Source: an uncultured Clostridia bacterium | GTDB taxonomy: Bacteria; Bacillota; Clostridia; Oscillospirales; CAG-272 | DNA length: 64,000 nt | NCBI GenBank assembly: GCA_947630625.1 | Contig: CANRIL010000006.1 | Location: 1-64,000 of the forward strand | Direction: 5' to 3' | Shown here: one piece after another, positions 1 through 64,000 of the stretch | Layout: each line of letters starts with the position of its first letter | Position numbering within the stretch: position 1 is the stretch's first letter | Notes under the pieces: model-generated | What the model saw: only the letters and a program-made list of their open reading frames with translations | Databases searched by the model: none | Told to the model about the DNA's origin: nothing | Translations under genes and position numbers: made by a program

Positions 1-85
1 CTTTTTCCGTGCTATATGCCGAAGTGAGCGTAAATCTCATGAAAGGGTATGATATCGGGGTAACTATATCATACAAGAAAAAACT

Positions 86-1111
86 ATGAAACTCGGAAGT
101 CAGATACGCGAGCTGAGGCGCGCGGCGGGAATGACACAGGAGCAGCTCGGAGAAAAACTTATGGTATCGCCGCAGGCGGTTTCAAAATGGGAGCTTGATA
201 CAGGTTTCCCGGATATAAATCTCATACCGATGATGGCAAATCTTTTCGGCGTCAGCATTGACACGATCTTCGGCTTCGACATCGAAAAGCGCGAGGAAAA
301 AATAGAACAGCTGCGCCGGGAGGCAGGCAAATATTTCTGGGACGATCCGGAAAAATGCGAGCAGATGCTTCTTGCCGCGATAGAAAAATACCCAACGTCG
401 GACAGCCTGAAGGCCGATCTGCTTGATCTATACATCACAAACGCAAAGGAAGACAAAAAAGACAAAAAGGAAGCATATCTCACGAAAGCGGCGAAGCTGG
501 CGGGACAGCTCATCTCCGAGGCGTCGGATGTATTTTCCCTGTGCCGTGCAAAGGAAACTCTCGCTGAGATTTACCTCCGTCAGGATCGTTACGATGACGC
601 GAAGAAGCTGATAAACTCGCTGCCGTATATGTATCCTTATATGCTCAGGGACAAAATGCGCGTTACGTCAGACTGCCTTTGCGGCGAGGATCGTCTTGCT
701 GAGGCGAAGGAATGGAAGGTGATGGAGACACAGGAACTGTTTATAGCGTGTGCACGTGAAGGAGAAGGCTATTACGAGATCGGAGACTACGAAAGCGCGA
801 TCCGTTCCTATACTGAAGCCATAGACGTGATAGAGCGGTTCATGAAGACGAAAGAAGTTTCTTATGACGCGTACCCGATCCGTGGCACACAGTCGAATCA
901 CTGGAGTCATTACCTCTGCATCGCGGCGTGCCACTATAAGCTCGGTCGTAGTGAGGAATGCGGACGCGCCATCGACCGCGCGCACTACATCATCACTCAC
1001 GCGTGGATAGGCGACGCCGTTTGGGAGAGCGATCCCGACTACTATCTCGATGTATACAGGGAAGAATACCATGAGCTCAGGCTTGACGAATATCGCCCGC
1101 TTGAGATATGA
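86..1111 (+). CDS. XRE-family HTH transcriptional regulator with C-terminal TPR-like region
   Basis: N-terminal HTH (IRELRRAAGMTQEQLGEKLMVSPQAVSKWE) typical of XRE family; helical repeat-like C-terminus. Confidence 0.9.
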   Translation: MKLGSQIRELRRAAGMTQEQLGEKLMVSPQAVSKWELDTGFPDINLIPMMANLFGVSIDTIFGFDIEKREEKIEQLRREAGKYFWDDPEKCEQMLLAAIEKYPTSDSLKADLLDLYITNAKEDKKDKKEAYLTKAAKLAGQLISEASDVFSLCRAKETLAEIYLRQDRYDDAKKLINSLPYMYPYMLRDKMRVTSDCLCGEDRLAEAKEWKVMETQELFIACAREGEGYYEIGDYESAIRSYTEAIDVIERFMKTKEVSYDAYPIRGTQSNHWSHYLCIAACHYKLGRSEECGRAIDRAHYIITHAWIGDAVWESDPDYYLDVYREEYHELRLDEYRPLEI

Positions 1112-1273
1112 TGTCACGGCGGCGCGGATCAGATTATACACGATAGATACATCCAGAATAAGTTTCCGATGTTCGCACGATGACATAGGGTTGTCTGATT
1201 GCCGACTCCGAGCGCGTGTTTCAGACACACGAAAATAATACGCTTTTTAAAAAATATAACCTATACAGCGAAA

Positions 1274-1306
1274 CCCCGCACGGTCATGCTAACAGACCGT
1301 GCGGGG
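1274..1306 (+). terminator. Rho-independent-type hairpin
   Basis: CCCCGCACGGTC-9nt-GACCGTGCGGGG perfect 12-bp stem followed by T-rich sequence. Confidence 0.8.
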
Positions 1307-1433
1307 TCATTTTGATCAATTTTATCGAACTTGCTTTTCTGATATTTCCATTATAACTTTTTCGGAAACTGATACCGCAGAGGAACACTTCGAGAGTTTT
1401 CTTCTGCCGTGTATCAAATTCTGCATAATGAGA

Positions 1434-1763
1434 TTATTTGCTGTGCTTCTTGACCGCATCAATGATGTCGCTGACGAGATCGACATTCTCCTTTGATAAT
1501 CCCTTCATCTTGTCGCTTACGAGTGAGTTTCGTATCTCATAATCAGCGTCTATCACATCACAGAGGACAACGTCCGCAGATACACCGAGAGTGTTTATGA
1601 TGTTGATGAGGATTTCGAGAGACGGCGTTTTCTCCCCGCGCTCTATCGCACCGTAATATGTTACGCTTATTCCGGCGGCCTCGGCAATATCTTCCTGACG
1701 TTTCTTTTGACCTTTGCGAACCTTTCTAATGTTCTTTCCGATCGGTGCAAAATCCATGATCAT
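1434..1763 (-). CDS. XRE-family HTH transcriptional regulator
   Basis: 109 aa; IGKNIRKVRKGQKKRQEDIAEAAGISVTYYGAIERGEKTPSLEILINIINTLGVS HTH. Confidence 0.9.
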   Translation of the reverse strand: MIMDFAPIGKNIRKVRKGQKKRQEDIAEAAGISVTYYGAIERGEKTPSLEILINIINTLGVSADVVLCDVIDADYEIRNSLVSDKMKGLSKENVDLVSDIIDAVKKHSK

Positions 1764-1787
1764 ATACCCGTATAGATTATTAATTAC

Positions 1788-1859
1788 TCTATCAGTATAG
1801 ATTATTTTGAAACCAAAACGAAGAATCTATCAGATAGACGCACAATCTATTAGGGTAGA
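1788..1859. promoter_or_regulatory. Cluster of TCTAT-N3/4-ATAGA operator-like palindromes in divergent intergenic region
   Basis: TCTATCAGTATAGA (1788-1801), TCTATCAGATAGA (1826-1838), TCTATTAGGGTAGA (1846-1859); further half-sites near 1772 and 1893. Confidence 0.65.
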
Positions 1860-1972
1860 TTTTCGAACGGATTTGTGATATAATGTATCATATCTATCAG
1901 AGCGTATGACATTCTAACAGATATTATTTCGGGATTAGTCTGTCATGCCGTTTTGTTTATGGGAAGGTACAT

Positions 1973-2311
1973 ATGAAGAGTAAAGTATTATTCGCTATAG
2001 TTACTTTTGTTTTGATCACATTTATATTGTTTCTTACAGGCTGCAATAAGGCAGTTGATTCTGTAAGTCAAGAAAGCGGGGGAGAATCTACGCTTTCGGA
2101 TAATATAGACACCTCAAAACAGATAGATTCGGAAAATCCCGACACGATTGCAGAGGTAACATATATTCTAAACAGACATTCAAAGAAGTTTCATTATCCC
2201 GAATGTTATGCCGTCGAGCTTATGAACGAGAGGAATAAAGTTTATTATACCGGCAGCCGGGACGATATATTGAAACGAGGTTACGTGCCTTGCAAAAGAT
2301 GCAATCCGTAA
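1973..2311 (+). CDS. Small lipoprotein with C-terminal Cys/His putative metal-binding domain
   Basis: Lipobox LTGC; HYPECYAVELMNERNKVYYTGSRDDILKRGYVPCKRCNP resembles the domain appended to ComEC/thermonuclease-like proteins. Confidence 0.7.
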   Translation: MKSKVLFAIVTFVLITFILFLTGCNKAVDSVSQESGGESTLSDNIDTSKQIDSENPDTIAEVTYILNRHSKKFHYPECYAVELMNERNKVYYTGSRDDILKRGYVPCKRCNP

Positions 2312-2435
2312 ATATGAAAAATTGAATACGGAACAAAGTATATGGAAGCGGAATTACCCGAAGCCCACCTCGCCTGATTTCTCAAATTCACAGTCATTTT
2401 TGATGGTTTTCCGCACTTGCTTTATCAAGCTGATT

Positions 2436-2472
2436 AAAAAGCGTGCCCCGCTTCTCATGGAGCACGCTTTTT
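2436..2472. terminator. Bidirectional hairpin
   Basis: AAAAAGCGTGC-15nt-GCACGCTTTTT. Confidence 0.6.
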
Positions 2473-2482
2473 CGACAGTCTG

Positions 2483-2504
2483 AGCGCCGCAGATGTTGCG
2501 GCGC
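2483..2504. terminator. Hairpin, possible second terminator
   Basis: AGCGCCGCA-4nt-TGCGGCGCT. Confidence 0.5.
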
Positions 2505-2528
2505 TTTCTCTTTGTGATCGTTAGCTTT

Positions 2529-3722
2529 TCACCCTTCAATAGGGATCAGAACATTTTCATCGAGGGCGAATAGTTTCCCGTCCTCGAATTCATATCCGGG
2601 AATCGGGTTAGATTTTTCTTTTGCGAACTGAAATCCTATGCCTTCGCTGAAGTAAAAGACATACATGAAATCATCGTCAAAGCACATCGCACGCATATCA
2701 CCTTTCCGGACATAGATTCCTTCCGCCGCGGTATTGCCGTCGGAATCCATTAAAGAACACGTCTCATTTGAAGTATCCAGTTTGAAATAAGGCGTGCTCG
2801 TCTTCTCTTATTCGATTGCATTGTTTGTATCAGGGGTGGGTCTGTTTACAACAATATCGTCTTTGATCGGGAAAACATCAAACGTTGAGCCGGTAGTGAT
2901 CGAACCGAAGCGGATGCTGCTGCCGCCTCCGACAGAAAGCTCAAACAAGTCCGAGAATCTTTCAAGGTCTGTGAAGTTGCGGTTGCTGCCGCCCAAAACG
3001 GTGAGAATATAGTCCCTGTCTGTATTGGCAGAATAGCCGGGAATATATAAAACCGACTCGGGGAACATACCGTCGTATGTCGTGGGATCTCCGCCAACAA
3101 AGAGGATCGCGTCGGCGCCGGTGAAGAAAGCCTTAGGCGAAGACAGCGCCTTCACGCGATACATAATTATCGTGTGAATATCATTTACTGCCTTTTCGTT
3201 GTCAGGAGAAAATTCATCCGAAACAGAAGATATCTCAGCGCCTTCTAAAAGAGGGAAGCGCTGCGCCACTTGAATCATAGACGAGACGGACCCAAATTCG
3301 CGAAGGATCACCTTATCATATTCCGTATAGATACGAATCGAATCCTGAATGATAAAGTAAACCTCTTCGGTCGTAAGTGAGTGGATGACCTCTTTTTCAT
3401 AATTACTCTGCCAATAATTGTCAAGATACTTCTCGGAGATCACTGTGATCGTTTTTCCATCCTCGCTGATGTCGTACATCGCGCCGAATTTTTTCTGCAT
3501 CTCCGATTGAGACGCAGGGGTGTCATCGCCCGCAATAATATTGCTGTCAGCGCTGATCTGACTTCCCATATCATATGCCTTCGCATCTCCGTTTGCGGCC
3601 GCAATGACGTTCATGCACCCGATGAGAACGATAGAGGATGCAAAGAGAAGCGCCAGCACAATACTGAAAAATTTAAAATTGTTCTTCATACCCTTATACC
3701 TGCCTTTCGATAATTTACTCAT
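2529..3722 (-). pseudogene. Secreted/lipoprotein ORF interrupted by one in-frame TAA (304-aa and >=73-aa segments)
   Basis: ORFs 2808..3722 and 2529..2750 are in the same frame (2808-2529=279, divisible by 3); reading through TAA gives ...DTNNAIE*EKTSTPYFKLDTSNETCSLMDSDGN...; N-terminal signal with LIGC lipobox. Confidence 0.65.
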
Positions 3723-3755
3723 GGAGCCCTCATCCTTTATATGTATTGTATCGAA

Positions 3756-3797
3756 AGTGTATCACCGATTTATCTCCAAGTTATTGCCGACTTGTAA
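3756..3797 (-). promoter_or_regulatory. Predicted response-regulator-dependent promoter: three 11-bp direct repeats plus -10
   Basis: Minus strand TTACAAGTCGG CAATAACTTGG AGATAAATCGG TGA TACACT; same architecture as 6024..6054. Confidence 0.65.
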
Positions 3798-5163
3798 AAG
3801 TCACAATTATTTTTGTTCCCTTGCCGATTTCCGATTCGAAGCGCATTTCCGCTTTATGCGTAAGCACGATTTGTTTGCATAATGCAAGTCCCAAGCCTGC
3901 GCCGCCTTCCGCACGGGAACGGGACTTGTCGGTTCGGTAAAACGGCTCTGTTATGTGCAGGAGTTGTTCTTCGGTCATCCCTTTGCCGTTATCCTCAATG
4001 ACCGCTTGACGCTCTGAGCAGGATATCTTCACCTTGCCGCCCGCAGAGCACGCCTTGATCGCGTTTTCGGTAAGATTATAGAAAAGCATCGAGAGAAGCG
4101 TTTCATTGCCTTTGACGGTCATGGGCGATGCGTCGCAGATGATCTCAACACCTGCTTTCCCGGCTCTCATTCGGAGCTTTTCCGCAATGTCGGAAAGGAC
4201 AACGCCGAGGTCTATATCAGCCATCTCGATCTCATTTTCACGTATGAACGCGCCGTCAAGCAGGATTTCGGAAATCTTTTGCAGACGCTCGGATTCCGAC
4301 ATGATATACTTAGCAGCGATCAGTCTGCGCTCTTCTGTCGTATTTGCCTTTTCAAGATATTCCGCGTATCCGTGAATGCTCGTCAGCGGCGTGCGCAGCT
4401 CGTGAGCCATGTTGTCCACAAGCATCTGCTTCCTCTCGGCTTCGAGCATTTTTGTTTTCGCTTCACGCTCAAGAGCTTTCATCTGCTCATTGATCTTATC
4501 GAGCATTAAATTAAAACTTTTGGCGACAAGTGTAAATTCGTCGTTTCCCTGTTCTTCGACTCTTGCTGAGAAGTCACCGGTTTCGATCTTCTCAGTCGTC
4601 ACACGCAATGTTTCCAACGGGCGGGACAGCTTTTTCAGCACAAAATACAAGACAACGGCAAGAACAAATGAAACGATGCCGGCAGTAACCGAATAGATCG
4701 TCATAAGTGAACGAAATTCCGAATCAAGAGATTCAACATTTTTTGCGATGATCAGTTCGTACCTGCCGTCGCAGATCAAAGCTGAGATCAGGATATGTCT
4801 TTTTCCTTCGAGGTCTGCATGGACCAATGTGCCTTTTTCAACAGAATATGCGTCCCTGAAATTTGAATACAGCTCCTCTGTTCCTTCTTTAAATGCAATG
4901 AACAGCCCTTTTTCGCCGTAATGAGCTCCGTATGACTGCATCAGCAGGAAAGGAGATGTGCCGGGGTTCGATTCCGTAAATACATCATAGTCGCGTTCAA
5001 ATGACATCGCGATATAATATTGTTCCGCCGCGGCGGCAGTCTCTGCCGCATCAATATTTTTCCGATAAGTGTAGAGCGTAAGAGACAGAATGCCGACATT
5101 CAGGCATATGAGAAATATCACGAGCGTGAATATATATGTTTTTTGCCAAAATCTCATTTTCAT
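3781..5163 (-). CDS. Sensor histidine kinase (HAMP, HisKA, HATPase_c)
   Basis: MAHELRTPLTSIHGYAEYL H-box, GNETLLSMLFYNLTENAIKA N-box, GGAGLGLALCKQIV G-box, two TM segments. Confidence 0.95.
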   Translation of the reverse strand: MKMRFWQKTYIFTLVIFLICLNVGILSLTLYTYRKNIDAAETAAAAEQYYIAMSFERDYDVFTESNPGTSPFLLMQSYGAHYGEKGLFIAFKEGTEELYSNFRDAYSVEKGTLVHADLEGKRHILISALICDGRYELIIAKNVESLDSEFRSLMTIYSVTAGIVSFVLAVVLYFVLKKLSRPLETLRVTTEKIETGDFSARVEEQGNDEFTLVAKSFNLMLDKINEQMKALEREAKTKMLEAERKQMLVDNMAHELRTPLTSIHGYAEYLEKANTTEERRLIAAKYIMSESERLQKISEILLDGAFIRENEIEMADIDLGVVLSDIAEKLRMRAGKAGVEIICDASPMTVKGNETLLSMLFYNLTENAIKACSAGGKVKISCSERQAVIEDNGKGMTEEQLLHITEPFYRTDKSRSRAEGGAGLGLALCKQIVLTHKAEMRFESEIGKGTKIIVTFTSRQ

Positions 5164-5807
5164 ATCTCGAACCTGTATCCCGTTTTATATACGGTTTTAA
5201 TTCTATCCGAAATCCCTAATTTCTGACGTATCCTTTGGATATGAACATCAACTGTGCGGGAATCTCCTTCGTAGTCATAATCCCATACAAGTCTCAGCAG
5301 CTTCTCGCGTGTCAGCGCAAGATTGCGATTGTTGATCAGCGCTTCAAGAAGGTCAAATTCCTTCGGCTTCAATTCTACTTCCGCGCCGGACTTAAATACT
5401 CTGCGATTGTTGAACTCGATCCGTATATCGTCAAACTCAAAAACTTTTGGGTCTGCTTTTGTTCTGCGAAGCACAGCCTTTACGCGCTCCACAAGTTCAA
5501 CAATGTCAAACGGTTTCGTGATATAGTCATCGGCTCCCAGGCGCAGCCCTTTGATTTTATCTGCCGGCGTCGATCTGGCTGTAACGAAGATCACAGGAGT
5601 TCCCTCGATATATTCCATGATCTCAAAGCCGGAATACTTGGGAAGCATTACATCAAGTATGATCAGATCATATTTGAGCTTCAGCACTTCTTCAAGACCG
5701 GCTTCGCCGTCAAACACCTGATAACAATCGTGTCCGACTAATTCAAGATTGAATTTCACAAGGTCGTTTATCGCTTTTTCGTCCTCGACTATAAGTATAC
5801 TTGCCAT
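5160..5807 (-). CDS. OmpR/PhoB-family response regulator
   Basis: MASILIVEDEKAINDLV receiver, DLIILDVMLP phospho-acceptor, winged helix DYEGDSRTVDVHIQRIRQKLG; start set at 5807; ATGA overlap with kinase. Confidence 0.95.
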   Translation of the reverse strand: MASILIVEDEKAINDLVKFNLELVGHDCYQVFDGEAGLEEVLKLKYDLIILDVMLPKYSGFEIMEYIEGTPVIFVTARSTPADKIKGLRLGADDYITKPFDIVELVERVKAVLRRTKADPKVFEFDDIRIEFNNRRVFKSGAEVELKPKEFDLLEALINNRNLALTREKLLRLVWDYDYEGDSRTVDVHIQRIRQKLGISDRIKTVYKTGYRFEI

Positions 5808-6023
5808 GATTTTCCTCCCGTTATTGCATGTGATGATGAAATAAAGACTTCCATCCCCATGCAAACGATAAAAGGCTGCCTGAGCTGCGTTTGGTCAATG
5901 AAACGATTTGCAGACAATATCTGCCATTCAATGAGAATGGATGTCCTGCGAATGATGTTCGTTTTATAACGTCAAGCTCCTTTTCACCTGATAAAGCGGA
6001 GTCCGCTTTATCTTCCATGCGTT

Positions 6024-6054
6024 ATTATACCACCGACTTGTTGCCAACTTATTG
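6024..6054 (-). promoter_or_regulatory. Predicted autoregulated promoter of the two-component operon: two 11-bp direct repeats plus -10
   Basis: Minus strand CAATAAGTTGG CAACAAGTCGG TGG TATAAT. Confidence 0.7.
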
Positions 6055-6069
6055 CGATATAACAAAAAT

Positions 6070-6093
6070 CCCGCACATTTTTATCTGTGCGGG
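6070..6093 (-). terminator. Hairpin downstream of the DUF4367 gene
   Basis: CCCGCACA-8nt-TGTGCGGG followed by ATTTTTG on the minus strand. Confidence 0.65.
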
Positions 6094-6244
6094 CTGTTAT
6101 TAAATGGAATAGAGCTGCTTTAGAAACCGGGTTTCAACATTGGCTTAAATAATGAGTTCGCCAAGCCGGAGATTTACTCAAAGGCTTTTGCGGTTAAGTA
6201 TAGTCACAATATGTGATCGTAAGGCTTTCTTCATACAACCTCCG

Positions 6245-7105
6245 TTATTGAAGCATATTGATGAAATCCTTAACAGTGTCCTCCGTGTCAGAATTAATTA
6301 CATATATCAGAGAGTCTTTAAAGATGCTGGCCTGATACGCACCGTCAACAATAGAATAGTATACATTATAACCGTTCCATTCAAACGATGGCACTGATTG
6401 TTCGATCAGAGTGCTTTCGCTGCCATAATAATTTTCCGCCGATTCTCCGTAGTATATTGAATATATAACTATATGATCATTCAAAGATATTTCACAATAT
6501 ATATCGTTATAACCGGGCATCTCTGTAGTATACATTTTTAATATATTATAATCGGAGTCTTTTGATGGCTTGAAAATATCGAAACCGATCGCATTAATTA
6601 ACTCATCAAAGGATTTATAAAATTTAGTATTTTTTCCAACGTGTAATTCCTTATTATCATTTGATATAACACCCCCGTGCATGTTAAACAGATCCTTTAT
6701 TGTTATGCCGAATTCACCCAAAAAGTCAAAGCTTGCGGCCGCTACAACGCTGAGAGTTACGACCGAAATAATTGCCGCTGCCACTAAAACAGCCAGCCTG
6801 CGTTTCGGGATCGCTCTTTTTTTATTGACAATATTTTTCTGTTCTCCCGATGCTGCGTCCCTTTCGATCGCCGCGATATCCTCTATTGAGAATTTCTTCG
6901 TGACAAAACCGTCTTCATATTTGAGCATAAGTATTTCCGCGCATTTTTCCATGAGCGATATATCATGGGCTTCGTCGTGTTCGAGTTCTTCCAGCTCTAT
7001 GTTAAATATATCGTCGAGTTCTTCTTTTCCGAGTTTATCAGGGTCAAGCTTGCCGGAGTTAAATAGATCCCAGATTTCTTTGCTTGTCATCTGTTTGTAA
7101 TTCAT
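6245..7105 (-). CDS. DUF4367-like membrane protein, likely partner/anti-sigma of adjacent sigma factor
   Basis: One TM segment; C-terminal region resembling DUF4367 (YQASIFKDSLIYVINSDTEDTVKDFINML). Confidence 0.7.
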   Translation of the reverse strand: MNYKQMTSKEIWDLFNSGKLDPDKLGKEELDDIFNIELEELEHDEAHDISLMEKCAEILMLKYEDGFVTKKFSIEDIAAIERDAASGEQKNIVNKKRAIPKRRLAVLVAAAIISVVTLSVVAAASFDFLGEFGITIKDLFNMHGGVISNDNKELHVGKNTKFYKSFDELINAIGFDIFKPSKDSDYNILKMYTTEMPGYNDIYCEISLNDHIVIYSIYYGESAENYYGSESTLIEQSVPSFEWNGYNVYYSIVDGAYQASIFKDSLIYVINSDTEDTVKDFINMLQ

Positions 7106-7158
7106 ATAACCTCCTCCTATTTACTCTATGTAAATATGATATGTTTCCGTTCGTTTTC

Positions 7159-7719
7159 TTAAAGAAATTCGAATTTATTTATAACGTCGTCCGGCAGTTT
7201 TTTAATTGCGTCGTTCAGCCGTTTCCACCTTCCCCGAACGGCAGATTCCGATATGCCCAAAAGCTCGGATAATTCTTTGTCAGATTTTCCCCTGTATGTC
7301 GTTACGATGCGGAAAAATTCACGGTTTTTCTTTGAAAGGTGCTGCTCGATCAGATGAATGACATTCTCCCGCCCCGCGGGATCATCCACATCTTCAATAG
7401 TATAAGACAAGATCTCCGACGACTGATCCGCAGCTTCAAGCGGAGCTGTCGCATGCTTTTTTGCTTCTCTTATCATATCCATGGCAGTATGCCGTCATGT
7501 TAAGACAAGCCATCCGGCTCTGTTTTCCGACGACATGAACTTGTCGATGTTGACGATCGCGATCTCAAATGTCCGCTCGATACATTCTTCAATTTGATAT
7601 GTTGTTTTCAGGTACTTCCTTGCGCAGTACTGCAAAGTATTGAGGCAGCCGAGATACGCTTCTTCAATAGCTTTTCTTTCAGTCTCCGTCAATGGACGTG
7701 TGCTGCTCATTTGCCACAC
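7159..7719 (-). pseudogene. ECF-type sigma-70 family factor interrupted by one in-frame TGA
   Basis: 7495..7719 (region 2-like) and 7159..7482 (region 4 HTH, ELSELLGISESAVRGRWKRL) are in one frame: GWLVLT-TGA-RHTAMDMIREAKKH. Confidence 0.75.
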
Positions 7720-8175
7720 CTTTCTTCTGAAATTAATTTATATACGGTATTTTGTTTAAAGCGGCAGGCGCTTTTTCGGGAATAATAAAGCTGTCAACAA
7801 AACACGCCTGTAAAGCTGATAATATATTGTATCACGAAAACAAGCATAAATCAAATATTATTGCCGCGGGACACGGAGATTTGAATGCCTTGATTTTTGA
7901 GGAGAGCCGGTTCGCAAGCGCTGAACGAGAGCTGATTTTTGAAGAAATATCCGAAATTTTTTCAAAAACCGAACGGAAAACAAGATTTAAAACATAATAT
8001 AGACAAAAGGGATGGGAAAAGTCACGTTTGAACAGAGAGCGGAAAATGTATTGGCGGGAAAGGAGCATGCTCGATATGAAGAACTTAATAAGGGGGTCGC
8101 CTGCCGATATAAAGTTGCTGCCGTCGGATCGAGGAAAGGTTTGATAAAGTTCATATTATAGGGAGGATATATATA

Positions 8176-8814
8176 ATGCCAAGGATCGAAAGCTGGATCA
8201 TTTTTGCGGCGTCAGTTGCCGCTATTGTGATCGTGAGTTTGCTTGTCGTAAAATCGTATAAATACATCAGGGCGCTTGTTAAGCGCTGCCAGTTGATACG
8301 CTCGCTTAAGAGGGTGTGCCGCTTGAAAAACTATAAGATGGAGAAATTATCATCTTATTACCGGTCGATATTCCGGGCTTCGGACAAAAACGAAATACTG
8401 ATCACGACGCCGAAGAAAAAATATTGCATAAAGTTCTTTACTTGTCTGCGTTATAAGGATACTTATACTTTTGCCGACGTAAAGCATTACACCACCGCGT
8501 CAAACGCGGGGATGACGCTTGTGAACATGAACCCGTTTATAAGCGGTATATCAAAGAAGGCCCCCTCTTTGCAGATACAGCATTTCAGCAAGGTGGCGAA
8601 TGAAGGCGTGACGGAATTCGAAGTAACCGGCGGCGAGGGGGGAGACGCTTCGCGTTCATATGCCGACGCGGAGATGATTTTGTGCATTAGTCCTATCCCG
8701 ATCGAAATGCGCCGCGTTAAGGGGAACACCACTGTGCAGATGTTTGACGGCGACGAGCTTGACGGATATGTTGTATACAGCGGGAAAGCGCTGCTTTCAT
8801 ACCTGAACAGATAG
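8176..8814 (+). CDS. Membrane-anchored protein of unknown function
   Basis: N-terminal TM helix; 212-aa ORF with plausible RBS (GGGAGGATATATATA ATG). Confidence 0.7.
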   Translation: MPRIESWIIFAASVAAIVIVSLLVVKSYKYIRALVKRCQLIRSLKRVCRLKNYKMEKLSSYYRSIFRASDKNEILITTPKKKYCIKFFTCLRYKDTYTFADVKHYTTASNAGMTLVNMNPFISGISKKAPSLQIQHFSKVANEGVTEFEVTGGEGGDASRSYADAEMILCISPIPIEMRRVKGNTTVQMFDGDELDGYVVYSGKALLSYLNR

Positions 8815-8839
8815 CCCGCTGTCAAGCGTTATATAAAAA

Positions 8840-8895
8840 GGCGCAATATCGTGATCTCTTCCCCCCTCGGATTCGAGGGGGGAAAATTTTGCGCC
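8840..8895. terminator. Nested hairpin terminator
   Basis: Inner TTCCCCCCTCG-GATT-CGAGGGGGGAA (8859-8883) within outer GGCGCAA...TTGCGCC. Confidence 0.65.
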
Positions 8896-9049
8896 GATTT
8901 TGCGGTCAGCTTTATATGTATTTTGCGGCGCGGTCGGAAAATTTCCGCGCCAACCTGTTGTGATGCAAAAGTTATGGACATAATTACTGAAATATGTTAT
9001 ACTATAAAAAATAATTATTGCATATAAACATGCCGACAGGAGATACAAC

Positions 9050-9640
9050 ATGAAAATCGTGCTTCCTCCCGAAAACGCCGACGTTATTGCTTATATCAAA
9101 GATAAGCGCAGACGAGCCGTTATGCCGTATATTATATGGGTCGCGGCTGTGATGATACTCGAAATTGCATTCCTGTTCCGCTATTTCAGCGAAAGGATCA
9201 ACATGCCGATCTCGATCCTTCTGTGGCTGATACTGCTTCTAATTCCGATCGTCTTCAGAAAGGTCAAGATGCCGAAACGATCTTTTGAAGGCGTTATCAC
9301 CGAAATCCGCGTAAAACCGTCACGCGGATTATGGATGCGCAACGGCAGCGGCACGATGATCAACCCATATTCTTATAAGACGTGGGTGATCTACAATACG
9401 ATCATAACCGTTGATATAGGCGGGGGCAAAACAAAAAAGGTTATTTATCAGGATTCGGAACACGAAAATTCATATCCTTATCGCGTCGGCGACCGCGTGC
9501 GGTACATATGGGGAATGGAATATATGCAGATAATGCCGGACGGCGATCTCAAACGGTACTTTATCTGCCCGTTCTGCCGCGCGAACCTGACTCTTGAAGA
9601 TGAAAAATGCGGCGAATGCGGGCTGTCGGTACCGAAATAA
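9050..9640 (+). CDS. Membrane protein with C-terminal zinc-ribbon
   Basis: Two TM segments; CPFCRANLTLEDEKCGECG. Confidence 0.7.
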   Translation: MKIVLPPENADVIAYIKDKRRRAVMPYIIWVAAVMILEIAFLFRYFSERINMPISILLWLILLLIPIVFRKVKMPKRSFEGVITEIRVKPSRGLWMRNGSGTMINPYSYKTWVIYNTIITVDIGGGKTKKVIYQDSEHENSYPYRVGDRVRYIWGMEYMQIMPDGDLKRYFICPFCRANLTLEDEKCGECGLSVPK

Positions 9641-9694
9641 AAAAATATCGCGGATCATCGTTGATCGGAATCATAAAACAGGATCAATGATCTT

Positions 9695-10423
9695 ATGAAG
9701 AAAAGGCTGCTTATTGTATTTGGTCTGCTTCTTTCGGTATGCGCCGTTTATTTTGTCCTGCTTTATTGCGGCGTCCTTCACATAAATAATCCGAGTTCGG
9801 AAAAATATCCGGTCACGGGGGTGGACGTTTCTTCCCATCAGGGGACTGTCGACTGGGAAGCTTTGGCGTCGCAGGACATAAAATTTGCATTTATAAAGGC
9901 GACGGAGGGGTCATCCTTTGTTGACGACCGCTTTACAGCGAATTGGGCGGACGCATCAAAAACAGATCTGCGCGTCGGCGCTTATCATTTTTTCAGCTTT
10001 GAGTCATCCGGCGAGGCGCAGGCTGAACTGTTCTGCGGCACTGTCGAGCCGGTTAAAAATATGCTTCCGCCGGTCATCGACGTTGAATATTACGGAAAAT
10101 TCAAGTCCGTGGATGATATCAACGTTTCCGATATCAAACTCGAACTCCGCGTTCTTGTGGAGAAATTGACGGACAAATATTGGATGAAGCCGATCATTTA
10201 TGCAAGTAAAGAAACGTATGATACGATCGTCAGGGAAGATTTCAGCGACTGCGATTTGTGGATACGAAGCGTTTATTCGGCTGTCGACAGCGATATCGAC
10301 TGGACCTTCTGGCAATATTCAAACAGGCATATTTTAAAGGGCTATTCCGGGGAAGAACGGTATATCGACATGAACGTTTTCTCCGGCACCGTTGAGGATT
10401 TCGCTTCTTATCCGAAAGGCTGA
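9695..10423 (+). CDS. Glycoside hydrolase family 25 (lysozyme-like), membrane-anchored
   Basis: VTGVDVSSHQGTVDWEALASQDIKFAFIKATEGSSFVDDRF...GAYHFFSF...PPVIDVEYYG. Confidence 0.93.
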   Translation: MKKRLLIVFGLLLSVCAVYFVLLYCGVLHINNPSSEKYPVTGVDVSSHQGTVDWEALASQDIKFAFIKATEGSSFVDDRFTANWADASKTDLRVGAYHFFSFESSGEAQAELFCGTVEPVKNMLPPVIDVEYYGKFKSVDDINVSDIKLELRVLVEKLTDKYWMKPIIYASKETYDTIVREDFSDCDLWIRSVYSAVDSDIDWTFWQYSNRHILKGYSGEERYIDMNVFSGTVEDFASYPKG

Positions 10424-10566
10424 TTTGAATATACGATTTTGAAAAACTCTTGACAGTGCAGCCGAAGGTTCCATGTGGCTCGGACGGGGTGAAATATATT
10501 TTGCGGGAAAGATTCGAAATATATCTGATCCGCTTGCATTTTCGGAAATTTGCTTTACAATGTAAG

Positions 10567-10619
10567 AAAGCTTCGACTGCATTATACGGCGCGGTGCCGG
10601 TATTGCATGTCGGAGCTTT
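10567..10619. other. Imperfect long hairpin (structured leader) upstream of a 22-aa ORF
   Basis: AAAGCTTCGACTGCA ... TGCATGTCGGAGCTTT. Confidence 0.45.
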
Positions 10620-10656
10620 GAATGAATATGAAAAATCGTGACAGGAGTGATAAACG

Positions 10657-10725
10657 ATGGTGCTGCTTTGCGTTATTATCTTTCCGTTTGCAGTTTTATA
10701 TTTCCTTTTGAAAATGAATAAGTAA
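10657..10725 (+). CDS. Candidate 22-aa hydrophobic small protein
   Basis: MVLLCVIIFPFAVLYFLLKMNK preceded by ACAGGAG RBS and followed by a terminator at 10758-10784. Confidence 0.5.
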   Translation: MVLLCVIIFPFAVLYFLLKMNK

Positions 10726-10757
10726 GCTTCATCATCTGAAACGGTGTATTACTGCTT

Positions 10758-10784
10758 AAAAACCGCCCGACATGGGCGGTTTTT
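10758..10784. terminator. Bidirectional terminator between small ORF and metH
   Basis: AAAAACCGCCC-GACAT-GGGCGGTTTTT. Confidence 0.85.
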
Positions 10785-10834
10785 AATTTGCCTTGCGGAC
10801 AGTGACACGTCCTCTTTGTCCGTCACGCGCCTCT

Positions 10835-13165
10835 TTAATCTCCGCGCCGCGTGCCGTAGACTTCATCCGCGATGCGAACGGTCTGCATTGCGTCGCTTGA
10901 GTAGTAGTCGGCGCCGAGGTCGCGGGCGAGCTCATGCGTCAGCACCGCGCCGCCGACGGCGATCTTGCAGTCACAGGCGGCGCGCAGCGCCTCGATCGTC
11001 TTTCTCATCGACGGGACTGTCGTCGTCATGAGCGCCGAAAGCCCGACGAGGCGCGCGCCGGTCGAAAGCGTTTCCGCAACGATCTTCTCCGGCGGCACGT
11101 CCTTTCCGAGGTCGTGAACATCGTAACCGTAGTTTGAAAGCAGAGCCGAGACGATGTTTTTGCCTATGTCGTGGACATCGCCCTCGACGGTTGCCATGAT
11201 CACGATCCCGCGGTCGCGGCAGCCGCCGCCCATCCGCTTCTTTATCTCCTCAAACGACGCCGAGGCGGCGTCGGCTCCGGCGATGAGCTGCGGGAGAAAC
11301 GATCTGCCCGATTCATATTCTTCGCCGAGACGCGAGAGCCCTGGGATTATGTGGCCGTCGATTATCTCAAGCGCATGGACGCCGCTGTCAAGCAGCTCCG
11401 AGGTGAGGCGCACGGAGTCGTTTTTATTGCCGCGCAGCACTGCTTCGGCAAGTGTATAAGATTGTTCGGCGTTTGCCTTATTTAAATCGGAGAAGTCCCC
11501 GGAGAGCGCTTTATAAGCTGAAAGCGCACCTTTCATTGCTTCGGACTCCGGATTCAGTATCGCCGCCGAGAGTCCGCGCGAGAGCGCGAGCGTCAGAAAC
11601 GCGGCGTTGACAGCGTCGCGGTCGGGCAGACCGAACGAGACGTTTGAGACGCCGAGCACGGTTCCGACGGAGAGCTCGCGCGTTATTTTTTCTACGGCGT
11701 CAAGCGTTGTTTTTGCGGCGTCCTTATCCGCGGCGACAGTCAGCGTCAGCGCGTCGATCAGGATATCGCGGCGCGGAATGCCGTATTTTTCCGCTTCATT
11801 TACGATGCGGCGCGCGATCTCAAGTCTGCCGTCCGCCGTCGGGGGTATCCCTCCCTCGTCGAGCGTCAGCCCGATCAATACGCCGCCGTATTTTTTGACG
11901 AGCGGGAAAACATCGTCCATGACCTCGCGCTTGCCGTTGACGGAATTGACGATCGGCTTGCCGTTGGCGGCGCGCAGCGCCGCTTCCATTGCATTTATGT
12001 CGGAGGTGTCTATGACGAGCGGGAGTCGGACTGCTGCCTGTACTTCGCGAACGGCGCGCAAAAGCGTTTCGCGTTCGTCCGTCCCGGGGACGCCGCAGTT
12101 GATGTCGAGCGCGTCCGCCCCGGCGTCGGCCTGTGAACGCGCGAGCGCGACGATTTTGTCCATGTCGCCGGACTTGAGCGCGTCGCGCAGCTTCGGCTTG
12201 CCCGTGGGATTTATGCGTTCGCCTATAACGATCGGGGAGGTGCCGAAAGTGACGGTGCAGGCGCCTGAGGCGGCGCGGGTCGGGAGGGAAACTTCGCGCT
12301 GCACGACGTTCATCCCGGCGACGAGGGCCGATGTTTCGCGGATGAAATCAGGCGTCGTGCCGCAGCAGCCGCCAACCGCCGCCGCGCCCATTTTTGCCAT
12401 ACGCAGGTTGTATTCGGCATATTCGGCGGGGCGCATGTTATAATATGTTCGCTCGCCGTCGACGGTCGGCAGCCCGGCGTTCGGGCTGACTATGACGGGG
12501 AGGGAGGTCGCTCCGAGCAGTTCCGGCAGCGCCTGTTCCATCGCCTCGGGCCCCGTGCCGCAGTTGAGCCCGACGGCAGAGACGCCGAGCGATTCCGCAA
12601 CGGCGGCAAACGTCGTGATATCTGCGCCCGAAAGCAGGCGGCGGTTTTTGTCTACGGTGAATGAGACGAATATCGGCAGATCACACGATTCTTTGGCGGC
12701 GATTATCGCCGCTTTTGCTTCATAAATATCTGTCATCGTCTCGCAGAGGACGCAGTCGCAGTATGGCGCGCCGGAGCGGATCACGTTTTTGTAAAGCGCG
12801 ACGGCGTCCTCAAAGTTGAGGTCGCCGAGCGGATGAAGGAGATGTCCGGTCGGGCCGAGGTCGAGGGCGACGAATCCGTGCCCCGCCTCGTCAACGGCTT
12901 CGCGGGCGAGCCTGCACCCGGCCACCGCGATTTTATCAGCGTCAGGGCTGCCGGGGCGCGCGGCGACGAACGTATTTGACTTGATAATATCCGCCCCCGC
13001 GCGAAGATATTCGCGGTGAAGCGCCTTGATATCGTCCGGGCGGGAGATGTTCCACGCGTCGGAGTGTTCGCCGGGACGGAGCCCCATCGACTGGAGCACG
13101 GTGCCGGTCGCGCCGTCAAATATCAGCAGGCGGCGGCCTAAAAGAGAGAGGAGATTTTCTTTCAT
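10835..13165 (-). CDS. metH: Cobalamin-dependent methionine synthase (Hcy-binding, pterin-binding and B12-binding domains; no reactivation domain)
   Basis: GATGTVLQSMG, GGCCGTTPDFI, VIGERINPTGKPKL, EGDVHDIGKNIVSALL. Confidence 0.92.
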   Translation of the reverse strand: MKENLLSLLGRRLLIFDGATGTVLQSMGLRPGEHSDAWNISRPDDIKALHREYLRAGADIIKSNTFVAARPGSPDADKIAVAGCRLAREAVDEAGHGFVALDLGPTGHLLHPLGDLNFEDAVALYKNVIRSGAPYCDCVLCETMTDIYEAKAAIIAAKESCDLPIFVSFTVDKNRRLLSGADITTFAAVAESLGVSAVGLNCGTGPEAMEQALPELLGATSLPVIVSPNAGLPTVDGERTYYNMRPAEYAEYNLRMAKMGAAAVGGCCGTTPDFIRETSALVAGMNVVQREVSLPTRAASGACTVTFGTSPIVIGERINPTGKPKLRDALKSGDMDKIVALARSQADAGADALDINCGVPGTDERETLLRAVREVQAAVRLPLVIDTSDINAMEAALRAANGKPIVNSVNGKREVMDDVFPLVKKYGGVLIGLTLDEGGIPPTADGRLEIARRIVNEAEKYGIPRRDILIDALTLTVAADKDAAKTTLDAVEKITRELSVGTVLGVSNVSFGLPDRDAVNAAFLTLALSRGLSAAILNPESEAMKGALSAYKALSGDFSDLNKANAEQSYTLAEAVLRGNKNDSVRLTSELLDSGVHALEIIDGHIIPGLSRLGEEYESGRSFLPQLIAGADAASASFEEIKKRMGGGCRDRGIVIMATVEGDVHDIGKNIVSALLSNYGYDVHDLGKDVPPEKIVAETLSTGARLVGLSALMTTTVPSMRKTIEALRAACDCKIAVGGAVLTHELARDLGADYYSSDAMQTVRIADEVYGTRRGD

Positions 13166-14022
13166 TTTCCTATTATATCAGAGATGTTGTTCATTATCGC
13201 CGCCGCCGTTTCGGGGCGGTTCATCGTATATATGTGGACGTGGTTGACGCCGTGCGCAAACAGGTCGATTATCTGCTCGGTCGCGTACGCTATGCCCGCC
13301 TGCCGCGTCGCCGCCGCGTCGTCGCCGAAGCGGTCTGCGATCGCCCGCATTCGGGGCGGCAGGACGGTGCCGGAGAGCTCCGCCGAGCGGATGATCTGGC
13401 GCGCGTTCGTCACGGGCATGATCCCGGCGACGACGGGCAGATCTATCCCGGCGCGCAGCATTCGGTACAGAAACGCGTAGTAGATATCGTTGTCGAAGAA
13501 CATCTGCGTCGTCAGAAATTCAGCCCCCGCCTCCGCCTTCATCCGCAGATATCCGATATCGTCGGCATACGTGCGCGATTCGGGGTGGCAGTCCGGATAG
13601 CAGGCTCCGCCGAGGCAGAAGGAGCCACGCGCGTGTATGTAAGCGATCAGATCGGACGCATGCGGGAAATCCGTTTTTACGGCGGAGCCGTCCGCAGGCA
13701 GATCGCCGCGGAGCACGAGGACGTTTTCTATCCCGTGCTCGGATAGGGAGCGCGTCAGTCTGTCGGCGTCGGCTTTGTCAGACGAAACGCACGTCAGATG
13801 CGCGAGCGCCGGTATGCCGAAGGATTCAACGGCTTCGGCGACGCGGAGCGTATAATCCGCCGTGCTTCCCGCGCGGCACGTGACGGAGATGAACGAGGGC
13901 GACAGCGGAGCGAGCTTTTCAATGATCCGCTCTGTTTCGTCTATGCTCTGAAACGATTTCGGCGGGAATATCTCAAACGAAACAGACGGGCGATCACGGC
14001 GCAGTATTTCACTTATTTTCAT
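13162..14022 (-). CDS. metF: Methylenetetrahydrofolate reductase
   Basis: MKISEILRRDRPSVSFEIFPPKS...ISVTCRAGS...LVLRGDLP; start set at 14022, ATGA overlap with upstream gene. Confidence 0.92.
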   Translation of the reverse strand: MKISEILRRDRPSVSFEIFPPKSFQSIDETERIIEKLAPLSPSFISVTCRAGSTADYTLRVAEAVESFGIPALAHLTCVSSDKADADRLTRSLSEHGIENVLVLRGDLPADGSAVKTDFPHASDLIAYIHARGSFCLGGACYPDCHPESRTYADDIGYLRMKAEAGAEFLTTQMFFDNDIYYAFLYRMLRAGIDLPVVAGIMPVTNARQIIRSAELSGTVLPPRMRAIADRFGDDAAATRQAGIAYATEQIIDLFAHGVNHVHIYTMNRPETAAAIMNNISDIIGK

Positions 14023-14804
14023 CCGTTTTTCCTTTCGGTCAAAGACAGTATCAGCCGCCACGACAACCAGATCAGAAATGCGCAGAGCGTCAGCGCGGCC
14101 ATATATAAAATCGAGTTGACCTGCCAGCCGAGAAGGGCTGTTATGTCCCGGCAGACCGGCAGTGGCGACGGGGTGGGGCCGAGGTAGAACATATTTACCT
14201 CGGGGCGGCTTTTGTGCATCGAAAAATTGATCGCGAACGCGGCGGCGCAGAGCATCAGATAAAACGCGGCGGCGTCGGAGAATCGCTTGCCGCATCTGCC
14301 GCCGGCGGCGGCGCGGACGCCGAGAAAAATCAGCGTCAGGTGCCAGAGAAACGAGTGCAGCGCCATCGCCAGATACGGCCGCAGCATCGTTTCCGGCGAG
14401 ATATATGATGCCGCCCCGCCCATGAGCCCGTAAGTCGCGAGAAACGTATATGCGGCTCCCCGCACGCGTTCGTTTTTGACGAACGGCGCGGCGAGCGCGA
14501 CGTACATCGGGATCGAGCAGAGCTGAAACGGGATGAGGTCGGCGCGCCATTGTCCCTCAACGGCGGGGTAAAACAGCTGTTTATATATCTCCCCAAGCAG
14601 CAGGATCATCCCGACGGCGAACATGAGCGGGTCGCGGCACGCCCTCTCCTTTTTCGGCATCATCTTCGACGTGAGAACGGCGAGGACGCACGCGGCGGGG
14701 ACGCCTACGGCGAAGAACGCGAAATGGAAGCTGCCGTAAGGCTTCAGCCACGACTCCGGCATCCGCCATGCGGTCTTTTTTATCAGATCAAAGAGCGCGT
14801 CCAC
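14019..14804 (-). CDS. YwaF/TIGR02206-like integral membrane protein
   Basis: Multi-TM protein with FHFAFF and QLCSIPMYVAL motifs resembling YwaF family. Confidence 0.65.
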   Translation of the reverse strand: MDALFDLIKKTAWRMPESWLKPYGSFHFAFFAVGVPAACVLAVLTSKMMPKKERACRDPLMFAVGMILLLGEIYKQLFYPAVEGQWRADLIPFQLCSIPMYVALAAPFVKNERVRGAAYTFLATYGLMGGAASYISPETMLRPYLAMALHSFLWHLTLIFLGVRAAAGGRCGKRFSDAAAFYLMLCAAAFAINFSMHKSRPEVNMFYLGPTPSPLPVCRDITALLGWQVNSILYMAALTLCAFLIWLSWRLILSLTERKNG

Positions 14805-14901
14805 GTCATGCCTCCCCCGGTTTTATTTGCAGATACATTATACATTGTTTTTGCCCGCTCTGCAAGCCGATTATTTGCTTTATCGGTTTTTCCGGCGCTG
14901 C

Positions 14902-14930
14902 TTGACATTAAAGCCGACAGGTTGTATAAT
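14902..14930 (+). promoter_or_regulatory. Sigma-70-type promoter
   Basis: TTGACA-17-TATAAT. Confidence 0.8.
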
Positions 14931-14970
14931 TTATTCGCAATGTTATATATAAGATCGGAGAAACAGAGAA

Positions 14971-15738
14971 ATGAAAAAATTTATATCGCTGCTGCTTCTG
15001 CTTGCGCTTACGCTGACTTTCGTGCTCTCATCGTGCGCCGCCCCAGAAGGCGACGGACAGACGACTGGCGGGGACGGATCGGGCACGGCCGGGGAGACGG
15101 GCGGCGCGACGGACGCGAAAACGGACGGGGACGAGCCGGAAGAGGAATTATATCTTGAGGATTTTTATCCGTTTGAAGGCAACATAGTTCCCGACTCCGT
15201 AAAAAATTTCGGCTGGCTTGCGCCGGACGCGACATCTGAATTTATATACGTTGACGCAAGTCACGTTATTCACGACGGGAAGGGTACATGGAACAACATG
15301 ACCGACCGCCTGCCGACAAACGTTTTCGACATGAACGCTTACACGTATTACGACTGCGACGAGACTGACGAGACGGTCAACAACGAGGACATGAACGTCG
15401 GGATACCTTACAGCGGCTCCGAGCCGTTCCCGACGGGATATGTCGGCGCATATATCGAGGACGGCATATATCTGACCGAGATACGCTGGTTCGGCCGCGC
15501 CGACAACCCGGACCGTAACGCGGGCGGCGTCTTTCAGGCGTCCGTCGACGGGGAGACGTGGGTCGATCTATACACGATTCAGTATAATTCCCCGTGCGTC
15601 GACTATATGATCGTTCACCCGAGCGATATGCCCGAATCGTGCGCGACGACGGTATATCACTATGTCAGATACGTCAGCCCGGTCGACGGCTTCTGCAACA
15701 TCTCCGAAATCGAGCTCTGGGGCAGACCGGCGAAGTGA
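14971..15738 (+). CDS. Lipoprotein with discoidin-like C-terminal region
   Basis: Lipobox LSSC; VYHYVRYVSPVDGFCNISEIELWG resembles F5/8-type C domain ends. Confidence 0.65.
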   Translation: MKKFISLLLLLALTLTFVLSSCAAPEGDGQTTGGDGSGTAGETGGATDAKTDGDEPEEELYLEDFYPFEGNIVPDSVKNFGWLAPDATSEFIYVDASHVIHDGKGTWNNMTDRLPTNVFDMNAYTYYDCDETDETVNNEDMNVGIPYSGSEPFPTGYVGAYIEDGIYLTEIRWFGRADNPDRNAGGVFQASVDGETWVDLYTIQYNSPCVDYMIVHPSDMPESCATTVYHYVRYVSPVDGFCNISEIELWGRPAK

Positions 15739-15771
15739 TTTGCGCTGACGGAGCGTGACCGATAAAAGTCC

Positions 15772-16275
15772 TTGTGCGCTTTTAAAAATTTGGAATATAA
15801 TTGCGGATTTCAAAGGGATAACAACCGGTTCCGGTACAGGGCGGCTGCCGTCATAGTTGAGGACGGGTGCGTGCTTTTCGCGGGAAACGAGCGGGAAGAC
15901 TACCTTTATTCCATCGGCGGCGCGGTACATATGGGCGAGACGGCGGAGGACGCCGTCCGGCGCGAGGTATTTGTAGAGACGGGCGTCAGATACGAAATTG
16001 ACCGCCTCGCCGTGATACACGAGAATTTTTTCAATGAAAATTCGGGCTCGCTCAAAGGGCTGTCGTGTCACGAGCTCGCGCTTTACTTCATTATGAAGCC
16101 GCGCGGGACGCAGGAACTGAACAGCGACAGCTATACTCTCGGCGTCCGCGAGCATATGCACTGGATACCGATAGAAAAGCTCCCGGAATATAAGGCGTTT
16201 CCGTCGTTCATGTATGAATACCTGACGACCGCGCATGAGGGCGTCGAGCATATCGTCGCGGATGAGAGGGTATAA
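15772..16275 (+). CDS. NUDIX hydrolase
   Basis: GGAVHMGETAEDAVRREVFVETGVRYE Nudix box. Confidence 0.9.
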   Translation: MCAFKNLEYNCGFQRDNNRFRYRAAAVIVEDGCVLFAGNEREDYLYSIGGAVHMGETAEDAVRREVFVETGVRYEIDRLAVIHENFFNENSGSLKGLSCHELALYFIMKPRGTQELNSDSYTLGVREHMHWIPIEKLPEYKAFPSFMYEYLTTAHEGVEHIVADERV

Positions 16276-16304
16276 CGCTTGACCGGTTTAAAAATCTGAA
16301 AAGC

Positions 16305-16345
16305 GAGGGGAGGGAAACTTTCGATTGGCAGTTTCTCTCCCCTTT
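16305..16345. terminator. Convergent-gene terminator hairpin
   Basis: AGGGGAGGGAAACT...AGTTTCTCTCCCCT with one mismatch. Confidence 0.6.
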
Positions 16346-16358
16346 AAAATATATCGTT

Positions 16359-17813
16359 TTACGCCTCAAACTCGCCGCGTATGTCTTCTTCGGGCGGCGG
16401 CGTCGGATAGTCGCCGGTAAAGCAGCCGCGGCAGATGCCGAGCCCGCCGACGATGTCAGAGAGCCGCTCCGTGCGCAGATATGCGAGCGTATCCGAGCCG
16501 ATTATGCTCCGTATCTCCTCCGTTGTGCGGTTGTAAGCCAGAAGCTGCGTTCGCGCGGGAACGTCGGTCCCGAAATAGCACGACCACAAAAACGGCGGGG
16601 AAGAGACGCGCATGTGGACTTCCTTCGCGCCCGCCTCGCGCAGGATTTTTATGATCCTGTCCGATGTCGTTCCGCGGACTATCGAGTCGTCGATTATGAT
16701 TATGCGCTTGCCTTCGACTGCTTCGCGGATCGGGTTCAGCTTGACGCCGACGCTCGTTTCGCGGTTTTTCTGGCGCGGCTTGATGAACGTTCTGCCGACG
16801 TAGGCGTTTTTGACGAACGCGGTGCCGTACGGGATGCCGGACTGGAGCGAATAGCCGAGCGCGGCGACGTTCCCGGATTCGGGCACGCCGACAACGAGGT
16901 CGGCGTCGACGGGGGAGTCGATGGCGAGGTATTTTCCCGCGAGCATCCGCGAATGATAGACGCTCATACCGTCAATAATGCTGTCGGGGCGCGCAAAATA
17001 TATGTATTCGAAGACGCAGCGCGCCTCCCGTTCGCGCGGCAGCGCGTGAGACATGTCCGACGTGAGCCCCTCGGCGGATATTGTCACGATCTCGCCCGGC
17101 AAAACGTCGCGGACAAAATCCGCGCCCACCGTGTCGAGCGCGCATGATTCGCTCGCGAGCATCCATGTCCCCTCGCGCTTTCCGATGCAGAGCGGGCGGA
17201 ACCCGTATGGGTCGCGCGCGCCTATCAGCTTGCGCGGCGACATTATGACGAGCGAGAACGCGCCGCGGAGCTTGTCCATCGCCCTGCCGACGGCTTCCTC
17301 GACCGTTTTCGAGTTCAGCCGCTCGCGGGCGATGTGGTACGCGATGAGCTCCGTGTCGATCGTCGTCTGGAAGATAGCGCCCGTGCGCTCAAGCTCGCGG
17401 CGCAGCTCCGGCGCGTTTACAAGGTTGCCGTTGTGCGCAAGCGCGAGCGTGCCCTTGACGTAGTTGAGCACGAGCGGCTGCGCGTTTTCGCGCGTGGAGC
17501 CGCCGGCGGTCGAGTATCTGACGTGGCCGACGCCCATGTCGCCGGGCAGCTTTTCAAGCGTTTCATGCGTGAACGATTCGTTCACGAGCCCCATAGATTT
17601 ATGGGAGAGGACGCGGCGCGGTCCGTCCGTTCCGGTGACGGCGATGCCGCAGCTTTCCTGCCCGCGGTGCTGAAGGGCTAAAAGGCCGTAATATATCGTC
17701 GAGGCAACGTCTCCGCCGTCCGTGTCGAATGCGCCGAAGACGCCGCATTCTTCGCCGAGCTTGCGGTCTAAATCCTCAAGCGAGAAAATTTCCTTTTCGT
17801 GTTCCGTTTCCAT
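16359..17813 (-). CDS. purF: Amidophosphoribosyltransferase
   Basis: ECGVFGAF N-terminal nucleophile, ALQHRGQESCGIA, IIIIDDSIVRGTTS PRPP motif. Confidence 0.97.
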   Translation of the reverse strand: METEHEKEIFSLEDLDRKLGEECGVFGAFDTDGGDVASTIYYGLLALQHRGQESCGIAVTGTDGPRRVLSHKSMGLVNESFTHETLEKLPGDMGVGHVRYSTAGGSTRENAQPLVLNYVKGTLALAHNGNLVNAPELRRELERTGAIFQTTIDTELIAYHIARERLNSKTVEEAVGRAMDKLRGAFSLVIMSPRKLIGARDPYGFRPLCIGKREGTWMLASESCALDTVGADFVRDVLPGEIVTISAEGLTSDMSHALPREREARCVFEYIYFARPDSIIDGMSVYHSRMLAGKYLAIDSPVDADLVVGVPESGNVAALGYSLQSGIPYGTAFVKNAYVGRTFIKPRQKNRETSVGVKLNPIREAVEGKRIIIIDDSIVRGTTSDRIIKILREAGAKEVHMRVSSPPFLWSCYFGTDVPARTQLLAYNRTTEEIRSIIGSDTLAYLRTERLSDIVGGLGICRGCFTGDYPTPPPEEDIRGEFEA

Positions 17814-17880
17814 ATGTGACGCTCCGTATCAAAACCGATACGGCAGCCGCCGCCCGGCGTCTGCCGTATGATAAGTTTTT

Positions 17881-18588
17881 TTAGTCAAGACCGAGTCTTC
17901 TGAATACTTCGTTGTAAGCTTCCTCAACGTTTCCGAGGTCGCGGCGGAAGCGGTCCTTGTCAAGCTTCTCGTTCGTCTTTACATCCCAGAGACGGCACGT
18001 GTCAGGCGATGTCTCGTCTGCGAGGATGATCTTACCGTGGTAACGGCCGAATTCGATCTTGAAGTCGATGAGCCTTATCCCCGCCTCGAGGAAATATGCC
18101 TTTAGCACGTCGTTTACCTTGAACGCGTACTTCTTGATCGTTTCGATCTCTTCCCATGTGGCGAGCCCGAGCGCGACGGCAAAATAATCGTTGATGAGCG
18201 GGTCGCCGAGCGCGTCATTCTTATATGAAAATTCGATCGTCGGCTCCTTGAAGGGCGTGCCCTCCGGGACGCCGAGGCGCTTTGAGAAGCTCCCTGCGGC
18301 TACGTTTCTGATAATGACCTCGAGCGGGACTATCTCGACCTTCTTCACCGCCGTTTCGCGGTCGGAGAGCTGTTCGATAAAGTGCGTCGGAACGCCTTCC
18401 TTTTCGAGAAGCGCGAAGACGCGGTTCGTCATTTTGTTGTTGATGACGCCCTTGCCGACGATGGTGCCGCGCTTTTCGCCGTTGAACGCCGTCGCGTCGT
18501 CCTTATAGTCGACGATGACGACATCGGGGTCGTCTGTGGCGAATACTTTCTTTGCCTTGCCCTCGTAAAGCTGCTGTAACTTCTGCAT
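17881..18588 (-). CDS. purC: Phosphoribosylaminoimidazole-succinocarboxamide synthase
   Basis: [29 protein letters not shown]; start moved to 18588. Confidence 0.96.
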
Positions 18589-18754
18589 GATTTTATACTG
18601 CTCCTGATTCGCCGTGCCGGGAACTTCCGGCGCGTGATTTTTGACATGGATATTATATATCAGCCTACGTTCAAAATCAATAGTCAATACGCACATATGG
18701 CGCATGTTTTAAGGGGGAATTATTCGTTTTTTCGGGGAAAAAGTTTTTTTCGCC

Positions 18755-18783
18755 TTTACAAGCGCGCTCAGTCGTGGTATAAT
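18755..18783 (+). promoter_or_regulatory. Sigma-70-type promoter of uvrB
   Basis: TTTACA-17-TATAAT. Confidence 0.8.
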
Positions 18784-18796
18784 ATCATATCGTAAC

Positions 18797-18808
18797 GAAC
18801 ACTTGTTC
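18797..18808. promoter_or_regulatory. LexA/DinR SOS box
   Basis: GAACACTTGTTC (GAAC-N4-GTTC) 13 nt past the uvrB -10. Confidence 0.85.
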
Positions 18809-18854
18809 ACAGATTTTGGACGCATCAGACGAAAAACACGAGCGGGAGGGAAAG

Positions 18855-20852
18855 ATGGCAGACAGATTCATACTTAAAGCGCCGTTTTCGCCGACGGGCG
18901 ACCAGCCGGAGGCGATCGCCGCCCTGACTGACGGCGTCATGAGCGGGGAACGGATGCAGACGCTGCTCGGCGTCACCGGTTCGGGGAAGACGTTCACGAT
19001 GGCGAACGTTATCGCGAACGTATGCCGCCCGACGCTCATACTCGAACCGAACAAGACGCTCGCGGCGCAGCTCTGCTCCGAGATGCGTGAGTTCTTCCCG
19101 GACGCGGCGGTCGAATATTTTGTCTCGTACTACGACTATTACCAGCCCGAGGCGTACATTCCGGGCAAGGACATGTATATTGAAAAGGATTCGCTCGTCA
19201 ACGATGAGATAGACAAGCTGCGCCACAGCGCCACGTCGGCGCTGTTTGAGCGGCGCGACGTTATAATTGTCGCGTCCGTTTCCTGCATTTATTCGCTCGG
19301 CGACCCGAACGAATACTGCCGCCAGCTCGTTTCGGTACGTCCGGGACAGGCGATGGAGCGCAACGACTTTATTGAGCGGCTGATCTCGATCGGGTACGAG
19401 CGCAACGACATCGCGTTTGAGCGCACGAAATTCCGCGTCCGCGGCGACGTTGTTGACGTTTTGCCGTCAAACTCCGGCGAGAAGGCCGTGAGGGTCGAAT
19501 TTTTCGGCGACGAGGTAGACAGGGTGACGGAGATCTCGACCGTGACCGGCGAGGTCTTGGGGGAGCTGCGGTATGCGGCGATCTTTCCGGCGACGCATTA
19601 TGTCGCCGACCCGGCGAAGCGCGAGTCGGCGCTGCGCGAGATCGAGGATGAGATGTACGAGCGGGTAGATTTTTTCCGCGCGCAGAACAAGCTGCTCGAG
19701 GCGCAGAGGATCGAGGAGCGGACGAGATACGACATCGAGATGATGCGCGAGATCGGGTACTGTTCGGGCGTCGAAAATTATTCGCGCGTGCTGTCAGGGC
19801 GGGAGCCCGGTTCGACGCCGTATACGCTGCTCGACTATTTCCCGCGCGATTTTCTGATGTTCATCGACGAGAGCCACGTCGCGATACCGCAGGTGCGCGG
19901 CATGTCCGGCGGCGACATAGCGAGAAAGCGCAATCTCGTCGATTACGGGTTCCGCCTGCCGTCGGCGTATGACAACAGGCCGCTCAGATTTGAGGAATTT
20001 GAGTCGAAGCTGAATCAGGTCATTTTCGTCAGCGCGACGCCGGGGGATTACGAAAAGGAGCATTCGGGCGTGACAGCCGAGCAGATAATCCGCCCGACAG
20101 GGCTATGCGACCCGGAGGTCGAGGTGCGCGATGTCAGAACGCAGATAGACGACGTGCTTGGCGAGATAAAGGAGCGCGCGGCGAGGGACGAAAGGTCGCT
20201 CGTCATGACGCTGACGACGAAGATGGCGGAGGACATAACGGATTATTTCGAGTCGTGCGGCGTGCGCGTCAGGTATATACATCACGAGGTCGAGACGATG
20301 GAGCGAACTGAGCTTTTGCGCGATCTGCGGCTCGGCGAATATGACGTGCTCGTCGGGATCAACCTTCTGAGGGAGGGGATCGACTTGCCGGAGGTGTCGC
20401 TCGTCGCGATACTCGACGCCGACAAAGAGGGATTCCTCCGCAACGAGACATCGCTGATCCAGACGATAGGGCGCGCCGCGAGAAACGCGAACGGCAAGGT
20501 CATTCTGTACGCGGCGGAAGAGACGCGTTCGATCAGGGCAGCCGTCTCGGAAACGAACAGACGCAGGGGCATCCAGAAGGCATACAACGAGGCGCACGGC
20601 ATAGTTCCGCAGACAATAAAAAAAGAGGTGCGCGACCTCATCTCTATCGGCGGAGAAGACGCGGCGGACGGCGGCTCGAAGAAATCAAGATCAAAGACGA
20701 AACAGAAGCGCGTCTCGATGATGACCTCAGAGGAGAGGGCGGACTATATCGAGCAGCTGACGCGCGAGATGAAGGAAGCGGCGTCGAAGCTCGACTTCGA
20801 GCGCGCCGCGTATCTGCGCGACAAAATAAAAGAGGTAAGAACGACAAAATGA
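18855..20852 (+). CDS. uvrB: UvrABC excinuclease subunit B
   Basis: [39 protein letters not shown]; UvrC-interaction motif at C-terminus; start set at 18855. Confidence 0.97.
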
Positions 20853-21637
20853 CGGACGCACACATTCATCTCGAAGGGGGAGAATATACGGTCGAATGGC
20901 TTGAAAAATTCGTCCGGCGCGCGGAGGAAACGCACATGGACGAGATCCGGCTGCTCGAACACAGTTACCTTTTCCGCGAATTTGCCCCCATGTACGGCTG
21001 CATACTCGGGAAAAATCGGTTTACGGACGATTGGTTTTCCCGAAAGGGCGGGGGGAAGGAGCTTTCCCGATATCTCGCGCTCGTCGGCGAGGCGCGGCGG
21101 CGCAGCTATCCGGTCAAGTTGAGATTCGGGCTTGAGGTCTGTTATTTTGAGGGCGCGGAGGAGTTTGTGCGCCGCACGGCGCGGGGGCTGGGGCTCGATT
21201 TTCTCGTCGGAAGCGTCCATTTTATCGACGGGTTTGCGTTCGATCACAACGCCGAACTGTGGGCGGGCGTCGATGTCGATAACGCATACGAGCGCTATTT
21301 TGAATCTTCCGTCAGCCTTGCCGAAAGCGGCGTTTTTGACGGGATAGCGCATCCGGACAGCATCGGGCTGTTCGGATTCACGCCGTCGTTTTCGCTTGAG
21401 GCATACTATGAAAAGCTCGCCGACGCCGTATCAAAAAGCGGCATGTATGCAGAGGAAAACGGCGGCACGCACAGGCGGTTCCCGAAAACGGCTCCGTTCG
21501 GCATGAACGAATCGCTGTTACGCGCGATGAAGCGGCACGGCGTCCGCATCGTCACCGCGTCCGACGCGCACACCCCGGAGGATGTCGGCGCGGGTATTGA
21601 TGAGGCGCGGCGCGTCGTAGATACGGTCACGGTCTGA
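20849..21637 (+). CDS. PHP-domain phosphoesterase (histidinol-phosphatase-like)
   Basis: [45 protein letters not shown] motifs; ATGA overlap with uvrB. Confidence 0.85.
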
Positions 21638-21757
21638 CGACATACACATTAAATACAAAAGTTTTTGAAAAAGAGAGGCTTGCGGGGAAATTTGGCGCGG
21701 CATCGCCGCGTTTTCACCTTGGAAGGAAATAAAATTTCCCGCATTTGATATTCAAAC

Positions 21758-24589
21758 ATGGAACGAAACATAGAGATCAGGGGCGCGAGGGAAAACAACC
21801 TCAAAAATATCGACATAGTTATACCGCGGGACAAGCTGATCGTATTCACGGGGCTGTCGGGTTCGGGCAAGTCGTCGCTGGCGTTTGACACGCTGCACGC
21901 GGAGGGGCACCGCAGATTCGTTGAATCGCTGTCGTCGTATGCGCGGATGTTTTTGGGGCAGCTCGACAAGCCGGATGTCGATTCGATAACGGGACTTTCC
22001 CCGTCGATCTCGATCGACCAGAAGACAACGTCGCAGAATCCGCGTTCGACCGTCGGGACGGTCACGGAGATATACGACTATCTGAGGCTTTTGTGGGCGC
22101 GCATCGGAATACCGCACTGCCCGGTCTGCGGGCGGGAGATCAGCGCGCAGACGACGGATGTCATCCTTGATAGGATCATGACGCTGCCGGAGGGAGAGCG
22201 CTTTCTCGTGCTTGCCCCTGTCGTCAGAGGGAAAAAGGGCATGCACGAGAAGGTGTTCGAGAGCGCGAAGAAGGCGGGATACGTTCGTGTCCGCGTCGAC
22301 GGCAGCGTTTATGAGCTGTCGGAGGAAATAAAGCTCGACAAGAACAGGAAGCATTCGATAGATATAGTCGTTGACAGGCTCGTATGCCGCCCGGACATAA
22401 GGACGCGGCTGTCCGATTCGGTCGAAGCCGCGCTGCGCGAGGCGGACGGATACGTCACCGTTGTGACCGTGCCGCGCGAGGGAGACGAGGTGACGATGGA
22501 GTTCTCGCAGAATTACACGTGCGAGGAGCATAATATCAGCATTCCGGAGCTTGAGCCGCGCATGTTTTCGTTCAACAACCCGTTCGGCGCGTGTCCCGAA
22601 TGCGCCGGGCTCGGCGTCCTCTCAAGCATTTCGCCCGACAAGATCATGTACGACAAAACGCTGTCGCTGCGGCAGGGGGCGATCAATGTAAACGGATTCA
22701 AATCGCTCGAAGAGGAGTCATGGATGGGGCCGCTGTTTGCCGCCGTCGGCGAGGTCTACGGGTTCACGCTCGATACGCCGATAGAGGACTTTTCTGAGCG
22801 CGCAATGCAGGCGCTTTTGTGGGGAACGGGCGACAGGCTCTACGACATAGACAGGTATTTTGAAGGCACCGTGCGCCGCCAGCTTAAAAAATTTGAAGGG
22901 GTGATCCCCATGATAGAGTGGCGTCGGCGCATGTCGGGGAACGCCGAATATTACGACGAATTTATTGACGAGACGCCGTGCCCGCGCTGCCACGGCAAAA
23001 GGCTTTCCGACGCGGCGCTCGCCGTCACGGTCTGCGGCATCTCGATCGAGGAATATACGCGGAAGTCGGTGACGGAGGCGCTTGAATTTATCGAGACGAT
23101 GACGCTGACGGAAACGGAAGGGATGATAGCGCGCGAAATTGTGAAGGAGATCCGGTCGAGGCTCGGATTCCTCAAGAGCGTCGGGCTCAATTATCTGACG
23201 CTCGACCGCCGCGCCGGCACGCTTTCGGGCGGCGAGGCGCAGAGGATCAGGCTTGCGACGCAGATAGGCAGCTCGCTCGTCGGAGTCATGTACATCCTTG
23301 ATGAGCCGTCGATCGGGCTTCATCAGCGCGACAACGGCAGGCTGATCGCGACGCTTAAGCGTCTGCGCGACATCGGCAACACCGTCATCGTTGTCGAACA
23401 CGATGAGGATACGATGCGCGCGGCTGACTATATCGTCGATATAGGCCCCGGCGCGGGCGTGCACGGCGGCGAGCTCGTTGCGGCGGGGACGCCGGAAGAG
23501 ATCGCGAACAATGAAAATTCGATCACCGGCGCGTACCTTTCGGGGAGAAAGTCGATCCCCGTGCCGGAAACGAGGCGCAAGGGGAACGGGCATATTCTGC
23601 GCGTCGTCGGCGCAAGGCAGAACAATCTTCAAAACATCACGGTCGAATTTCCGCTCGGGAAATTCATCTGCGTGACGGGCGTTTCCGGTTCGGGCAAGTC
23701 GAGCCTTGTCAATTCGATCCTATATATGACGCTCGCGAAGGAGCTCAACCGCGCGCACACGTTCCCCGGCAAATGCAAAAGGATCGAGGGGACCGAGTAC
23801 CTTGACAAGATCATAGCGATAGACCAGTCGCCGATAGGGCGCATGCCAAGCTCGAACCCGGCGACGTACACGGGCGTTTTTACCGACCTGCGGGCGCTGT
23901 ACGCGATGACGCCGGACGCGAAGCTGCGCGGATACGGCCCCGGCAGGTTCTCGTTCAACGTTCGCGGCGGCAGGTGCGAGGCGTGCGAGGGCGCGGGCGT
24001 CAAAAAGATAGAGATGCACTTTTTGCCCGACGTATACGTGACGTGCGACGTTTGCCACGGCAAGAGGTACAACCGTGAGACGCTCGAGGTCAAATACAAG
24101 GGCAAAAACATAAGCGACGTGCTTGAAATGACGGTCGAGGAGGCGCTCGGCTTCTTCTCCGAGTACCCGAAGATCAGGCGCAGGCTCGCGACCCTATTTG
24201 ATGTCGGGCTCGGATATATGAAGCTCGGTCAGCCTTCGCCGACGCTTTCGGGCGGGGAGGCGCAGAGGGTCAAGCTCGCGACGGAGCTTTCAAAGCGCGA
24301 TACGGGCAAGACGATATACGTTCTCGACGAGCCGACGACGGGACTTCACACAGACGACGTGGCAAAGCTTGTCGGCATTCTCTCGCGCCTTGTCGATTCG
24401 GGGAACACCGTCGTCGTCATCGAGCACAATCTTGACCTCATAAAGACTGCCGACTGGATAATCGATCTCGGCCCCGAGGGCGGGGTCGGCGGCGGTACCG
24501 TCGTCTGCGAGGGCACGCCTGAGGATGTGGCGATGTGCGAGTCGTCGTACACGGGGATGTTCCTGAAAGAAAAACTTGGGATGAAATGA
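21758..24589 (+). CDS. uvrA: UvrABC excinuclease subunit A
   Basis: Two ABC ATPase cores ([28 protein letters not shown]), zinc-finger CxxC pairs, LSGGEAQR x2. Confidence 0.98.
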
Positions 24590-24663
24590 GCCGCGGATAT
24601 GGACACCTCGGTGAAAATATGGTAGAATCTGATCAAAGACAAAAGAAATCGGGGGACAATGTC

Positions 24664-26145
24664 ATGAATACGGCGGACAGAGCCGCATATCTGAAAAAAA
24701 TCGAAGAAACTATCGCGCGCGGGCGGTTCCGTGACAACTGGGACTCGCTCTCGCAGTACAAGACGCCCGACTGGTACAGGGACGCGAAATTCGGAATTTT
24801 CCTTCACTGGGGCGTTTACAGCGTTCCGGCGTTCGGCAGTGAATGGTATTCGCGCAGCATGTACATAGAGGGGACGCGCGAGTTCGAGCATCACGTCAGG
24901 ACGTACGGGCCGCAGAAGGAGTTCGGATATAAGGATTTCATCCCGATGTTCAAGGCGGAAAAATTTGACCCGAACGCGTGGGCGGATCTGTTTTCGCGCG
25001 CCGGCGCGAAGTACGTTGTGCCGGTCGCTGAGCATCACGACGGCTTTCAGATGTACAAAAGCGACCTTTCCGAATGGTGCGCCGCCGAAAAGGGACCGTG
25101 CCGCGACGTGCTCGGCGAGCTTAAGACGGCGGTCGAGGCGCGCGGAATGAATATCTGCTGCTCGACGCACAGGATCGAGCACTGGTTCTTCATGGGACAC
25201 GGCAAGGATTTTGACTCAGACATAAAGGAGCCCTTGAAGCTCGGCGATTTTTACTGGCCTGCGATGCCGGAGCCCAACCATCAGGACCTTTTCAGCACGC
25301 CCGCGCCGTCGGATGAATTTCTGACCGACTGGCTGCTCCGCTGCTGTGAGCTCGTCGACAGGTACGCGCCGAGGCTCGTATACTTTGACTGGTGGATACA
25401 GCATTCGGCGGCGAAGCCGTATTTGCAGAAGTTTGCCGCTTATTACTATAACAGGGCGGAAGAGATGGGATATGAGCCCGTCATCTGCTATAAGCACGAC
25501 GCGTTTGCGTTCGGCTGCGCGACGGTCGACGTTGAAAGAGGGCAGTTCGCGGACTGCAAGCCGTACCCGTGGCAGACTGACACGGCGTGCGCGTTCAATT
25601 CGTGGTGCTACACGGAGGGGAACAGGTACAAGAACCCCGTCGACATCGTTCGCGACCTTGTTGACATCGTGTCGAAGAACGGCTGCATGCTGCTGAACGT
25701 GGGACCGCGCGCGGACGGCACGATCACCGATGACGACGCGAATATTCTTCTGTCGATCGGTGAATGGCTCGGCAGAAACGGCGAGGCGATCTACGGCACG
25801 CGCCCGTGGAGAGTTTCGGCGGAGGGACCGACGGCGATCGAGGAAGGACAGTTCACGGACGGCAAGCGCAGAAATTATACGTCCGAGGATGTGCGCTATA
25901 CGTGCCGCGGCAGCTCGATTTACGCGACCGTCATGGATTGGCCGGAGTCCGGTGAGGTTTCATTCCCGGCGCTCGGCGAAAGGGACGCTTCCTCAAAGCC
26001 GAATTTCCACGGAATAGTTAAGCGTGTGTCGATGCTCGGCTCGGATAGAGTGGTCGAATGGCACAGGGACGAAGACGCGCTTCATGTCAGGGTTGACGGC
26101 ATTAAGAGCGACATGCCCGTCGCCTTCCGCGTCGAGGTGCTTTGA
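24664..26145 (+). CDS. Alpha-L-fucosidase-like GH29
   Basis: WYRDAKFGIFLHWGVYSVPAFGSEWYSRSMY, AKYVVPVAEHHDGFQMYKS, YFDWW, NGCMLLNVGPRADG. Confidence 0.93.
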   Translation: MNTADRAAYLKKIEETIARGRFRDNWDSLSQYKTPDWYRDAKFGIFLHWGVYSVPAFGSEWYSRSMYIEGTREFEHHVRTYGPQKEFGYKDFIPMFKAEKFDPNAWADLFSRAGAKYVVPVAEHHDGFQMYKSDLSEWCAAEKGPCRDVLGELKTAVEARGMNICCSTHRIEHWFFMGHGKDFDSDIKEPLKLGDFYWPAMPEPNHQDLFSTPAPSDEFLTDWLLRCCELVDRYAPRLVYFDWWIQHSAAKPYLQKFAAYYYNRAEEMGYEPVICYKHDAFAFGCATVDVERGQFADCKPYPWQTDTACAFNSWCYTEGNRYKNPVDIVRDLVDIVSKNGCMLLNVGPRADGTITDDDANILLSIGEWLGRNGEAIYGTRPWRVSAEGPTAIEEGQFTDGKRRNYTSEDVRYTCRGSSIYATVMDWPESGEVSFPALGERDASSKPNFHGIVKRVSMLGSDRVVEWHRDEDALHVRVDGIKSDMPVAFRVEVL

Positions 26146-26160
26146 ATCTATATATAATAC

Positions 26161-26186
26161 GCGCCCCGTCCGCCGGACGGGGCGCG
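26161..26186. terminator. GC-rich hairpin downstream of GH29
   Basis: GCGCCCCGTC-CGCCG-GACGGGGCGC. Confidence 0.65.
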
Positions 26187-26357
26187 CTGCTTTACGGTGT
26201 CTGCGCGGAAGACGGCTGCGCACGAGTTGAATTTATGGGTGTTCAAAGGCTTGCGCGCAGCGGGGAAAGGCTGCAAACTGAATGCTTCGGCGCGTTTTCC
26301 GGCGGCTTATTTTATGCTGACAACTGTAAACCTTTTGTTAACAATCGCGCGGAGGCG

Positions 26358-26386
26358 TTGACACGGGGGCGCGCACGGGATATGAT
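26358..26386 (+). promoter_or_regulatory. Sigma-70-type promoter
   Basis: TTGACA-17-TATGAT. Confidence 0.7.
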
Positions 26387-26422
26387 ATAATCACAAAAAT
26401 AAATTTCCCTGCGGAGGCAACC

Positions 26423-27079
26423 ATGAAACGAATTTTGAAAAATACCCTGATACTTCTCAGCCTGGCGCTCGTTTCGGCGCTCTTGCTTGCCGGATGTATG
26501 GATCGCCGTGATGACGGCGGCGCGGGGGCGGGCGGCGCGAACTCTGATTCCGTGACCGGTACGGAGACGAACGCGGACGCCGGAACTGAAACGAAAAAGG
26601 ACGCGGAAACTGACGCCGGAACCGAACCGGACGCGGGCACGGAAACTGACGCGGAGACTGACGCCGAAACCGATACCGGCAAGGACGGGACGGGCGGATC
26701 GGCGACCGAACCGGGAAAATCGGACGGGGATAAAGTTGAGGAAATTTCGACAGAGAGAAAGCTCGCGATAATCGAGGCATACGCGAAAGCGTATCCGCAG
26801 AGCGGGGGCATCGCCTCGATATCGTACTGCGGCGACTACAAAAACGCCACCGCCGTTTTGATCTACGGGAAGAACACCTCATACACGCAGGCGCTGTGGA
26901 ATGAAGAGGTCGACGGAGTCACGTTCCATTATAACGACGGCAACTACATCGTCGTGTTTGACGGGACGAAGTTTCACCGGCTGTCGGAGGCGTTCGAAAA
27001 GGGGCTTCTGACGCATGACGACCTCACGGATATCGCGTCGCGCCTGCCGGGACGCAATACGCCTGTCGAAGAAAAGTGA
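26423..27079 (+). CDS. Lipoprotein with Thr/Glu/Asp-rich low-complexity linker
   Basis: Lipobox LLAGC; ETNADAGTETKKDAETDAGTEPDAGTETDAETDAETDTGKDG linker then small globular C-terminal domain. Confidence 0.75.
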   Translation: MKRILKNTLILLSLALVSALLLAGCMDRRDDGGAGAGGANSDSVTGTETNADAGTETKKDAETDAGTEPDAGTETDAETDAETDTGKDGTGGSATEPGKSDGDKVEEISTERKLAIIEAYAKAYPQSGGIASISYCGDYKNATAVLIYGKNTSYTQALWNEEVDGVTFHYNDGNYIVVFDGTKFHRLSEAFEKGLLTHDDLTDIASRLPGRNTPVEEK

Positions 27080-27135
27080 TTATGGTAAGACAAAAAAAGG
27101 GATGGGGACCGCTGACGCGGTTCCCATCCTTTCGT

Positions 27136-27501
27136 TTATTCTTCGAGATGTTCCATCCCCTGACTTATGATCGTCCTGACGTGGCCGTCGGCGAGCGAGT
27201 AGAAGACGGATTTGCCGACCCGGCGGCTTTTGACAAGCTTGTTGCGCTTGAGAATGCCGAGCTGGTGCGAGACGGCGGAATCAGTCATGCTGAGCGCGGC
27301 GGCGAGGTCGCAGACGCAGACCTCGGCTTCGAAAAGGACGAACAGTATACGTATCCGCGTCGAGTCGCCGAAAATTTTGAACAGCTCGGCGAGGTCGTAA
27401 AGCTTTTCTTCGTCCGGGAGCTTTTCGTTGACGATCGCAAGCAGCTCGTCGTGTATCTCGGTCGAGTCGCAGTGCTCGCAGTCCCTATTCGTATCCATCA
27501 T
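27136..27501 (-). CDS. ArsR/SmtB-family metalloregulator
   Basis: CVCDLAAALSMTDSAVSHQLGILKRNKLVKSRRVGKSVFYSLAD; start at 27501. Confidence 0.93.
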   Translation of the reverse strand: MMDTNRDCEHCDSTEIHDELLAIVNEKLPDEEKLYDLAELFKIFGDSTRIRILFVLFEAEVCVCDLAAALSMTDSAVSHQLGILKRNKLVKSRRVGKSVFYSLADGHVRTIISQGMEHLEE

Positions 27502-29408
27502 TTCGATTCCTTTCTGTGATCGTATTTGCCGACGAACAGCGCGCGGATCGCGTTGCAGACGGCGAGCACCATGACGCCGACATCGGCGAAGATCGCCGCC
27601 CACATCCCGGCGACGCCGACCGCACCGAGCAGAAGACATAATAATTTGACGCCTATCGCGAACGCGATATTTTCATGTACTATCGCCATTGAGCCGCGCG
27701 CAAGGCTTATCGCGTCGGCGACGCGGCGCGGGTCGTCGTCCATGATCACAACGTCGGCAGCTTCGATCGCGGCGTCTGAGCCGAGCGCCCCCATCGCAAA
27801 TCCAACGTCGGCGCGCGCAAGCACGGGCGCATCGTTTATCCCGTCGCCGACAAAGGCGACGGCCTCGCCCTTTTCCGCTTCGGAAATGAGCTTTTCAACG
27901 ATTTCGACCTTGCCGTCCGGCAAAAGCTCGCTGTAAACGTCGTCGGCTCCGAGCTGTTCGGCAACGGCTCTGCCGACAGATTCCTTGTCGCCCGTCAGCA
28001 TGACGGCGCGCTTAACGCGTGCGCGGCGCATCGCGGCGATCGCTTCCTTCGCCGTCGGCTTGATCTCGTCAGAGATCAGGATGTGGCCGACATATCGCCC
28101 GTCAAACGCGACGTGAACGACAGTTCCGACCTCGTGGCATTCCGAATACTGTATTCCGAGCGCGTCCATGAGTTTCCCGTTTCCGGCGGCGACTCTCACG
28201 CCGTCGACAGTCGCGGTGACTCCCTGACCGCCGATTTCCGTCACGTCCGTGACGCGGGAGCGGTCGACGGCGCTTCCCGTCGCCGAGGTGTAAGCATCGA
28301 TTATGCTCCCCGCTATCGGGTGCGAGGACGCGGATTCCGCGTGCGCGGCAAAATCGAGAATGACGGATTCTTCGACCCTTGGATGATGAATGCCGGAGAC
28401 GGAGAACGTGCCCTTCGTCATCGTGCCCGTCTTATCAAAGACGACGGTGCGGACATTTGAGAGCGTTTCGATGTAGTTCGAGCCCTTTATCAGGATGCCG
28501 AGCGTTCCCGCGCCGCCGATCGCGGCGAAGAACGTAAGCGGGATCGAGACGACGAGCGCGCACGGGCAGCTTATTACGAGAAACGTCAGCGCCCTGTATA
28601 TCCATATGCCGAAGCCGGCATCACCTCCGAGCGCGAGCGAGACGAGCGGCGGGATGACGGCGAGCGCAAGCGCGCCGCCGCAGACGGCGGGCGTATAGAT
28701 GCGGGCAAATTTTGAGATGAAGTCCTCGGACTTCGATTTCTTTGAGCTTGCGCCTTCAAGCAGTTCAAGTATTTTTGACGCGGTCGATTCGCCGAATTCC
28801 TTCTCGGTGCGTATGCGGATGACGCCGGAGACGTTGATACACCCGCCCGCAACGCGGTCGCCGGTCACGACGCGGCGCGGTACCGATTCGCCCGTCAGCG
28901 CCCGCGTGTCGACAGTCGAGGTACCGGAGATTATCACGCCGTCTATCGGTATTTTCTCGCCGGGATCGACGACGATGACGGAGCCGATCGCGACCTCGTC
29001 CGGGTCAACGCGGCTGACCGTTCCCCCCTCGCCTTCAAGGTTTGCGTAGTCGGGGCGGATATCCATCAGAGCGCCGATGGAGCGGCGGCTTTTTCCGACG
29101 GCGACCGACTGGAACAGCTCGCCGATCTGATAAAACAGCATGACGGCGACGCCTTCCGAATATTCGCCGAGCGCAAACGCGCCGACTGTCGCGACGGCCA
29201 TAAGGAAGCATTCGTCAAACGGGCGCAGATGAAGCACGCCGTCAACGGCTTCGATGAGAATGTCGTACCCGATCAAAAGATACGGGACGGCGAAAAGCGC
29301 GAGCCGGAGCCATCCGCTCTCCGGAACGGCGGGGATCAGGATCAATAAAAGTGTGAGCGCGGCGGTGATTATTATGCGGACGAGCGCCGCTTTTTGTTTT
29401 CTGCTCAT
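27498..29408 (-). CDS. Heavy-metal P-type ATPase (Zn/Cd/Pb type), without N-terminal HMA domain
   Basis: SCPCALVVSIP, DKTGTMTKG, GDGINDAPVLARADVG. Confidence 0.95.
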   Translation of the reverse strand: MSRKQKAALVRIIITAALTLLLILIPAVPESGWLRLALFAVPYLLIGYDILIEAVDGVLHLRPFDECFLMAVATVGAFALGEYSEGVAVMLFYQIGELFQSVAVGKSRRSIGALMDIRPDYANLEGEGGTVSRVDPDEVAIGSVIVVDPGEKIPIDGVIISGTSTVDTRALTGESVPRRVVTGDRVAGGCINVSGVIRIRTEKEFGESTASKILELLEGASSKKSKSEDFISKFARIYTPAVCGGALALAVIPPLVSLALGGDAGFGIWIYRALTFLVISCPCALVVSIPLTFFAAIGGAGTLGILIKGSNYIETLSNVRTVVFDKTGTMTKGTFSVSGIHHPRVEESVILDFAAHAESASSHPIAGSIIDAYTSATGSAVDRSRVTDVTEIGGQGVTATVDGVRVAAGNGKLMDALGIQYSECHEVGTVVHVAFDGRYVGHILISDEIKPTAKEAIAAMRRARVKRAVMLTGDKESVGRAVAEQLGADDVYSELLPDGKVEIVEKLISEAEKGEAVAFVGDGINDAPVLARADVGFAMGALGSDAAIEAADVVIMDDDPRRVADAISLARGSMAIVHENIAFAIGVKLLCLLLGAVGVAGMWAAIFADVGVMVLAVCNAIRALFVGKYDHRKESK

Positions 29409-29623
29409 ATGAACACTTCGCAGTCGCGCTCAACGCGCTTGCAGTTCGCGCGCACCGATTTCATCACATCTGCGGGGGAGACGCCCTCGTCGAATTCGAC
29501 CGACATCCGCAGAGTCATAAAGTTGACGACGGCTCCGGCGACGCCGGGCGTCTTTTTCGCGGCTTCTTCCATTTTGAGCGCGCAGTTCGCGCAGTCAACG
29601 TCTATTTTGTATGTCTTTTTCAC
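29405..29623 (-). CDS. Stand-alone heavy-metal-associated (HMA) domain protein
   Basis: MKKTYKIDVDCANCALKMEEAAKKTPGV; ATGA overlap with P-ATPase. Confidence 0.9.
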   Translation of the reverse strand: MKKTYKIDVDCANCALKMEEAAKKTPGVAGAVVNFMTLRMSVEFDEGVSPADVMKSVRANCKRVERDCEVFI

Positions 29624-29654
29624 GTGTATACCTCCGAATACTTATTTAAACTTT

Positions 29655-29676
29655 CAATTGAACAATCGTTCAATTG
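29655..29676. promoter_or_regulatory. ArsR/SmtB-type operator
   Basis: CAATTGAAC-AATC-GTTCAATTG, perfect 9-bp arms directly upstream of the HMA/P-ATPase/arsR operon. Confidence 0.8.
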
Positions 29677-29845
29677 TCTGGGCTAATTTTTGCTCCCGCA
29701 AAGGGGAGCTTGCTTTTACGCTATTATAATACGCCAAAGCGCGAGATTTGTCAATACCTTTTCTCAAATTTGTTTTCAATTTCGCACGCCATTGTTTTCA
29801 TGGCTGAATTTATAATAGCGCGGCGGGTCTGTCGGAGGGCAGACA

Positions 29846-29876
29846 CCCGACGGGCGTTTTTAAAGCGCCCGTCGGG
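29846..29876. terminator. Strong hairpin downstream of uxuA
   Basis: CCCGACGGGCG-9nt-CGCCCGTCGGG. Confidence 0.6.
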
Positions 29877-29884
29877 CGGAAACA

Positions 29885-30958
29885 TTATCCTCGCTTTGCG
29901 TTTTTGTCGATCGCTTCCCAGAGGCCGTTGAGGTATGCGGCGCCGAGGGCGCGGTCGTAGAGCCCGTAGCCGGGCATCGCGACTTCGTCCCAGATCATGC
30001 GCCCGTGGTCGGGGCGGATAGGACCGTCGAATCCCGTCTCGTAGAGGGCGCGCATTATCTCGTACATGTCGAACGTTCCGTCCGATGAGAGATGGGCGGA
30101 TTCCTCAAAGTTGTCGGGCGAATGGAACTTGAGATTGCGCACGTGGGCAAAGTGGATTCGTCCCTTGAGCGAGCGGATCATGTCGGGCAGGTCGTTGTTG
30201 AGATTTGTGCCGTAAGACCCCGAACAGAACGTGACGCCGTTGTGTACGTCGTCCACCATTTTCATCATGCGGAGTATGTTTTCCTTATTGATGATTATGC
30301 GGGGCAGACCGAATATCGGCCACGCCGGGTCGTCCGGGTGGATAGCCATCTTTATGTCGTATTCGCGGCAGACGGGCATGATGCGTTCGAGAAAATATTT
30401 GAGGTTGGAAAACAGCGCCTCGTCGTCGACGGTGCTGTAAAGCTCGAAGAGCTCCTTCACGTGTGCGAGCCGTTCCGGCTCCCAGCCGGGCATGACGGCG
30501 CCGTTCGAATTTGAATTGACCTCGGAGAACATCCGCTCCGGGTCAAGCGCGTCGACGGCTGCCTGCGTGTATGCGAGGACTGTCGAACCGTCCGCGCGGC
30601 GGCGGGCAAGCTCCGTGCGCGTCCAGTCGAAGACGGGCATGAAGTTGTAGCAGACGAGGTGAATGTCCGCCTCGCCGAGGCGGCGCAGCGTCTCTATGTA
30701 ATTGTCGATATAGATGTCGCGGTCGGGCGTGCCCGCCTTGATCGCGTCGTGAACGTTGACGGATTCGATCCCGGCGATCGTGAGTCCCGCCGCCTCGACC
30801 TCGGCTTTGAGGGCGGCTATATCCTCGCGTTCCCAGACCTCGCCGGGCTTTGTCCCGTAGAGCGTCGTTATTACCCCGGTGACTCCGGGTATCTGCCTTA
30901 TCTGTGACAGTGTGACGGTGTCGTATCCCGACCCGTACCACCGCAGCGTCATCTGCAT
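29885..30958 (-). CDS. uxuA: Mannonate dehydratase
   Basis: MTLRWYGSGYDTVTLSQIRQIPGVTGVITTLY, MAIHPDDPAWPIFGLPRI, RPDHGRMIWDE. Confidence 0.96.
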   Translation of the reverse strand: MQMTLRWYGSGYDTVTLSQIRQIPGVTGVITTLYGTKPGEVWEREDIAALKAEVEAAGLTIAGIESVNVHDAIKAGTPDRDIYIDNYIETLRRLGEADIHLVCYNFMPVFDWTRTELARRRADGSTVLAYTQAAVDALDPERMFSEVNSNSNGAVMPGWEPERLAHVKELFELYSTVDDEALFSNLKYFLERIMPVCREYDIKMAIHPDDPAWPIFGLPRIIINKENILRMMKMVDDVHNGVTFCSGSYGTNLNNDLPDMIRSLKGRIHFAHVRNLKFHSPDNFEESAHLSSDGTFDMYEIMRALYETGFDGPIRPDHGRMIWDEVAMPGYGLYDRALGAAYLNGLWEAIDKNAKRG

Positions 30959-31171
30959 ATGAGTACCTCTTTTCGCGTTGTCTTTGATATTATCTTATCA
31001 CATCGCGCGGAAAAGTCAAGATTCAACTTAAATTCCCACGCGATATTTCCAAAAAGCACTTGATTAAGGCAATTTATTCGTGTGTAGTTATCAAATTTAA
31101 GACGCGTGAGCGGCGGATTTTTGCATATATGAATTTGGCAGTGTCGGCATATATTCGATTTGCGAAAGCGG

Positions 31172-33244
31172 TCAGATCCAGCCGAAAAGCAGATTTATCG
31201 CCGAGCAGACGATCATTCCGGCGGCGGTCGGGATGGCGAACGCGGCAAACGTCCAGCGGACGCTTTTTGTTTCGCTCCAGACTGTTGAAAGCGTCGTCGA
31301 GCACGGCCAGTGCATCAGGGAAAACATCATCGTGCATACGGCGGTGACCGGCGTCCAGCCGTTCGCGACGAGCAGCTGGCGCAGCTCGGAAAGCGTAGTC
31401 CAGTCGGAAAGCGTGCCGTTCGCGGTGTACGCCATTATGATAATCGGAATGACGATCTCGTTCGCGGGGAAGCCGAGGATGAAGGCGAGCAGGATCACGC
31501 CGTCAAGCCCGAGAAACGAGGCAAACGGATCGAGCGATCCGGCAAACAGCGAGAGCAGAGTTTCACCGCCGACGGTGAGATTTGCGAGCAGCCAGATCAG
31601 AAGCCCCGCGGGCGCGGCGGCGAGCACGGCGCGGCGCAGGACGAAAAGAGTCCTGTCAAAGATCGAGCGGATGAGAATTTCCCCGACCTTCGGCTTTCTG
31701 TATGGCGGCAGCTCAAGCGTAAACGACGACTGCTCGCCGCGCAGGATCGTTTTTGAGAGGATATATGTGACGAGAAGCGACATCAGCACGCTCGATATGA
31801 CCGTAAACGTGAGAAGCAGCGAAGAGAGGAACGTCGAGGCGGCGAAGAACATCGTCAGAAGCGCCGTCAGCGTCGGGAATCTGCCGTTGCAGGGGACGAA
31901 GCTGTTTGTCAATATCGCCAGCAGCCGCTCGCGCGGCGAATCTATAATGCGGCAGCCGACGACGCCGGCGGCGTTGCAGCCGAAGCCCATGCACGTCGTC
32001 AGCGCCTGTTTGCCGCAAGCGCCGCAGCGGTGAAGGGGGCGGTCGAGGTTATACGCTATGCGCGGCAGATATCCAACGTCCTCGAGCAGCGTAAACAGCG
32101 GGAAAAATATCGCCATCGGCGGCAGCATGACGGAGACGACCCACGCAAGGACGCGGTAAACTCCGTCAACGAGCGCGCCGCGCACGGCCTCCGGCGCGCC
32201 GACGCGGACGAGGAGCGAGGAAAGCGGACGCTCGAGCGCGAACAGCCATGATGCAAGCGCATCGGAAACGACGTTCGCGCCGGAGACTGTTATCCAGAGT
32301 ATGAGCGCTAAAAACAAAAGCATCACGGGAAACGCGGTGATCTGTCCGGTCAGAACGCGGTCGAGCCGCCTGTCGCGGACATCGTGCCCGCGCTCCGGCA
32401 TTACGGCGACGCCGCGGCACAGTTCCTCCGAATATCGCGACACAGTGTTCGCGATGTCGTCCCGCGCGCGGTCGTCGCCCGCCTGACCGGTCGTGATGTC
32501 GCGGATCGCGAGCCAGCGCGCCGGCGGGGTAGAAGAATTATATTTCGCGGACGTTTCCGAGATCAGCGCCTCCGTTTCGGCGCTGTACTCTATCTTTGTC
32601 GGCGACGGGGTGACGGCGCCGTCCGTGACGCTGTCAAGCATGTCGCAGAGCGGCGCGAGCGTGCGCTTCTTTTTCGCGGTGACGCCGACGACGGGGACGC
32701 CGAGATTTTGAGAAAGCAGCTCTAAATCGAGCGTTATACCGCGGCTTTTCGCCTCGTCCATTAAATTGACGCAGACTATCACACGTTGGTGAAGCTCCGT
32801 GATCTGTAAAACGAGGTCGAGATTGCGCGAAAGACACGTCGCGTCGCAGACTACGACGACGGCGTCTACCCCGCCGGATGCAAGCATGTCGCGCGCCGCT
32901 TCCTCATCCTTTGAACCGGCGAGCAGCGAATATGTACCGGGAATATCGACGAGCGTGTATACGTGACGCTTCGTTCTGAACGCGCCCTCCGCCGTGCCGA
33001 CCGTTTTGCCCGGCCAATTTCCGGTGTGCTGCCGCATGCCGGTCAGCGCGTTGAAAACCGTGCTCTTGCCGACGTTCGGGTTCCCGGCGAGCGCGACAAC
33101 AACTCCTTCGCGCGGCCGCGCGCCCCTGTTCCTCGCTCCGGCGCCGACGGAGCTCCTTGTAAGACCCATAAAAATCACCGTTCCTTCGGATTTCATACGA
33201 CGGGCTTTTATGCCCTTTGCCGTTATTCGGGCGCGCGGTATCAT
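31172..33244 (-). CDS. feoB: Ferrous iron transport protein B
   Basis: GNPNVGKSTVFNALTG, DIPGTYSLL, NLMDEA, C-terminal permease; true start probably 33196 or 33172. Confidence 0.93.
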   Translation of the reverse strand: MIPRARITAKGIKARRMKSEGTVIFMGLTRSSVGAGARNRGARPREGVVVALAGNPNVGKSTVFNALTGMRQHTGNWPGKTVGTAEGAFRTKRHVYTLVDIPGTYSLLAGSKDEEAARDMLASGGVDAVVVVCDATCLSRNLDLVLQITELHQRVIVCVNLMDEAKSRGITLDLELLSQNLGVPVVGVTAKKKRTLAPLCDMLDSVTDGAVTPSPTKIEYSAETEALISETSAKYNSSTPPARWLAIRDITTGQAGDDRARDDIANTVSRYSEELCRGVAVMPERGHDVRDRRLDRVLTGQITAFPVMLLFLALILWITVSGANVVSDALASWLFALERPLSSLLVRVGAPEAVRGALVDGVYRVLAWVVSVMLPPMAIFFPLFTLLEDVGYLPRIAYNLDRPLHRCGACGKQALTTCMGFGCNAAGVVGCRIIDSPRERLLAILTNSFVPCNGRFPTLTALLTMFFAASTFLSSLLLTFTVISSVLMSLLVTYILSKTILRGEQSSFTLELPPYRKPKVGEILIRSIFDRTLFVLRRAVLAAAPAGLLIWLLANLTVGGETLLSLFAGSLDPFASFLGLDGVILLAFILGFPANEIVIPIIIMAYTANGTLSDWTTLSELRQLLVANGWTPVTAVCTMMFSLMHWPCSTTLSTVWSETKSVRWTFAAFAIPTAAGMIVCSAINLLFGWI

Positions 33245-33369
33245 AAATCCGCGCGCCGCCTCATATCATTTATTGGGAGTCTTCCACAGTAAAATCATAT
33301 TCGCGCGCGGAGGCGCGCGCCACAATTATTGAGGGAGACGGCAATTTTTTCGGGAGAGGGAAAAACCGG

Positions 33370-33786
33370 ATGGCGTCGGCGGACGAATTTTACACTCAGC
33401 GCGGATATGAAACGCGCGAGGGCGGCGGAATGACTGTCGCAATGGAGGACTACCTTGAAATGATGTGCCGGATCGCGCGTTCGGGCGGGGAGCTGCGCGT
33501 CCGCGAGCTCGCGGTGAGGCTGCACGTCAAGCCGTCCTCGGCGTCGAAAATGGTGTCGCACCTCGGCGCGCTCGGCTATGTCGACGCCGAACGGTACGGG
33601 ATCATACACCTGACCGAGACGGGCAGGGGCGTCGGCGATTATCTGCTTTACAGACATGAAGTTGTCGAGCGGTTTTTGCGCGCGCTGAACGGCTCGCGCG
33701 ACGAAACGGTCCAGGCGGAGAGGATCGAGCATTACCTTGACAGGCGCACGGTCGCGAATCTCGACAGGCTCTCGCGCGAGATATGA
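33370..33786 (+). CDS. DtxR/MntR-family metal-dependent regulator (short form)
   Basis: MEDYLEMMCRIARSGGELRVRELAVRLHVKPSSASKMVSHLGALGYVDAERYGIIHLTETGR. Confidence 0.88.
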   Translation: MASADEFYTQRGYETREGGGMTVAMEDYLEMMCRIARSGGELRVRELAVRLHVKPSSASKMVSHLGALGYVDAERYGIIHLTETGRGVGDYLLYRHEVVERFLRALNGSRDETVQAERIEHYLDRRTVANLDRLSREI

Positions 33787-33857
33787 CGGCGAGACATATT
33801 ATTTTCGGCGCGGGATAAGCTCCGCGCCTTTTTGGTGCGCAGACTTCAAAGTTATGC

Positions 33858-33886
33858 TTGCAAACTCGCGCGGTATGCGTTACAAT
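33858..33886 (+). promoter_or_regulatory. Promoter upstream of GH3 gene
   Basis: TTGCAA-17-TACAAT. Confidence 0.55.
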
Positions 33887-33934
33887 ATGGGTGAAAATAA
33901 ATCCTTTTTTCCTTCGGGAGGGCAGCAAAAAACG

Positions 33935-36310
33935 ATGAAAAAAGTTGACATAGAAAAATATATGAACGCGCGCGAACCTGTCGACGCGCTGCGCCCCATC
34001 TGCCGCAAGCTTGCCGCGGAGGGCTGCGTCCTTTTGAAAAATGACGGCGTTTTGCCGTTTTCGGAGGGAGAGAAGGTCGCCGTTTTCGGGCGCACGGCGA
34101 TAGATTATCTCGCGGCTGGAACAGGCTCCGGCGGATGCGTCCACCCCGCGTACAAGACGAGCGTGATGGACGGGATGATGCGCCAGCGCGCCGTCGTCGT
34201 TGACAGGCGCGTCTACGGCATATACAAAAAATGGCTCAGCGCTCACCCGTTCAATATGGGTCACGGATGGGCGACGGAGCCATGGAGCCAGACGGAATTC
34301 GTGCCCGATGAGAAGATCGTACGCGACGCCGCCGCGGAGGACGACGGGGCGCTCGTCGTCTTCGGCAGATGGGCGGGAGAGGACAAGGACAACGGTCCTG
34401 TCGCCGGGAGCTGGTATCTGACGGACGACGAACGCGCGCTGCTCGCGCTCGTGACGAAGCATTTCTCCCGCGTCGCGGTGCTGCTCAATACGGGAAACAT
34501 CATAGATATGAGCTGGGTAGAGGAATTCGGTGTCGGCGCCGTGATGTATATCTGGCAGGGCGGACAGGAAGGCGGAACCGCTGTCGCGGACATCGTCTGC
34601 GGGCGCACCTCCCCGTGCGGCAAGCTCACGGACACGATCGCGCGCACGATCGAGGATTACCCCTCCGACAAGAATTTCGGCGGCGACAGAATGAACATTT
34701 ACGAGGAAGATATCTACGTCGGATACAGGTACTTTGAGACGTTCGCGCCTGAACGCGTGCTGTACCCGTTCGGATTCGGGCTTTCGTACACGAGCTTTGA
34801 AATATCATATTCGGACGCGAGGACTGCGAACGGAAGGATCCTTTTGACGGCGGCGGTCAAAAATACGGGAAAATGCCGCGGGCGCGAGGTCGTTGAGGTC
34901 TATTTCGAAGCGCCGCAGGGAAGGCTCGGCAAGCCGAAGCGCCAGCTCGCCGCATATGCCAAGACGAGAACGCTTCTGCCCGGCGAGGTGCAGAGGCTTA
35001 GAATATCGTTCCCGCTGCGCTCGATGGCGTCATATGACGACAGCGGCGTGACCGGACATAAGTCGTCGTGGGTGCTCGAGGCGGGCGATTATGTCATATG
35101 CGCGGGCGAGGATGTCCGCACGGCGGAACCCGTTTATACGCATACGGTGCGGCAGCTTACGGTAACGGAAAAATGCACGGAGGCGCTCGCGCCGAGCCGC
35201 GAATTTTACCGCATGAAACCTCAGCCGTCGGAAACCGGATACAAAATTGAATACGAGCGCGTGCCCATGAGGACGCACGATATCGCGAAGCGCGCCGAGG
35301 AGGAGCGCCCCGCCGATATTCCCTATACGGGAGACTGCGGGATAAAGCTCGCCGATGTGGCGGCGGGGAAACACACGCTCGATGAATTTGTCGCGCAGAT
35401 GTCGGATGAGGCGCTGTGCGCTCTGCTGCGCGCGGAAGGGACGGGGAGCCCGAAGGTCGACGTGTGGACGACGGCGGTGTTCGGCGGCGTGACGCCGGAA
35501 GCAGAAGCGCTTGGTATACCTATGTCATCGAACGTGGACGGCCCCTCCGGGATGCGCTCCGACGTGGGCGAGGCGGCGACGCTTTTGCCTGGCGGGGCGG
35601 CGCTCGCCTCAACGTTTGACGACGAGGCGGTCGAGCGGATGTTTACGCTCGTCGGCGCGGAGCTCGTCGGACACGGCATTGACGCGCTGCTCGCGCCGGG
35701 AATGAATATCCACCGCCACCCGCTGTGCGGGCGCAACTTCGAATACTTTTCCGAAGACCCGCTCCTGACGGGAAAGATGGCGTCCGCGGTCTGCCGCGGC
35801 GTCGCGGTGTCGGGCGCGGCGGCGACGCCGAAGCATTTCTTCGCGAACGATCAGGAATATAAACGCCAGGACTGCGAATCCGTGCTTTCCGAGCGGTGCG
35901 CGAGGGAGATACACCTGCGCGCGTTTGAGATCGCGGTTAAGGAGGGCGGCGCGCGGTCGATCATGACATCGTACAATCCCGCGAACGACTGCCAGTGCGC
36001 CTCAAGCTACGACCTGACAACGACCGTACTGCGCGGCGAATGGGGCTTTGAAGGCATGGTCATGACTGACTGGTGGGCTAAAGGCAACAAGATCGGCGGC
36101 AGGTCAGATCAGAAAAAGCGCGCCGAGATGGTGCGCGCACAGAACGACATATTCATGGTGACGGACGACGCCGCCTCGGCGCACGACAACATGATGAAAT
36201 CTCTCCGCCGCGGCACGCTCACGCGCGGCGAGCTGTGCAGGTCGGCGAAAAACGTACTCTCGTTTATAATGACGACACCGTCATTTTCACGTACTATAAA
36301 CAAAAGTTAA
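33935..36310 (+). CDS. GH3 beta-glucosidase-like enzyme with reversed domain order
   Basis: N-terminal AAEGCVLLKNDGVLPF (GH3_C-like) precedes TPKHFFANDQEYKRQDCESVLSERCAREIHLRAFE...GMVMTDWW (GH3_N-like); start set at 33935. Confidence 0.9.
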   Translation: MKKVDIEKYMNAREPVDALRPICRKLAAEGCVLLKNDGVLPFSEGEKVAVFGRTAIDYLAAGTGSGGCVHPAYKTSVMDGMMRQRAVVVDRRVYGIYKKWLSAHPFNMGHGWATEPWSQTEFVPDEKIVRDAAAEDDGALVVFGRWAGEDKDNGPVAGSWYLTDDERALLALVTKHFSRVAVLLNTGNIIDMSWVEEFGVGAVMYIWQGGQEGGTAVADIVCGRTSPCGKLTDTIARTIEDYPSDKNFGGDRMNIYEEDIYVGYRYFETFAPERVLYPFGFGLSYTSFEISYSDARTANGRILLTAAVKNTGKCRGREVVEVYFEAPQGRLGKPKRQLAAYAKTRTLLPGEVQRLRISFPLRSMASYDDSGVTGHKSSWVLEAGDYVICAGEDVRTAEPVYTHTVRQLTVTEKCTEALAPSREFYRMKPQPSETGYKIEYERVPMRTHDIAKRAEEERPADIPYTGDCGIKLADVAAGKHTLDEFVAQMSDEALCALLRAEGTGSPKVDVWTTAVFGGVTPEAEALGIPMSSNVDGPSGMRSDVGEAATLLPGGAALASTFDDEAVERMFTLVGAELVGHGIDALLAPGMNIHRHPLCGRNFEYFSEDPLLTGKMASAVCRGVAVSGAAATPKHFFANDQEYKRQDCESVLSERCAREIHLRAFEIAVKEGGARSIMTSYNPANDCQCASSYDLTTTVLRGEWGFEGMVMTDWWAKGNKIGGRSDQKKRAEMVRAQNDIFMVTDDAASAHDNMMKSLRRGTLTRGELCRSAKNVLSFIMTTPSFSRTINKS

Positions 36311-36325
36311 GGAAAGGGCAAAGTT

Positions 36326-36970
36326 ATGGAGCTTAAAGGCAAACGCATAACATTTTTAGGCGACAGCATAACAGAGGGCTGGGGAACGAGCTGCGCCGAG
36401 GCGCGGTACGACAATCTGCTCGCGAGGGACGCGGAGCTTGGGAGCACGTTCACAAACGGCGTCGGCGGCACGCGGATCGCGTATCAGCGCAATTCGTCCG
36501 CAGACCCGAAATGGGACCTCTACTTCTGCGGCAGGGCGTCGCAGCTCGATCTGTCGGGAGACGTGATCGTCGTCTTCGGCGGAACGAACGATTACGGCCA
36601 CGGCAACGCGCCGTTCGGCACGGATAGCGACAGGCAGCCGGACACATTCTGCGGGGCGGTCAACTTTTTGATGCATTACCTTAAGGGAAGATATCCGAAA
36701 TCGCGCGTCGTCTTTGTGACGCCGATGAAGAGATGGGGCGGAAACGTCCCCTCGAACGCGACGGGACACAACCTCGCCGAATACGCGGACGTGATAGTCC
36801 GCGCCGGGCAGCGAAACGGCGTTCCGGTGCTCGACCTCTATAACGAGCTGCCGATCGACCCCGACATCGAGGAGGACAGGCACGAATATACGATAGACGG
36901 GCTGCACCCGAACGACCGGGGACACGCGATGATCGCGGAGGAGTTGCGCCGTTTTCTGGAGGCGCTTTGA
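36326..36970 (+). CDS. SGNH/GDSL-type esterase
   Basis: FLGDSITEGWG block I, VFGGTNDYG, DGLHPNDRGH. Confidence 0.92.
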   Translation: MELKGKRITFLGDSITEGWGTSCAEARYDNLLARDAELGSTFTNGVGGTRIAYQRNSSADPKWDLYFCGRASQLDLSGDVIVVFGGTNDYGHGNAPFGTDSDRQPDTFCGAVNFLMHYLKGRYPKSRVVFVTPMKRWGGNVPSNATGHNLAEYADVIVRAGQRNGVPVLDLYNELPIDPDIEEDRHEYTIDGLHPNDRGHAMIAEELRRFLEAL

Positions 36971-37587
36971 CGGAGAGGTGCGGCGGCTGGCCGCATTGGG
37001 AGCTTATGACGGATTATCACGATCATGAATGGGGAACGCCCGTGCATGACGACAAGATCCAGTTTGAGCACCTGATGATGGAGGCGCTGCAATGCGGACT
37101 TTCGTGGACGCTGATGATGAAAAAGCGCGACATCCTCCGCGCCGCGTTTGACGGATTCGATTATGAGCGCGTCGCGAACTTCGGCGAAGCTGACGTTCGG
37201 CGCATCATGAACATCGACGGGATGATAAAGTGCAGGCGCAAAATCGAGGCGGTCGTTGAAAACGCTGGGAGGTTTATCGAGGTCAGGGAGGAATTCGGCA
37301 GCTTCAGTGATTACATATGGGGCTGGACGGGCGGCGCGACGCTGCTTTACGAGGGACACGAAAAGGGAAACGTACCGGCGAAGACAGCGCTCTCGGAAGA
37401 GATCGCGCGCGACCTTAAGCGGCGTGGATTTTCGTATCTCGGCGCGGTCACGGTATATTCGCACCTTCAGGCGTGCGGCGTCATAAACGACCACGAGGAG
37501 CGCTGCTTCAGGTATGCGGAGATCAACGGCTCCGGCAGGACAATGAAGGTGACGGAGGATTTCAAAGGCATTTTGCCGAAAAAATAA
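36967..37587 (+). CDS. tag: DNA-3-methyladenine glycosylase I (TTG start)
   Basis: YHDHEWGTPVHDD, FEHLMMEALQCGLSW, ATGA-like 4-nt overlap with upstream gene. Confidence 0.93.
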   Translation: MTERCGGWPHWELMTDYHDHEWGTPVHDDKIQFEHLMMEALQCGLSWTLMMKKRDILRAAFDGFDYERVANFGEADVRRIMNIDGMIKCRRKIEAVVENAGRFIEVREEFGSFSDYIWGWTGGATLLYEGHEKGNVPAKTALSEEIARDLKRRGFSYLGAVTVYSHLQACGVINDHEERCFRYAEINGSGRTMKVTEDFKGILPKK

Positions 37588-37601
37588 TATTTGAAATATA
37601 A

Positions 37602-37634
37602 ACAGCCGGACAAAGCGCGTCTTTGTCCGGCTGT
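37602..37634. terminator. Perfect 14-bp hairpin
   Basis: ACAGCCGGACAAAG-CGCGT-CTTTGTCCGGCTGT. Confidence 0.75.
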
Positions 37635-37652
37635 CCCCGTAATAAGGAAAAT

Positions 37653-37680
37653 GCCCCTGCGCGGAAAACCGCGCAGGGGC
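37653..37680. terminator. Perfect 12-bp hairpin
   Basis: GCCCCTGCGCGG-AAAA-CCGCGCAGGGGC. Confidence 0.7.
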
Positions 37681-37697
37681 TTGCCCATTATGCAAAA

Positions 37698-38018
37698 TTA
37701 TTCAGCGTCGCCCTCGTCGGAAGCTTCGGTTTCGTCAGAAGCCTCTGTCTCTTCCTCGCAGCAGCACTCATCTTCCTCGTCGCAGCAGCATTCGTCGTCT
37801 TCGCAGCAGCACTCGTCCTCGTCATCCTCGCCGCAGCAGCACTCGTCGTCATCGTCATCATCGAGATCGTCAATGTCTTCAAGCTCCACCGTTACCTTGA
37901 GATATTTCTTGAAGACGCGTTCAAGTATAGCCTCAGCGGCAACAAAAGCTCCAATCACGGCGGCGATAATGATAAGCGCGCGCCAAAATCCTTTACACGG
38001 GCAGTTTTTCTTTTCCAT
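37698..38018 (-). CDS. Membrane-anchored acidic protein with four CCC clusters
   Basis: MEKKNCPCKGFWRALIIIAAVIGAFVAAEAIL TM then DDDDDDECCCGEDDEDECCCEDDECCCDEEDECCCEEE; RBS AAGGAGG upstream. Confidence 0.8.
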   Translation of the reverse strand: MEKKNCPCKGFWRALIIIAAVIGAFVAAEAILERVFKKYLKVTVELEDIDDLDDDDDDECCCGEDDEDECCCEDDECCCDEEDECCCEEETEASDETEASDEGDAE

Positions 38019-38379
38019 CTAAAAAACTACCTCCTTTCTTTTTCACTGATTAGGCGGTGCAAAATCCCACCTATATGATTATATCATGCGCCGTCGGTAC
38101 AAGTCAAGCAGTAAGGCGAAATAATATTAAGAAAATATTGCAAAATTCCGTCTGTTTGCGCTTTACGGTTTCCGCGATGCGGTGCATGTTATATTTAAAG
38201 GCGCAATAGGAATCATATGTTAATGTTGCACAATAAGCCCGTCCAAAATTTATACAATACGTAGAAAATATATTAATTGGCATTATCTCTCGACAAAAAG
38301 CTAATATAGGTTTATAATATTATACAGTGGATGTAAAAGGCAGAGCGGCAAAAAAATATTGAATGAAAGGAGGTTTACC

Positions 38380-38952
38380 ATGAAAAGAATCATAAGTCTT
38401 TTGCTTATCGTCGCAATGACATTTGTGTTGATTATCAGCGTTTCCGCAAGTGAATCGTCTACAAATGATTACTGGAAGACATTCGATTGCTACGATTACG
38501 GCTGGAAAGGTGATATTGACCCCGCACACAGCGGTAAACCAGCAGAGCTCTATACTCGCATGGGCATTTTGAGCGATATGTCAATGGTTCGTGCTCAGTC
38601 ATCAATTATCTGGAGAAATGATCCGGAAGCTGCCGGGAAAAATGTAGCAATTCTTGCCCGTTTCAGTGAATCTTATCAGCGCAAGGAACATTGGACTTTA
38701 GGGACTTACGCGAGAGAGACGGAAGTTTTCTTCGAGTTTCCGGCTTGTCCGGCAAACTACTCTAATACTTTGATTTTCAATAAGGATTATTTCATTGAAA
38801 TCCCGAATGACCCGCTCGGATTTTATTACTGGAGTGGCTTCGGGTTCGAGGTAAAATTCTATTATGATGTTAGGGTTGGCACCGATCTTTCTAAAGTTGA
38901 TTATGATGAATCATCTATATTAGGCGTGCCTGCATCGGAATTCCCAAACTGA
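38380..38952 (+). CDS. Secreted protein of unknown function
   Basis: Signal peptide MKRIISLLLIVAMTFVLIISVSA; RBS AAAGGAGG. Confidence 0.8.
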   Translation: MKRIISLLLIVAMTFVLIISVSASESSTNDYWKTFDCYDYGWKGDIDPAHSGKPAELYTRMGILSDMSMVRAQSSIIWRNDPEAAGKNVAILARFSESYQRKEHWTLGTYARETEVFFEFPACPANYSNTLIFNKDYFIEIPNDPLGFYYWSGFGFEVKFYYDVRVGTDLSKVDYDESSILGVPASEFPN

Positions 38953-39058
38953 CGAAATTTCACCAGAGATTTAATCCGGATTAGCAGACATGCCGCTCTG
39001 CTTTTACATATTTTTTAATGCGATAAATAAACAAATTTGAATACGAGAGGTAAATAAC

Positions 39059-40468
39059 ATGAGGCGGGTATTATGTATTATGCTTGCGGCAGTGATGCTC
39101 ATATGTATGCCGTCGTGCCAAAAGCCGGATGAGACGGTGGGGAACGATTCCGGCGAACATGATGCCGTGTCCGGGGCTGTCGGCGAAAACGACCCACCCA
39201 AAACGCCCGAAAATTATGCCGAAAAATATAGCGCTCTTTATAGTGACGACACTGTTTACAATACGAACATGTATACGGGGTACAGCCTATATTTTACAGT
39301 TTCGGTGAAAAGAAGCGATCCCAGTGTGAAGACTTTAGCCGAAGTTCTTCTTGACAGCCCCGGGGAAGCGCTTTATGCACACGAAGACCCGACATGCAGA
39401 CATTCGGACGGAACATGCCCGATGGCAATGGAAAACTGCCGGGGAACGAGTCAGAAGACGCTCATAGTGAATCCGAAAACAAGAAAGCTTCCGATCGTCT
39501 ATTATTTTAATGTTATAATGGTAACTGCTGAGGAGACTGTGGAGGGTTTTTACGGTGATAACGGCAATCTTGAGATAGGAGATACCGTAAAGTTTACGGA
39601 GGTAAGGGAATACGATGTTGAAACCGGGGATGTGAGAGTGGTGGCAACGATCCCGTATTCTCGTGTTTTAGACGCCTGGTGTTATCGCGGAAAGCTGTAT
39701 TTACAATCAGAGCGCACGGGCGGGAGATACAGATTCGGGGCCGTCGACCTTGCGACGGGAGAATTTAAAGACACGGAGATACCGGAGTCTGTATATATGA
39801 TAGGCATAACGAACGGCAGAATATGGTATATCTCGGTTTACAACATTATAGGAAGCTGCTCGCCGCAGCTGACCGATTATCGCGATGAATATAATATCGG
39901 GGCCTCCGAATGCAGGAAGGGATATCTTGGCAACACATTATGCGGGCGCGCCGGAGACGGAGTCATATATTATGAGCGTGACTGCCGCCATCGGGATGAG
40001 CTTGCGGACGATCCGAATACAGATTGGTACATGGTTTCGGATCTATACATGCTCAAGGCAGACGATATAGAAGCCGGGGCTGTGTCTGTCGCTAAGGACG
40101 TGCTCGCGTTTGATATATGCGAGGGAGATTTATATTATACTCAGTTTGATTATAAGGAATTCGGCATGACGACGCTTGACGGCGGAAAGCATGAATTTAT
40201 GATGCGGTCATACGACGGAGGTTCGCTTTACAAATACGATCACAATACGGGCGAAAATGTCACATGCTACAAAGATATAGGCGTAGGGGTTGAGTGGTAT
40301 CCGTTGGACCTTGAAGTGGTTGACGGGAAAGCAATATTCTACGGTCTGCGTTATCGCGATTTTGAGGGCTGCGAGTCTTATGATGGCCGTGACAACATCT
40401 GTGTTGCGGATATTGAAACGGGCAAGTGGTTCCCCGCCTACTCGTCGATTTACATGATAGATGAATGA
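39059..40468 (+). CDS. Lipoprotein of unknown function
   Basis: Lipobox MPSC; 469 aa. Confidence 0.8.
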   Translation: MRRVLCIMLAAVMLICMPSCQKPDETVGNDSGEHDAVSGAVGENDPPKTPENYAEKYSALYSDDTVYNTNMYTGYSLYFTVSVKRSDPSVKTLAEVLLDSPGEALYAHEDPTCRHSDGTCPMAMENCRGTSQKTLIVNPKTRKLPIVYYFNVIMVTAEETVEGFYGDNGNLEIGDTVKFTEVREYDVETGDVRVVATIPYSRVLDAWCYRGKLYLQSERTGGRYRFGAVDLATGEFKDTEIPESVYMIGITNGRIWYISVYNIIGSCSPQLTDYRDEYNIGASECRKGYLGNTLCGRAGDGVIYYERDCRHRDELADDPNTDWYMVSDLYMLKADDIEAGAVSVAKDVLAFDICEGDLYYTQFDYKEFGMTTLDGGKHEFMMRSYDGGSLYKYDHNTGENVTCYKDIGVGVEWYPLDLEVVDGKAIFYGLRYRDFEGCESYDGRDNICVADIETGKWFPAYSSIYMIDE

Positions 40469-40519
40469 TGTATACGGTTGACGGCGCTTGATCGAGGGAA
40501 TTTTTCTGGGGAGGGTGAG

Positions 40520-43048
40520 ATGAAATTAGTTCAATATGAGCTTCGGAAGCTCCGCGGTATCAGGTATCTTTGGGTCATGCTCGTCGTTTTCGCGGTATTT
40601 TGCGCGGGTACGTTTTATTTTCAGTACAGGACGTTTGCCGCGGTGGGAAAGAACAGCGCGGAATTTGACAGCGCCGTCAAGACGCTCGCTAAAGAATATA
40701 TGAACGACACCTCCCGGCTCGATCGCGTCCGCACCGAATATGAGATAAATTCGCGGATGATCGGGGACGCGAAAGATGAGCTGAACGCAAAATATGAGGC
40801 GCAATACGGAGTTGATTATATTTTCGACGACAGCCTGATGAAGCTTTACAGCTCCGAATGCGATCGGATAGAACGCGAATTTGAATATAAAAACACGCTC
40901 GGTTTCTATGAAAACGACGGCGAGGAGATACCGGACATTGAGCTCTACCGCGGCGTGATCGCGTACCTCTCCGATCAAACCGAATTCCGGAATCACATAG
41001 AGCAGGTCGTCCGCACGTCCGACCTGAATCTTCACCGCATCGAGATTCGCGGCGGCATCGGAACGCCGCTGCACGAGTATCAGCTCCATTTCAACACGAT
41101 TTACAAGCGCGTCGCCGACAACGTCTATTTCGAGGGACCTAAAGCGGGAGCGGGATGGAATTTTTACTATGAATTCGATTCGACCCCCGTGTTCATTTTC
41201 CTGTTTCTTGTCCTCGCGTCCGGCGCCGTATTTTTGAATGAGCGCGCGTGCGGCACGCTCAGCATCATACGCATCACACGCAAGGGAAGGCTCAAAACGG
41301 CGCTCGCGAAGCTGGCGGCGCTCATCATTCTCGATATATTTGCCGTCATCGTATTCACGCTCGCGGTGACGCTGACGTGTGCCGCGATGTTTGACATGTC
41401 GGGCGGCAACATGCCGATACAGTCACTGCTAGACATGTGGAACTGCCCGTATCTCGTCTCGATTTGGGGATTCTGGCTGATGCAGCTGCTGATGCGGTGT
41501 TTCTGTGCCGTCGTATTCTCATGTATTTCCGCCGCTGCCGCCGCGATATCGCTTTCCCCGCCGATAACATACGCGGTCGGCGCGCTCGTTTTGACGGGAA
41601 ACATGATCGTCAATTATATAATCACGTTCAACGACGCGATAAGGATCAACCTTATCGGCATGGCGTCGATGGACGCGATCGCGGATTACAGCGAAATTCT
41701 TGTATTCGGTCACTACCATTCGACGCTTCTGACCGGTATCGTATTTTTCGCCGCCGTCGCCGTGCTCACGGCGGCAGCCGCCGTATTTTTCGGCATGAGG
41801 CGGAGCGCGGTTCCGTCAACGGCGCGCCTTCGCGGCTTTGTGTTGTCGGTAAAGCGCCGCGTCGGCGGCGCGATATCGCGCGGGAGCGGGAAAAAGGCGG
41901 ACGGAGATGCTGTGCGCGATAAGTCCCGAACGAAGGGAAAAGGGAGTGTGACATCGCTTTACGCATGGGAGATTAGAAAATTGGCGACTCCCGGAGCCGC
42001 CGCGGTCGTGGCGGTGCTGTTTGCCGCGTCCGCGTACACGTCGTATGTGTTTTATACTGAAAAACCCGCGTTCACGCTGTCGGATTTCGAAGAATATCTC
42101 GGCGACGAGTGGCTTGGCGAGTTGACCGACGAGATGGCGGCAAAGATAAACGCTGAATATGATGAATTTGAGTACATTACGTCGACCGACACGTGGAACG
42201 AGAAGGCGGGGGAATATCTCTCCGGTCAGATAACGGAGGCGGAATTCGAGGAATACAGAAACAAATACTACGATATCATTGAATCGGGCGAGTCGACGGA
42301 GAGGCTGTTTGAGAGGTATAAATATCTTGACGAGCAGAAAAAGCTGACGGGCGTCAACGTCTGGGTCGTGCCGACGATCGGGCTTTCGCGGCTGTTCGCG
42401 AGGAACATAAACGTCTGGAGATTCGCCGCCGTGATCTTCATCTTCGCGCGTATGTATACGTGCGACTACGCGGGCAAAAGCTCGGAGGGCAACTTCGCCG
42501 CGCTGCTCCGCTCGACGAAGCGCGGCAGGCGCGATTCTTACCGCGCGAAGGTGTTGTCGATGCTGACGTTGTCCGTTATCCTGTCGCTGCTCTTTGAGCT
42601 GTCCGACCTTGCCGTCGGTATAGCGGTGACAGACCACATCGGGGAAATGCTCGCGGCGCCCGTGCTGTCAGTCCCGTCGTACGTCATGTTCACGGACGGG
42701 ATAACGGTCGGCGGATTTATCGCCGTGTCCGTGCTGCTGCGGACGCTGGCGACGGTCATTCTCGCCGCGCTGACGTGCGCGTCGTCGTTTTTGATGAAAA
42801 AACTGCCGCCCGCGCTGATCCTCACGTCCGTTTTCACGCTTGTGCCGTATGCGCTCGTTTATATGGGCGTCGGGGCGGTGCGCGCGGTCGATTTTACGCC
42901 GATGATAGCGGGAGGTCTGCTGCTTCTGCGTTCAGCCGAGCAGAACGTTTTCGGGCAGGTATACGCGTTCGCACTGCTGCTCGCCGCCGGATATATGGCG
43001 GTCGCCGCCGCGTCGTCGCTGTATGTCCGCTGGCGCACGGGGAAATAA
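40520..43048 (+). CDS. ABC-2-type permease-like membrane protein, internally duplicated
   Basis: Two modules starting MKLVQYELRKLRGIRYLWVML and SLYAWEIRKLATPGAAAVVAVL, each with large extracytoplasmic loop and TM bundle; start set at 40520. Confidence 0.7.
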   Translation: MKLVQYELRKLRGIRYLWVMLVVFAVFCAGTFYFQYRTFAAVGKNSAEFDSAVKTLAKEYMNDTSRLDRVRTEYEINSRMIGDAKDELNAKYEAQYGVDYIFDDSLMKLYSSECDRIEREFEYKNTLGFYENDGEEIPDIELYRGVIAYLSDQTEFRNHIEQVVRTSDLNLHRIEIRGGIGTPLHEYQLHFNTIYKRVADNVYFEGPKAGAGWNFYYEFDSTPVFIFLFLVLASGAVFLNERACGTLSIIRITRKGRLKTALAKLAALIILDIFAVIVFTLAVTLTCAAMFDMSGGNMPIQSLLDMWNCPYLVSIWGFWLMQLLMRCFCAVVFSCISAAAAAISLSPPITYAVGALVLTGNMIVNYIITFNDAIRINLIGMASMDAIADYSEILVFGHYHSTLLTGIVFFAAVAVLTAAAAVFFGMRRSAVPSTARLRGFVLSVKRRVGGAISRGSGKKADGDAVRDKSRTKGKGSVTSLYAWEIRKLATPGAAAVVAVLFAASAYTSYVFYTEKPAFTLSDFEEYLGDEWLGELTDEMAAKINAEYDEFEYITSTDTWNEKAGEYLSGQITEAEFEEYRNKYYDIIESGESTERLFERYKYLDEQKKLTGVNVWVVPTIGLSRLFARNINVWRFAAVIFIFARMYTCDYAGKSSEGNFAALLRSTKRGRRDSYRAKVLSMLTLSVILSLLFELSDLAVGIAVTDHIGEMLAAPVLSVPSYVMFTDGITVGGFIAVSVLLRTLATVILAALTCASSFLMKKLPPALILTSVFTLVPYALVYMGVGAVRAVDFTPMIAGGLLLLRSAEQNVFGQVYAFALLLAAGYMAVAAASSLYVRWRTGK

Positions 43049-43081
43049 AAAAATTATATCCGAGGCGGTGAAGCCGCTGAG

Positions 43082-43172
43082 GATATCGCAGAAAGGGAAT
43101 CTGCTGCGGATATCGCAGGAGGGAAACCGCTGGGAATATTGCAGAAGGTGAACCCTCTTGCAGATATCGCAG
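43082..43172. repeat. Degenerate ~27-bp tandem repeat, four copies
   Basis: GATATCGCAG/AATATTGCAG cores at 43082, 43109, 43135 and 43163. Confidence 0.7.
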
Positions 43173-43298
43173 GAGAACTGCCTGTTTCGCGGCAGGGAAA
43201 AGCCGCCGCGGCTGTGCTTTTGCGGCGGAGCCTTTCATTAAAGGCTTACGATAAATTTCCCGTCTATATGATAAAAGCCCCACCAATATAACCAATAT

Positions 43299-43331
43299 AA
43301 TAAAGGCTCCGCCGGAAGCGGAGCCTTTATT
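43299..43331. terminator. Bidirectional terminator downstream of pheT
   Basis: AATAAAGGCTCCGC-CGGAA-GCGGAGCCTTTATT. Confidence 0.8.
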
Positions 43332-43340
43332 GCGTAGAGC

Positions 43341-45743
43341 TTATTTATCTCTCAGCGCGATGCCGAGCTCGTCGGCGAGGGCGCGGAGCATTTTTTCGGT
43401 CACCTTGTCGGCGTCCTCGGCGGTCAGCGTTCTGTCGTCTGCGCGGAGCGTGACGCGGATGGTGACGCTCTTTTTGCCGACTCCGACCTGTATCCCGCGA
43501 TAAACGTCGATGACGACGGCGGATTTTACGAGGTGCCCGCCGGCGGCGGTGCAGATGTCCTCGATCCGTCCCGCCTCAAGCTCTTCGTCGCAGGAGAACG
43601 AGAAATCGCGCTCTATCGACGGATATTTCGGCAGATGGCGGAATTCGATGTGCGTTTCGCGGAGCGAATAGACGCGGTCAATGTCGATCTCGGCGGCGTA
43701 TATATCGCCGGACAGTCCATAGGCGGCGGCAGCGTCGGGATGGACGGCGCCGAGCGTGGCGAGCGTGTCCTCGCCGCACACGATGCGCGCGCACCTTCCG
43801 GGATGATACGACGGGTCGTCCGTGACCGTGACCGTCTTATATCCGGTCACACCCGCGAACATCAGCACGCGTTCGACGATCCCCTTGAGCGCGTAGAAAT
43901 CCCCGCTGTCGTATGAGCCGATAACGAGAACGCGGCGTTCGTCCGGCAGCTCGTCGGGCGAATTCGGGATATAAACGGTCGCGAGCTCGTACATCGCGGC
44001 GGATTTATTCTTGTGGTTCTGGTTGTGGGAGAGCACCTCGAGCATCGAGGGCAGCGCCGTCGTCCGCATGACGGACGTATCAAGCCCGAGCGGATTCGAT
44101 ATAACGACACAGTTCCGGCGCGCGTCATCCTCAGGCAGGCGGATCGCGTCATAGGAGCGCGGCCCGATGAACGAGAATGTCATCGCTTCCCAGAGCCCCA
44201 TGCCGCAGAGCAGCGAATGAAGCTCCGCGTCAAACTGCTGGCGCTCGGTCCTGCCGCCCTCCGCCATGCGCATCAGCGGCAGCGTCGTTTCGACTTCGTT
44301 ATAGCCGTGCATGCGGATGATCTCCTCGGCGATATCGCTCATACATTCGACATCGCCGCGCCACGACGGAACGGTGATCGTGTCCCCGTCGACGCCGAAG
44401 GAGAGCTTGCGAAGGATGTTTTCCATATATTCGCGCGAAAGCGAGACGCCGAGGAACGCGTTTATGCGCTCCGGCTCAAACTTCACGGTGCGGACGGGAC
44501 GTTTGCCCGGATATTCGTCGATCACGCCGTCAACGACATCTCCGGCGTCGAGCAGGCGGACGAGCTCGCAGGCGCGAAGGAGCGCGGGCATCGCGTTTTC
44601 GGGGTCCATGCCCTTTTCAAAGCGCCCGGAGCTTTCGGTGCGGATGTTCATCGCCTTTGCGGTGCGGCGGATTGAAACGCCCTCGAAATTTGCCGATTCG
44701 AATATGACCGTGTGCGTGTCGTCGCGAATTTCGCTGTTCGCGCCGCCCATAACGCCGGCAAGCGCGACGGGCTTGTGTTCGTCGGCAATGACGAGCATCG
44801 AGGAGGTGAGCGGCACGTCGTCGGCGTTTATGTCGAGCGAGCGGTAAAGCTCGCCGTCATGAGCGCGGCGGACGCGGATGTGGGCGCCGTCGAGGCAGCC
44901 GTAGTCAAACGCGTGCATCGGCTGACCGTATTCGAGCATGACATAGTTCGTGATATCGACGATGTTGTTGATCGGGCGGACGCCGAGCGCGCGCAGACGC
45001 ATCCTCATCCAGAGCGGGGACGGCGCGATCCTGACGTTTTTGACCGCCTTCGCGCAGTAGCGTGGGCAGAGGTCGGGGGCCTCGATATCGACCTTGATAT
45101 AATTCGTCACGTCGTCGCCGTCGCCGACGGGCGGGACCTCGGGTGTCGGTATATTATACGGGCGGTCAAAGCTGACGGCGGCCTCCTTCGCGAGCCCGAT
45201 GACGGAGAGGCAGTCGGGGCGGTTCGGCGTGATCTCGTAGTCGAATACGACATCGGAGAGCAGCAGCGCTTCGCGTATGTCCTCGCCGATGCTGTTGGCA
45301 AATTCTTCGCCGAGGATGCAGATGCCGCTGTTGTCGTTGCCGGGCATGTCGTGGCTCGTGAGTCCGAGCTCGCCGATAGAGCAGAGCATTCCGTCGGAGG
45401 GGAGCCCGCGCAGCTTGCCGGATTTGATCTTGACGCCGCCCGGCAGCGTCGCCGGAGCCTTTGCGGCGGGAACGATCGCGCCCTCAAACACGTTCTGCGC
45501 GCCCGTGATTATCTGCCGCGGCGAATCCTCGCCAACGTCCATCTGGCAGACGAGCAGGTGATCGGAGTCGGGGTGCTTCTCGATTGAAATTATGCGTGCG
45601 ACGACGACGTTTTCAATGTCCTCCGCCAGCCGCTCAAACGATTCGACCTTGCTTCCCGTGTCCGTCATGCGGTCGGAGAAGCGCTTCGGGTCTATATCAA
45701 TTACGTGTGTGAAATCCTCACACCAGCGATATGAAAGCTTCAT
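43341..45743 (-). CDS. pheT: Phenylalanine--tRNA ligase beta subunit
   Basis: EMAP-like tRNA-binding domain, B3/B4, FDX-ACB C-terminus; adjacent pheS. Confidence 0.97.
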   Translation of the reverse strand: MKLSYRWCEDFTHVIDIDPKRFSDRMTDTGSKVESFERLAEDIENVVVARIISIEKHPDSDHLLVCQMDVGEDSPRQIITGAQNVFEGAIVPAAKAPATLPGGVKIKSGKLRGLPSDGMLCSIGELGLTSHDMPGNDNSGICILGEEFANSIGEDIREALLLSDVVFDYEITPNRPDCLSVIGLAKEAAVSFDRPYNIPTPEVPPVGDGDDVTNYIKVDIEAPDLCPRYCAKAVKNVRIAPSPLWMRMRLRALGVRPINNIVDITNYVMLEYGQPMHAFDYGCLDGAHIRVRRAHDGELYRSLDINADDVPLTSSMLVIADEHKPVALAGVMGGANSEIRDDTHTVIFESANFEGVSIRRTAKAMNIRTESSGRFEKGMDPENAMPALLRACELVRLLDAGDVVDGVIDEYPGKRPVRTVKFEPERINAFLGVSLSREYMENILRKLSFGVDGDTITVPSWRGDVECMSDIAEEIIRMHGYNEVETTLPLMRMAEGGRTERQQFDAELHSLLCGMGLWEAMTFSFIGPRSYDAIRLPEDDARRNCVVISNPLGLDTSVMRTTALPSMLEVLSHNQNHKNKSAAMYELATVYIPNSPDELPDERRVLVIGSYDSGDFYALKGIVERVLMFAGVTGYKTVTVTDDPSYHPGRCARIVCGEDTLATLGAVHPDAAAAYGLSGDIYAAEIDIDRVYSLRETHIEFRHLPKYPSIERDFSFSCDEELEAGRIEDICTAAGGHLVKSAVVIDVYRGIQVGVGKKSVTIRVTLRADDRTLTAEDADKVTEKMLRALADELGIALRDK

Positions 45744-45764
45744 TTATAAAACTCCTTTCCGGAC

Positions 45765-46778
45765 TCAGAACTGCTGAAGGAAGCGCAGATCGTTTTCGTA
45801 GAACAGGCGCATGTCGTCTATGTGGTATTTGAGCATCGCAACGCGCTCAATGCCTATGCCGAATGCGAACCCGCTGTAAACGTCGGGGTCAATGCCGCAG
45901 CCGCGCAGCACGTTCGGGTGAACCATGCCGCAGCCAAGCACCTCGATCCAGCCCTCGTTTTTGCAGAGGCGGCAGCCCTCGCCGCCGCAGACGAAGCAGG
46001 AAACGTCGACCTCGGCGGACGGCTCCGTGTAGGGGAAGTGGTGCGGGCGGAAGCGAATGCGCGTTTCAGAGCCGAACAGCCCCTTTGCGAACGCGAGCAG
46101 CGTGCCGCGCAGATCGCCCATCGTTATGCCCTTGTCAACGACAAGTCCCTCGACCTGATGGAAAAGCGGAGAATGCGTCGCGTCAACTTCGTCGGAGCGG
46201 TAAACGCGCCCGGGCGAGATTATGCGTATCGGCGGCTTCGTCTTTTCCATCGTTCTGATCTGGACGCCCGATGTCTGCGAGCGCAGAAGGATTTTGTCCG
46301 TTATATAGAATGTGTCCTGCGTGTCGCGCGCGGGGTGTCCCTCCGGCATGTTGAGCGCCTGGAAATTGTAGTAGTCGAGCTCGACCTCCGGACCGTCTAC
46401 GATCGTGAAGCCCATGCCGAGGAAGATATCTTCCATGTCGCGCTGTGTCTGCGCGAGCGGATGCCGCTTGCCGACGGCGGGCAGACGTGCGGGCATCGTG
46501 ACATCAAGGCGCTCGGCGCGCAGCTTCGCCGCCTTTGCCTCAGCCTCGCGTTCGCTCTTGAGGCGCGTGATCTCGCCCTCGATATAGGCGCGTATCTCAT
46601 TCGCGAGCGCGCCGATCGCGGGGCGCTCCTCCGGGGAAAGCGCGCCCATCCCGCGCGTCACGGCTGTGAGCTCGCCTTTTTTGCCGAGGTAGCGGACGCG
46701 CAGCTCTTCAAGGTCGGCTGTGGCGGCGTGCAGCGCCTCTTCAGCCTCCTGCTTTATTTTAAGCAGCTTGTCTTTCAT
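45765..46778 (-). CDS. pheS: Phenylalanine--tRNA ligase alpha subunit
   Basis: [36 protein letters not shown]. Confidence 0.98.
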
Positions 46779-46821
46779 TCGTTTTCATCCTTTCAAAGAC
46801 GGTGATTTATCTTTAATATTG

Positions 46822-47060
46822 AAAAAGCTCCGTCCCGACAATGGGACGGAGCTGTATTTCCGCGTTACCACCCAAATTCCCGCTTTCGCGGACACTTTGA
46901 TCGGCGTATAACGGCGCCTGCCCGCCGCGCACTACTGATTTTTCACGCGCGGAGCTCCGGGGCGAAATGCTCCACCGTCAGCGTTATGCGCCGTCCCAGC
47001 AAAAGGCGCTCTCTGTGATAACGCGGTCGACGGGGGCTGTCCCCATCAATGCTTTTATAT
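46822..47060 (-). ncRNA. T-box leader upstream of pheST
   Basis: T-box core GGGTGGTAACGCG on minus strand (46861-46873) followed by AGCTCCGTCCC-ATTGTC-GGGACGGAGCTTTTTC terminator (46825-46852); AGAGAGCG and TTC-containing stem I region upstream. Confidence 0.9.
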
Positions 47061-47072
47061 ATTTATGTGCGT

Positions 47073-47101
47073 ATTTTATCACGCCGACACTAAATTGTCA
47101 A
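47073..47101 (-). promoter_or_regulatory. Promoter of pheST T-box transcript
   Basis: Minus strand TTGACA-17-TAAAAT. Confidence 0.8.
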
Positions 47102-47150
47102 GTATTTTCCGTGAATAAACGGTTCGTTCGCAAGTTAATTCAGGAATAAA

Positions 47151-47480
47151 TTGGGGGGCGGATGTGCGCCGGAGGGGGATGGAGGCGGACGAGGGCGGAA
47201 AGGAAAAGGGGGCGCGGGGAAGGCTGGGCGGAGCGGCGAGAGGGGAACGGGCGCGGCTTGGCTGAAAGACCGAGCAAACGGAGAGGCGGAGCGGGGACAG
47301 ATGGGCAGAGCGGTCGAAAGGTGCGGCGGGACGGGGAAGGCGCACGAAAAAGCGGCACGCGGGGCGCGGGGGAGGATGGGCGGGGAGAGTGAAGCGGGAG
47401 CATCGCGTGGGGGCGGTGGAGCGGGGCGGGGCGCACGGAGAGGGCAGAGCGGGAGAGGCGCGGGCGGGGAAGCGACGCAG
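47151..47480. other. Purine(G)-rich low-complexity intergenic tract
   Basis: Plus strand almost entirely G/A with many GGGG/GGAGG runs; overlapping low-complexity ORFs on both strands. Confidence 0.7.
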
Positions 47481-47488
47481 GGAGGGGG

Positions 47489-47541
47489 GCGCGCACGCGG
47501 AGCGTGCGCGCAAAAAACCGCCGGGGCGGATGCCCCGGCGG
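47489..47541 (-). terminator. Tandem hairpins, terminator of giant surface protease
   Basis: CCGCCGGGGC-GGAT-GCCCCGGCGG then TTTTTT on minus strand, then GCGCGCACGC-GGA-GCGTGCGCGC. Confidence 0.8.
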
Positions 47542-47562
47542 AATTCTTTTATTGGTACGTAA

Positions 47563-50500
47563 TTATCTTACGTTCCTCTTTCTGCGCTTCAGGCTGTCGA
47601 ATGCGACAACGAAGCCGACTGCGCTCAGAGCCAGTATCATGAACCATACGAACGTCTGAGCCTCGTCACCGGTCTGAGGAGGTGTATCCGGATCATTGGG
47701 GTTGTAGCTCGGGTCGGATGCGCCGCAGACAGTGCACTTGCCGTCCTCGAACTTATGTCCCGTTGCCGGGATCTCTTCCTGAGCCTTGAGAGTCTCGCCG
47801 CAGACGGAGCACTTAGTACCGTCTGTGAGGCCAGCCTCGGTGCAGGTAGCGGGCTTGCCCGGAACCTTTTCCTCGGTGTGACCCGTTGCCGGGATCACTT
47901 CCTGAGCCTTGAGAGTCTTGCCGCAGACGGAGCACTTAGTACCGTCTGTGAGGCCGTCTTCGGTGCAGGTAGCAGGCTTGCCGGGAACTGTTTCCTCGGT
48001 GTGACCCGTTGCAGGAACGTTCTCGACTGACTTCGTATCGGTATATGTCTTGCCCTCGAACTCGACGGTCGCGGTGTAGGTCGTCGTGCCTGCCTCAGTG
48101 CAGGTAGCGGCCTTCGTGACCTCACTTGTAACAGTTGCGGGAACCGTTACAGTGTCGTCGTCGTTTGCACAGCTGAACGTTGCCGATGCGGAAGCGTTGT
48201 CATCAGACCATGTGAACGTGGGTTCGCCATAGTCGTGACCCTTGCCGGCGATCGTGACTTCAACAGTCTCGGTCGCGGGCTCTTCTGTCTCGCCGGTCGT
48301 GATCGTGACATCCGTCGTGACATCCTCGTCGCTTACGGTCTTCGCCGCGAACTTGAGCGTTGCAACAACGCCGTTCAGAGCGTCAACGGAAGCGAACGCG
48401 AGTTTGACCTTACCGGTTTCTGTCTCATTGTGTGAGAAGAACTCGGTCTTGCCATCTACGCTTACGAGCGTGAGAAGAGCTGCGTCGTACTCAACAGTGT
48501 AAAGACCGTTCACAGCCTCATCAGCCGTAACGTCAACAGTGTAAGTAGCGGGCTCTTCAGCTTCTTCTTCAGCCGTAGGAACCTCAACATTGTTGAGCGT
48601 GCCTGCAGCTGCCTTCGGCGTGCCCTTGAACGCTTCGATCGTCATAACATTGCTGCTGACAGCTGAGAACGTTGCGGGAGCCTCAACAGCGGCCGTGCTG
48701 ATGGTTGTTGTGCTCGAAAGAACAGCATCGCTGGATGCGAATCTGTCAAGCACGCTGCTGTTATTTGCAACAGAGAAGAGGCTCTCTTCGCCGTTGCCGT
48801 TGAAGAACAGGCTCGTGAGCGAAGAAGACTGGATGCAGCCGATGTAATCGACAGGGAGAACTTCTTCCTCCGAATCAAGGTCGATGCGGAAGAGCAGTGA
48901 CGAGCCTTCGGTGTTGTAGGATATAACAAGATCATAGTTGCCAGAACCAAGGTCTACGAGGTCCATGGAAACTGCCGTGTCGTCCGGGAACTGCGCGCTG
49001 AGCTCGCCATATACGCCGGTGAGCGAGATATACGTGAGTTCTTCGGTTTCTGCGTCAAGGCACGGGATCCACATTACGAAGTAGAGAGTATCTGCGTTGA
49101 GTACGTAGAAGATCTCTGCCGTATCAGCCGGATTTTCAGCCTCGATCTGTGCAGCAAGCGAAGGAGTTACCATAAGTTTCCAATCTGCCGTGCCGCCAAA
49201 TGCAACAGCGGATGCCATGTTGCCGGTACTCGTGATAGTGGAGAGGTCTGACATGCCGGAGATCATAGCTTCGGTAAGGTCATTGAGCATATACATTCCT
49301 CTACCCGGGTCTTCCATGCCGAGCAGCAGCCAGTAAATCGAGGTAGGCGTTTTACTGTCAACAGGGATGTACATCGGGGCGTCGAACGCATCATACTCCT
49401 GACCGTCGATTTCAACCGTCAGTTTAGGAGCGTATGTGAGGTCAACAGGTGCGTAGAACGTAGTAACTTGGCTGCCCTCAGTTACGTCAAGGTCAGAATC
49501 GACCATGTAGAACGTGCCGGAAGCAGTCTTGTCACCGTTGACATCAGCGTCAGAGCCGTAGAGGCCGTCGCCGCCGAAGCCGCCGCCCGTGAAGATCGTG
49601 CCAGCTGTCGCACCGAAAGATTCATACGTGGAAGGATCGCCGAGCGGAATGTCGACCCATGTGCCGTCGCTGAGCTGACCGCCGACAGAAGAGTCGGTAT
49701 CGAGCTCCGTTCTGCCCTTTACCGTAACTTCTACGGTTGCGGTAACGTGGTCGCCCTTATCGTTTGTTTCAACTGTTGTAGCAGTGATCGTAGCGGTGCC
49801 TTCACCTACTCCGGTGATCTTACCGTCTACAACTGTTGCAACGTTGGAGTCGCTTGTCGACCATGTAACGGAATCATCTTCCTCGTAGAGCTTAACCTTC
49901 GCGTTGACCGTCGTAGAGAAGCCTTCATAGAGCGAGACAGCTGTCTTGTCGAGCTTCAGTGCCAGATCAGTGATACGATCGTGATTGTAGTTGACGATTA
50001 CAGGCCATACGTTCTCGTCGAACTTAGCGCCGCCGACGACCTTCCTAGCGTCAAGGTCGATGAGCTGCACCTTCGCAGCGTCTTCGTCTACGCCGTCAAT
50101 GTAGCTTGTAAGAACAAGATACTCTGTTCCGTCCTCATCCTTGCTGTAAGCGAGGGAAGCGTAGGAGGAACCGTCAGCATCGGAAACACCAGTGAGGTTG
50201 ACGCCGTCAACAACACCGAGTTCTTCACGAGACATCGTCGAGCCGTCGAAGAAGTAGAGTGACCAGAGGTCGCCCTGCTCAGTCAGAATGTAAACGTGAT
50301 CTGCAACACCGCTGTCAGCGTCTGCAAATTCCTCAGTGCCTGCATAGGCAAGAGCCACGATGGAGTCGCCGGTCGCAATGTAGCTGCTCATATCCCAGCC
50401 CATGCCCTCGTTGTTCTCAGCGATATTGTAGGGCTGACCAAGGAGGATGAAGTTCTGAGTCGAGTATACGTAGTAGAAGCCGTATTCAACGAACGTCGGA

Positions 50501-53500
50501 ACAGCCGCTGCATCCGTGATCGGCCAGTCAACCTGACCGAGCTCCTTCGTTTCGAACGTGTCGGCATCTATCTCATAGAGGTTGCCGTCAAGGTCGTAAA
50601 CGTAGAGCAGATCGTCAACGAGAGTACCGCCAACGAACGGGATATCAGAACCTTCAATACCTTCGAACTTCGTCCAGTCTTCGGGCGCGTTCGTGGTGTA
50701 CTGTGCATGATATGCCTTGCTGTCATCATCATAGATGATAGCGGAGAACGTCATTTCGGGAAGCGGTTTAACAGTGACTTTTACTTCAGCAGTCGTCTTG
50801 GAATCAGCGTTAGCCGTTGCCGTGATGGTCGTCGTGCCTTCGCCGACTGCCGTGATAACGCCGTTTTCGTCGACTGTTGCAACCTTAGCGTCCTTGGTGC
50901 TCCAGGATACTGTCTTATCGGAGAGCGTCCACGGGGTGATCCTGTAGTCGATCGCCGCGGTGCCGCCAACGAGAAGCTCAACTTCTTCCTCAGAGAGGGT
51001 AAGGCTTGAAACCTTCGTTGTTTCGCCGAAGTCAGGACCGGAAGCGCTCTTGCCGGGTACTACGAACAGACCGCGTGCCGCGAAGTAGAGGTTACCGTCT
51101 GCAACCGTTCCGGTAGCAGAGTTCGCATGCTCGCACACACCTGTTTCGGGGTCAACCTTCCACAGATAGTTGTTCATGTAACCGGTTGTGTAGCCGGAAG
51201 CATTCCTGTTGTAGTAGCTGCTTGCGAGGTAGAGGGTATTCGTGTTGGAATCCCATTCCATCGAACCGCCGCATTCACGAACGGTGTCATTAACAGCCGT
51301 AAGCGGGACTGCATCTTCCTCAACGGTGAGCGAAAGTGTCTTATCAACAACATCGTCGAGCGTCCATGTGAACAGGCGGGACGGGTTGGTTGCAGAAGAG
51401 ACAAAATACGTAGCGCTGTAGAAGTTGCCGTCTTCATCGACCGTGAACGAACGCATTCTTGCAGCAGAAGCGGAAGAGATGTCGTTCTTGATCTCGAACG
51501 CAAGCTCTGCCGTGCCTTCAAGCATGTCGATCGTGTAAACGGTGTTATCCTGGCACATCGCGTAGAGCTTGCCTTCAGACTTGCTGTAAGCGAGGTCTTC
51601 AACGGATGTGATGCCGGATTCGCTCAGGTCGCCGACGTACGTCGGATACGAGAGGTCAAGCATTTCGGATACGTAGAGGTCTGTGCCTACGGTGAAGAAC
51701 ACATAGCCTTCAACGTAATCGGCAGCCGTGACCCAAGCATTCATCGTGGATTCAACGGTCATACCCGTGTGGGCGTCTGTCATGTATGTGTAGGAGACCG
51801 TAGCGGGATCGATGTTGACCCATGCGTGGTTCAGGTCGGTAGCGGCAAAAGCCATGTTCGTGCCGACGAACGCAAACATCTTGCCGGAATAGTCAGGATC
51901 TTCTCCGCCGTACTCGACGGTGAACGTGGACTCGTTGCCGGCGTAGTCAGCGACGAGAATCGTGCACTTGGAGCCGATGCCGTATTTAGCAGCCTCGATC
52001 GTGTATGTAGCGTTGCCCTTTTCATCAAGCTCGGGAGCGAGCTTCATGTCGTAAACCTTGGAGCCGCTGCGGTTGAGAACTGCGATAACAGCGATATCTT
52101 CATTATCGGAAGCCGTGATCGTGAGGTCGCCGTTGAGCAGGTTCTTTGTTGCGCCGAGCAGTTCAGGAGCCTCGTCGTCGATCTTGAAGGTCGTCGACAG
52201 GAACGAGCCCTTGCCGAGCTTCGGGATGACTTCAAGGAGTTCATCAGCCGTGATCTCGTAAGCAGCCTCAGTCTCGGTCTCGGCGATCATATCGTCCGTG
52301 ATGTAGTACTCAGGAACTGCAACGAAGCTTACGGTAACTCTCTTCGTCGTGCCGTTCTTGACAGAGGGCAGAGAAGTGAGCTTTCTGTTCGCGGTCAGCG
52401 TGATCGCCGTGTTACCCCAAGCACCTGTGTTGGAGTTGAAGTAAGCGGAAACGTTATACTGACCGTAAGATGTCGGATTGCTTGCATAAAGCACTTCGTC
52501 AGTGTCGGCGTCCTTGATGACGTATCCCATCACAGCCGCGTTACGGATGAGGGAGAAGCCGAGCTGATAAATAATGCTTGCGCTGTTGAGAGCAGCCTTG
52601 TCAGCCGGGAATTCATCCTCGATGCCGTACGGGTTGCCCATGAAGATATAGTTGTCGCCGTACTGATCGGTGTAAGAGAGATAATTCGTCTGGTATACGG
52701 TGCGACCGTCAACCGTGCCCGTGAGCTGAGACGGAGCTACGTAAGGAACACGGTCGTTGCCGTAGAGGGATTCGATGTAGCTGTTCTGGTCATACATTGA
52801 AGGATCAGACCAGTCGCCATAGAAGCCGAGGATCGGGATGGAGTGCGTAACGTCGAGCAGTCCGTCCTCGCCGGAAACGGGAGATACGAACGTGTAACCT
52901 TCAACGTATGCGCCATTCTCGTAATCAGCAACAGCGTCGGGATCAACCGTGATCGAAACCTCGATTTCAACAGAGTCGTTCGCCGGAACAGCGAAAGCCT
53001 CAGTTTCCATGTTGGAGAGGATCAGGTAAGCGTCATAAGTCGTGACGCTGCCGTCGCCGTCAAGATCAGCTACGTCAAAGTCGTAGCCTTCAGCATCCTC
53101 TGCGAGCTTTTCAACCGCGAGGTCAAGGATCGCGCAAGCGTCCTTAGCGTCGGTTACGCCGTCGAGGTTAACGTCGGCAACAACGGCTGCTTTCGGAACG
53201 AACTCAACGCCGTCGACCGTGTAAACAACGTCAGCGGTGAGAGGCGTCGTCCAGGTGTCGAGCAGCAGCTCGCCGGAAGCCTCGAAGAGGTCCTGTGTGA
53301 ACAGGTCGGTCGAAAGCGTGTAGGTGTTCTCCTTGCCGTTCAGGTTGTTGAGCGTGAAGCTGTAGGAGAACTTGCCGTCCTTGTTAGCGCCGAGCTCAGC
53401 CTTGACCTTGCCGTCAGCGTAGGATTTCGTCGCATCCGCATTCATAAGAATGTAGGAAAGAGCGGAAACCGCGTTGCCGACGTTCGCAAGACCTGCGCCC

Positions 53501-55716
53501 TGACGGAGAACGGGGTAATAGTAGTGGGAGAGGCCGGCGCTGTTTTCGCCGTCAAAGCCCTCTTCCATCGGAACAGCCGTGGACATCAGCAGGCTGAGCG
53601 CAAGCTTGCGGAGCGTGAGCCCTTCCTGTTCGGTGTAACCGTTCTGTTCGAGGAACTGATCTACGAGAGCTACCATACCGGTCACCTGAGGCGCCGCCAT
53701 GGAAGTACCGGACATCATCTCATACTGGTCATGCTGACCAACGTTTGCACCGTCGCCTGCATGAGAACCGTTGACCGAGTAGATGCTTCCGCCGGGAGCC
53801 GTGATCTCAGGCTTCATCGTGAGGCTTTGAGGTACGCCCCAGGAGCTGTACTCGCTCATCGTGTAGAACTCGTCACCGTAAAGCGTGTAATCGAGCTTAT
53901 CGCCGATGGTGATCGTGCCCGTGTAGTATTCTGTAACTTCCGTGCCCTCGCGAGTCGTCTTGTTGGTCTTGAGGAGCGCGCCGTCAGCCTGTGTGATCGA
54001 AACAACAGGAGCCGTTCCGGTATAATCGGTAAGGTCCATGTTGATGACGCCGGGCTGGTTGTTGACTATGATAACAGCAGCGGCACCGTGATTAGCGGCT
54101 GCGTTTGCCTTTTCATAGAAGGAAGTTGTGCCTCTGTTGCAGACAGCGACTTTGCCCTTAATGAGGTCTTCGATCTCAGCGAACTGCTCTTCACTTCCCA
54201 CATCGTCTATGTAAACGAACTGGAGATCCTTGCCGCCGTAAGCCTGCGTGAAGGGAGTATTGGAATAATCCGTCTCGCTGTAAACGATCGGCTCGTCGTT
54301 AACGTAGATGAAGAGACCGGTCGTACCGGCGTTCTCAACGGAAGCGACACCGAATGTCTGAGCGAAGGAACCGGGGCTGCCGCCCGTGTGGAAGCTTACG
54401 TCGTCACCGTAGAGGTAACCCTGATAAGCGTTCGCGGTCGGATCATACCACGGATTCGTGTAGTCAGCCCAGTTGCCGGAGTTACCGGTGGAGGTGACCA
54501 TGACAAGACCCTTCGTGGTGAGCTCGTCAAGAAGCTCGTAGTATGTGGTGGAGTTGCTCCAGCCGGGGTTGACCGAGCCGAGCGAGAGGTTAGCGGAATC
54601 GCATCCGAGGACGATAGCGTCTTCGATTGCTGCAAAGTAGTCGGAATCATAAGCTCCGCCGCCCTTGCCGAAGACTTTCATCGTTACGATCTGAGCATCG
54701 GGAGCGACGCCCTGTACCATAACGGAAGAAAGTGCCTTCTCAAATCCGCCGCCTTCCTTCTTGACATACGCGTTAGCAGCAGCGATACCGGAAACGTGCG
54801 AACCGTGCTCGCTTCCCTCGTCATGCTCGTGGGAAACGTCAAAGTCCATGTCGATATAGTTGTAAGCGAACGGGACCTTGGAGTTCCTGTAAAGCTTTTC
54901 AACGTCTTCCGCGCCTCTTTCGAAAGCGTTCAGCTCTTCGAGGACATCGGCGATGCTGTCGGAAGTCATGAGATTCATGTCTTCCTTATATTTATCTACA
55001 TCGTCATATCCTGCGGCGCCAGCCTGGAACGCGAGCGAGTACTCAAACGCATCCGCGTTAAACGAAACGTGCTCGAGGTCGATGCCCGTGTCAATGATGG
55101 CGATCTTACGGCCTACGCCTGTGAAGCCTGCGCTCCATGCGAAGGGTGTGCCGATCTGGGACGAAGATGTTGCCATGTTGGGGTCGGCAAGTTCGCCCTT
55201 CTCGACTACTGCGGGCTGGTACTGCGTTTCAACGAACACATTCTTGACGCCTGCAACCTTCTTGATGGCGGGGATCTTGCCGAACTCTACGTTCGCCGAG
55301 ATGATGTTTGCCGCCAGGGTGAGGTTCCAGACAACGTCAAGCTCCTTGCCGTCAAGGACCTCGGCGCTGATCTTATCAGCTACCGTTTCCTGCTTGGCCT
55401 GGAGAGCGTCGCGATACGCGACTGCCTTGGAATCGGTTGCGACCGTCTTCGCGTCAAATCCGGCGTCAAGCGTGGATTTGCCTGCAACAACGATCGACAC
55501 ACGGACTACGTCGGTGTCTGCATACGGCGCGTCCTCGAGTTCGTCGTCAGCGTCTATGCCGGCGTCGAAGTGGATGTTAGGCGAGTTGTCCGAGCGGTCA
55601 AAATTAAGACGCTCTGTTGTAGAGTCAGCCGCAAAGGACTGGAACGGCACGATCGGCAGAAGTGCTACTGCCAGAAAAACCGCGATCCACCGCCTAAGAG
55701 TCTTGTGTTTACTCAT
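47563..55716 (-). CDS. Giant (2717 aa) cell-wall-anchored S8 subtilisin-like protease with PA, dockerin-like, BIG2-like and cohesin-like regions
   Basis: Triad IAIIDTGIDLEH / HGSHVSGIAA / MSGTSMAAPQVTG; DVNLDGVTDAKDACAIL...DLDGDGSVTTYDAYLIL; VSWSTKDAKVATVDENGVITAVGEGTTTITAT; PPQTGDE + TM + KRRKRN. Confidence 0.95.
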   Translation of the reverse strand: MSKHKTLRRWIAVFLAVALLPIVPFQSFAADSTTERLNFDRSDNSPNIHFDAGIDADDELEDAPYADTDVVRVSIVVAGKSTLDAGFDAKTVATDSKAVAYRDALQAKQETVADKISAEVLDGKELDVVWNLTLAANIISANVEFGKIPAIKKVAGVKNVFVETQYQPAVVEKGELADPNMATSSSQIGTPFAWSAGFTGVGRKIAIIDTGIDLEHVSFNADAFEYSLAFQAGAAGYDDVDKYKEDMNLMTSDSIADVLEELNAFERGAEDVEKLYRNSKVPFAYNYIDMDFDVSHEHDEGSEHGSHVSGIAAANAYVKKEGGGFEKALSSVMVQGVAPDAQIVTMKVFGKGGGAYDSDYFAAIEDAIVLGCDSANLSLGSVNPGWSNSTTYYELLDELTTKGLVMVTSTGNSGNWADYTNPWYDPTANAYQGYLYGDDVSFHTGGSPGSFAQTFGVASVENAGTTGLFIYVNDEPIVYSETDYSNTPFTQAYGGKDLQFVYIDDVGSEEQFAEIEDLIKGKVAVCNRGTTSFYEKANAAANHGAAAVIIVNNQPGVINMDLTDYTGTAPVVSITQADGALLKTNKTTREGTEVTEYYTGTITIGDKLDYTLYGDEFYTMSEYSSWGVPQSLTMKPEITAPGGSIYSVNGSHAGDGANVGQHDQYEMMSGTSMAAPQVTGMVALVDQFLEQNGYTEQEGLTLRKLALSLLMSTAVPMEEGFDGENSAGLSHYYYPVLRQGAGLANVGNAVSALSYILMNADATKSYADGKVKAELGANKDGKFSYSFTLNNLNGKENTYTLSTDLFTQDLFEASGELLLDTWTTPLTADVVYTVDGVEFVPKAAVVADVNLDGVTDAKDACAILDLAVEKLAEDAEGYDFDVADLDGDGSVTTYDAYLILSNMETEAFAVPANDSVEIEVSITVDPDAVADYENGAYVEGYTFVSPVSGEDGLLDVTHSIPILGFYGDWSDPSMYDQNSYIESLYGNDRVPYVAPSQLTGTVDGRTVYQTNYLSYTDQYGDNYIFMGNPYGIEDEFPADKAALNSASIIYQLGFSLIRNAAVMGYVIKDADTDEVLYASNPTSYGQYNVSAYFNSNTGAWGNTAITLTANRKLTSLPSVKNGTTKRVTVSFVAVPEYYITDDMIAETETEAAYEITADELLEVIPKLGKGSFLSTTFKIDDEAPELLGATKNLLNGDLTITASDNEDIAVIAVLNRSGSKVYDMKLAPELDEKGNATYTIEAAKYGIGSKCTILVADYAGNESTFTVEYGGEDPDYSGKMFAFVGTNMAFAATDLNHAWVNIDPATVSYTYMTDAHTGMTVESTMNAWVTAADYVEGYVFFTVGTDLYVSEMLDLSYPTYVGDLSESGITSVEDLAYSKSEGKLYAMCQDNTVYTIDMLEGTAELAFEIKNDISSASAARMRSFTVDEDGNFYSATYFVSSATNPSRLFTWTLDDVVDKTLSLTVEEDAVPLTAVNDTVRECGGSMEWDSNTNTLYLASSYYNRNASGYTTGYMNNYLWKVDPETGVCEHANSATGTVADGNLYFAARGLFVVPGKSASGPDFGETTKVSSLTLSEEEVELLVGGTAAIDYRITPWTLSDKTVSWSTKDAKVATVDENGVITAVGEGTTTITATANADSKTTAEVKVTVKPLPEMTFSAIIYDDDSKAYHAQYTTNAPEDWTKFEGIEGSDIPFVGGTLVDDLLYVYDLDGNLYEIDADTFETKELGQVDWPITDAAAVPTFVEYGFYYVYSTQNFILLGQPYNIAENNEGMGWDMSSYIATGDSIVALAYAGTEEFADADSGVADHVYILTEQGDLWSLYFFDGSTMSREELGVVDGVNLTGVSDADGSSYASLAYSKDEDGTEYLVLTSYIDGVDEDAAKVQLIDLDARKVVGGAKFDENVWPVIVNYNHDRITDLALKLDKTAVSLYEGFSTTVNAKVKLYEEDDSVTWSTSDSNVATVVDGKITGVGEGTATITATTVETNDKGDHVTATVEVTVKGRTELDTDSSVGGQLSDGTWVDIPLGDPSTYESFGATAGTIFTGGGFGGDGLYGSDADVNGDKTASGTFYMVDSDLDVTEGSQVTTFYAPVDLTYAPKLTVEIDGQEYDAFDAPMYIPVDSKTPTSIYWLLLGMEDPGRGMYMLNDLTEAMISGMSDLSTITSTGNMASAVAFGGTADWKLMVTPSLAAQIEAENPADTAEIFYVLNADTLYFVMWIPCLDAETEELTYISLTGVYGELSAQFPDDTAVSMDLVDLGSGNYDLVISYNTEGSSLLFRIDLDSEEEVLPVDYIGCIQSSSLTSLFFNGNGEESLFSVANNSSVLDRFASSDAVLSSTTTISTAAVEAPATFSAVSSNVMTIEAFKGTPKAAAGTLNNVEVPTAEEEAEEPATYTVDVTADEAVNGLYTVEYDAALLTLVSVDGKTEFFSHNETETGKVKLAFASVDALNGVVATLKFAAKTVSDEDVTTDVTITTGETEEPATETVEVTIAGKGHDYGEPTFTWSDDNASASATFSCANDDDTVTVPATVTSEVTKAATCTEAGTTTYTATVEFEGKTYTDTKSVENVPATGHTEETVPGKPATCTEDGLTDGTKCSVCGKTLKAQEVIPATGHTEEKVPGKPATCTEAGLTDGTKCSVCGETLKAQEEIPATGHKFEDGKCTVCGASDPSYNPNDPDTPPQTGDEAQTFVWFMILALSAVGFVVAFDSLKRRKRNVR
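47756..48001 (-). repeat. Two near-identical 123-bp (41-aa) Cys-containing repeats at the C-terminus of the protease
   Basis: GHTEETVPGKPATCTEDGLTDGTKCSVCGKTLKAQEVIPAT repeated at exact 123-nt spacing. Confidence 0.9.
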
Positions 55717-55991
55717 TTTCTCCTTCCTTTCTCCAATAATTTATTTTACCGGCGTCCGTCAAAAGGAAAACGAATGCCGGGCTGCCGGACAGGTACAGAC
55801 ATACGCACGCCGCGCGCGTCCGCCGCAATCCCCAAATCGCAGTGAATATGCGCGGGTGAGTATTCATGAAAGCCCTGACGCGCGCAGACCGTGCGCCGGG
55901 GCTGTCATCTGACTTTGCCCGAACGGTGAAAAACAAGCGCCTGACCGCCCCTTTCGGCGCGGACGGAAACAATCTTTTTCACGTTGCAAAC

Positions 55992-56020
55992 ATTATACCA
56001 TCGTTCGGGCGAAATGTCTA
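55992..56020 (-). promoter_or_regulatory. Promoter of the giant protease, ~270-nt 5' UTR
   Basis: Minus strand TAGACA-17-TATAAT. Confidence 0.7.
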
Positions 56021-56396
56021 CCTTTTTTTTCACATATTTGACGATGTTTTTGAATATTTTCTTGTGGGAACTGTCATTATCAACATTGGGACGACAAAAA
56101 CCCCGATAATTATGACCGGAAATTGAATTGTCTGTTAACAAAGTATCTTCCGCCCTTGCAAAAGGCGAAAATCAAGCGAATCCGACGCGGTTTGCGCCGT
56201 CGTCGCCGGTCGGGGCGCGTGTGCAAAATGAATCCGCATGACGCGGGGGCGTCATTTTTATGCAATTGCCTTATGTCTAAAACGAGAAAGACAAATGTAT
56301 AAATTTTCATTTTAGTGATGTCATGCTAAGCGCTTCTCACGCGAAGCGCCGCACTTCGCGCACGAAGCGCCGCGAAAAAGCTGTGCGCAAAAGTGC

Positions 56397-56423
56397 GGCG
56401 CGGTCACAAGCTGTGACCGCGCC
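56397..56423. terminator. Hairpin downstream of GH30-like gene
   Basis: GGCGCGGTCACA-AGC-TGTGACCGCGCC. Confidence 0.65.
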
Positions 56424-56464
56424 GGAAGGGTATGTTCAATTTTGTCAAATAGAGGGAAGTTTCG

Positions 56465-58030
56465 TTATTTGCCGCTGACGACGACGGTCGTGACGGAGGT
56501 CGCCGGGACGGTGACGGCGGTGCCGTCAAGGAATTCGGCGTAATACGATTCGGCGAGGCTGTGCGACTTGTCGGTGACGTTGACGGAAATTCTGTTATAC
56601 GCGGAGGCGTCGAGCCCATCGAAGGAGACGTTGACGGCTTTGTCGTTGTGGTTGACGAAGACGATGACGGTTTCCTGTTCGCCGTTTTCGTTTTTGCCCG
56701 TATACGCGGAGGCGGAGACGCCGTTTGCGACGGGGCCGCAGCTGATGCGGACATAGCCGCGGTCGATGAACCGGCTGAAATTGCCGAGCGCCCAGAGCCT
56801 CTTCGGCACCTGCACGCTGTTGCCGGACGCGTCCGTATAAATTAGGCCGTCGCGGTAATCGTAGCAGCTGACCGCGATCCAGTACTGCCACGAGACGCAG
56901 TCGAGTATCGTCATGTCCTCATGGACAGTCTCGGCAAGCGTGAGCGCGGAATCCATCGACACGTCGCGTCCGTTCGTCATTTCGCACCATTCGGACTGGC
57001 GGTATTTGAAATTCGTCGAGATTTTGTCCATCGTATTTTTGAAAATTTCTTTTGTCTTTGTCTCTGTCCAGTACGAATGATTGTCAAGCGTTGTGAGATG
57101 TTCGGAAAGGAATTTGTCGGAGGCGATCATTCGGTTGAATTCGAGCGTGTCCGCGTTCCAGCTTCCGCCCTCGGGCGAGGAAATTTCAACTCCGGCAAGT
57201 CCTTCGCGTTCTTCAAGCGCTTCGACGAAGACGCGGAGAATTCTTAAAATGTCTTCATTATTATAATGGCACCCTTCCTGACCCCAGACGTTTTCGGGCG
57301 GGTAGTCCCAGCCATACTGAGGCTCATTGATGGGGGATATAAATTTGATGGGGAGGTTTTCCTCGACTTTGAAGTGTTCGGCGACATCGAGGACGTATTT
57401 TGCGAATTCGTCATAGTTTGCGATCGGGAGATTGCTCTTGTCGGCGGCGTTTGAGTCGCCGTATGTACGTCCGTTTTTCGTCAGGCGTTCGATCGGGCTG
57501 TTGACGAACATGACGATCTCGTCAACTCCGAGCTCCGCCGCGCGGTGCATGAACCAGACGGCGCCTTTGTCGCGCGTCCAGTCATATTCGCCGGGCGCCG
57601 TTTCGAAGCTGTAGGTGCGGCGCCAGACATCGCCGATCGAGGGGCTGTGCGCGCCGGGATCACGGCTGCCGCCGCCGATGTTGTATCTGAAGCAGTTGAG
57701 CCCGATGCCTTCCGCCGGGTCGAAGAGAAGCTTCGCTATTCTCTCGCGCGTCTGATCGTTTTCGCCGACGATCTGCGCCCACCATGCGCCGGACGCGCCG
57801 AAGCTTTCGATCGTCTGATACGTGTAGGACGGGTCGAGGGTGACGGTCACAACGTCAGAAAGGTCAAGCTGTTCGTCGAGCTCCTCAACCTCGCCGGGCG
57901 CTGCCGTGCCCGATTCCGCGGCGGTACCGCTTCCGCTGTCAGCGCCGTCCTGCGTGTTCCCTTTGCCGGAGCACGCGATCAGCGCGATGACGAGCGCGAG
58001 CACGGCGATGAGTAATGCCAGTTTTTTCAT
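56465..58030 (-). CDS. GH30-like glycoside hydrolase lipoprotein (copy 1)
   Basis: YQTIESFGASGAWWAQIVGENDQTRERIAKLLFDPAEGIGLNCFRYNIGGGSRD, SPINEPQYGW; lipobox LIAC. Confidence 0.85.
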   Translation of the reverse strand: MKKLALLIAVLALVIALIACSGKGNTQDGADSGSGTAAESGTAAPGEVEELDEQLDLSDVVTVTLDPSYTYQTIESFGASGAWWAQIVGENDQTRERIAKLLFDPAEGIGLNCFRYNIGGGSRDPGAHSPSIGDVWRRTYSFETAPGEYDWTRDKGAVWFMHRAAELGVDEIVMFVNSPIERLTKNGRTYGDSNAADKSNLPIANYDEFAKYVLDVAEHFKVEENLPIKFISPINEPQYGWDYPPENVWGQEGCHYNNEDILRILRVFVEALEEREGLAGVEISSPEGGSWNADTLEFNRMIASDKFLSEHLTTLDNHSYWTETKTKEIFKNTMDKISTNFKYRQSEWCEMTNGRDVSMDSALTLAETVHEDMTILDCVSWQYWIAVSCYDYRDGLIYTDASGNSVQVPKRLWALGNFSRFIDRGYVRISCGPVANGVSASAYTGKNENGEQETVIVFVNHNDKAVNVSFDGLDASAYNRISVNVTDKSHSLAESYYAEFLDGTAVTVPATSVTTVVVSGK

Positions 58031-58064
58031 GTTTTTTCTCCGTTTTCGGTTTTTCTTACCTTTA

Positions 58065-58093
58065 ATTATATTGCCATATGCGCGATATGTCAA
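58065..58093 (-). promoter_or_regulatory. Promoter of GH30-like copy 1
   Basis: Minus strand TTGACA-17-TATAAT. Confidence 0.85.
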
Positions 58094-58114
58094 TATAATT
58101 TTTCATCGGACGAA

Positions 58115-58145
58115 AAAGCCGGAGGAGCTTGGCTCTTCCGGCTTT
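58115..58145 (-). terminator. Terminator of GH30-like copy 2
   Basis: AAAGCCGGA...TCCGGCTTT stem with TTTTT on minus strand. Confidence 0.75.
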
Positions 58146-58161
58146 CGGGGGATTTAAAGCA

Positions 58162-59748
58162 TCACTTGGAATTGCTGATGACGACTGTCGTGACGGACTG
58201 AGCGGGGATCGTGACGGCCGTTCCGTCCTTGAATTCGGATTTGTAAGTCTCGGAGAGGCTGTTCTTCTTGTCCGTTACGTTGACGGAAATTCTGTTGAAC
58301 GCGGACGCGTCGATCCCGCTGAAGTCGACGTTTGTGTCGGTCTTATTCTCGTTGATGAACACGAGGACGGTTTCTTCCTCGCCGTTTTCGTTCGTTCCCT
58401 TATAAGCGGAGACGACGAGATTTCCGATCGACTCTGTTGCGTCGACGCGGACGTAGCCGCGGTCGATGAAGCGGCTGTAATTGCCGAGCGTGTAATAGCG
58501 CTTCGCGAGCTGGATGTTGTTGCCGGCGCCGTCCGTGTAGACTAAGCCGTCGCGGTATTCGCCGAAGCTGACGGCAGTCCAGAACGACCATGAAACGCAG
58601 TTAAGTATCGTCATGTCCTCGTGCACCTGCTTTGCGAGCACGATGCCGGAGCCGATCGTGAGGTCCTTTTCGCTCGTCATATCGCCCGTCGTCATCTCGC
58701 ACCATTCAGTCTCTCTCAGGCGGATGTTCGGGTTCTGGCGGTAGAACGTATTTGCAAACGTTGTCTTCGCCTCGGTCGTCGACCAGTATGAATGCGCGTC
58801 AAGCGCGGTGAAGTATTTGCCTAAAACGTCGTCCTTCATGATGGAGAGGCAGAGGCCGAGCGTGTCATCCTCCCAGCGGTTGGGGGAATTTCTCCAGCTG
58901 CTGCCTTCGGGTCCGCTGATCTCGACGCCTTTAAGTCCGTCGCGCTTGCCTATTTCCTCGACGAACACCTTGAGCAGCGCTATGACCTCCTTCGGTTCAT
59001 AGTGGCAGCCTTCCTGTCCGCCCTTCCACTCGAACGCGGGCTCGTTTATCGGGGAGACGTACTTGATGGGAAGTCCCTCGGCCTTGAAATGCTCGGCAAC
59101 GTCGAGCACGTATGTAGCGAAGGCCTGATAATTTTCGGGGGCGATGTTTGTAACGTATCCTTCATTGCAGTATGCAAGGCCGTTCTTCGTCAGGCGCTCG
59201 AGCGGGCTGTTGCAGAAGAGAACGATCTCGTCCGCGCCGAGCTCCGCCGCTTTTTTCATGAACCAGACGGCGTTTGCGTCACGTGAAAAGTCATAAACGC
59301 CGGGGGCAGTTTCAAAGCTGTACACGCGGCGGTTCGAATCGCTGATCCCGCCGCCGCTCGTGCTGCCGACATCCTTGCTGCCGGCGCCGACGTTGTAGCG
59401 GTAGCTGTTGAGGCCGATGCCCTTCGTCTTGTCGAACAGCAGCTCGGCAACGCGGTCGCGCGTCTTTTCATTGCCGCCGACGACCTGCGCCCACCATGCG
59501 CCGGACGCGCCGAAGCTCTCGATCGTCTGATGTTCCGCGGACAGATCGACCGTTACGGTCTTTACGTCTTCAAGCTGTAAAGGCGGGTCGAGCTCGCCGT
59601 CCCCGGAGCCGTTCGTTCCCTCCGATGTGCCGACGCCGGAGGAACCGTCCGTTTCGTTCGATTCTGCCGGATTTTCGCCGTTCCCGGCGCATGCCGCCAG
59701 AAGGACTGCAAGCACTAACGAGAGAATTAGGATAAGTAACTTTTTCAT
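58162..59748 (-). CDS. GH30-like glycoside hydrolase lipoprotein (copy 2)
   Basis: HQTIESFGASGAWWAQVVGGNEKTRDRVAELLFDKTKGIGLNSYRYNVGAGSKD, SPINEPAFEW; lipobox LAAC. Confidence 0.85.
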   Translation of the reverse strand: MKKLLILILSLVLAVLLAACAGNGENPAESNETDGSSGVGTSEGTNGSGDGELDPPLQLEDVKTVTVDLSAEHQTIESFGASGAWWAQVVGGNEKTRDRVAELLFDKTKGIGLNSYRYNVGAGSKDVGSTSGGGISDSNRRVYSFETAPGVYDFSRDANAVWFMKKAAELGADEIVLFCNSPLERLTKNGLAYCNEGYVTNIAPENYQAFATYVLDVAEHFKAEGLPIKYVSPINEPAFEWKGGQEGCHYEPKEVIALLKVFVEEIGKRDGLKGVEISGPEGSSWRNSPNRWEDDTLGLCLSIMKDDVLGKYFTALDAHSYWSTTEAKTTFANTFYRQNPNIRLRETEWCEMTTGDMTSEKDLTIGSGIVLAKQVHEDMTILNCVSWSFWTAVSFGEYRDGLVYTDGAGNNIQLAKRYYTLGNYSRFIDRGYVRVDATESIGNLVVSAYKGTNENGEEETVLVFINENKTDTNVDFSGIDASAFNRISVNVTDKKNSLSETYKSEFKDGTAVTIPAQSVTTVVISNSK

Positions 59749-59782
59749 CTGTTTACCTCGTTAAGTTTAAATTTATAATTAC

Positions 59783-59811
59783 ATTATACAATCGCTGTCT
59801 TCACATGTCAA
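59783..59811 (-). promoter_or_regulatory. Promoter of GH30-like copy 2, -35 overlaps stop codon of upstream gene
   Basis: Minus strand TTGACA-17-TATAAT; TGA stop of 59808..61187 lies within TTGACA. Confidence 0.85.
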
Positions 59812-61187
59812 GTTTTTTTATCCGGTTTGATCCCGCCGCCCGAAATTTTATCCTTTTTTGTGACAAGTCTTGACAGCTCCGCGGCGGCGGCGCGCGCCGA
59901 TATGTCATATATGTCGGTGATTATCCTGATCCCGTAGAGTTCGGCGCGTTCGCGGACGCTTTTGATGCGGGACGGCGGGATCGTTTCGTCCCTTCCGTCG
60001 AGCGACGGGGCGACGAGGACGGCAATTTTTTCGTTGCCGCCGAACTGCGTCGTGACAGCGGCGAATTTATAAAGCTCCTCGGAGCCGACGCGCCCGTTCT
60101 TGCACGAAATGAAGACGGGGATCGCGCCGAGCATGAAGATGCAGTCGATCTCGTTGTCGGAGCTGCCCTCCTCGCCGTCAAACGAGAGGCTGACGCCCGA
60201 AACGGCGCGTCCGTCCGACGAAACGTTACAGGCGACGGAGTTCATGTACAGTTCGAGAAGCGCGCCCGCGCTTTTGAGGCATGCGGCGACGGCGTGCGAG
60301 CGGCAGCGGTACCAGCGGCGCGAGGGGTCGCCTCCGCGCGGTTTCAATGCGCCGGACGAGACGAGGTCAGCGACGAGATTTGAGACGGCGCGTATTTTTG
60401 CCTCGTTGCCGTTTACGTAGATGTCGAGCGAGTGCTCCCCCTTCATGTGCAGCCTGTCGGGGACAAGGTCGTTCCACGTGCGGCGCGAGCGGCGCACCAT
60501 CGCAGACCAGACGAGCGCGGTGTCGCGCGATATCTCCTCCATCGTCATGCCGCGCGCGAGCAGTTCCGTGACTGTCGAGCGTTCGACAACGCCGCCGTAT
60601 ATGCGTATGCACTCGTCGACGCTCAAGGAGACGCGCGCGGTTTCTTCATCCGTGAACATGCGGACGACTGTTTCCGAGCCGTCTCCGGTTTTGCTGTAGC
60701 TTGTGAGTTTTCTGTCGGCGAAGTCGAGCCGGATGCAGGAAAACCCGCCGGGCGCGCGCGAGTATACGTATCCCGCGGCGAGGTAGAGCTCCGGCGTTCC
60801 GCCCTCGATATCGAGGACGGCGTCGTCGCCGGCAAACGCTTCGAGTACGGCGGCGAGTTCCATCATGTCCGAGGTGTGCGTCTCGACGAATTCAACCTTT
60901 TCGGGCACGCAGCCGCGGGATTCCCAGAGGCGGCGGTACGCGTCCTTATATTTGCGGTAAACGGCGGAGGCGTGCTCCGGGACGATGAAGACGACGCGGC
61001 GCGGCAAAAGGAGCATCACGCCGAGCGCGTTATATATATGTGTGTCAGGGTCGTAGAGCTCGACGAGTGTGTCCGTCTTCCGCCCTCCCTCTCCCGCCGG
61101 GGCGGCAGTCCCTTCCGCGGCGACGGGTGTTTCCGCTTTGTCAGCCATGCTTTGTTTGTCAGCCTCCGCTTCATTATGGTTGCGCAT
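59808..61187 (-). CDS. Card1/DUF1887-like protein: CARF-like N-terminus plus PD-(D/E)xK nuclease C-terminus
   Basis: VLDIEGGTPELYLAAGYVY CARF-like segment; central wHTH-like region; DNEIDCIFMLGAIPVFISCKNGRVGSEELYKFAAVTTQFGG nuclease motif; alternative start at 61148. Confidence 0.75.
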   Translation of the reverse strand: MRNHNEAEADKQSMADKAETPVAAEGTAAPAGEGGRKTDTLVELYDPDTHIYNALGVMLLLPRRVVFIVPEHASAVYRKYKDAYRRLWESRGCVPEKVEFVETHTSDMMELAAVLEAFAGDDAVLDIEGGTPELYLAAGYVYSRAPGGFSCIRLDFADRKLTSYSKTGDGSETVVRMFTDEETARVSLSVDECIRIYGGVVERSTVTELLARGMTMEEISRDTALVWSAMVRRSRRTWNDLVPDRLHMKGEHSLDIYVNGNEAKIRAVSNLVADLVSSGALKPRGGDPSRRWYRCRSHAVAACLKSAGALLELYMNSVACNVSSDGRAVSGVSLSFDGEEGSSDNEIDCIFMLGAIPVFISCKNGRVGSEELYKFAAVTTQFGGNEKIAVLVAPSLDGRDETIPPSRIKSVRERAELYGIRIITDIYDISARAAAAELSRLVTKKDKISGGGIKPDKKT

Positions 61188-61260
61188 TTAAAGTATACAC
61201 CATCCTTGCGGAAAAATAAAGGGGGATCGCGCGGTTTTTAAGCGGAATGAGCGATTCGGG

Positions 61261-61289
61261 TTGACAAATCGGCGCGCCTGTCTTAAAAT
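61261..61289 (+). promoter_or_regulatory. Promoter of downstream GH gene
   Basis: TTGACA-17-TAAAAT. Confidence 0.8.
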
Positions 61290-61347
61290 TGAGTCAGAAA
61301 GCGCCGGGGAGAGCGAACGGCAAAAATTACGGAGGCGGAAGCAAAGG

Positions 61348-63789
61348 ATGGAAATTGAAAAAAAGTACGCGCCGATACTGCATACGGGGTTTGCTGAGAA
61401 TTACACGGGTGCACAGATGAAGGAATTTGTCCGGCTCGTTGACGAGCGGGGATATTCGGGATTTTCAGCCGAGGGCAAGTCGTCGGTCGGGGCGACGGAC
61501 GACATTGACGGCTGGGTCGACGGGTACATGCGCGGGCTCGCGGCGGCGTGCCGTGAATCCGAGGCGCGCGGGCTCGATGTCTGGATCTTCGACGAATGGG
61601 GCTATCCCACGGGGACGGCAGCCGGGAGGACGATGCAGGGGCATCCGGAGTGGCGCTCGAAGACGCTGCACTGCGCGATAGATATGATAGTCGAGGAGGG
61701 AAAGACGGTGTCCGTCACCGCGCCGGAACATCTTTTATCGGCGGCGGCGTGGCACGTCAACCGCAACGTTTTCGCGGGACCTGCCGGAGGGTACGAGAAT
61801 ATCCCCGTCGTCGACGGGAAGCTGACGTATACGGCGGGACACAGGCGCTGCCGCCTTGTCGCCGCGACGTGGGAATACGACACGACGCGCACTGTCGGTG
61901 TTTTCCGGCACGACATGGAAAACGACGCGCAGTGTACGCTCGACCTGCTCTCGCGCGAGGCCGTTGAGAGGCTGCTTTCCGTGATGCACGGCGAATATTA
62001 CCGCCGTATGCCGGAATTTTTCGGTGGGACGATCAAGGGATTTTTCTACGACGAGCCGTTTTTGTCGTTCCCGTTGCCGTACACGTTTGATCTGATCGAC
62101 GAATTCATTGAAAAAAAGGGCTACGATCCGACGCCGAGGCTGCCGCTGCTTGTTTCGGGCGGGTGCGGGGCGCTCCGCGACGACTGGCGCGATGTTGCGA
62201 CGACGCGCATGGCGGAATCGTTTTTCGGCGCCATGCAGAAGTGGTGCCACGCGCACGGCGTCGAGCTTGTGGGGCATCAGGACCTCGACCACGATATCCG
62301 CTCCACAAATTCGGTCAGCGGCGACTTTTTCAAGAACAATAAATACAACGACGCGCCGGGCGTCGATTACATCTGGGCGCAGATCAGACCCGATCACACC
62401 GCCGATTATCCGCGGTTCGCGGGTTCGTTCCGCCGCATGACGGGCAAGGCGCACGCGACGAGCGAAAGCTTTGCCGCCGTCGGAAACTGCCTTTTCCCCG
62501 ACTATATGAGATGGGCGATGGAGTATCAGGCAGTGCGGGGGATCGACCGGTTTTACCTGATGATCGCCGCCCCGGAGGGAGGGCGCGGATTCGGGACGCC
62601 GCTCGATTTCGAGCATCCCGTGTCCCGCATGTTTGCAAGGGACGTAAACCGCCATGTTGCGGTCGTCAACAGCATGCTGAACGAAACGTCCCCGGCGGCG
62701 TCGGTCGCGCTTTATGTGCCGCGCGCACAGATAAACGCCGAATATCCGCCCGCGCGGGCTAACCGCGTCAGCCTTCATATGCCGTGGGAGTGGGTCAACG
62801 ACACGGCGGAGGCGCTTATATACGCGCCGGTCGATTTTGAATATATCTGGGACGAGATGATAACGTCGCTGCCGCTTTGCGGGGACGGCGCGCTTCTTTT
62901 GCCGACCGGGCAGAGGATAGACACGCTCGTGATACCTGCCGTTTACGCGCTCCCGGCGGATGTGGCTGAGAGAGTCCGTAAAATGCAGGAGCTGGGGGCA
63001 AAAATCGTATTTGTCAGCTTCGCGGCGGAGGGGTTTGTCGGTTCGGATGTGTGCACGTATCCGCGCGACATCGCCGCTCATGTCGGCGGCGGGCTGCGCC
63101 TCGGCGGCAGAGTTTCGCTGACGACGCGCCGGTCGGAAGACGGGGAATATTTCTTCCTTTTAAATGAATCGGCGGAGAAATACGAGGGGCTGCTCGGAAT
63201 CGCGGGCGAGAATCTGCAAAAGTTCGACTTTGAAAGCGAAGAATGGTACGATGTTGACGACGAATCGCTGTCGCTGCCGCCGCTCGGACTTGCCGTATAC
63301 CGCGCCGCGGGCGCGCCGGTCGGCAAACAGAGGCAGACGCCGACGGGTGCGGCGATTTTCCCGGACAATTGGCGCGTCACGCTGCCGGACGGCGGGAAAC
63401 TTGAACTTGAAAGGCTGACAGACTGGCGCGAGTTTGCGGGGGCATATTCGGGGACGCTCACGTATGAGACGGAGATAAACGCGCCGCGCGACGGGCGTTA
63501 TCGCCTGTTTTTGGGCGAGGTTTGCTGGGCAGCGTCCGTTTCGGTCGACGGCGGCGAGCCGGTCAACGTGCCGTTTGCGCCGTATGAGCGTGATCTCACG
63601 CTGACGGCGGGGACGCATACGCTTCGCGTCACGGTGCTCAACGCCGATGTTACATCAGTGCTCGGAACGCCCGAGGCGGAGGCGCGCGCGAGGGAGACGA
63701 GGCGGTTCAAGGACATTTTCGAGAACGACCGCGACTACGTTTCCTCCGGGCTGCTCGGTCCCGTATATCTTCGCGAATACGAGATGTGA
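61348..63789 (+). CDS. Large glycosyl hydrolase (GH106-like / putative alpha-L-rhamnosidase)
   Basis: GLDVWIFDEWGYPTGTAAGRTMQGHPEWRSK; C-terminal GH2-like sugar-binding region; start set at 61348 after GGAGG RBS because the ORF-track TTG start is the -35 box. Confidence 0.7.
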   Translation: MEIEKKYAPILHTGFAENYTGAQMKEFVRLVDERGYSGFSAEGKSSVGATDDIDGWVDGYMRGLAAACRESEARGLDVWIFDEWGYPTGTAAGRTMQGHPEWRSKTLHCAIDMIVEEGKTVSVTAPEHLLSAAAWHVNRNVFAGPAGGYENIPVVDGKLTYTAGHRRCRLVAATWEYDTTRTVGVFRHDMENDAQCTLDLLSREAVERLLSVMHGEYYRRMPEFFGGTIKGFFYDEPFLSFPLPYTFDLIDEFIEKKGYDPTPRLPLLVSGGCGALRDDWRDVATTRMAESFFGAMQKWCHAHGVELVGHQDLDHDIRSTNSVSGDFFKNNKYNDAPGVDYIWAQIRPDHTADYPRFAGSFRRMTGKAHATSESFAAVGNCLFPDYMRWAMEYQAVRGIDRFYLMIAAPEGGRGFGTPLDFEHPVSRMFARDVNRHVAVVNSMLNETSPAASVALYVPRAQINAEYPPARANRVSLHMPWEWVNDTAEALIYAPVDFEYIWDEMITSLPLCGDGALLLPTGQRIDTLVIPAVYALPADVAERVRKMQELGAKIVFVSFAAEGFVGSDVCTYPRDIAAHVGGGLRLGGRVSLTTRRSEDGEYFFLLNESAEKYEGLLGIAGENLQKFDFESEEWYDVDDESLSLPPLGLAVYRAAGAPVGKQRQTPTGAAIFPDNWRVTLPDGGKLELERLTDWREFAGAYSGTLTYETEINAPRDGRYRLFLGEVCWAASVSVDGGEPVNVPFAPYERDLTLTAGTHTLRVTVLNADVTSVLGTPEAEARARETRRFKDIFENDRDYVSSGLLGPVYLREYEM

Positions 63790-63890
63790 GAGCGAATAAA
63801 AAATCATATAAAATCGCGCCGGACTATGGCAATAGAGCTGAATTTGTGATAAAATTATAGATAACGATCAACCGAAAGGATTTTTAAATT

Positions 63891-64000
63891 ATGAAAAAGC
63901 GGATCATATCGGCAATACTCGCAGCCGCGTGCATTATAGCGATGTTCGCGTTCGCCGCGTGCGACACGGGCTCCACAGGTTCCGGCAGCGAGACAGGCGG
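63891..64000 (+). CDS. Lipoprotein N-terminus, truncated by window end
   Basis: MKKRIISAILAAACIIAMFAFAACDTGSTGSGSETG; RBS GAAAGGA. Confidence 0.8.
   Translation, partial: MKKRIISAILAAACIIAMFAFAACDTGSTGSGSETG

What the first reader, a model, noticed from the sequence alone, without database searches (positions are those of the whole stretch)
59808..61187. Orphan Card1/DUF1887-like CARF-nuclease among glycan genes, with no CRISPR or type III genes in the window
N-terminal CARF-like segment (LDIEGGTPELYLAAGY), a central wHTH-like stretch and a C-terminal nuclease motif (NEIDCIFMLGAIPVFISCKNG) match the layout of Card1-type cyclic-oligoadenylate-activated nucleases. No Cas10, csm/cmr, ring nuclease, cyclase or CRISPR array is visible in 64 kb. 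Inference: either a trans-acting effector of a remote type III locus, or a stand-alone sensor responding to another nucleotide signal. This is the strongest candidate for an undescribed defence or stress system here.
Basis: partly seen in the sequence, partly recalled or inferred. Interest (0 to 1): 0.7.

Follow-up and report, generated by a model that had tools for sequence, protein, structure and literature searches.

The report
Stand-alone Can2-like nuclease, altered active site
This gene encodes a relative of the Card1/Can2 nucleases that CRISPR systems switch on with a small signal molecule, but it belongs to a chromosomal branch that lives without that CRISPR machinery and has a rearranged cutting site and a charge-reversed signal pocket, so it probably answers to a different, still unknown signal.

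Summary
The ORF at 59808-61187(-) is real and is a CARF plus PD-(D/E)xK protein. The model (pLDDT 89) matches Can2, VC1899, Cdn1 and Card1, and a family profile finds Can2 at 1e-14. The orphan status holds beyond the window. The genome has no RAMP proteins, Cas10 palm domain, SMODS cyclase or mCpol; its one Cas1 locus found is type I-C, on another contig. In the class sample, 47 genomes with this family and 53 with type III overlap in 5 (6.4 expected), never on one contig. So 'effector of a remote type III locus' is not supported.

Two points were not in the finding. (1) All 64 aligned homologues have S-C-K where five solved Can2/Card1-type enzymes have catalytic E-C-K. All 64 instead carry a Glu in the next helix (K+8 or K+11), which those five lack. 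This resembles the carboxylate migration known in Cfr10I/NgoMIV. (2) The CARF pocket is charge-reversed: the post-strand-4 K/R survives in 3 of 64, and strand-1 Ser is Asp/Glu in 58 of 64.

Best reading: a vertically inherited, ligand-gated nuclease, probably active and probably not cOA-gated. Ligand, substrate and role are unknown. Orphan DUF1887 proteins are precedented (VC1899). New variant of a known kind.

The parts
59808..61187 (-). CARF + PD-(D/E)xK nuclease ORF (459 aa as called; likely start downstream, near 61076-61148)
60657..61076 (-). N-terminal CARF (Rossmann-like) domain, approximate limits
   Evidence: AF2 model residues about 1-140 of 422; Foldseek to Can2/Card1/VC1899
61050..61061 (-). 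Strand-1 motif E-L-Y-D: E in 60/64 homologues; D replaces Can2 cA4-contact Ser19
   Evidence: PMC7969007; PMC4012209
60792..60812 (-). Post-strand-4 motif D-I-E-G-G-T-P: lacks the CARF K/R (Can2 Lys99 position is Pro here, E/D in 45/64 homologues)
   Evidence: PMC4012209
60252..60254 (-). Invariant helix Glu (residue 275 of the 422-aa form), counterpart of the Cdn1 E274 metal-network residue
   Evidence: 64/64 homologues; PMC12825302
60144..60155 (-). N-E-I-D: first catalytic half-motif, E and D 64/64
60099..60107 (-). S-C-K: second catalytic half-motif with Ser in place of the ExK Glu, 64/64
60075..60077 (-). Helix Glu at K+8 (residue 334), proposed relocated catalytic carboxylate
   Evidence: E at K+8 in 32 and at K+11 in 32 of 64; absent in five solved Can2/Card1-type enzymes
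59783..59811 (-). Consensus-perfect sigma-70-like promoter (TTGACA-17-TATAAT) at the ORF's 3' end, upstream of the GH30 gene; suggests GH30 is transcribed independently

Best explanation
The gene encodes a stand-alone nuclease of the CARF4/Can2-Card1 (DUF1887) fold class, inherited with the chromosome rather than carried in a CRISPR or mobile locus. By homology it should act as a homodimer: a ligand at the CARF dimer pocket closes the two PD-(D/E)xK domains into an active cleft that nicks DNA or cuts RNA (inferred). The nuclease is probably active although the ExK Glu is Ser, because the missing carboxylate has moved to the next helix (K+8 here), as in Cfr10I/NgoMIV-type enzymes (supported by sequence, geometry not measured). 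The trigger is probably not cyclic oligoadenylate, because no known cOA synthase is found in the genome and the pocket's conserved basic and hydroxyl residues are replaced by acidic ones or proline. The likely role is a conditional growth-arrest or nucleic-acid-damage response, defensive or stress-related, to an unidentified ligand (inference).
For: Fold: AF2 pLDDT 89, Foldseek Can2 6.7e-20, VC1899, Cdn1, Card1; profile vs PDB 7bdv 1e-14. No cOA source: RAMP, Cas10 palm2, SMODS and mCpol all absent. No type III association: 5/47 vs 6.4 expected, Fisher p 0.65, none on a shared contig; within 147 relatives 28 carriers, 5 type III genomes, 2 shared, on different contigs. Active site: E-x-D and K 64/64, Ser at ExK 64/64, helix Glu at K+8 or K+11 in 64/64; five solved homologues (7bdv, 1xmx, 8bao, Card1, Cdn1) have E-C-K and no helix Glu at either place. 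Carboxylate migration is precedented (PMC551604). Pocket: S19 to D/E in 58/64, K99 to non-basic in all but 3 of 64; CARF families lacking that K/R were proposed to bind other ligands (PMC4012209). Purifying selection. Chromosomal context: direct or near neighbours include dxs, pheS/T, secA, thrS and smc homologues, named by my reading except pheS/T; no phage, plasmid or viral-contig relatives.
Against: The K+8/K+11 exchange maps to one change on the tree (branch support 74), so it is not repeated evidence. Cdn1 shows that cOA pockets vary within the Can2 family, so altered contacts do not exclude cOA binding. A new kind of cyclase would escape the searches. The genome is a 94% complete draft.
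Confidence: 0.55

Rival explanations
1. Degenerate CRISPR leftover: like VC1899 in the view of Zhu et al., a former type III effector cast adrift, with weakened catalysis and no current ligand-gated function.
For: VC1899 is an orphan DUF1887 protein with weak RNase activity not regulated by cA4 and an acidic pocket (PMC7969007). The window clade has a long stem branch (2.69) and lost cA4-contact residues.
Against: E-x-D, K, helix Glu and metal-network Glu are invariant in 64/64 divergent homologues. dN/dS 0.12-0.46 within the genus. Wide conservation across the class without type III is unlike decay.
Confidence: 0.2
2. A real cOA effector working in trans: activated by cyclic oligoadenylate from a cyclase elsewhere in the genome or from another cell or element.
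For: Same fold as cA4-activated enzymes. Cdn1 shows variable cOA pockets in this family (PMC12825302). Two of 28 carrier relatives also have type III genes.
Against: No RAMP, Cas10, SMODS or mCpol in the genome. No co-occurrence with type III. The post-strand-4 basic residue present in Can2, Card1, Cdn1 and VC1899 is lost in 61/64.
Confidence: 0.12
3. A house-keeping nuclease (repair, RNA turnover or replication stress) whose CARF domain is a metabolite sensor or only a dimerisation module, with no link to phage defence.
For: Neighbours are mostly house-keeping genes, including smc in two genomes of one family and secA in three genomes of another. No mobile-element relatives.
Against: Patchy presence (28/147 relatives; 8/12 of the genus) is unlike a core house-keeping gene. 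The genus members do not share one location.
Confidence: 0.13

Closest known systems
Can2 / Card1 (DUF1887, PF09002; S. thermosulfidooxidans Can2 7bdv, T. succinifaciens Card1 6wxw)
   Same: CARF plus C-terminal PD-(D/E)xK domain, whole-length fold match, invariant E-x-D and K, metal-network Glu
   Different: S-C-K instead of E-C-K with a helix Glu; no K/R after strand 4; Ser19, Thr42, Lys99, Tyr118 equivalents are Asp, Pro, Pro, Arg; no type III locus
VC1899 of Vibrio cholerae (1xmx)
   Same: Orphan DUF1887 protein outside type III; acidic residues in the CARF pocket; same fold
   Different: VC1899 keeps E-C-K, no helix Glu, and an Arg after strand 4; the window protein differs at all three
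Cdn1 (9u49, Psychrobacter lutiphocae)
   Same: Same fold; E274, E308, D310 and K325 equivalents all conserved here
   Different: Cdn1 needs E323 (Ser here), binds cA3/cA4/cA6, sits in a type III-B locus
PADLOC CARF4--CARF_PDDEXK models (PDLC01880, PDLC01895)
   Same: Best library match: 8.9e-10 for the window protein, 1e-23 to 1e-62 for six homologues, so the broad group is already catalogued
   Different: The catalogue entry gives no function, ligand or active-site variant
Cfr10I / NgoMIV restriction enzymes (PD-XXK-E active site)
   Same: Works like them in one respect: carboxylate of the (D/E)xK half-motif apparently moved to another element near the site (PMC551604)
   Different: Only the active-site trick is shared; different domain architecture and no family membership claimed

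Membership tests
Can2/Card1 (DUF1887) nucleases | N-terminal CARF Rossmann fold with C-terminal PD-(D/E)xK domain | tested here: met
   AF2 pLDDT 89; Foldseek 7bdv 6.7e-20 over full length; profile hit 1e-14
Can2/Card1 (DUF1887) nucleases | Match to PF09002 above Pfam's cut-off | tested here: not met
   15 bits vs 26.4 for the window protein; many homologues pass
Can2/Card1 (DUF1887) nucleases | Catalytic E-x-D ... E-x-K | tested here: not met
   E-x-D and K met; ExK Glu is Ser in 64/64
Can2/Card1 (DUF1887) nucleases | cA4-contact residues Ser19, Thr42, Lys99, Tyr118 | tested here: not met
   Asp, Pro, Pro, Arg at the aligned positions
Can2/Card1 (DUF1887) nucleases | Association with a type III CRISPR locus | tested here: not met
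Can2/Card1 (DUF1887) nucleases | cOA-activated, metal-dependent nuclease activity | not testable with these tools
   needs purified protein
CARF superfamily | S/T at end of strand 1 and K/R after strand 4 | tested here: not met
   D at strand 1 (D/E 58/64); P after strand 4 (K/R 3/64) (criterion from PMC4012209)
CARF superfamily | CARF Rossmann-like fold | tested here: met
   Foldseek also finds ring nucleases, Csa3, Csm6 and Cam1 besides the full-length Can2-type matches
PD-XXK-E (Cfr10I/NgoMIV-type) active site | No acid at the ExK position, acid present in the following helix | tested here: met
   64/64
PD-XXK-E (Cfr10I/NgoMIV-type) active site | Relocated carboxylate occupies the same place in the metal site | not testable with these tools
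CBASS / other cyclic-nucleotide effector | CD-NTase or other known cyclase in the genome | tested here: not met
   SMODS absent in own genome and in all carrier relatives; mCpol absent in own genome

The most novel reading that the evidence does not exclude
A widespread, chromosomal, CRISPR-independent branch of CARF nucleases in this bacterial class uses a relocated catalytic Glu and a charge-inverted CARF pocket that senses an endogenous, non-cyclic-oligoadenylate ligand; CARF-nuclease signalling would then have a life of its own outside type III immunity.
Probability: 0.4. Interest if true: 0.72.

Novelty: new variant of a known kind. Interest (0 to 1): 0.5.

Why it matters
CARF nucleases are usually described as servants of type III CRISPR. 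A conserved branch that lives without any known cyclic-oligoadenylate source would mean that some CARF domains read other signals, and it gives precise residues to test: the Ser/Glu exchange for catalysis and the acidic pocket for the ligand. It also warns annotators against calling every DUF1887 gene a CRISPR effector.

Tried and rejected
Link to glycan genes rejected: the GH30 gene downstream has its own consensus-perfect promoter, and G004, G007 and G010 carry the nuclease beside other genes. Degenerate-active-site idea weakened by 64/64 conservation. Repeated independent Glu shifts rejected: the tree needs only one change. Phage or plasmid origin not supported: no match in phages, plasmids or viral contigs. 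The class-sample CARF match at a type III locus (G152) covers only part of the CARF region and no NExD...CK nuclease motif was found on its contig, so it was set aside; the two partial matches G255 and G486 were also set aside. A link between the window gene and the paralogue's AAA/membrane-protein partners was rejected: the membrane protein is absent from most genus genomes with the window gene. The membrane-protein structure model is poor (pLDDT 47) and was not used. The Makarova 2020 CARF classification and the Jungfer 2024 Can2 paper were not held, so prior notice of the S-C-K variant there cannot be excluded.

Full report
What is there. The ORF at 59808-61187 on the minus strand is intact, 459 codons. 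Orthologues start near codon 38, so the first 37 codons may not be translated; this does not affect the domains. It lies between a divergent GH106-like gene and a tandem pair of GH30-like genes. The GH30 gene downstream carries its own TTGACA-17-TATAAT promoter, which overlaps the end of the nuclease gene. In G001 and G008 the gene sits after dxs (my reading) and before GH30; in G004, G007 and G010 it sits among other genes. The glycan context is therefore probably incidental.

Identity. Pfam PF09002 is only a sub-threshold match (15 bits), but PADLOC's CARF4--CARF_PDDEXK models match at 8.9e-10. A profile of 27 homologues finds Can2 7bdv (1e-14), VC1899 (3.8e-9) and 8bao (9.9e-9) among solved structures. 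AF2 gives pLDDT 89 and pTM 0.88. Foldseek ranks Can2, VC1899, Cdn1, 8bao, Card1 and T. brockii Can2 first, all over the whole length. The fold is settled. RMSDs of 4.5-9 A for most of these matches presumably reflect domain orientation.

No cyclic-oligoadenylate source. The genome (2.49 Mb, 94% complete) has no RAMP protein, Cas10 palm2, SMODS or mCpol domain. Its one Cas1 locus found is type I-C with about 38 repeats on contig C5. Among 147 relatives, 28 carry the nuclease and 5 have RAMP proteins; 2 have both, on different contigs. The one genus member with RAMP proteins (G011) lacks the nuclease. In 388 genomes of the class, 47 carriers and 53 type III genomes share 5 (6.4 expected, Fisher p = 0.65), never on one contig. 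Draft-assembly fragmentation weakens the contig statement but not the genome-level counts.

Catalytic site. Zhu et al. and the Cdn1 study establish E-x-D and E-x-K as the Can2-family site; Cdn1 E308A, D310A and E323A are each inactive (PMC7969007, PMC12825302). In 64 of 64 aligned homologues the E-x-D Glu and Asp, the Lys and the helix Glu (Cdn1 E274) are present, but the ExK Glu is Ser. Every one of the 64 has a Glu in the next helix, at K+8 with Lys at K+11 (32) or at K+11 (32). The solved E-C-K enzymes 7bdv, 1xmx, 8bao, Card1 and Cdn1 have Thr, Thr, Asp, Ala and Asn at the first position and Lys at the second (my reading of the printed alignments). This is a clean reciprocal exchange and matches the PD-XXK-E pattern described for Cfr10I, NgoMIV and others (PMC551604). 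The K+8/K+11 split needs one change on the tree, so it counts as one event. Geometry was not measured.

Signal pocket. The CARF signature is S/T at the end of strand 1 and K/R after strand 4 (PMC4012209). Here strand 1 ends in Asp (D/E in 58/64) and the strand-4 basic residue is Pro (E/D in 45/64, K/R in 3/64). The four residues shared by Can1 and Can2 for cA4 contact are Asp, Pro, Pro and Arg. VC1899, which is not regulated by cA4, also has an acidic pocket (PMC7969007). Yet E6 (60/64) and N16 (62/64) are conserved, so the pocket is probably used, for something else. This is inference.

Evolution. dN/dS within the genus is 0.12-0.46, with dS partly saturated. The window clade of seven has a long stem (2.69) and short inner branches, as could follow a shift in function. 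Neighbours across 60-odd loci are mostly house-keeping genes by my reading, and relatives are absent from phage, plasmid and viral-contig collections. The gene is patchy in the class, so it is not core.

Judgement. Shown: fold, orphan status, Ser at ExK with helix Glu, altered pocket, purifying selection. Inferred: homodimer gating, activity, non-cOA ligand, biological role. It resembles Can2 in architecture; it fails the catalytic-motif, ligand-residue and type III criteria as written, so it is filed as a variant of that kind. Orphan DUF1887 genes are known, so the class is not new; the consistent active-site variant and pocket inversion may be, although two key papers could not be read.

Noticed in passing
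L046 (G000:C7) 7871-15057: A paralogue of the window gene (28% identity) is followed on the same strand by a 1150-aa AAA_2+AAA+Peptidase_M41 protein and a 757-aa putative membrane protein with no Pfam family. Similar AAA genes lie beside or near the nuclease in L036, L040, L057, L059, and the membrane protein in L061, L063, L097; this could be a conserved three-gene module.
   Followed up: partly
L041 9015-13253 (G123): One 1412-aa ORF joins a protein kinase domain, a region related to that membrane protein, and an S-C-K CARF nuclease, linking these parts physically.
   Followed up: partly
L096 6576-9059 (G427): The nuclease ORF runs on into a CCA/poly(A) tRNA nucleotidyltransferase (827 aa). 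Single case; could be a lost stop codon.
   Followed up: no
L116 and L118 (G245, G192): The nuclease gene overlaps the 3' end of an smc-like gene (by 3 and 40 nt) in two genomes of one family.
   Followed up: no
L065 (G000:C5) about 7237-17894: Type I-C CRISPR locus: cas3, cas5c, cas8c, cas7, cas4, cas1 plus about 38 repeats.
   Followed up: yes
window 46839-47058 (-): T-box leader upstream of pheS/pheT (RF00230, 101 bits).
   Followed up: no
window 47563-55716 (-): 2717-aa secreted protein that by eye looks like a subtilisin-like surface protease with dockerin-like and cell-wall anchor features; a 123-bp tandem repeat near its C-terminus.
   Followed up: no
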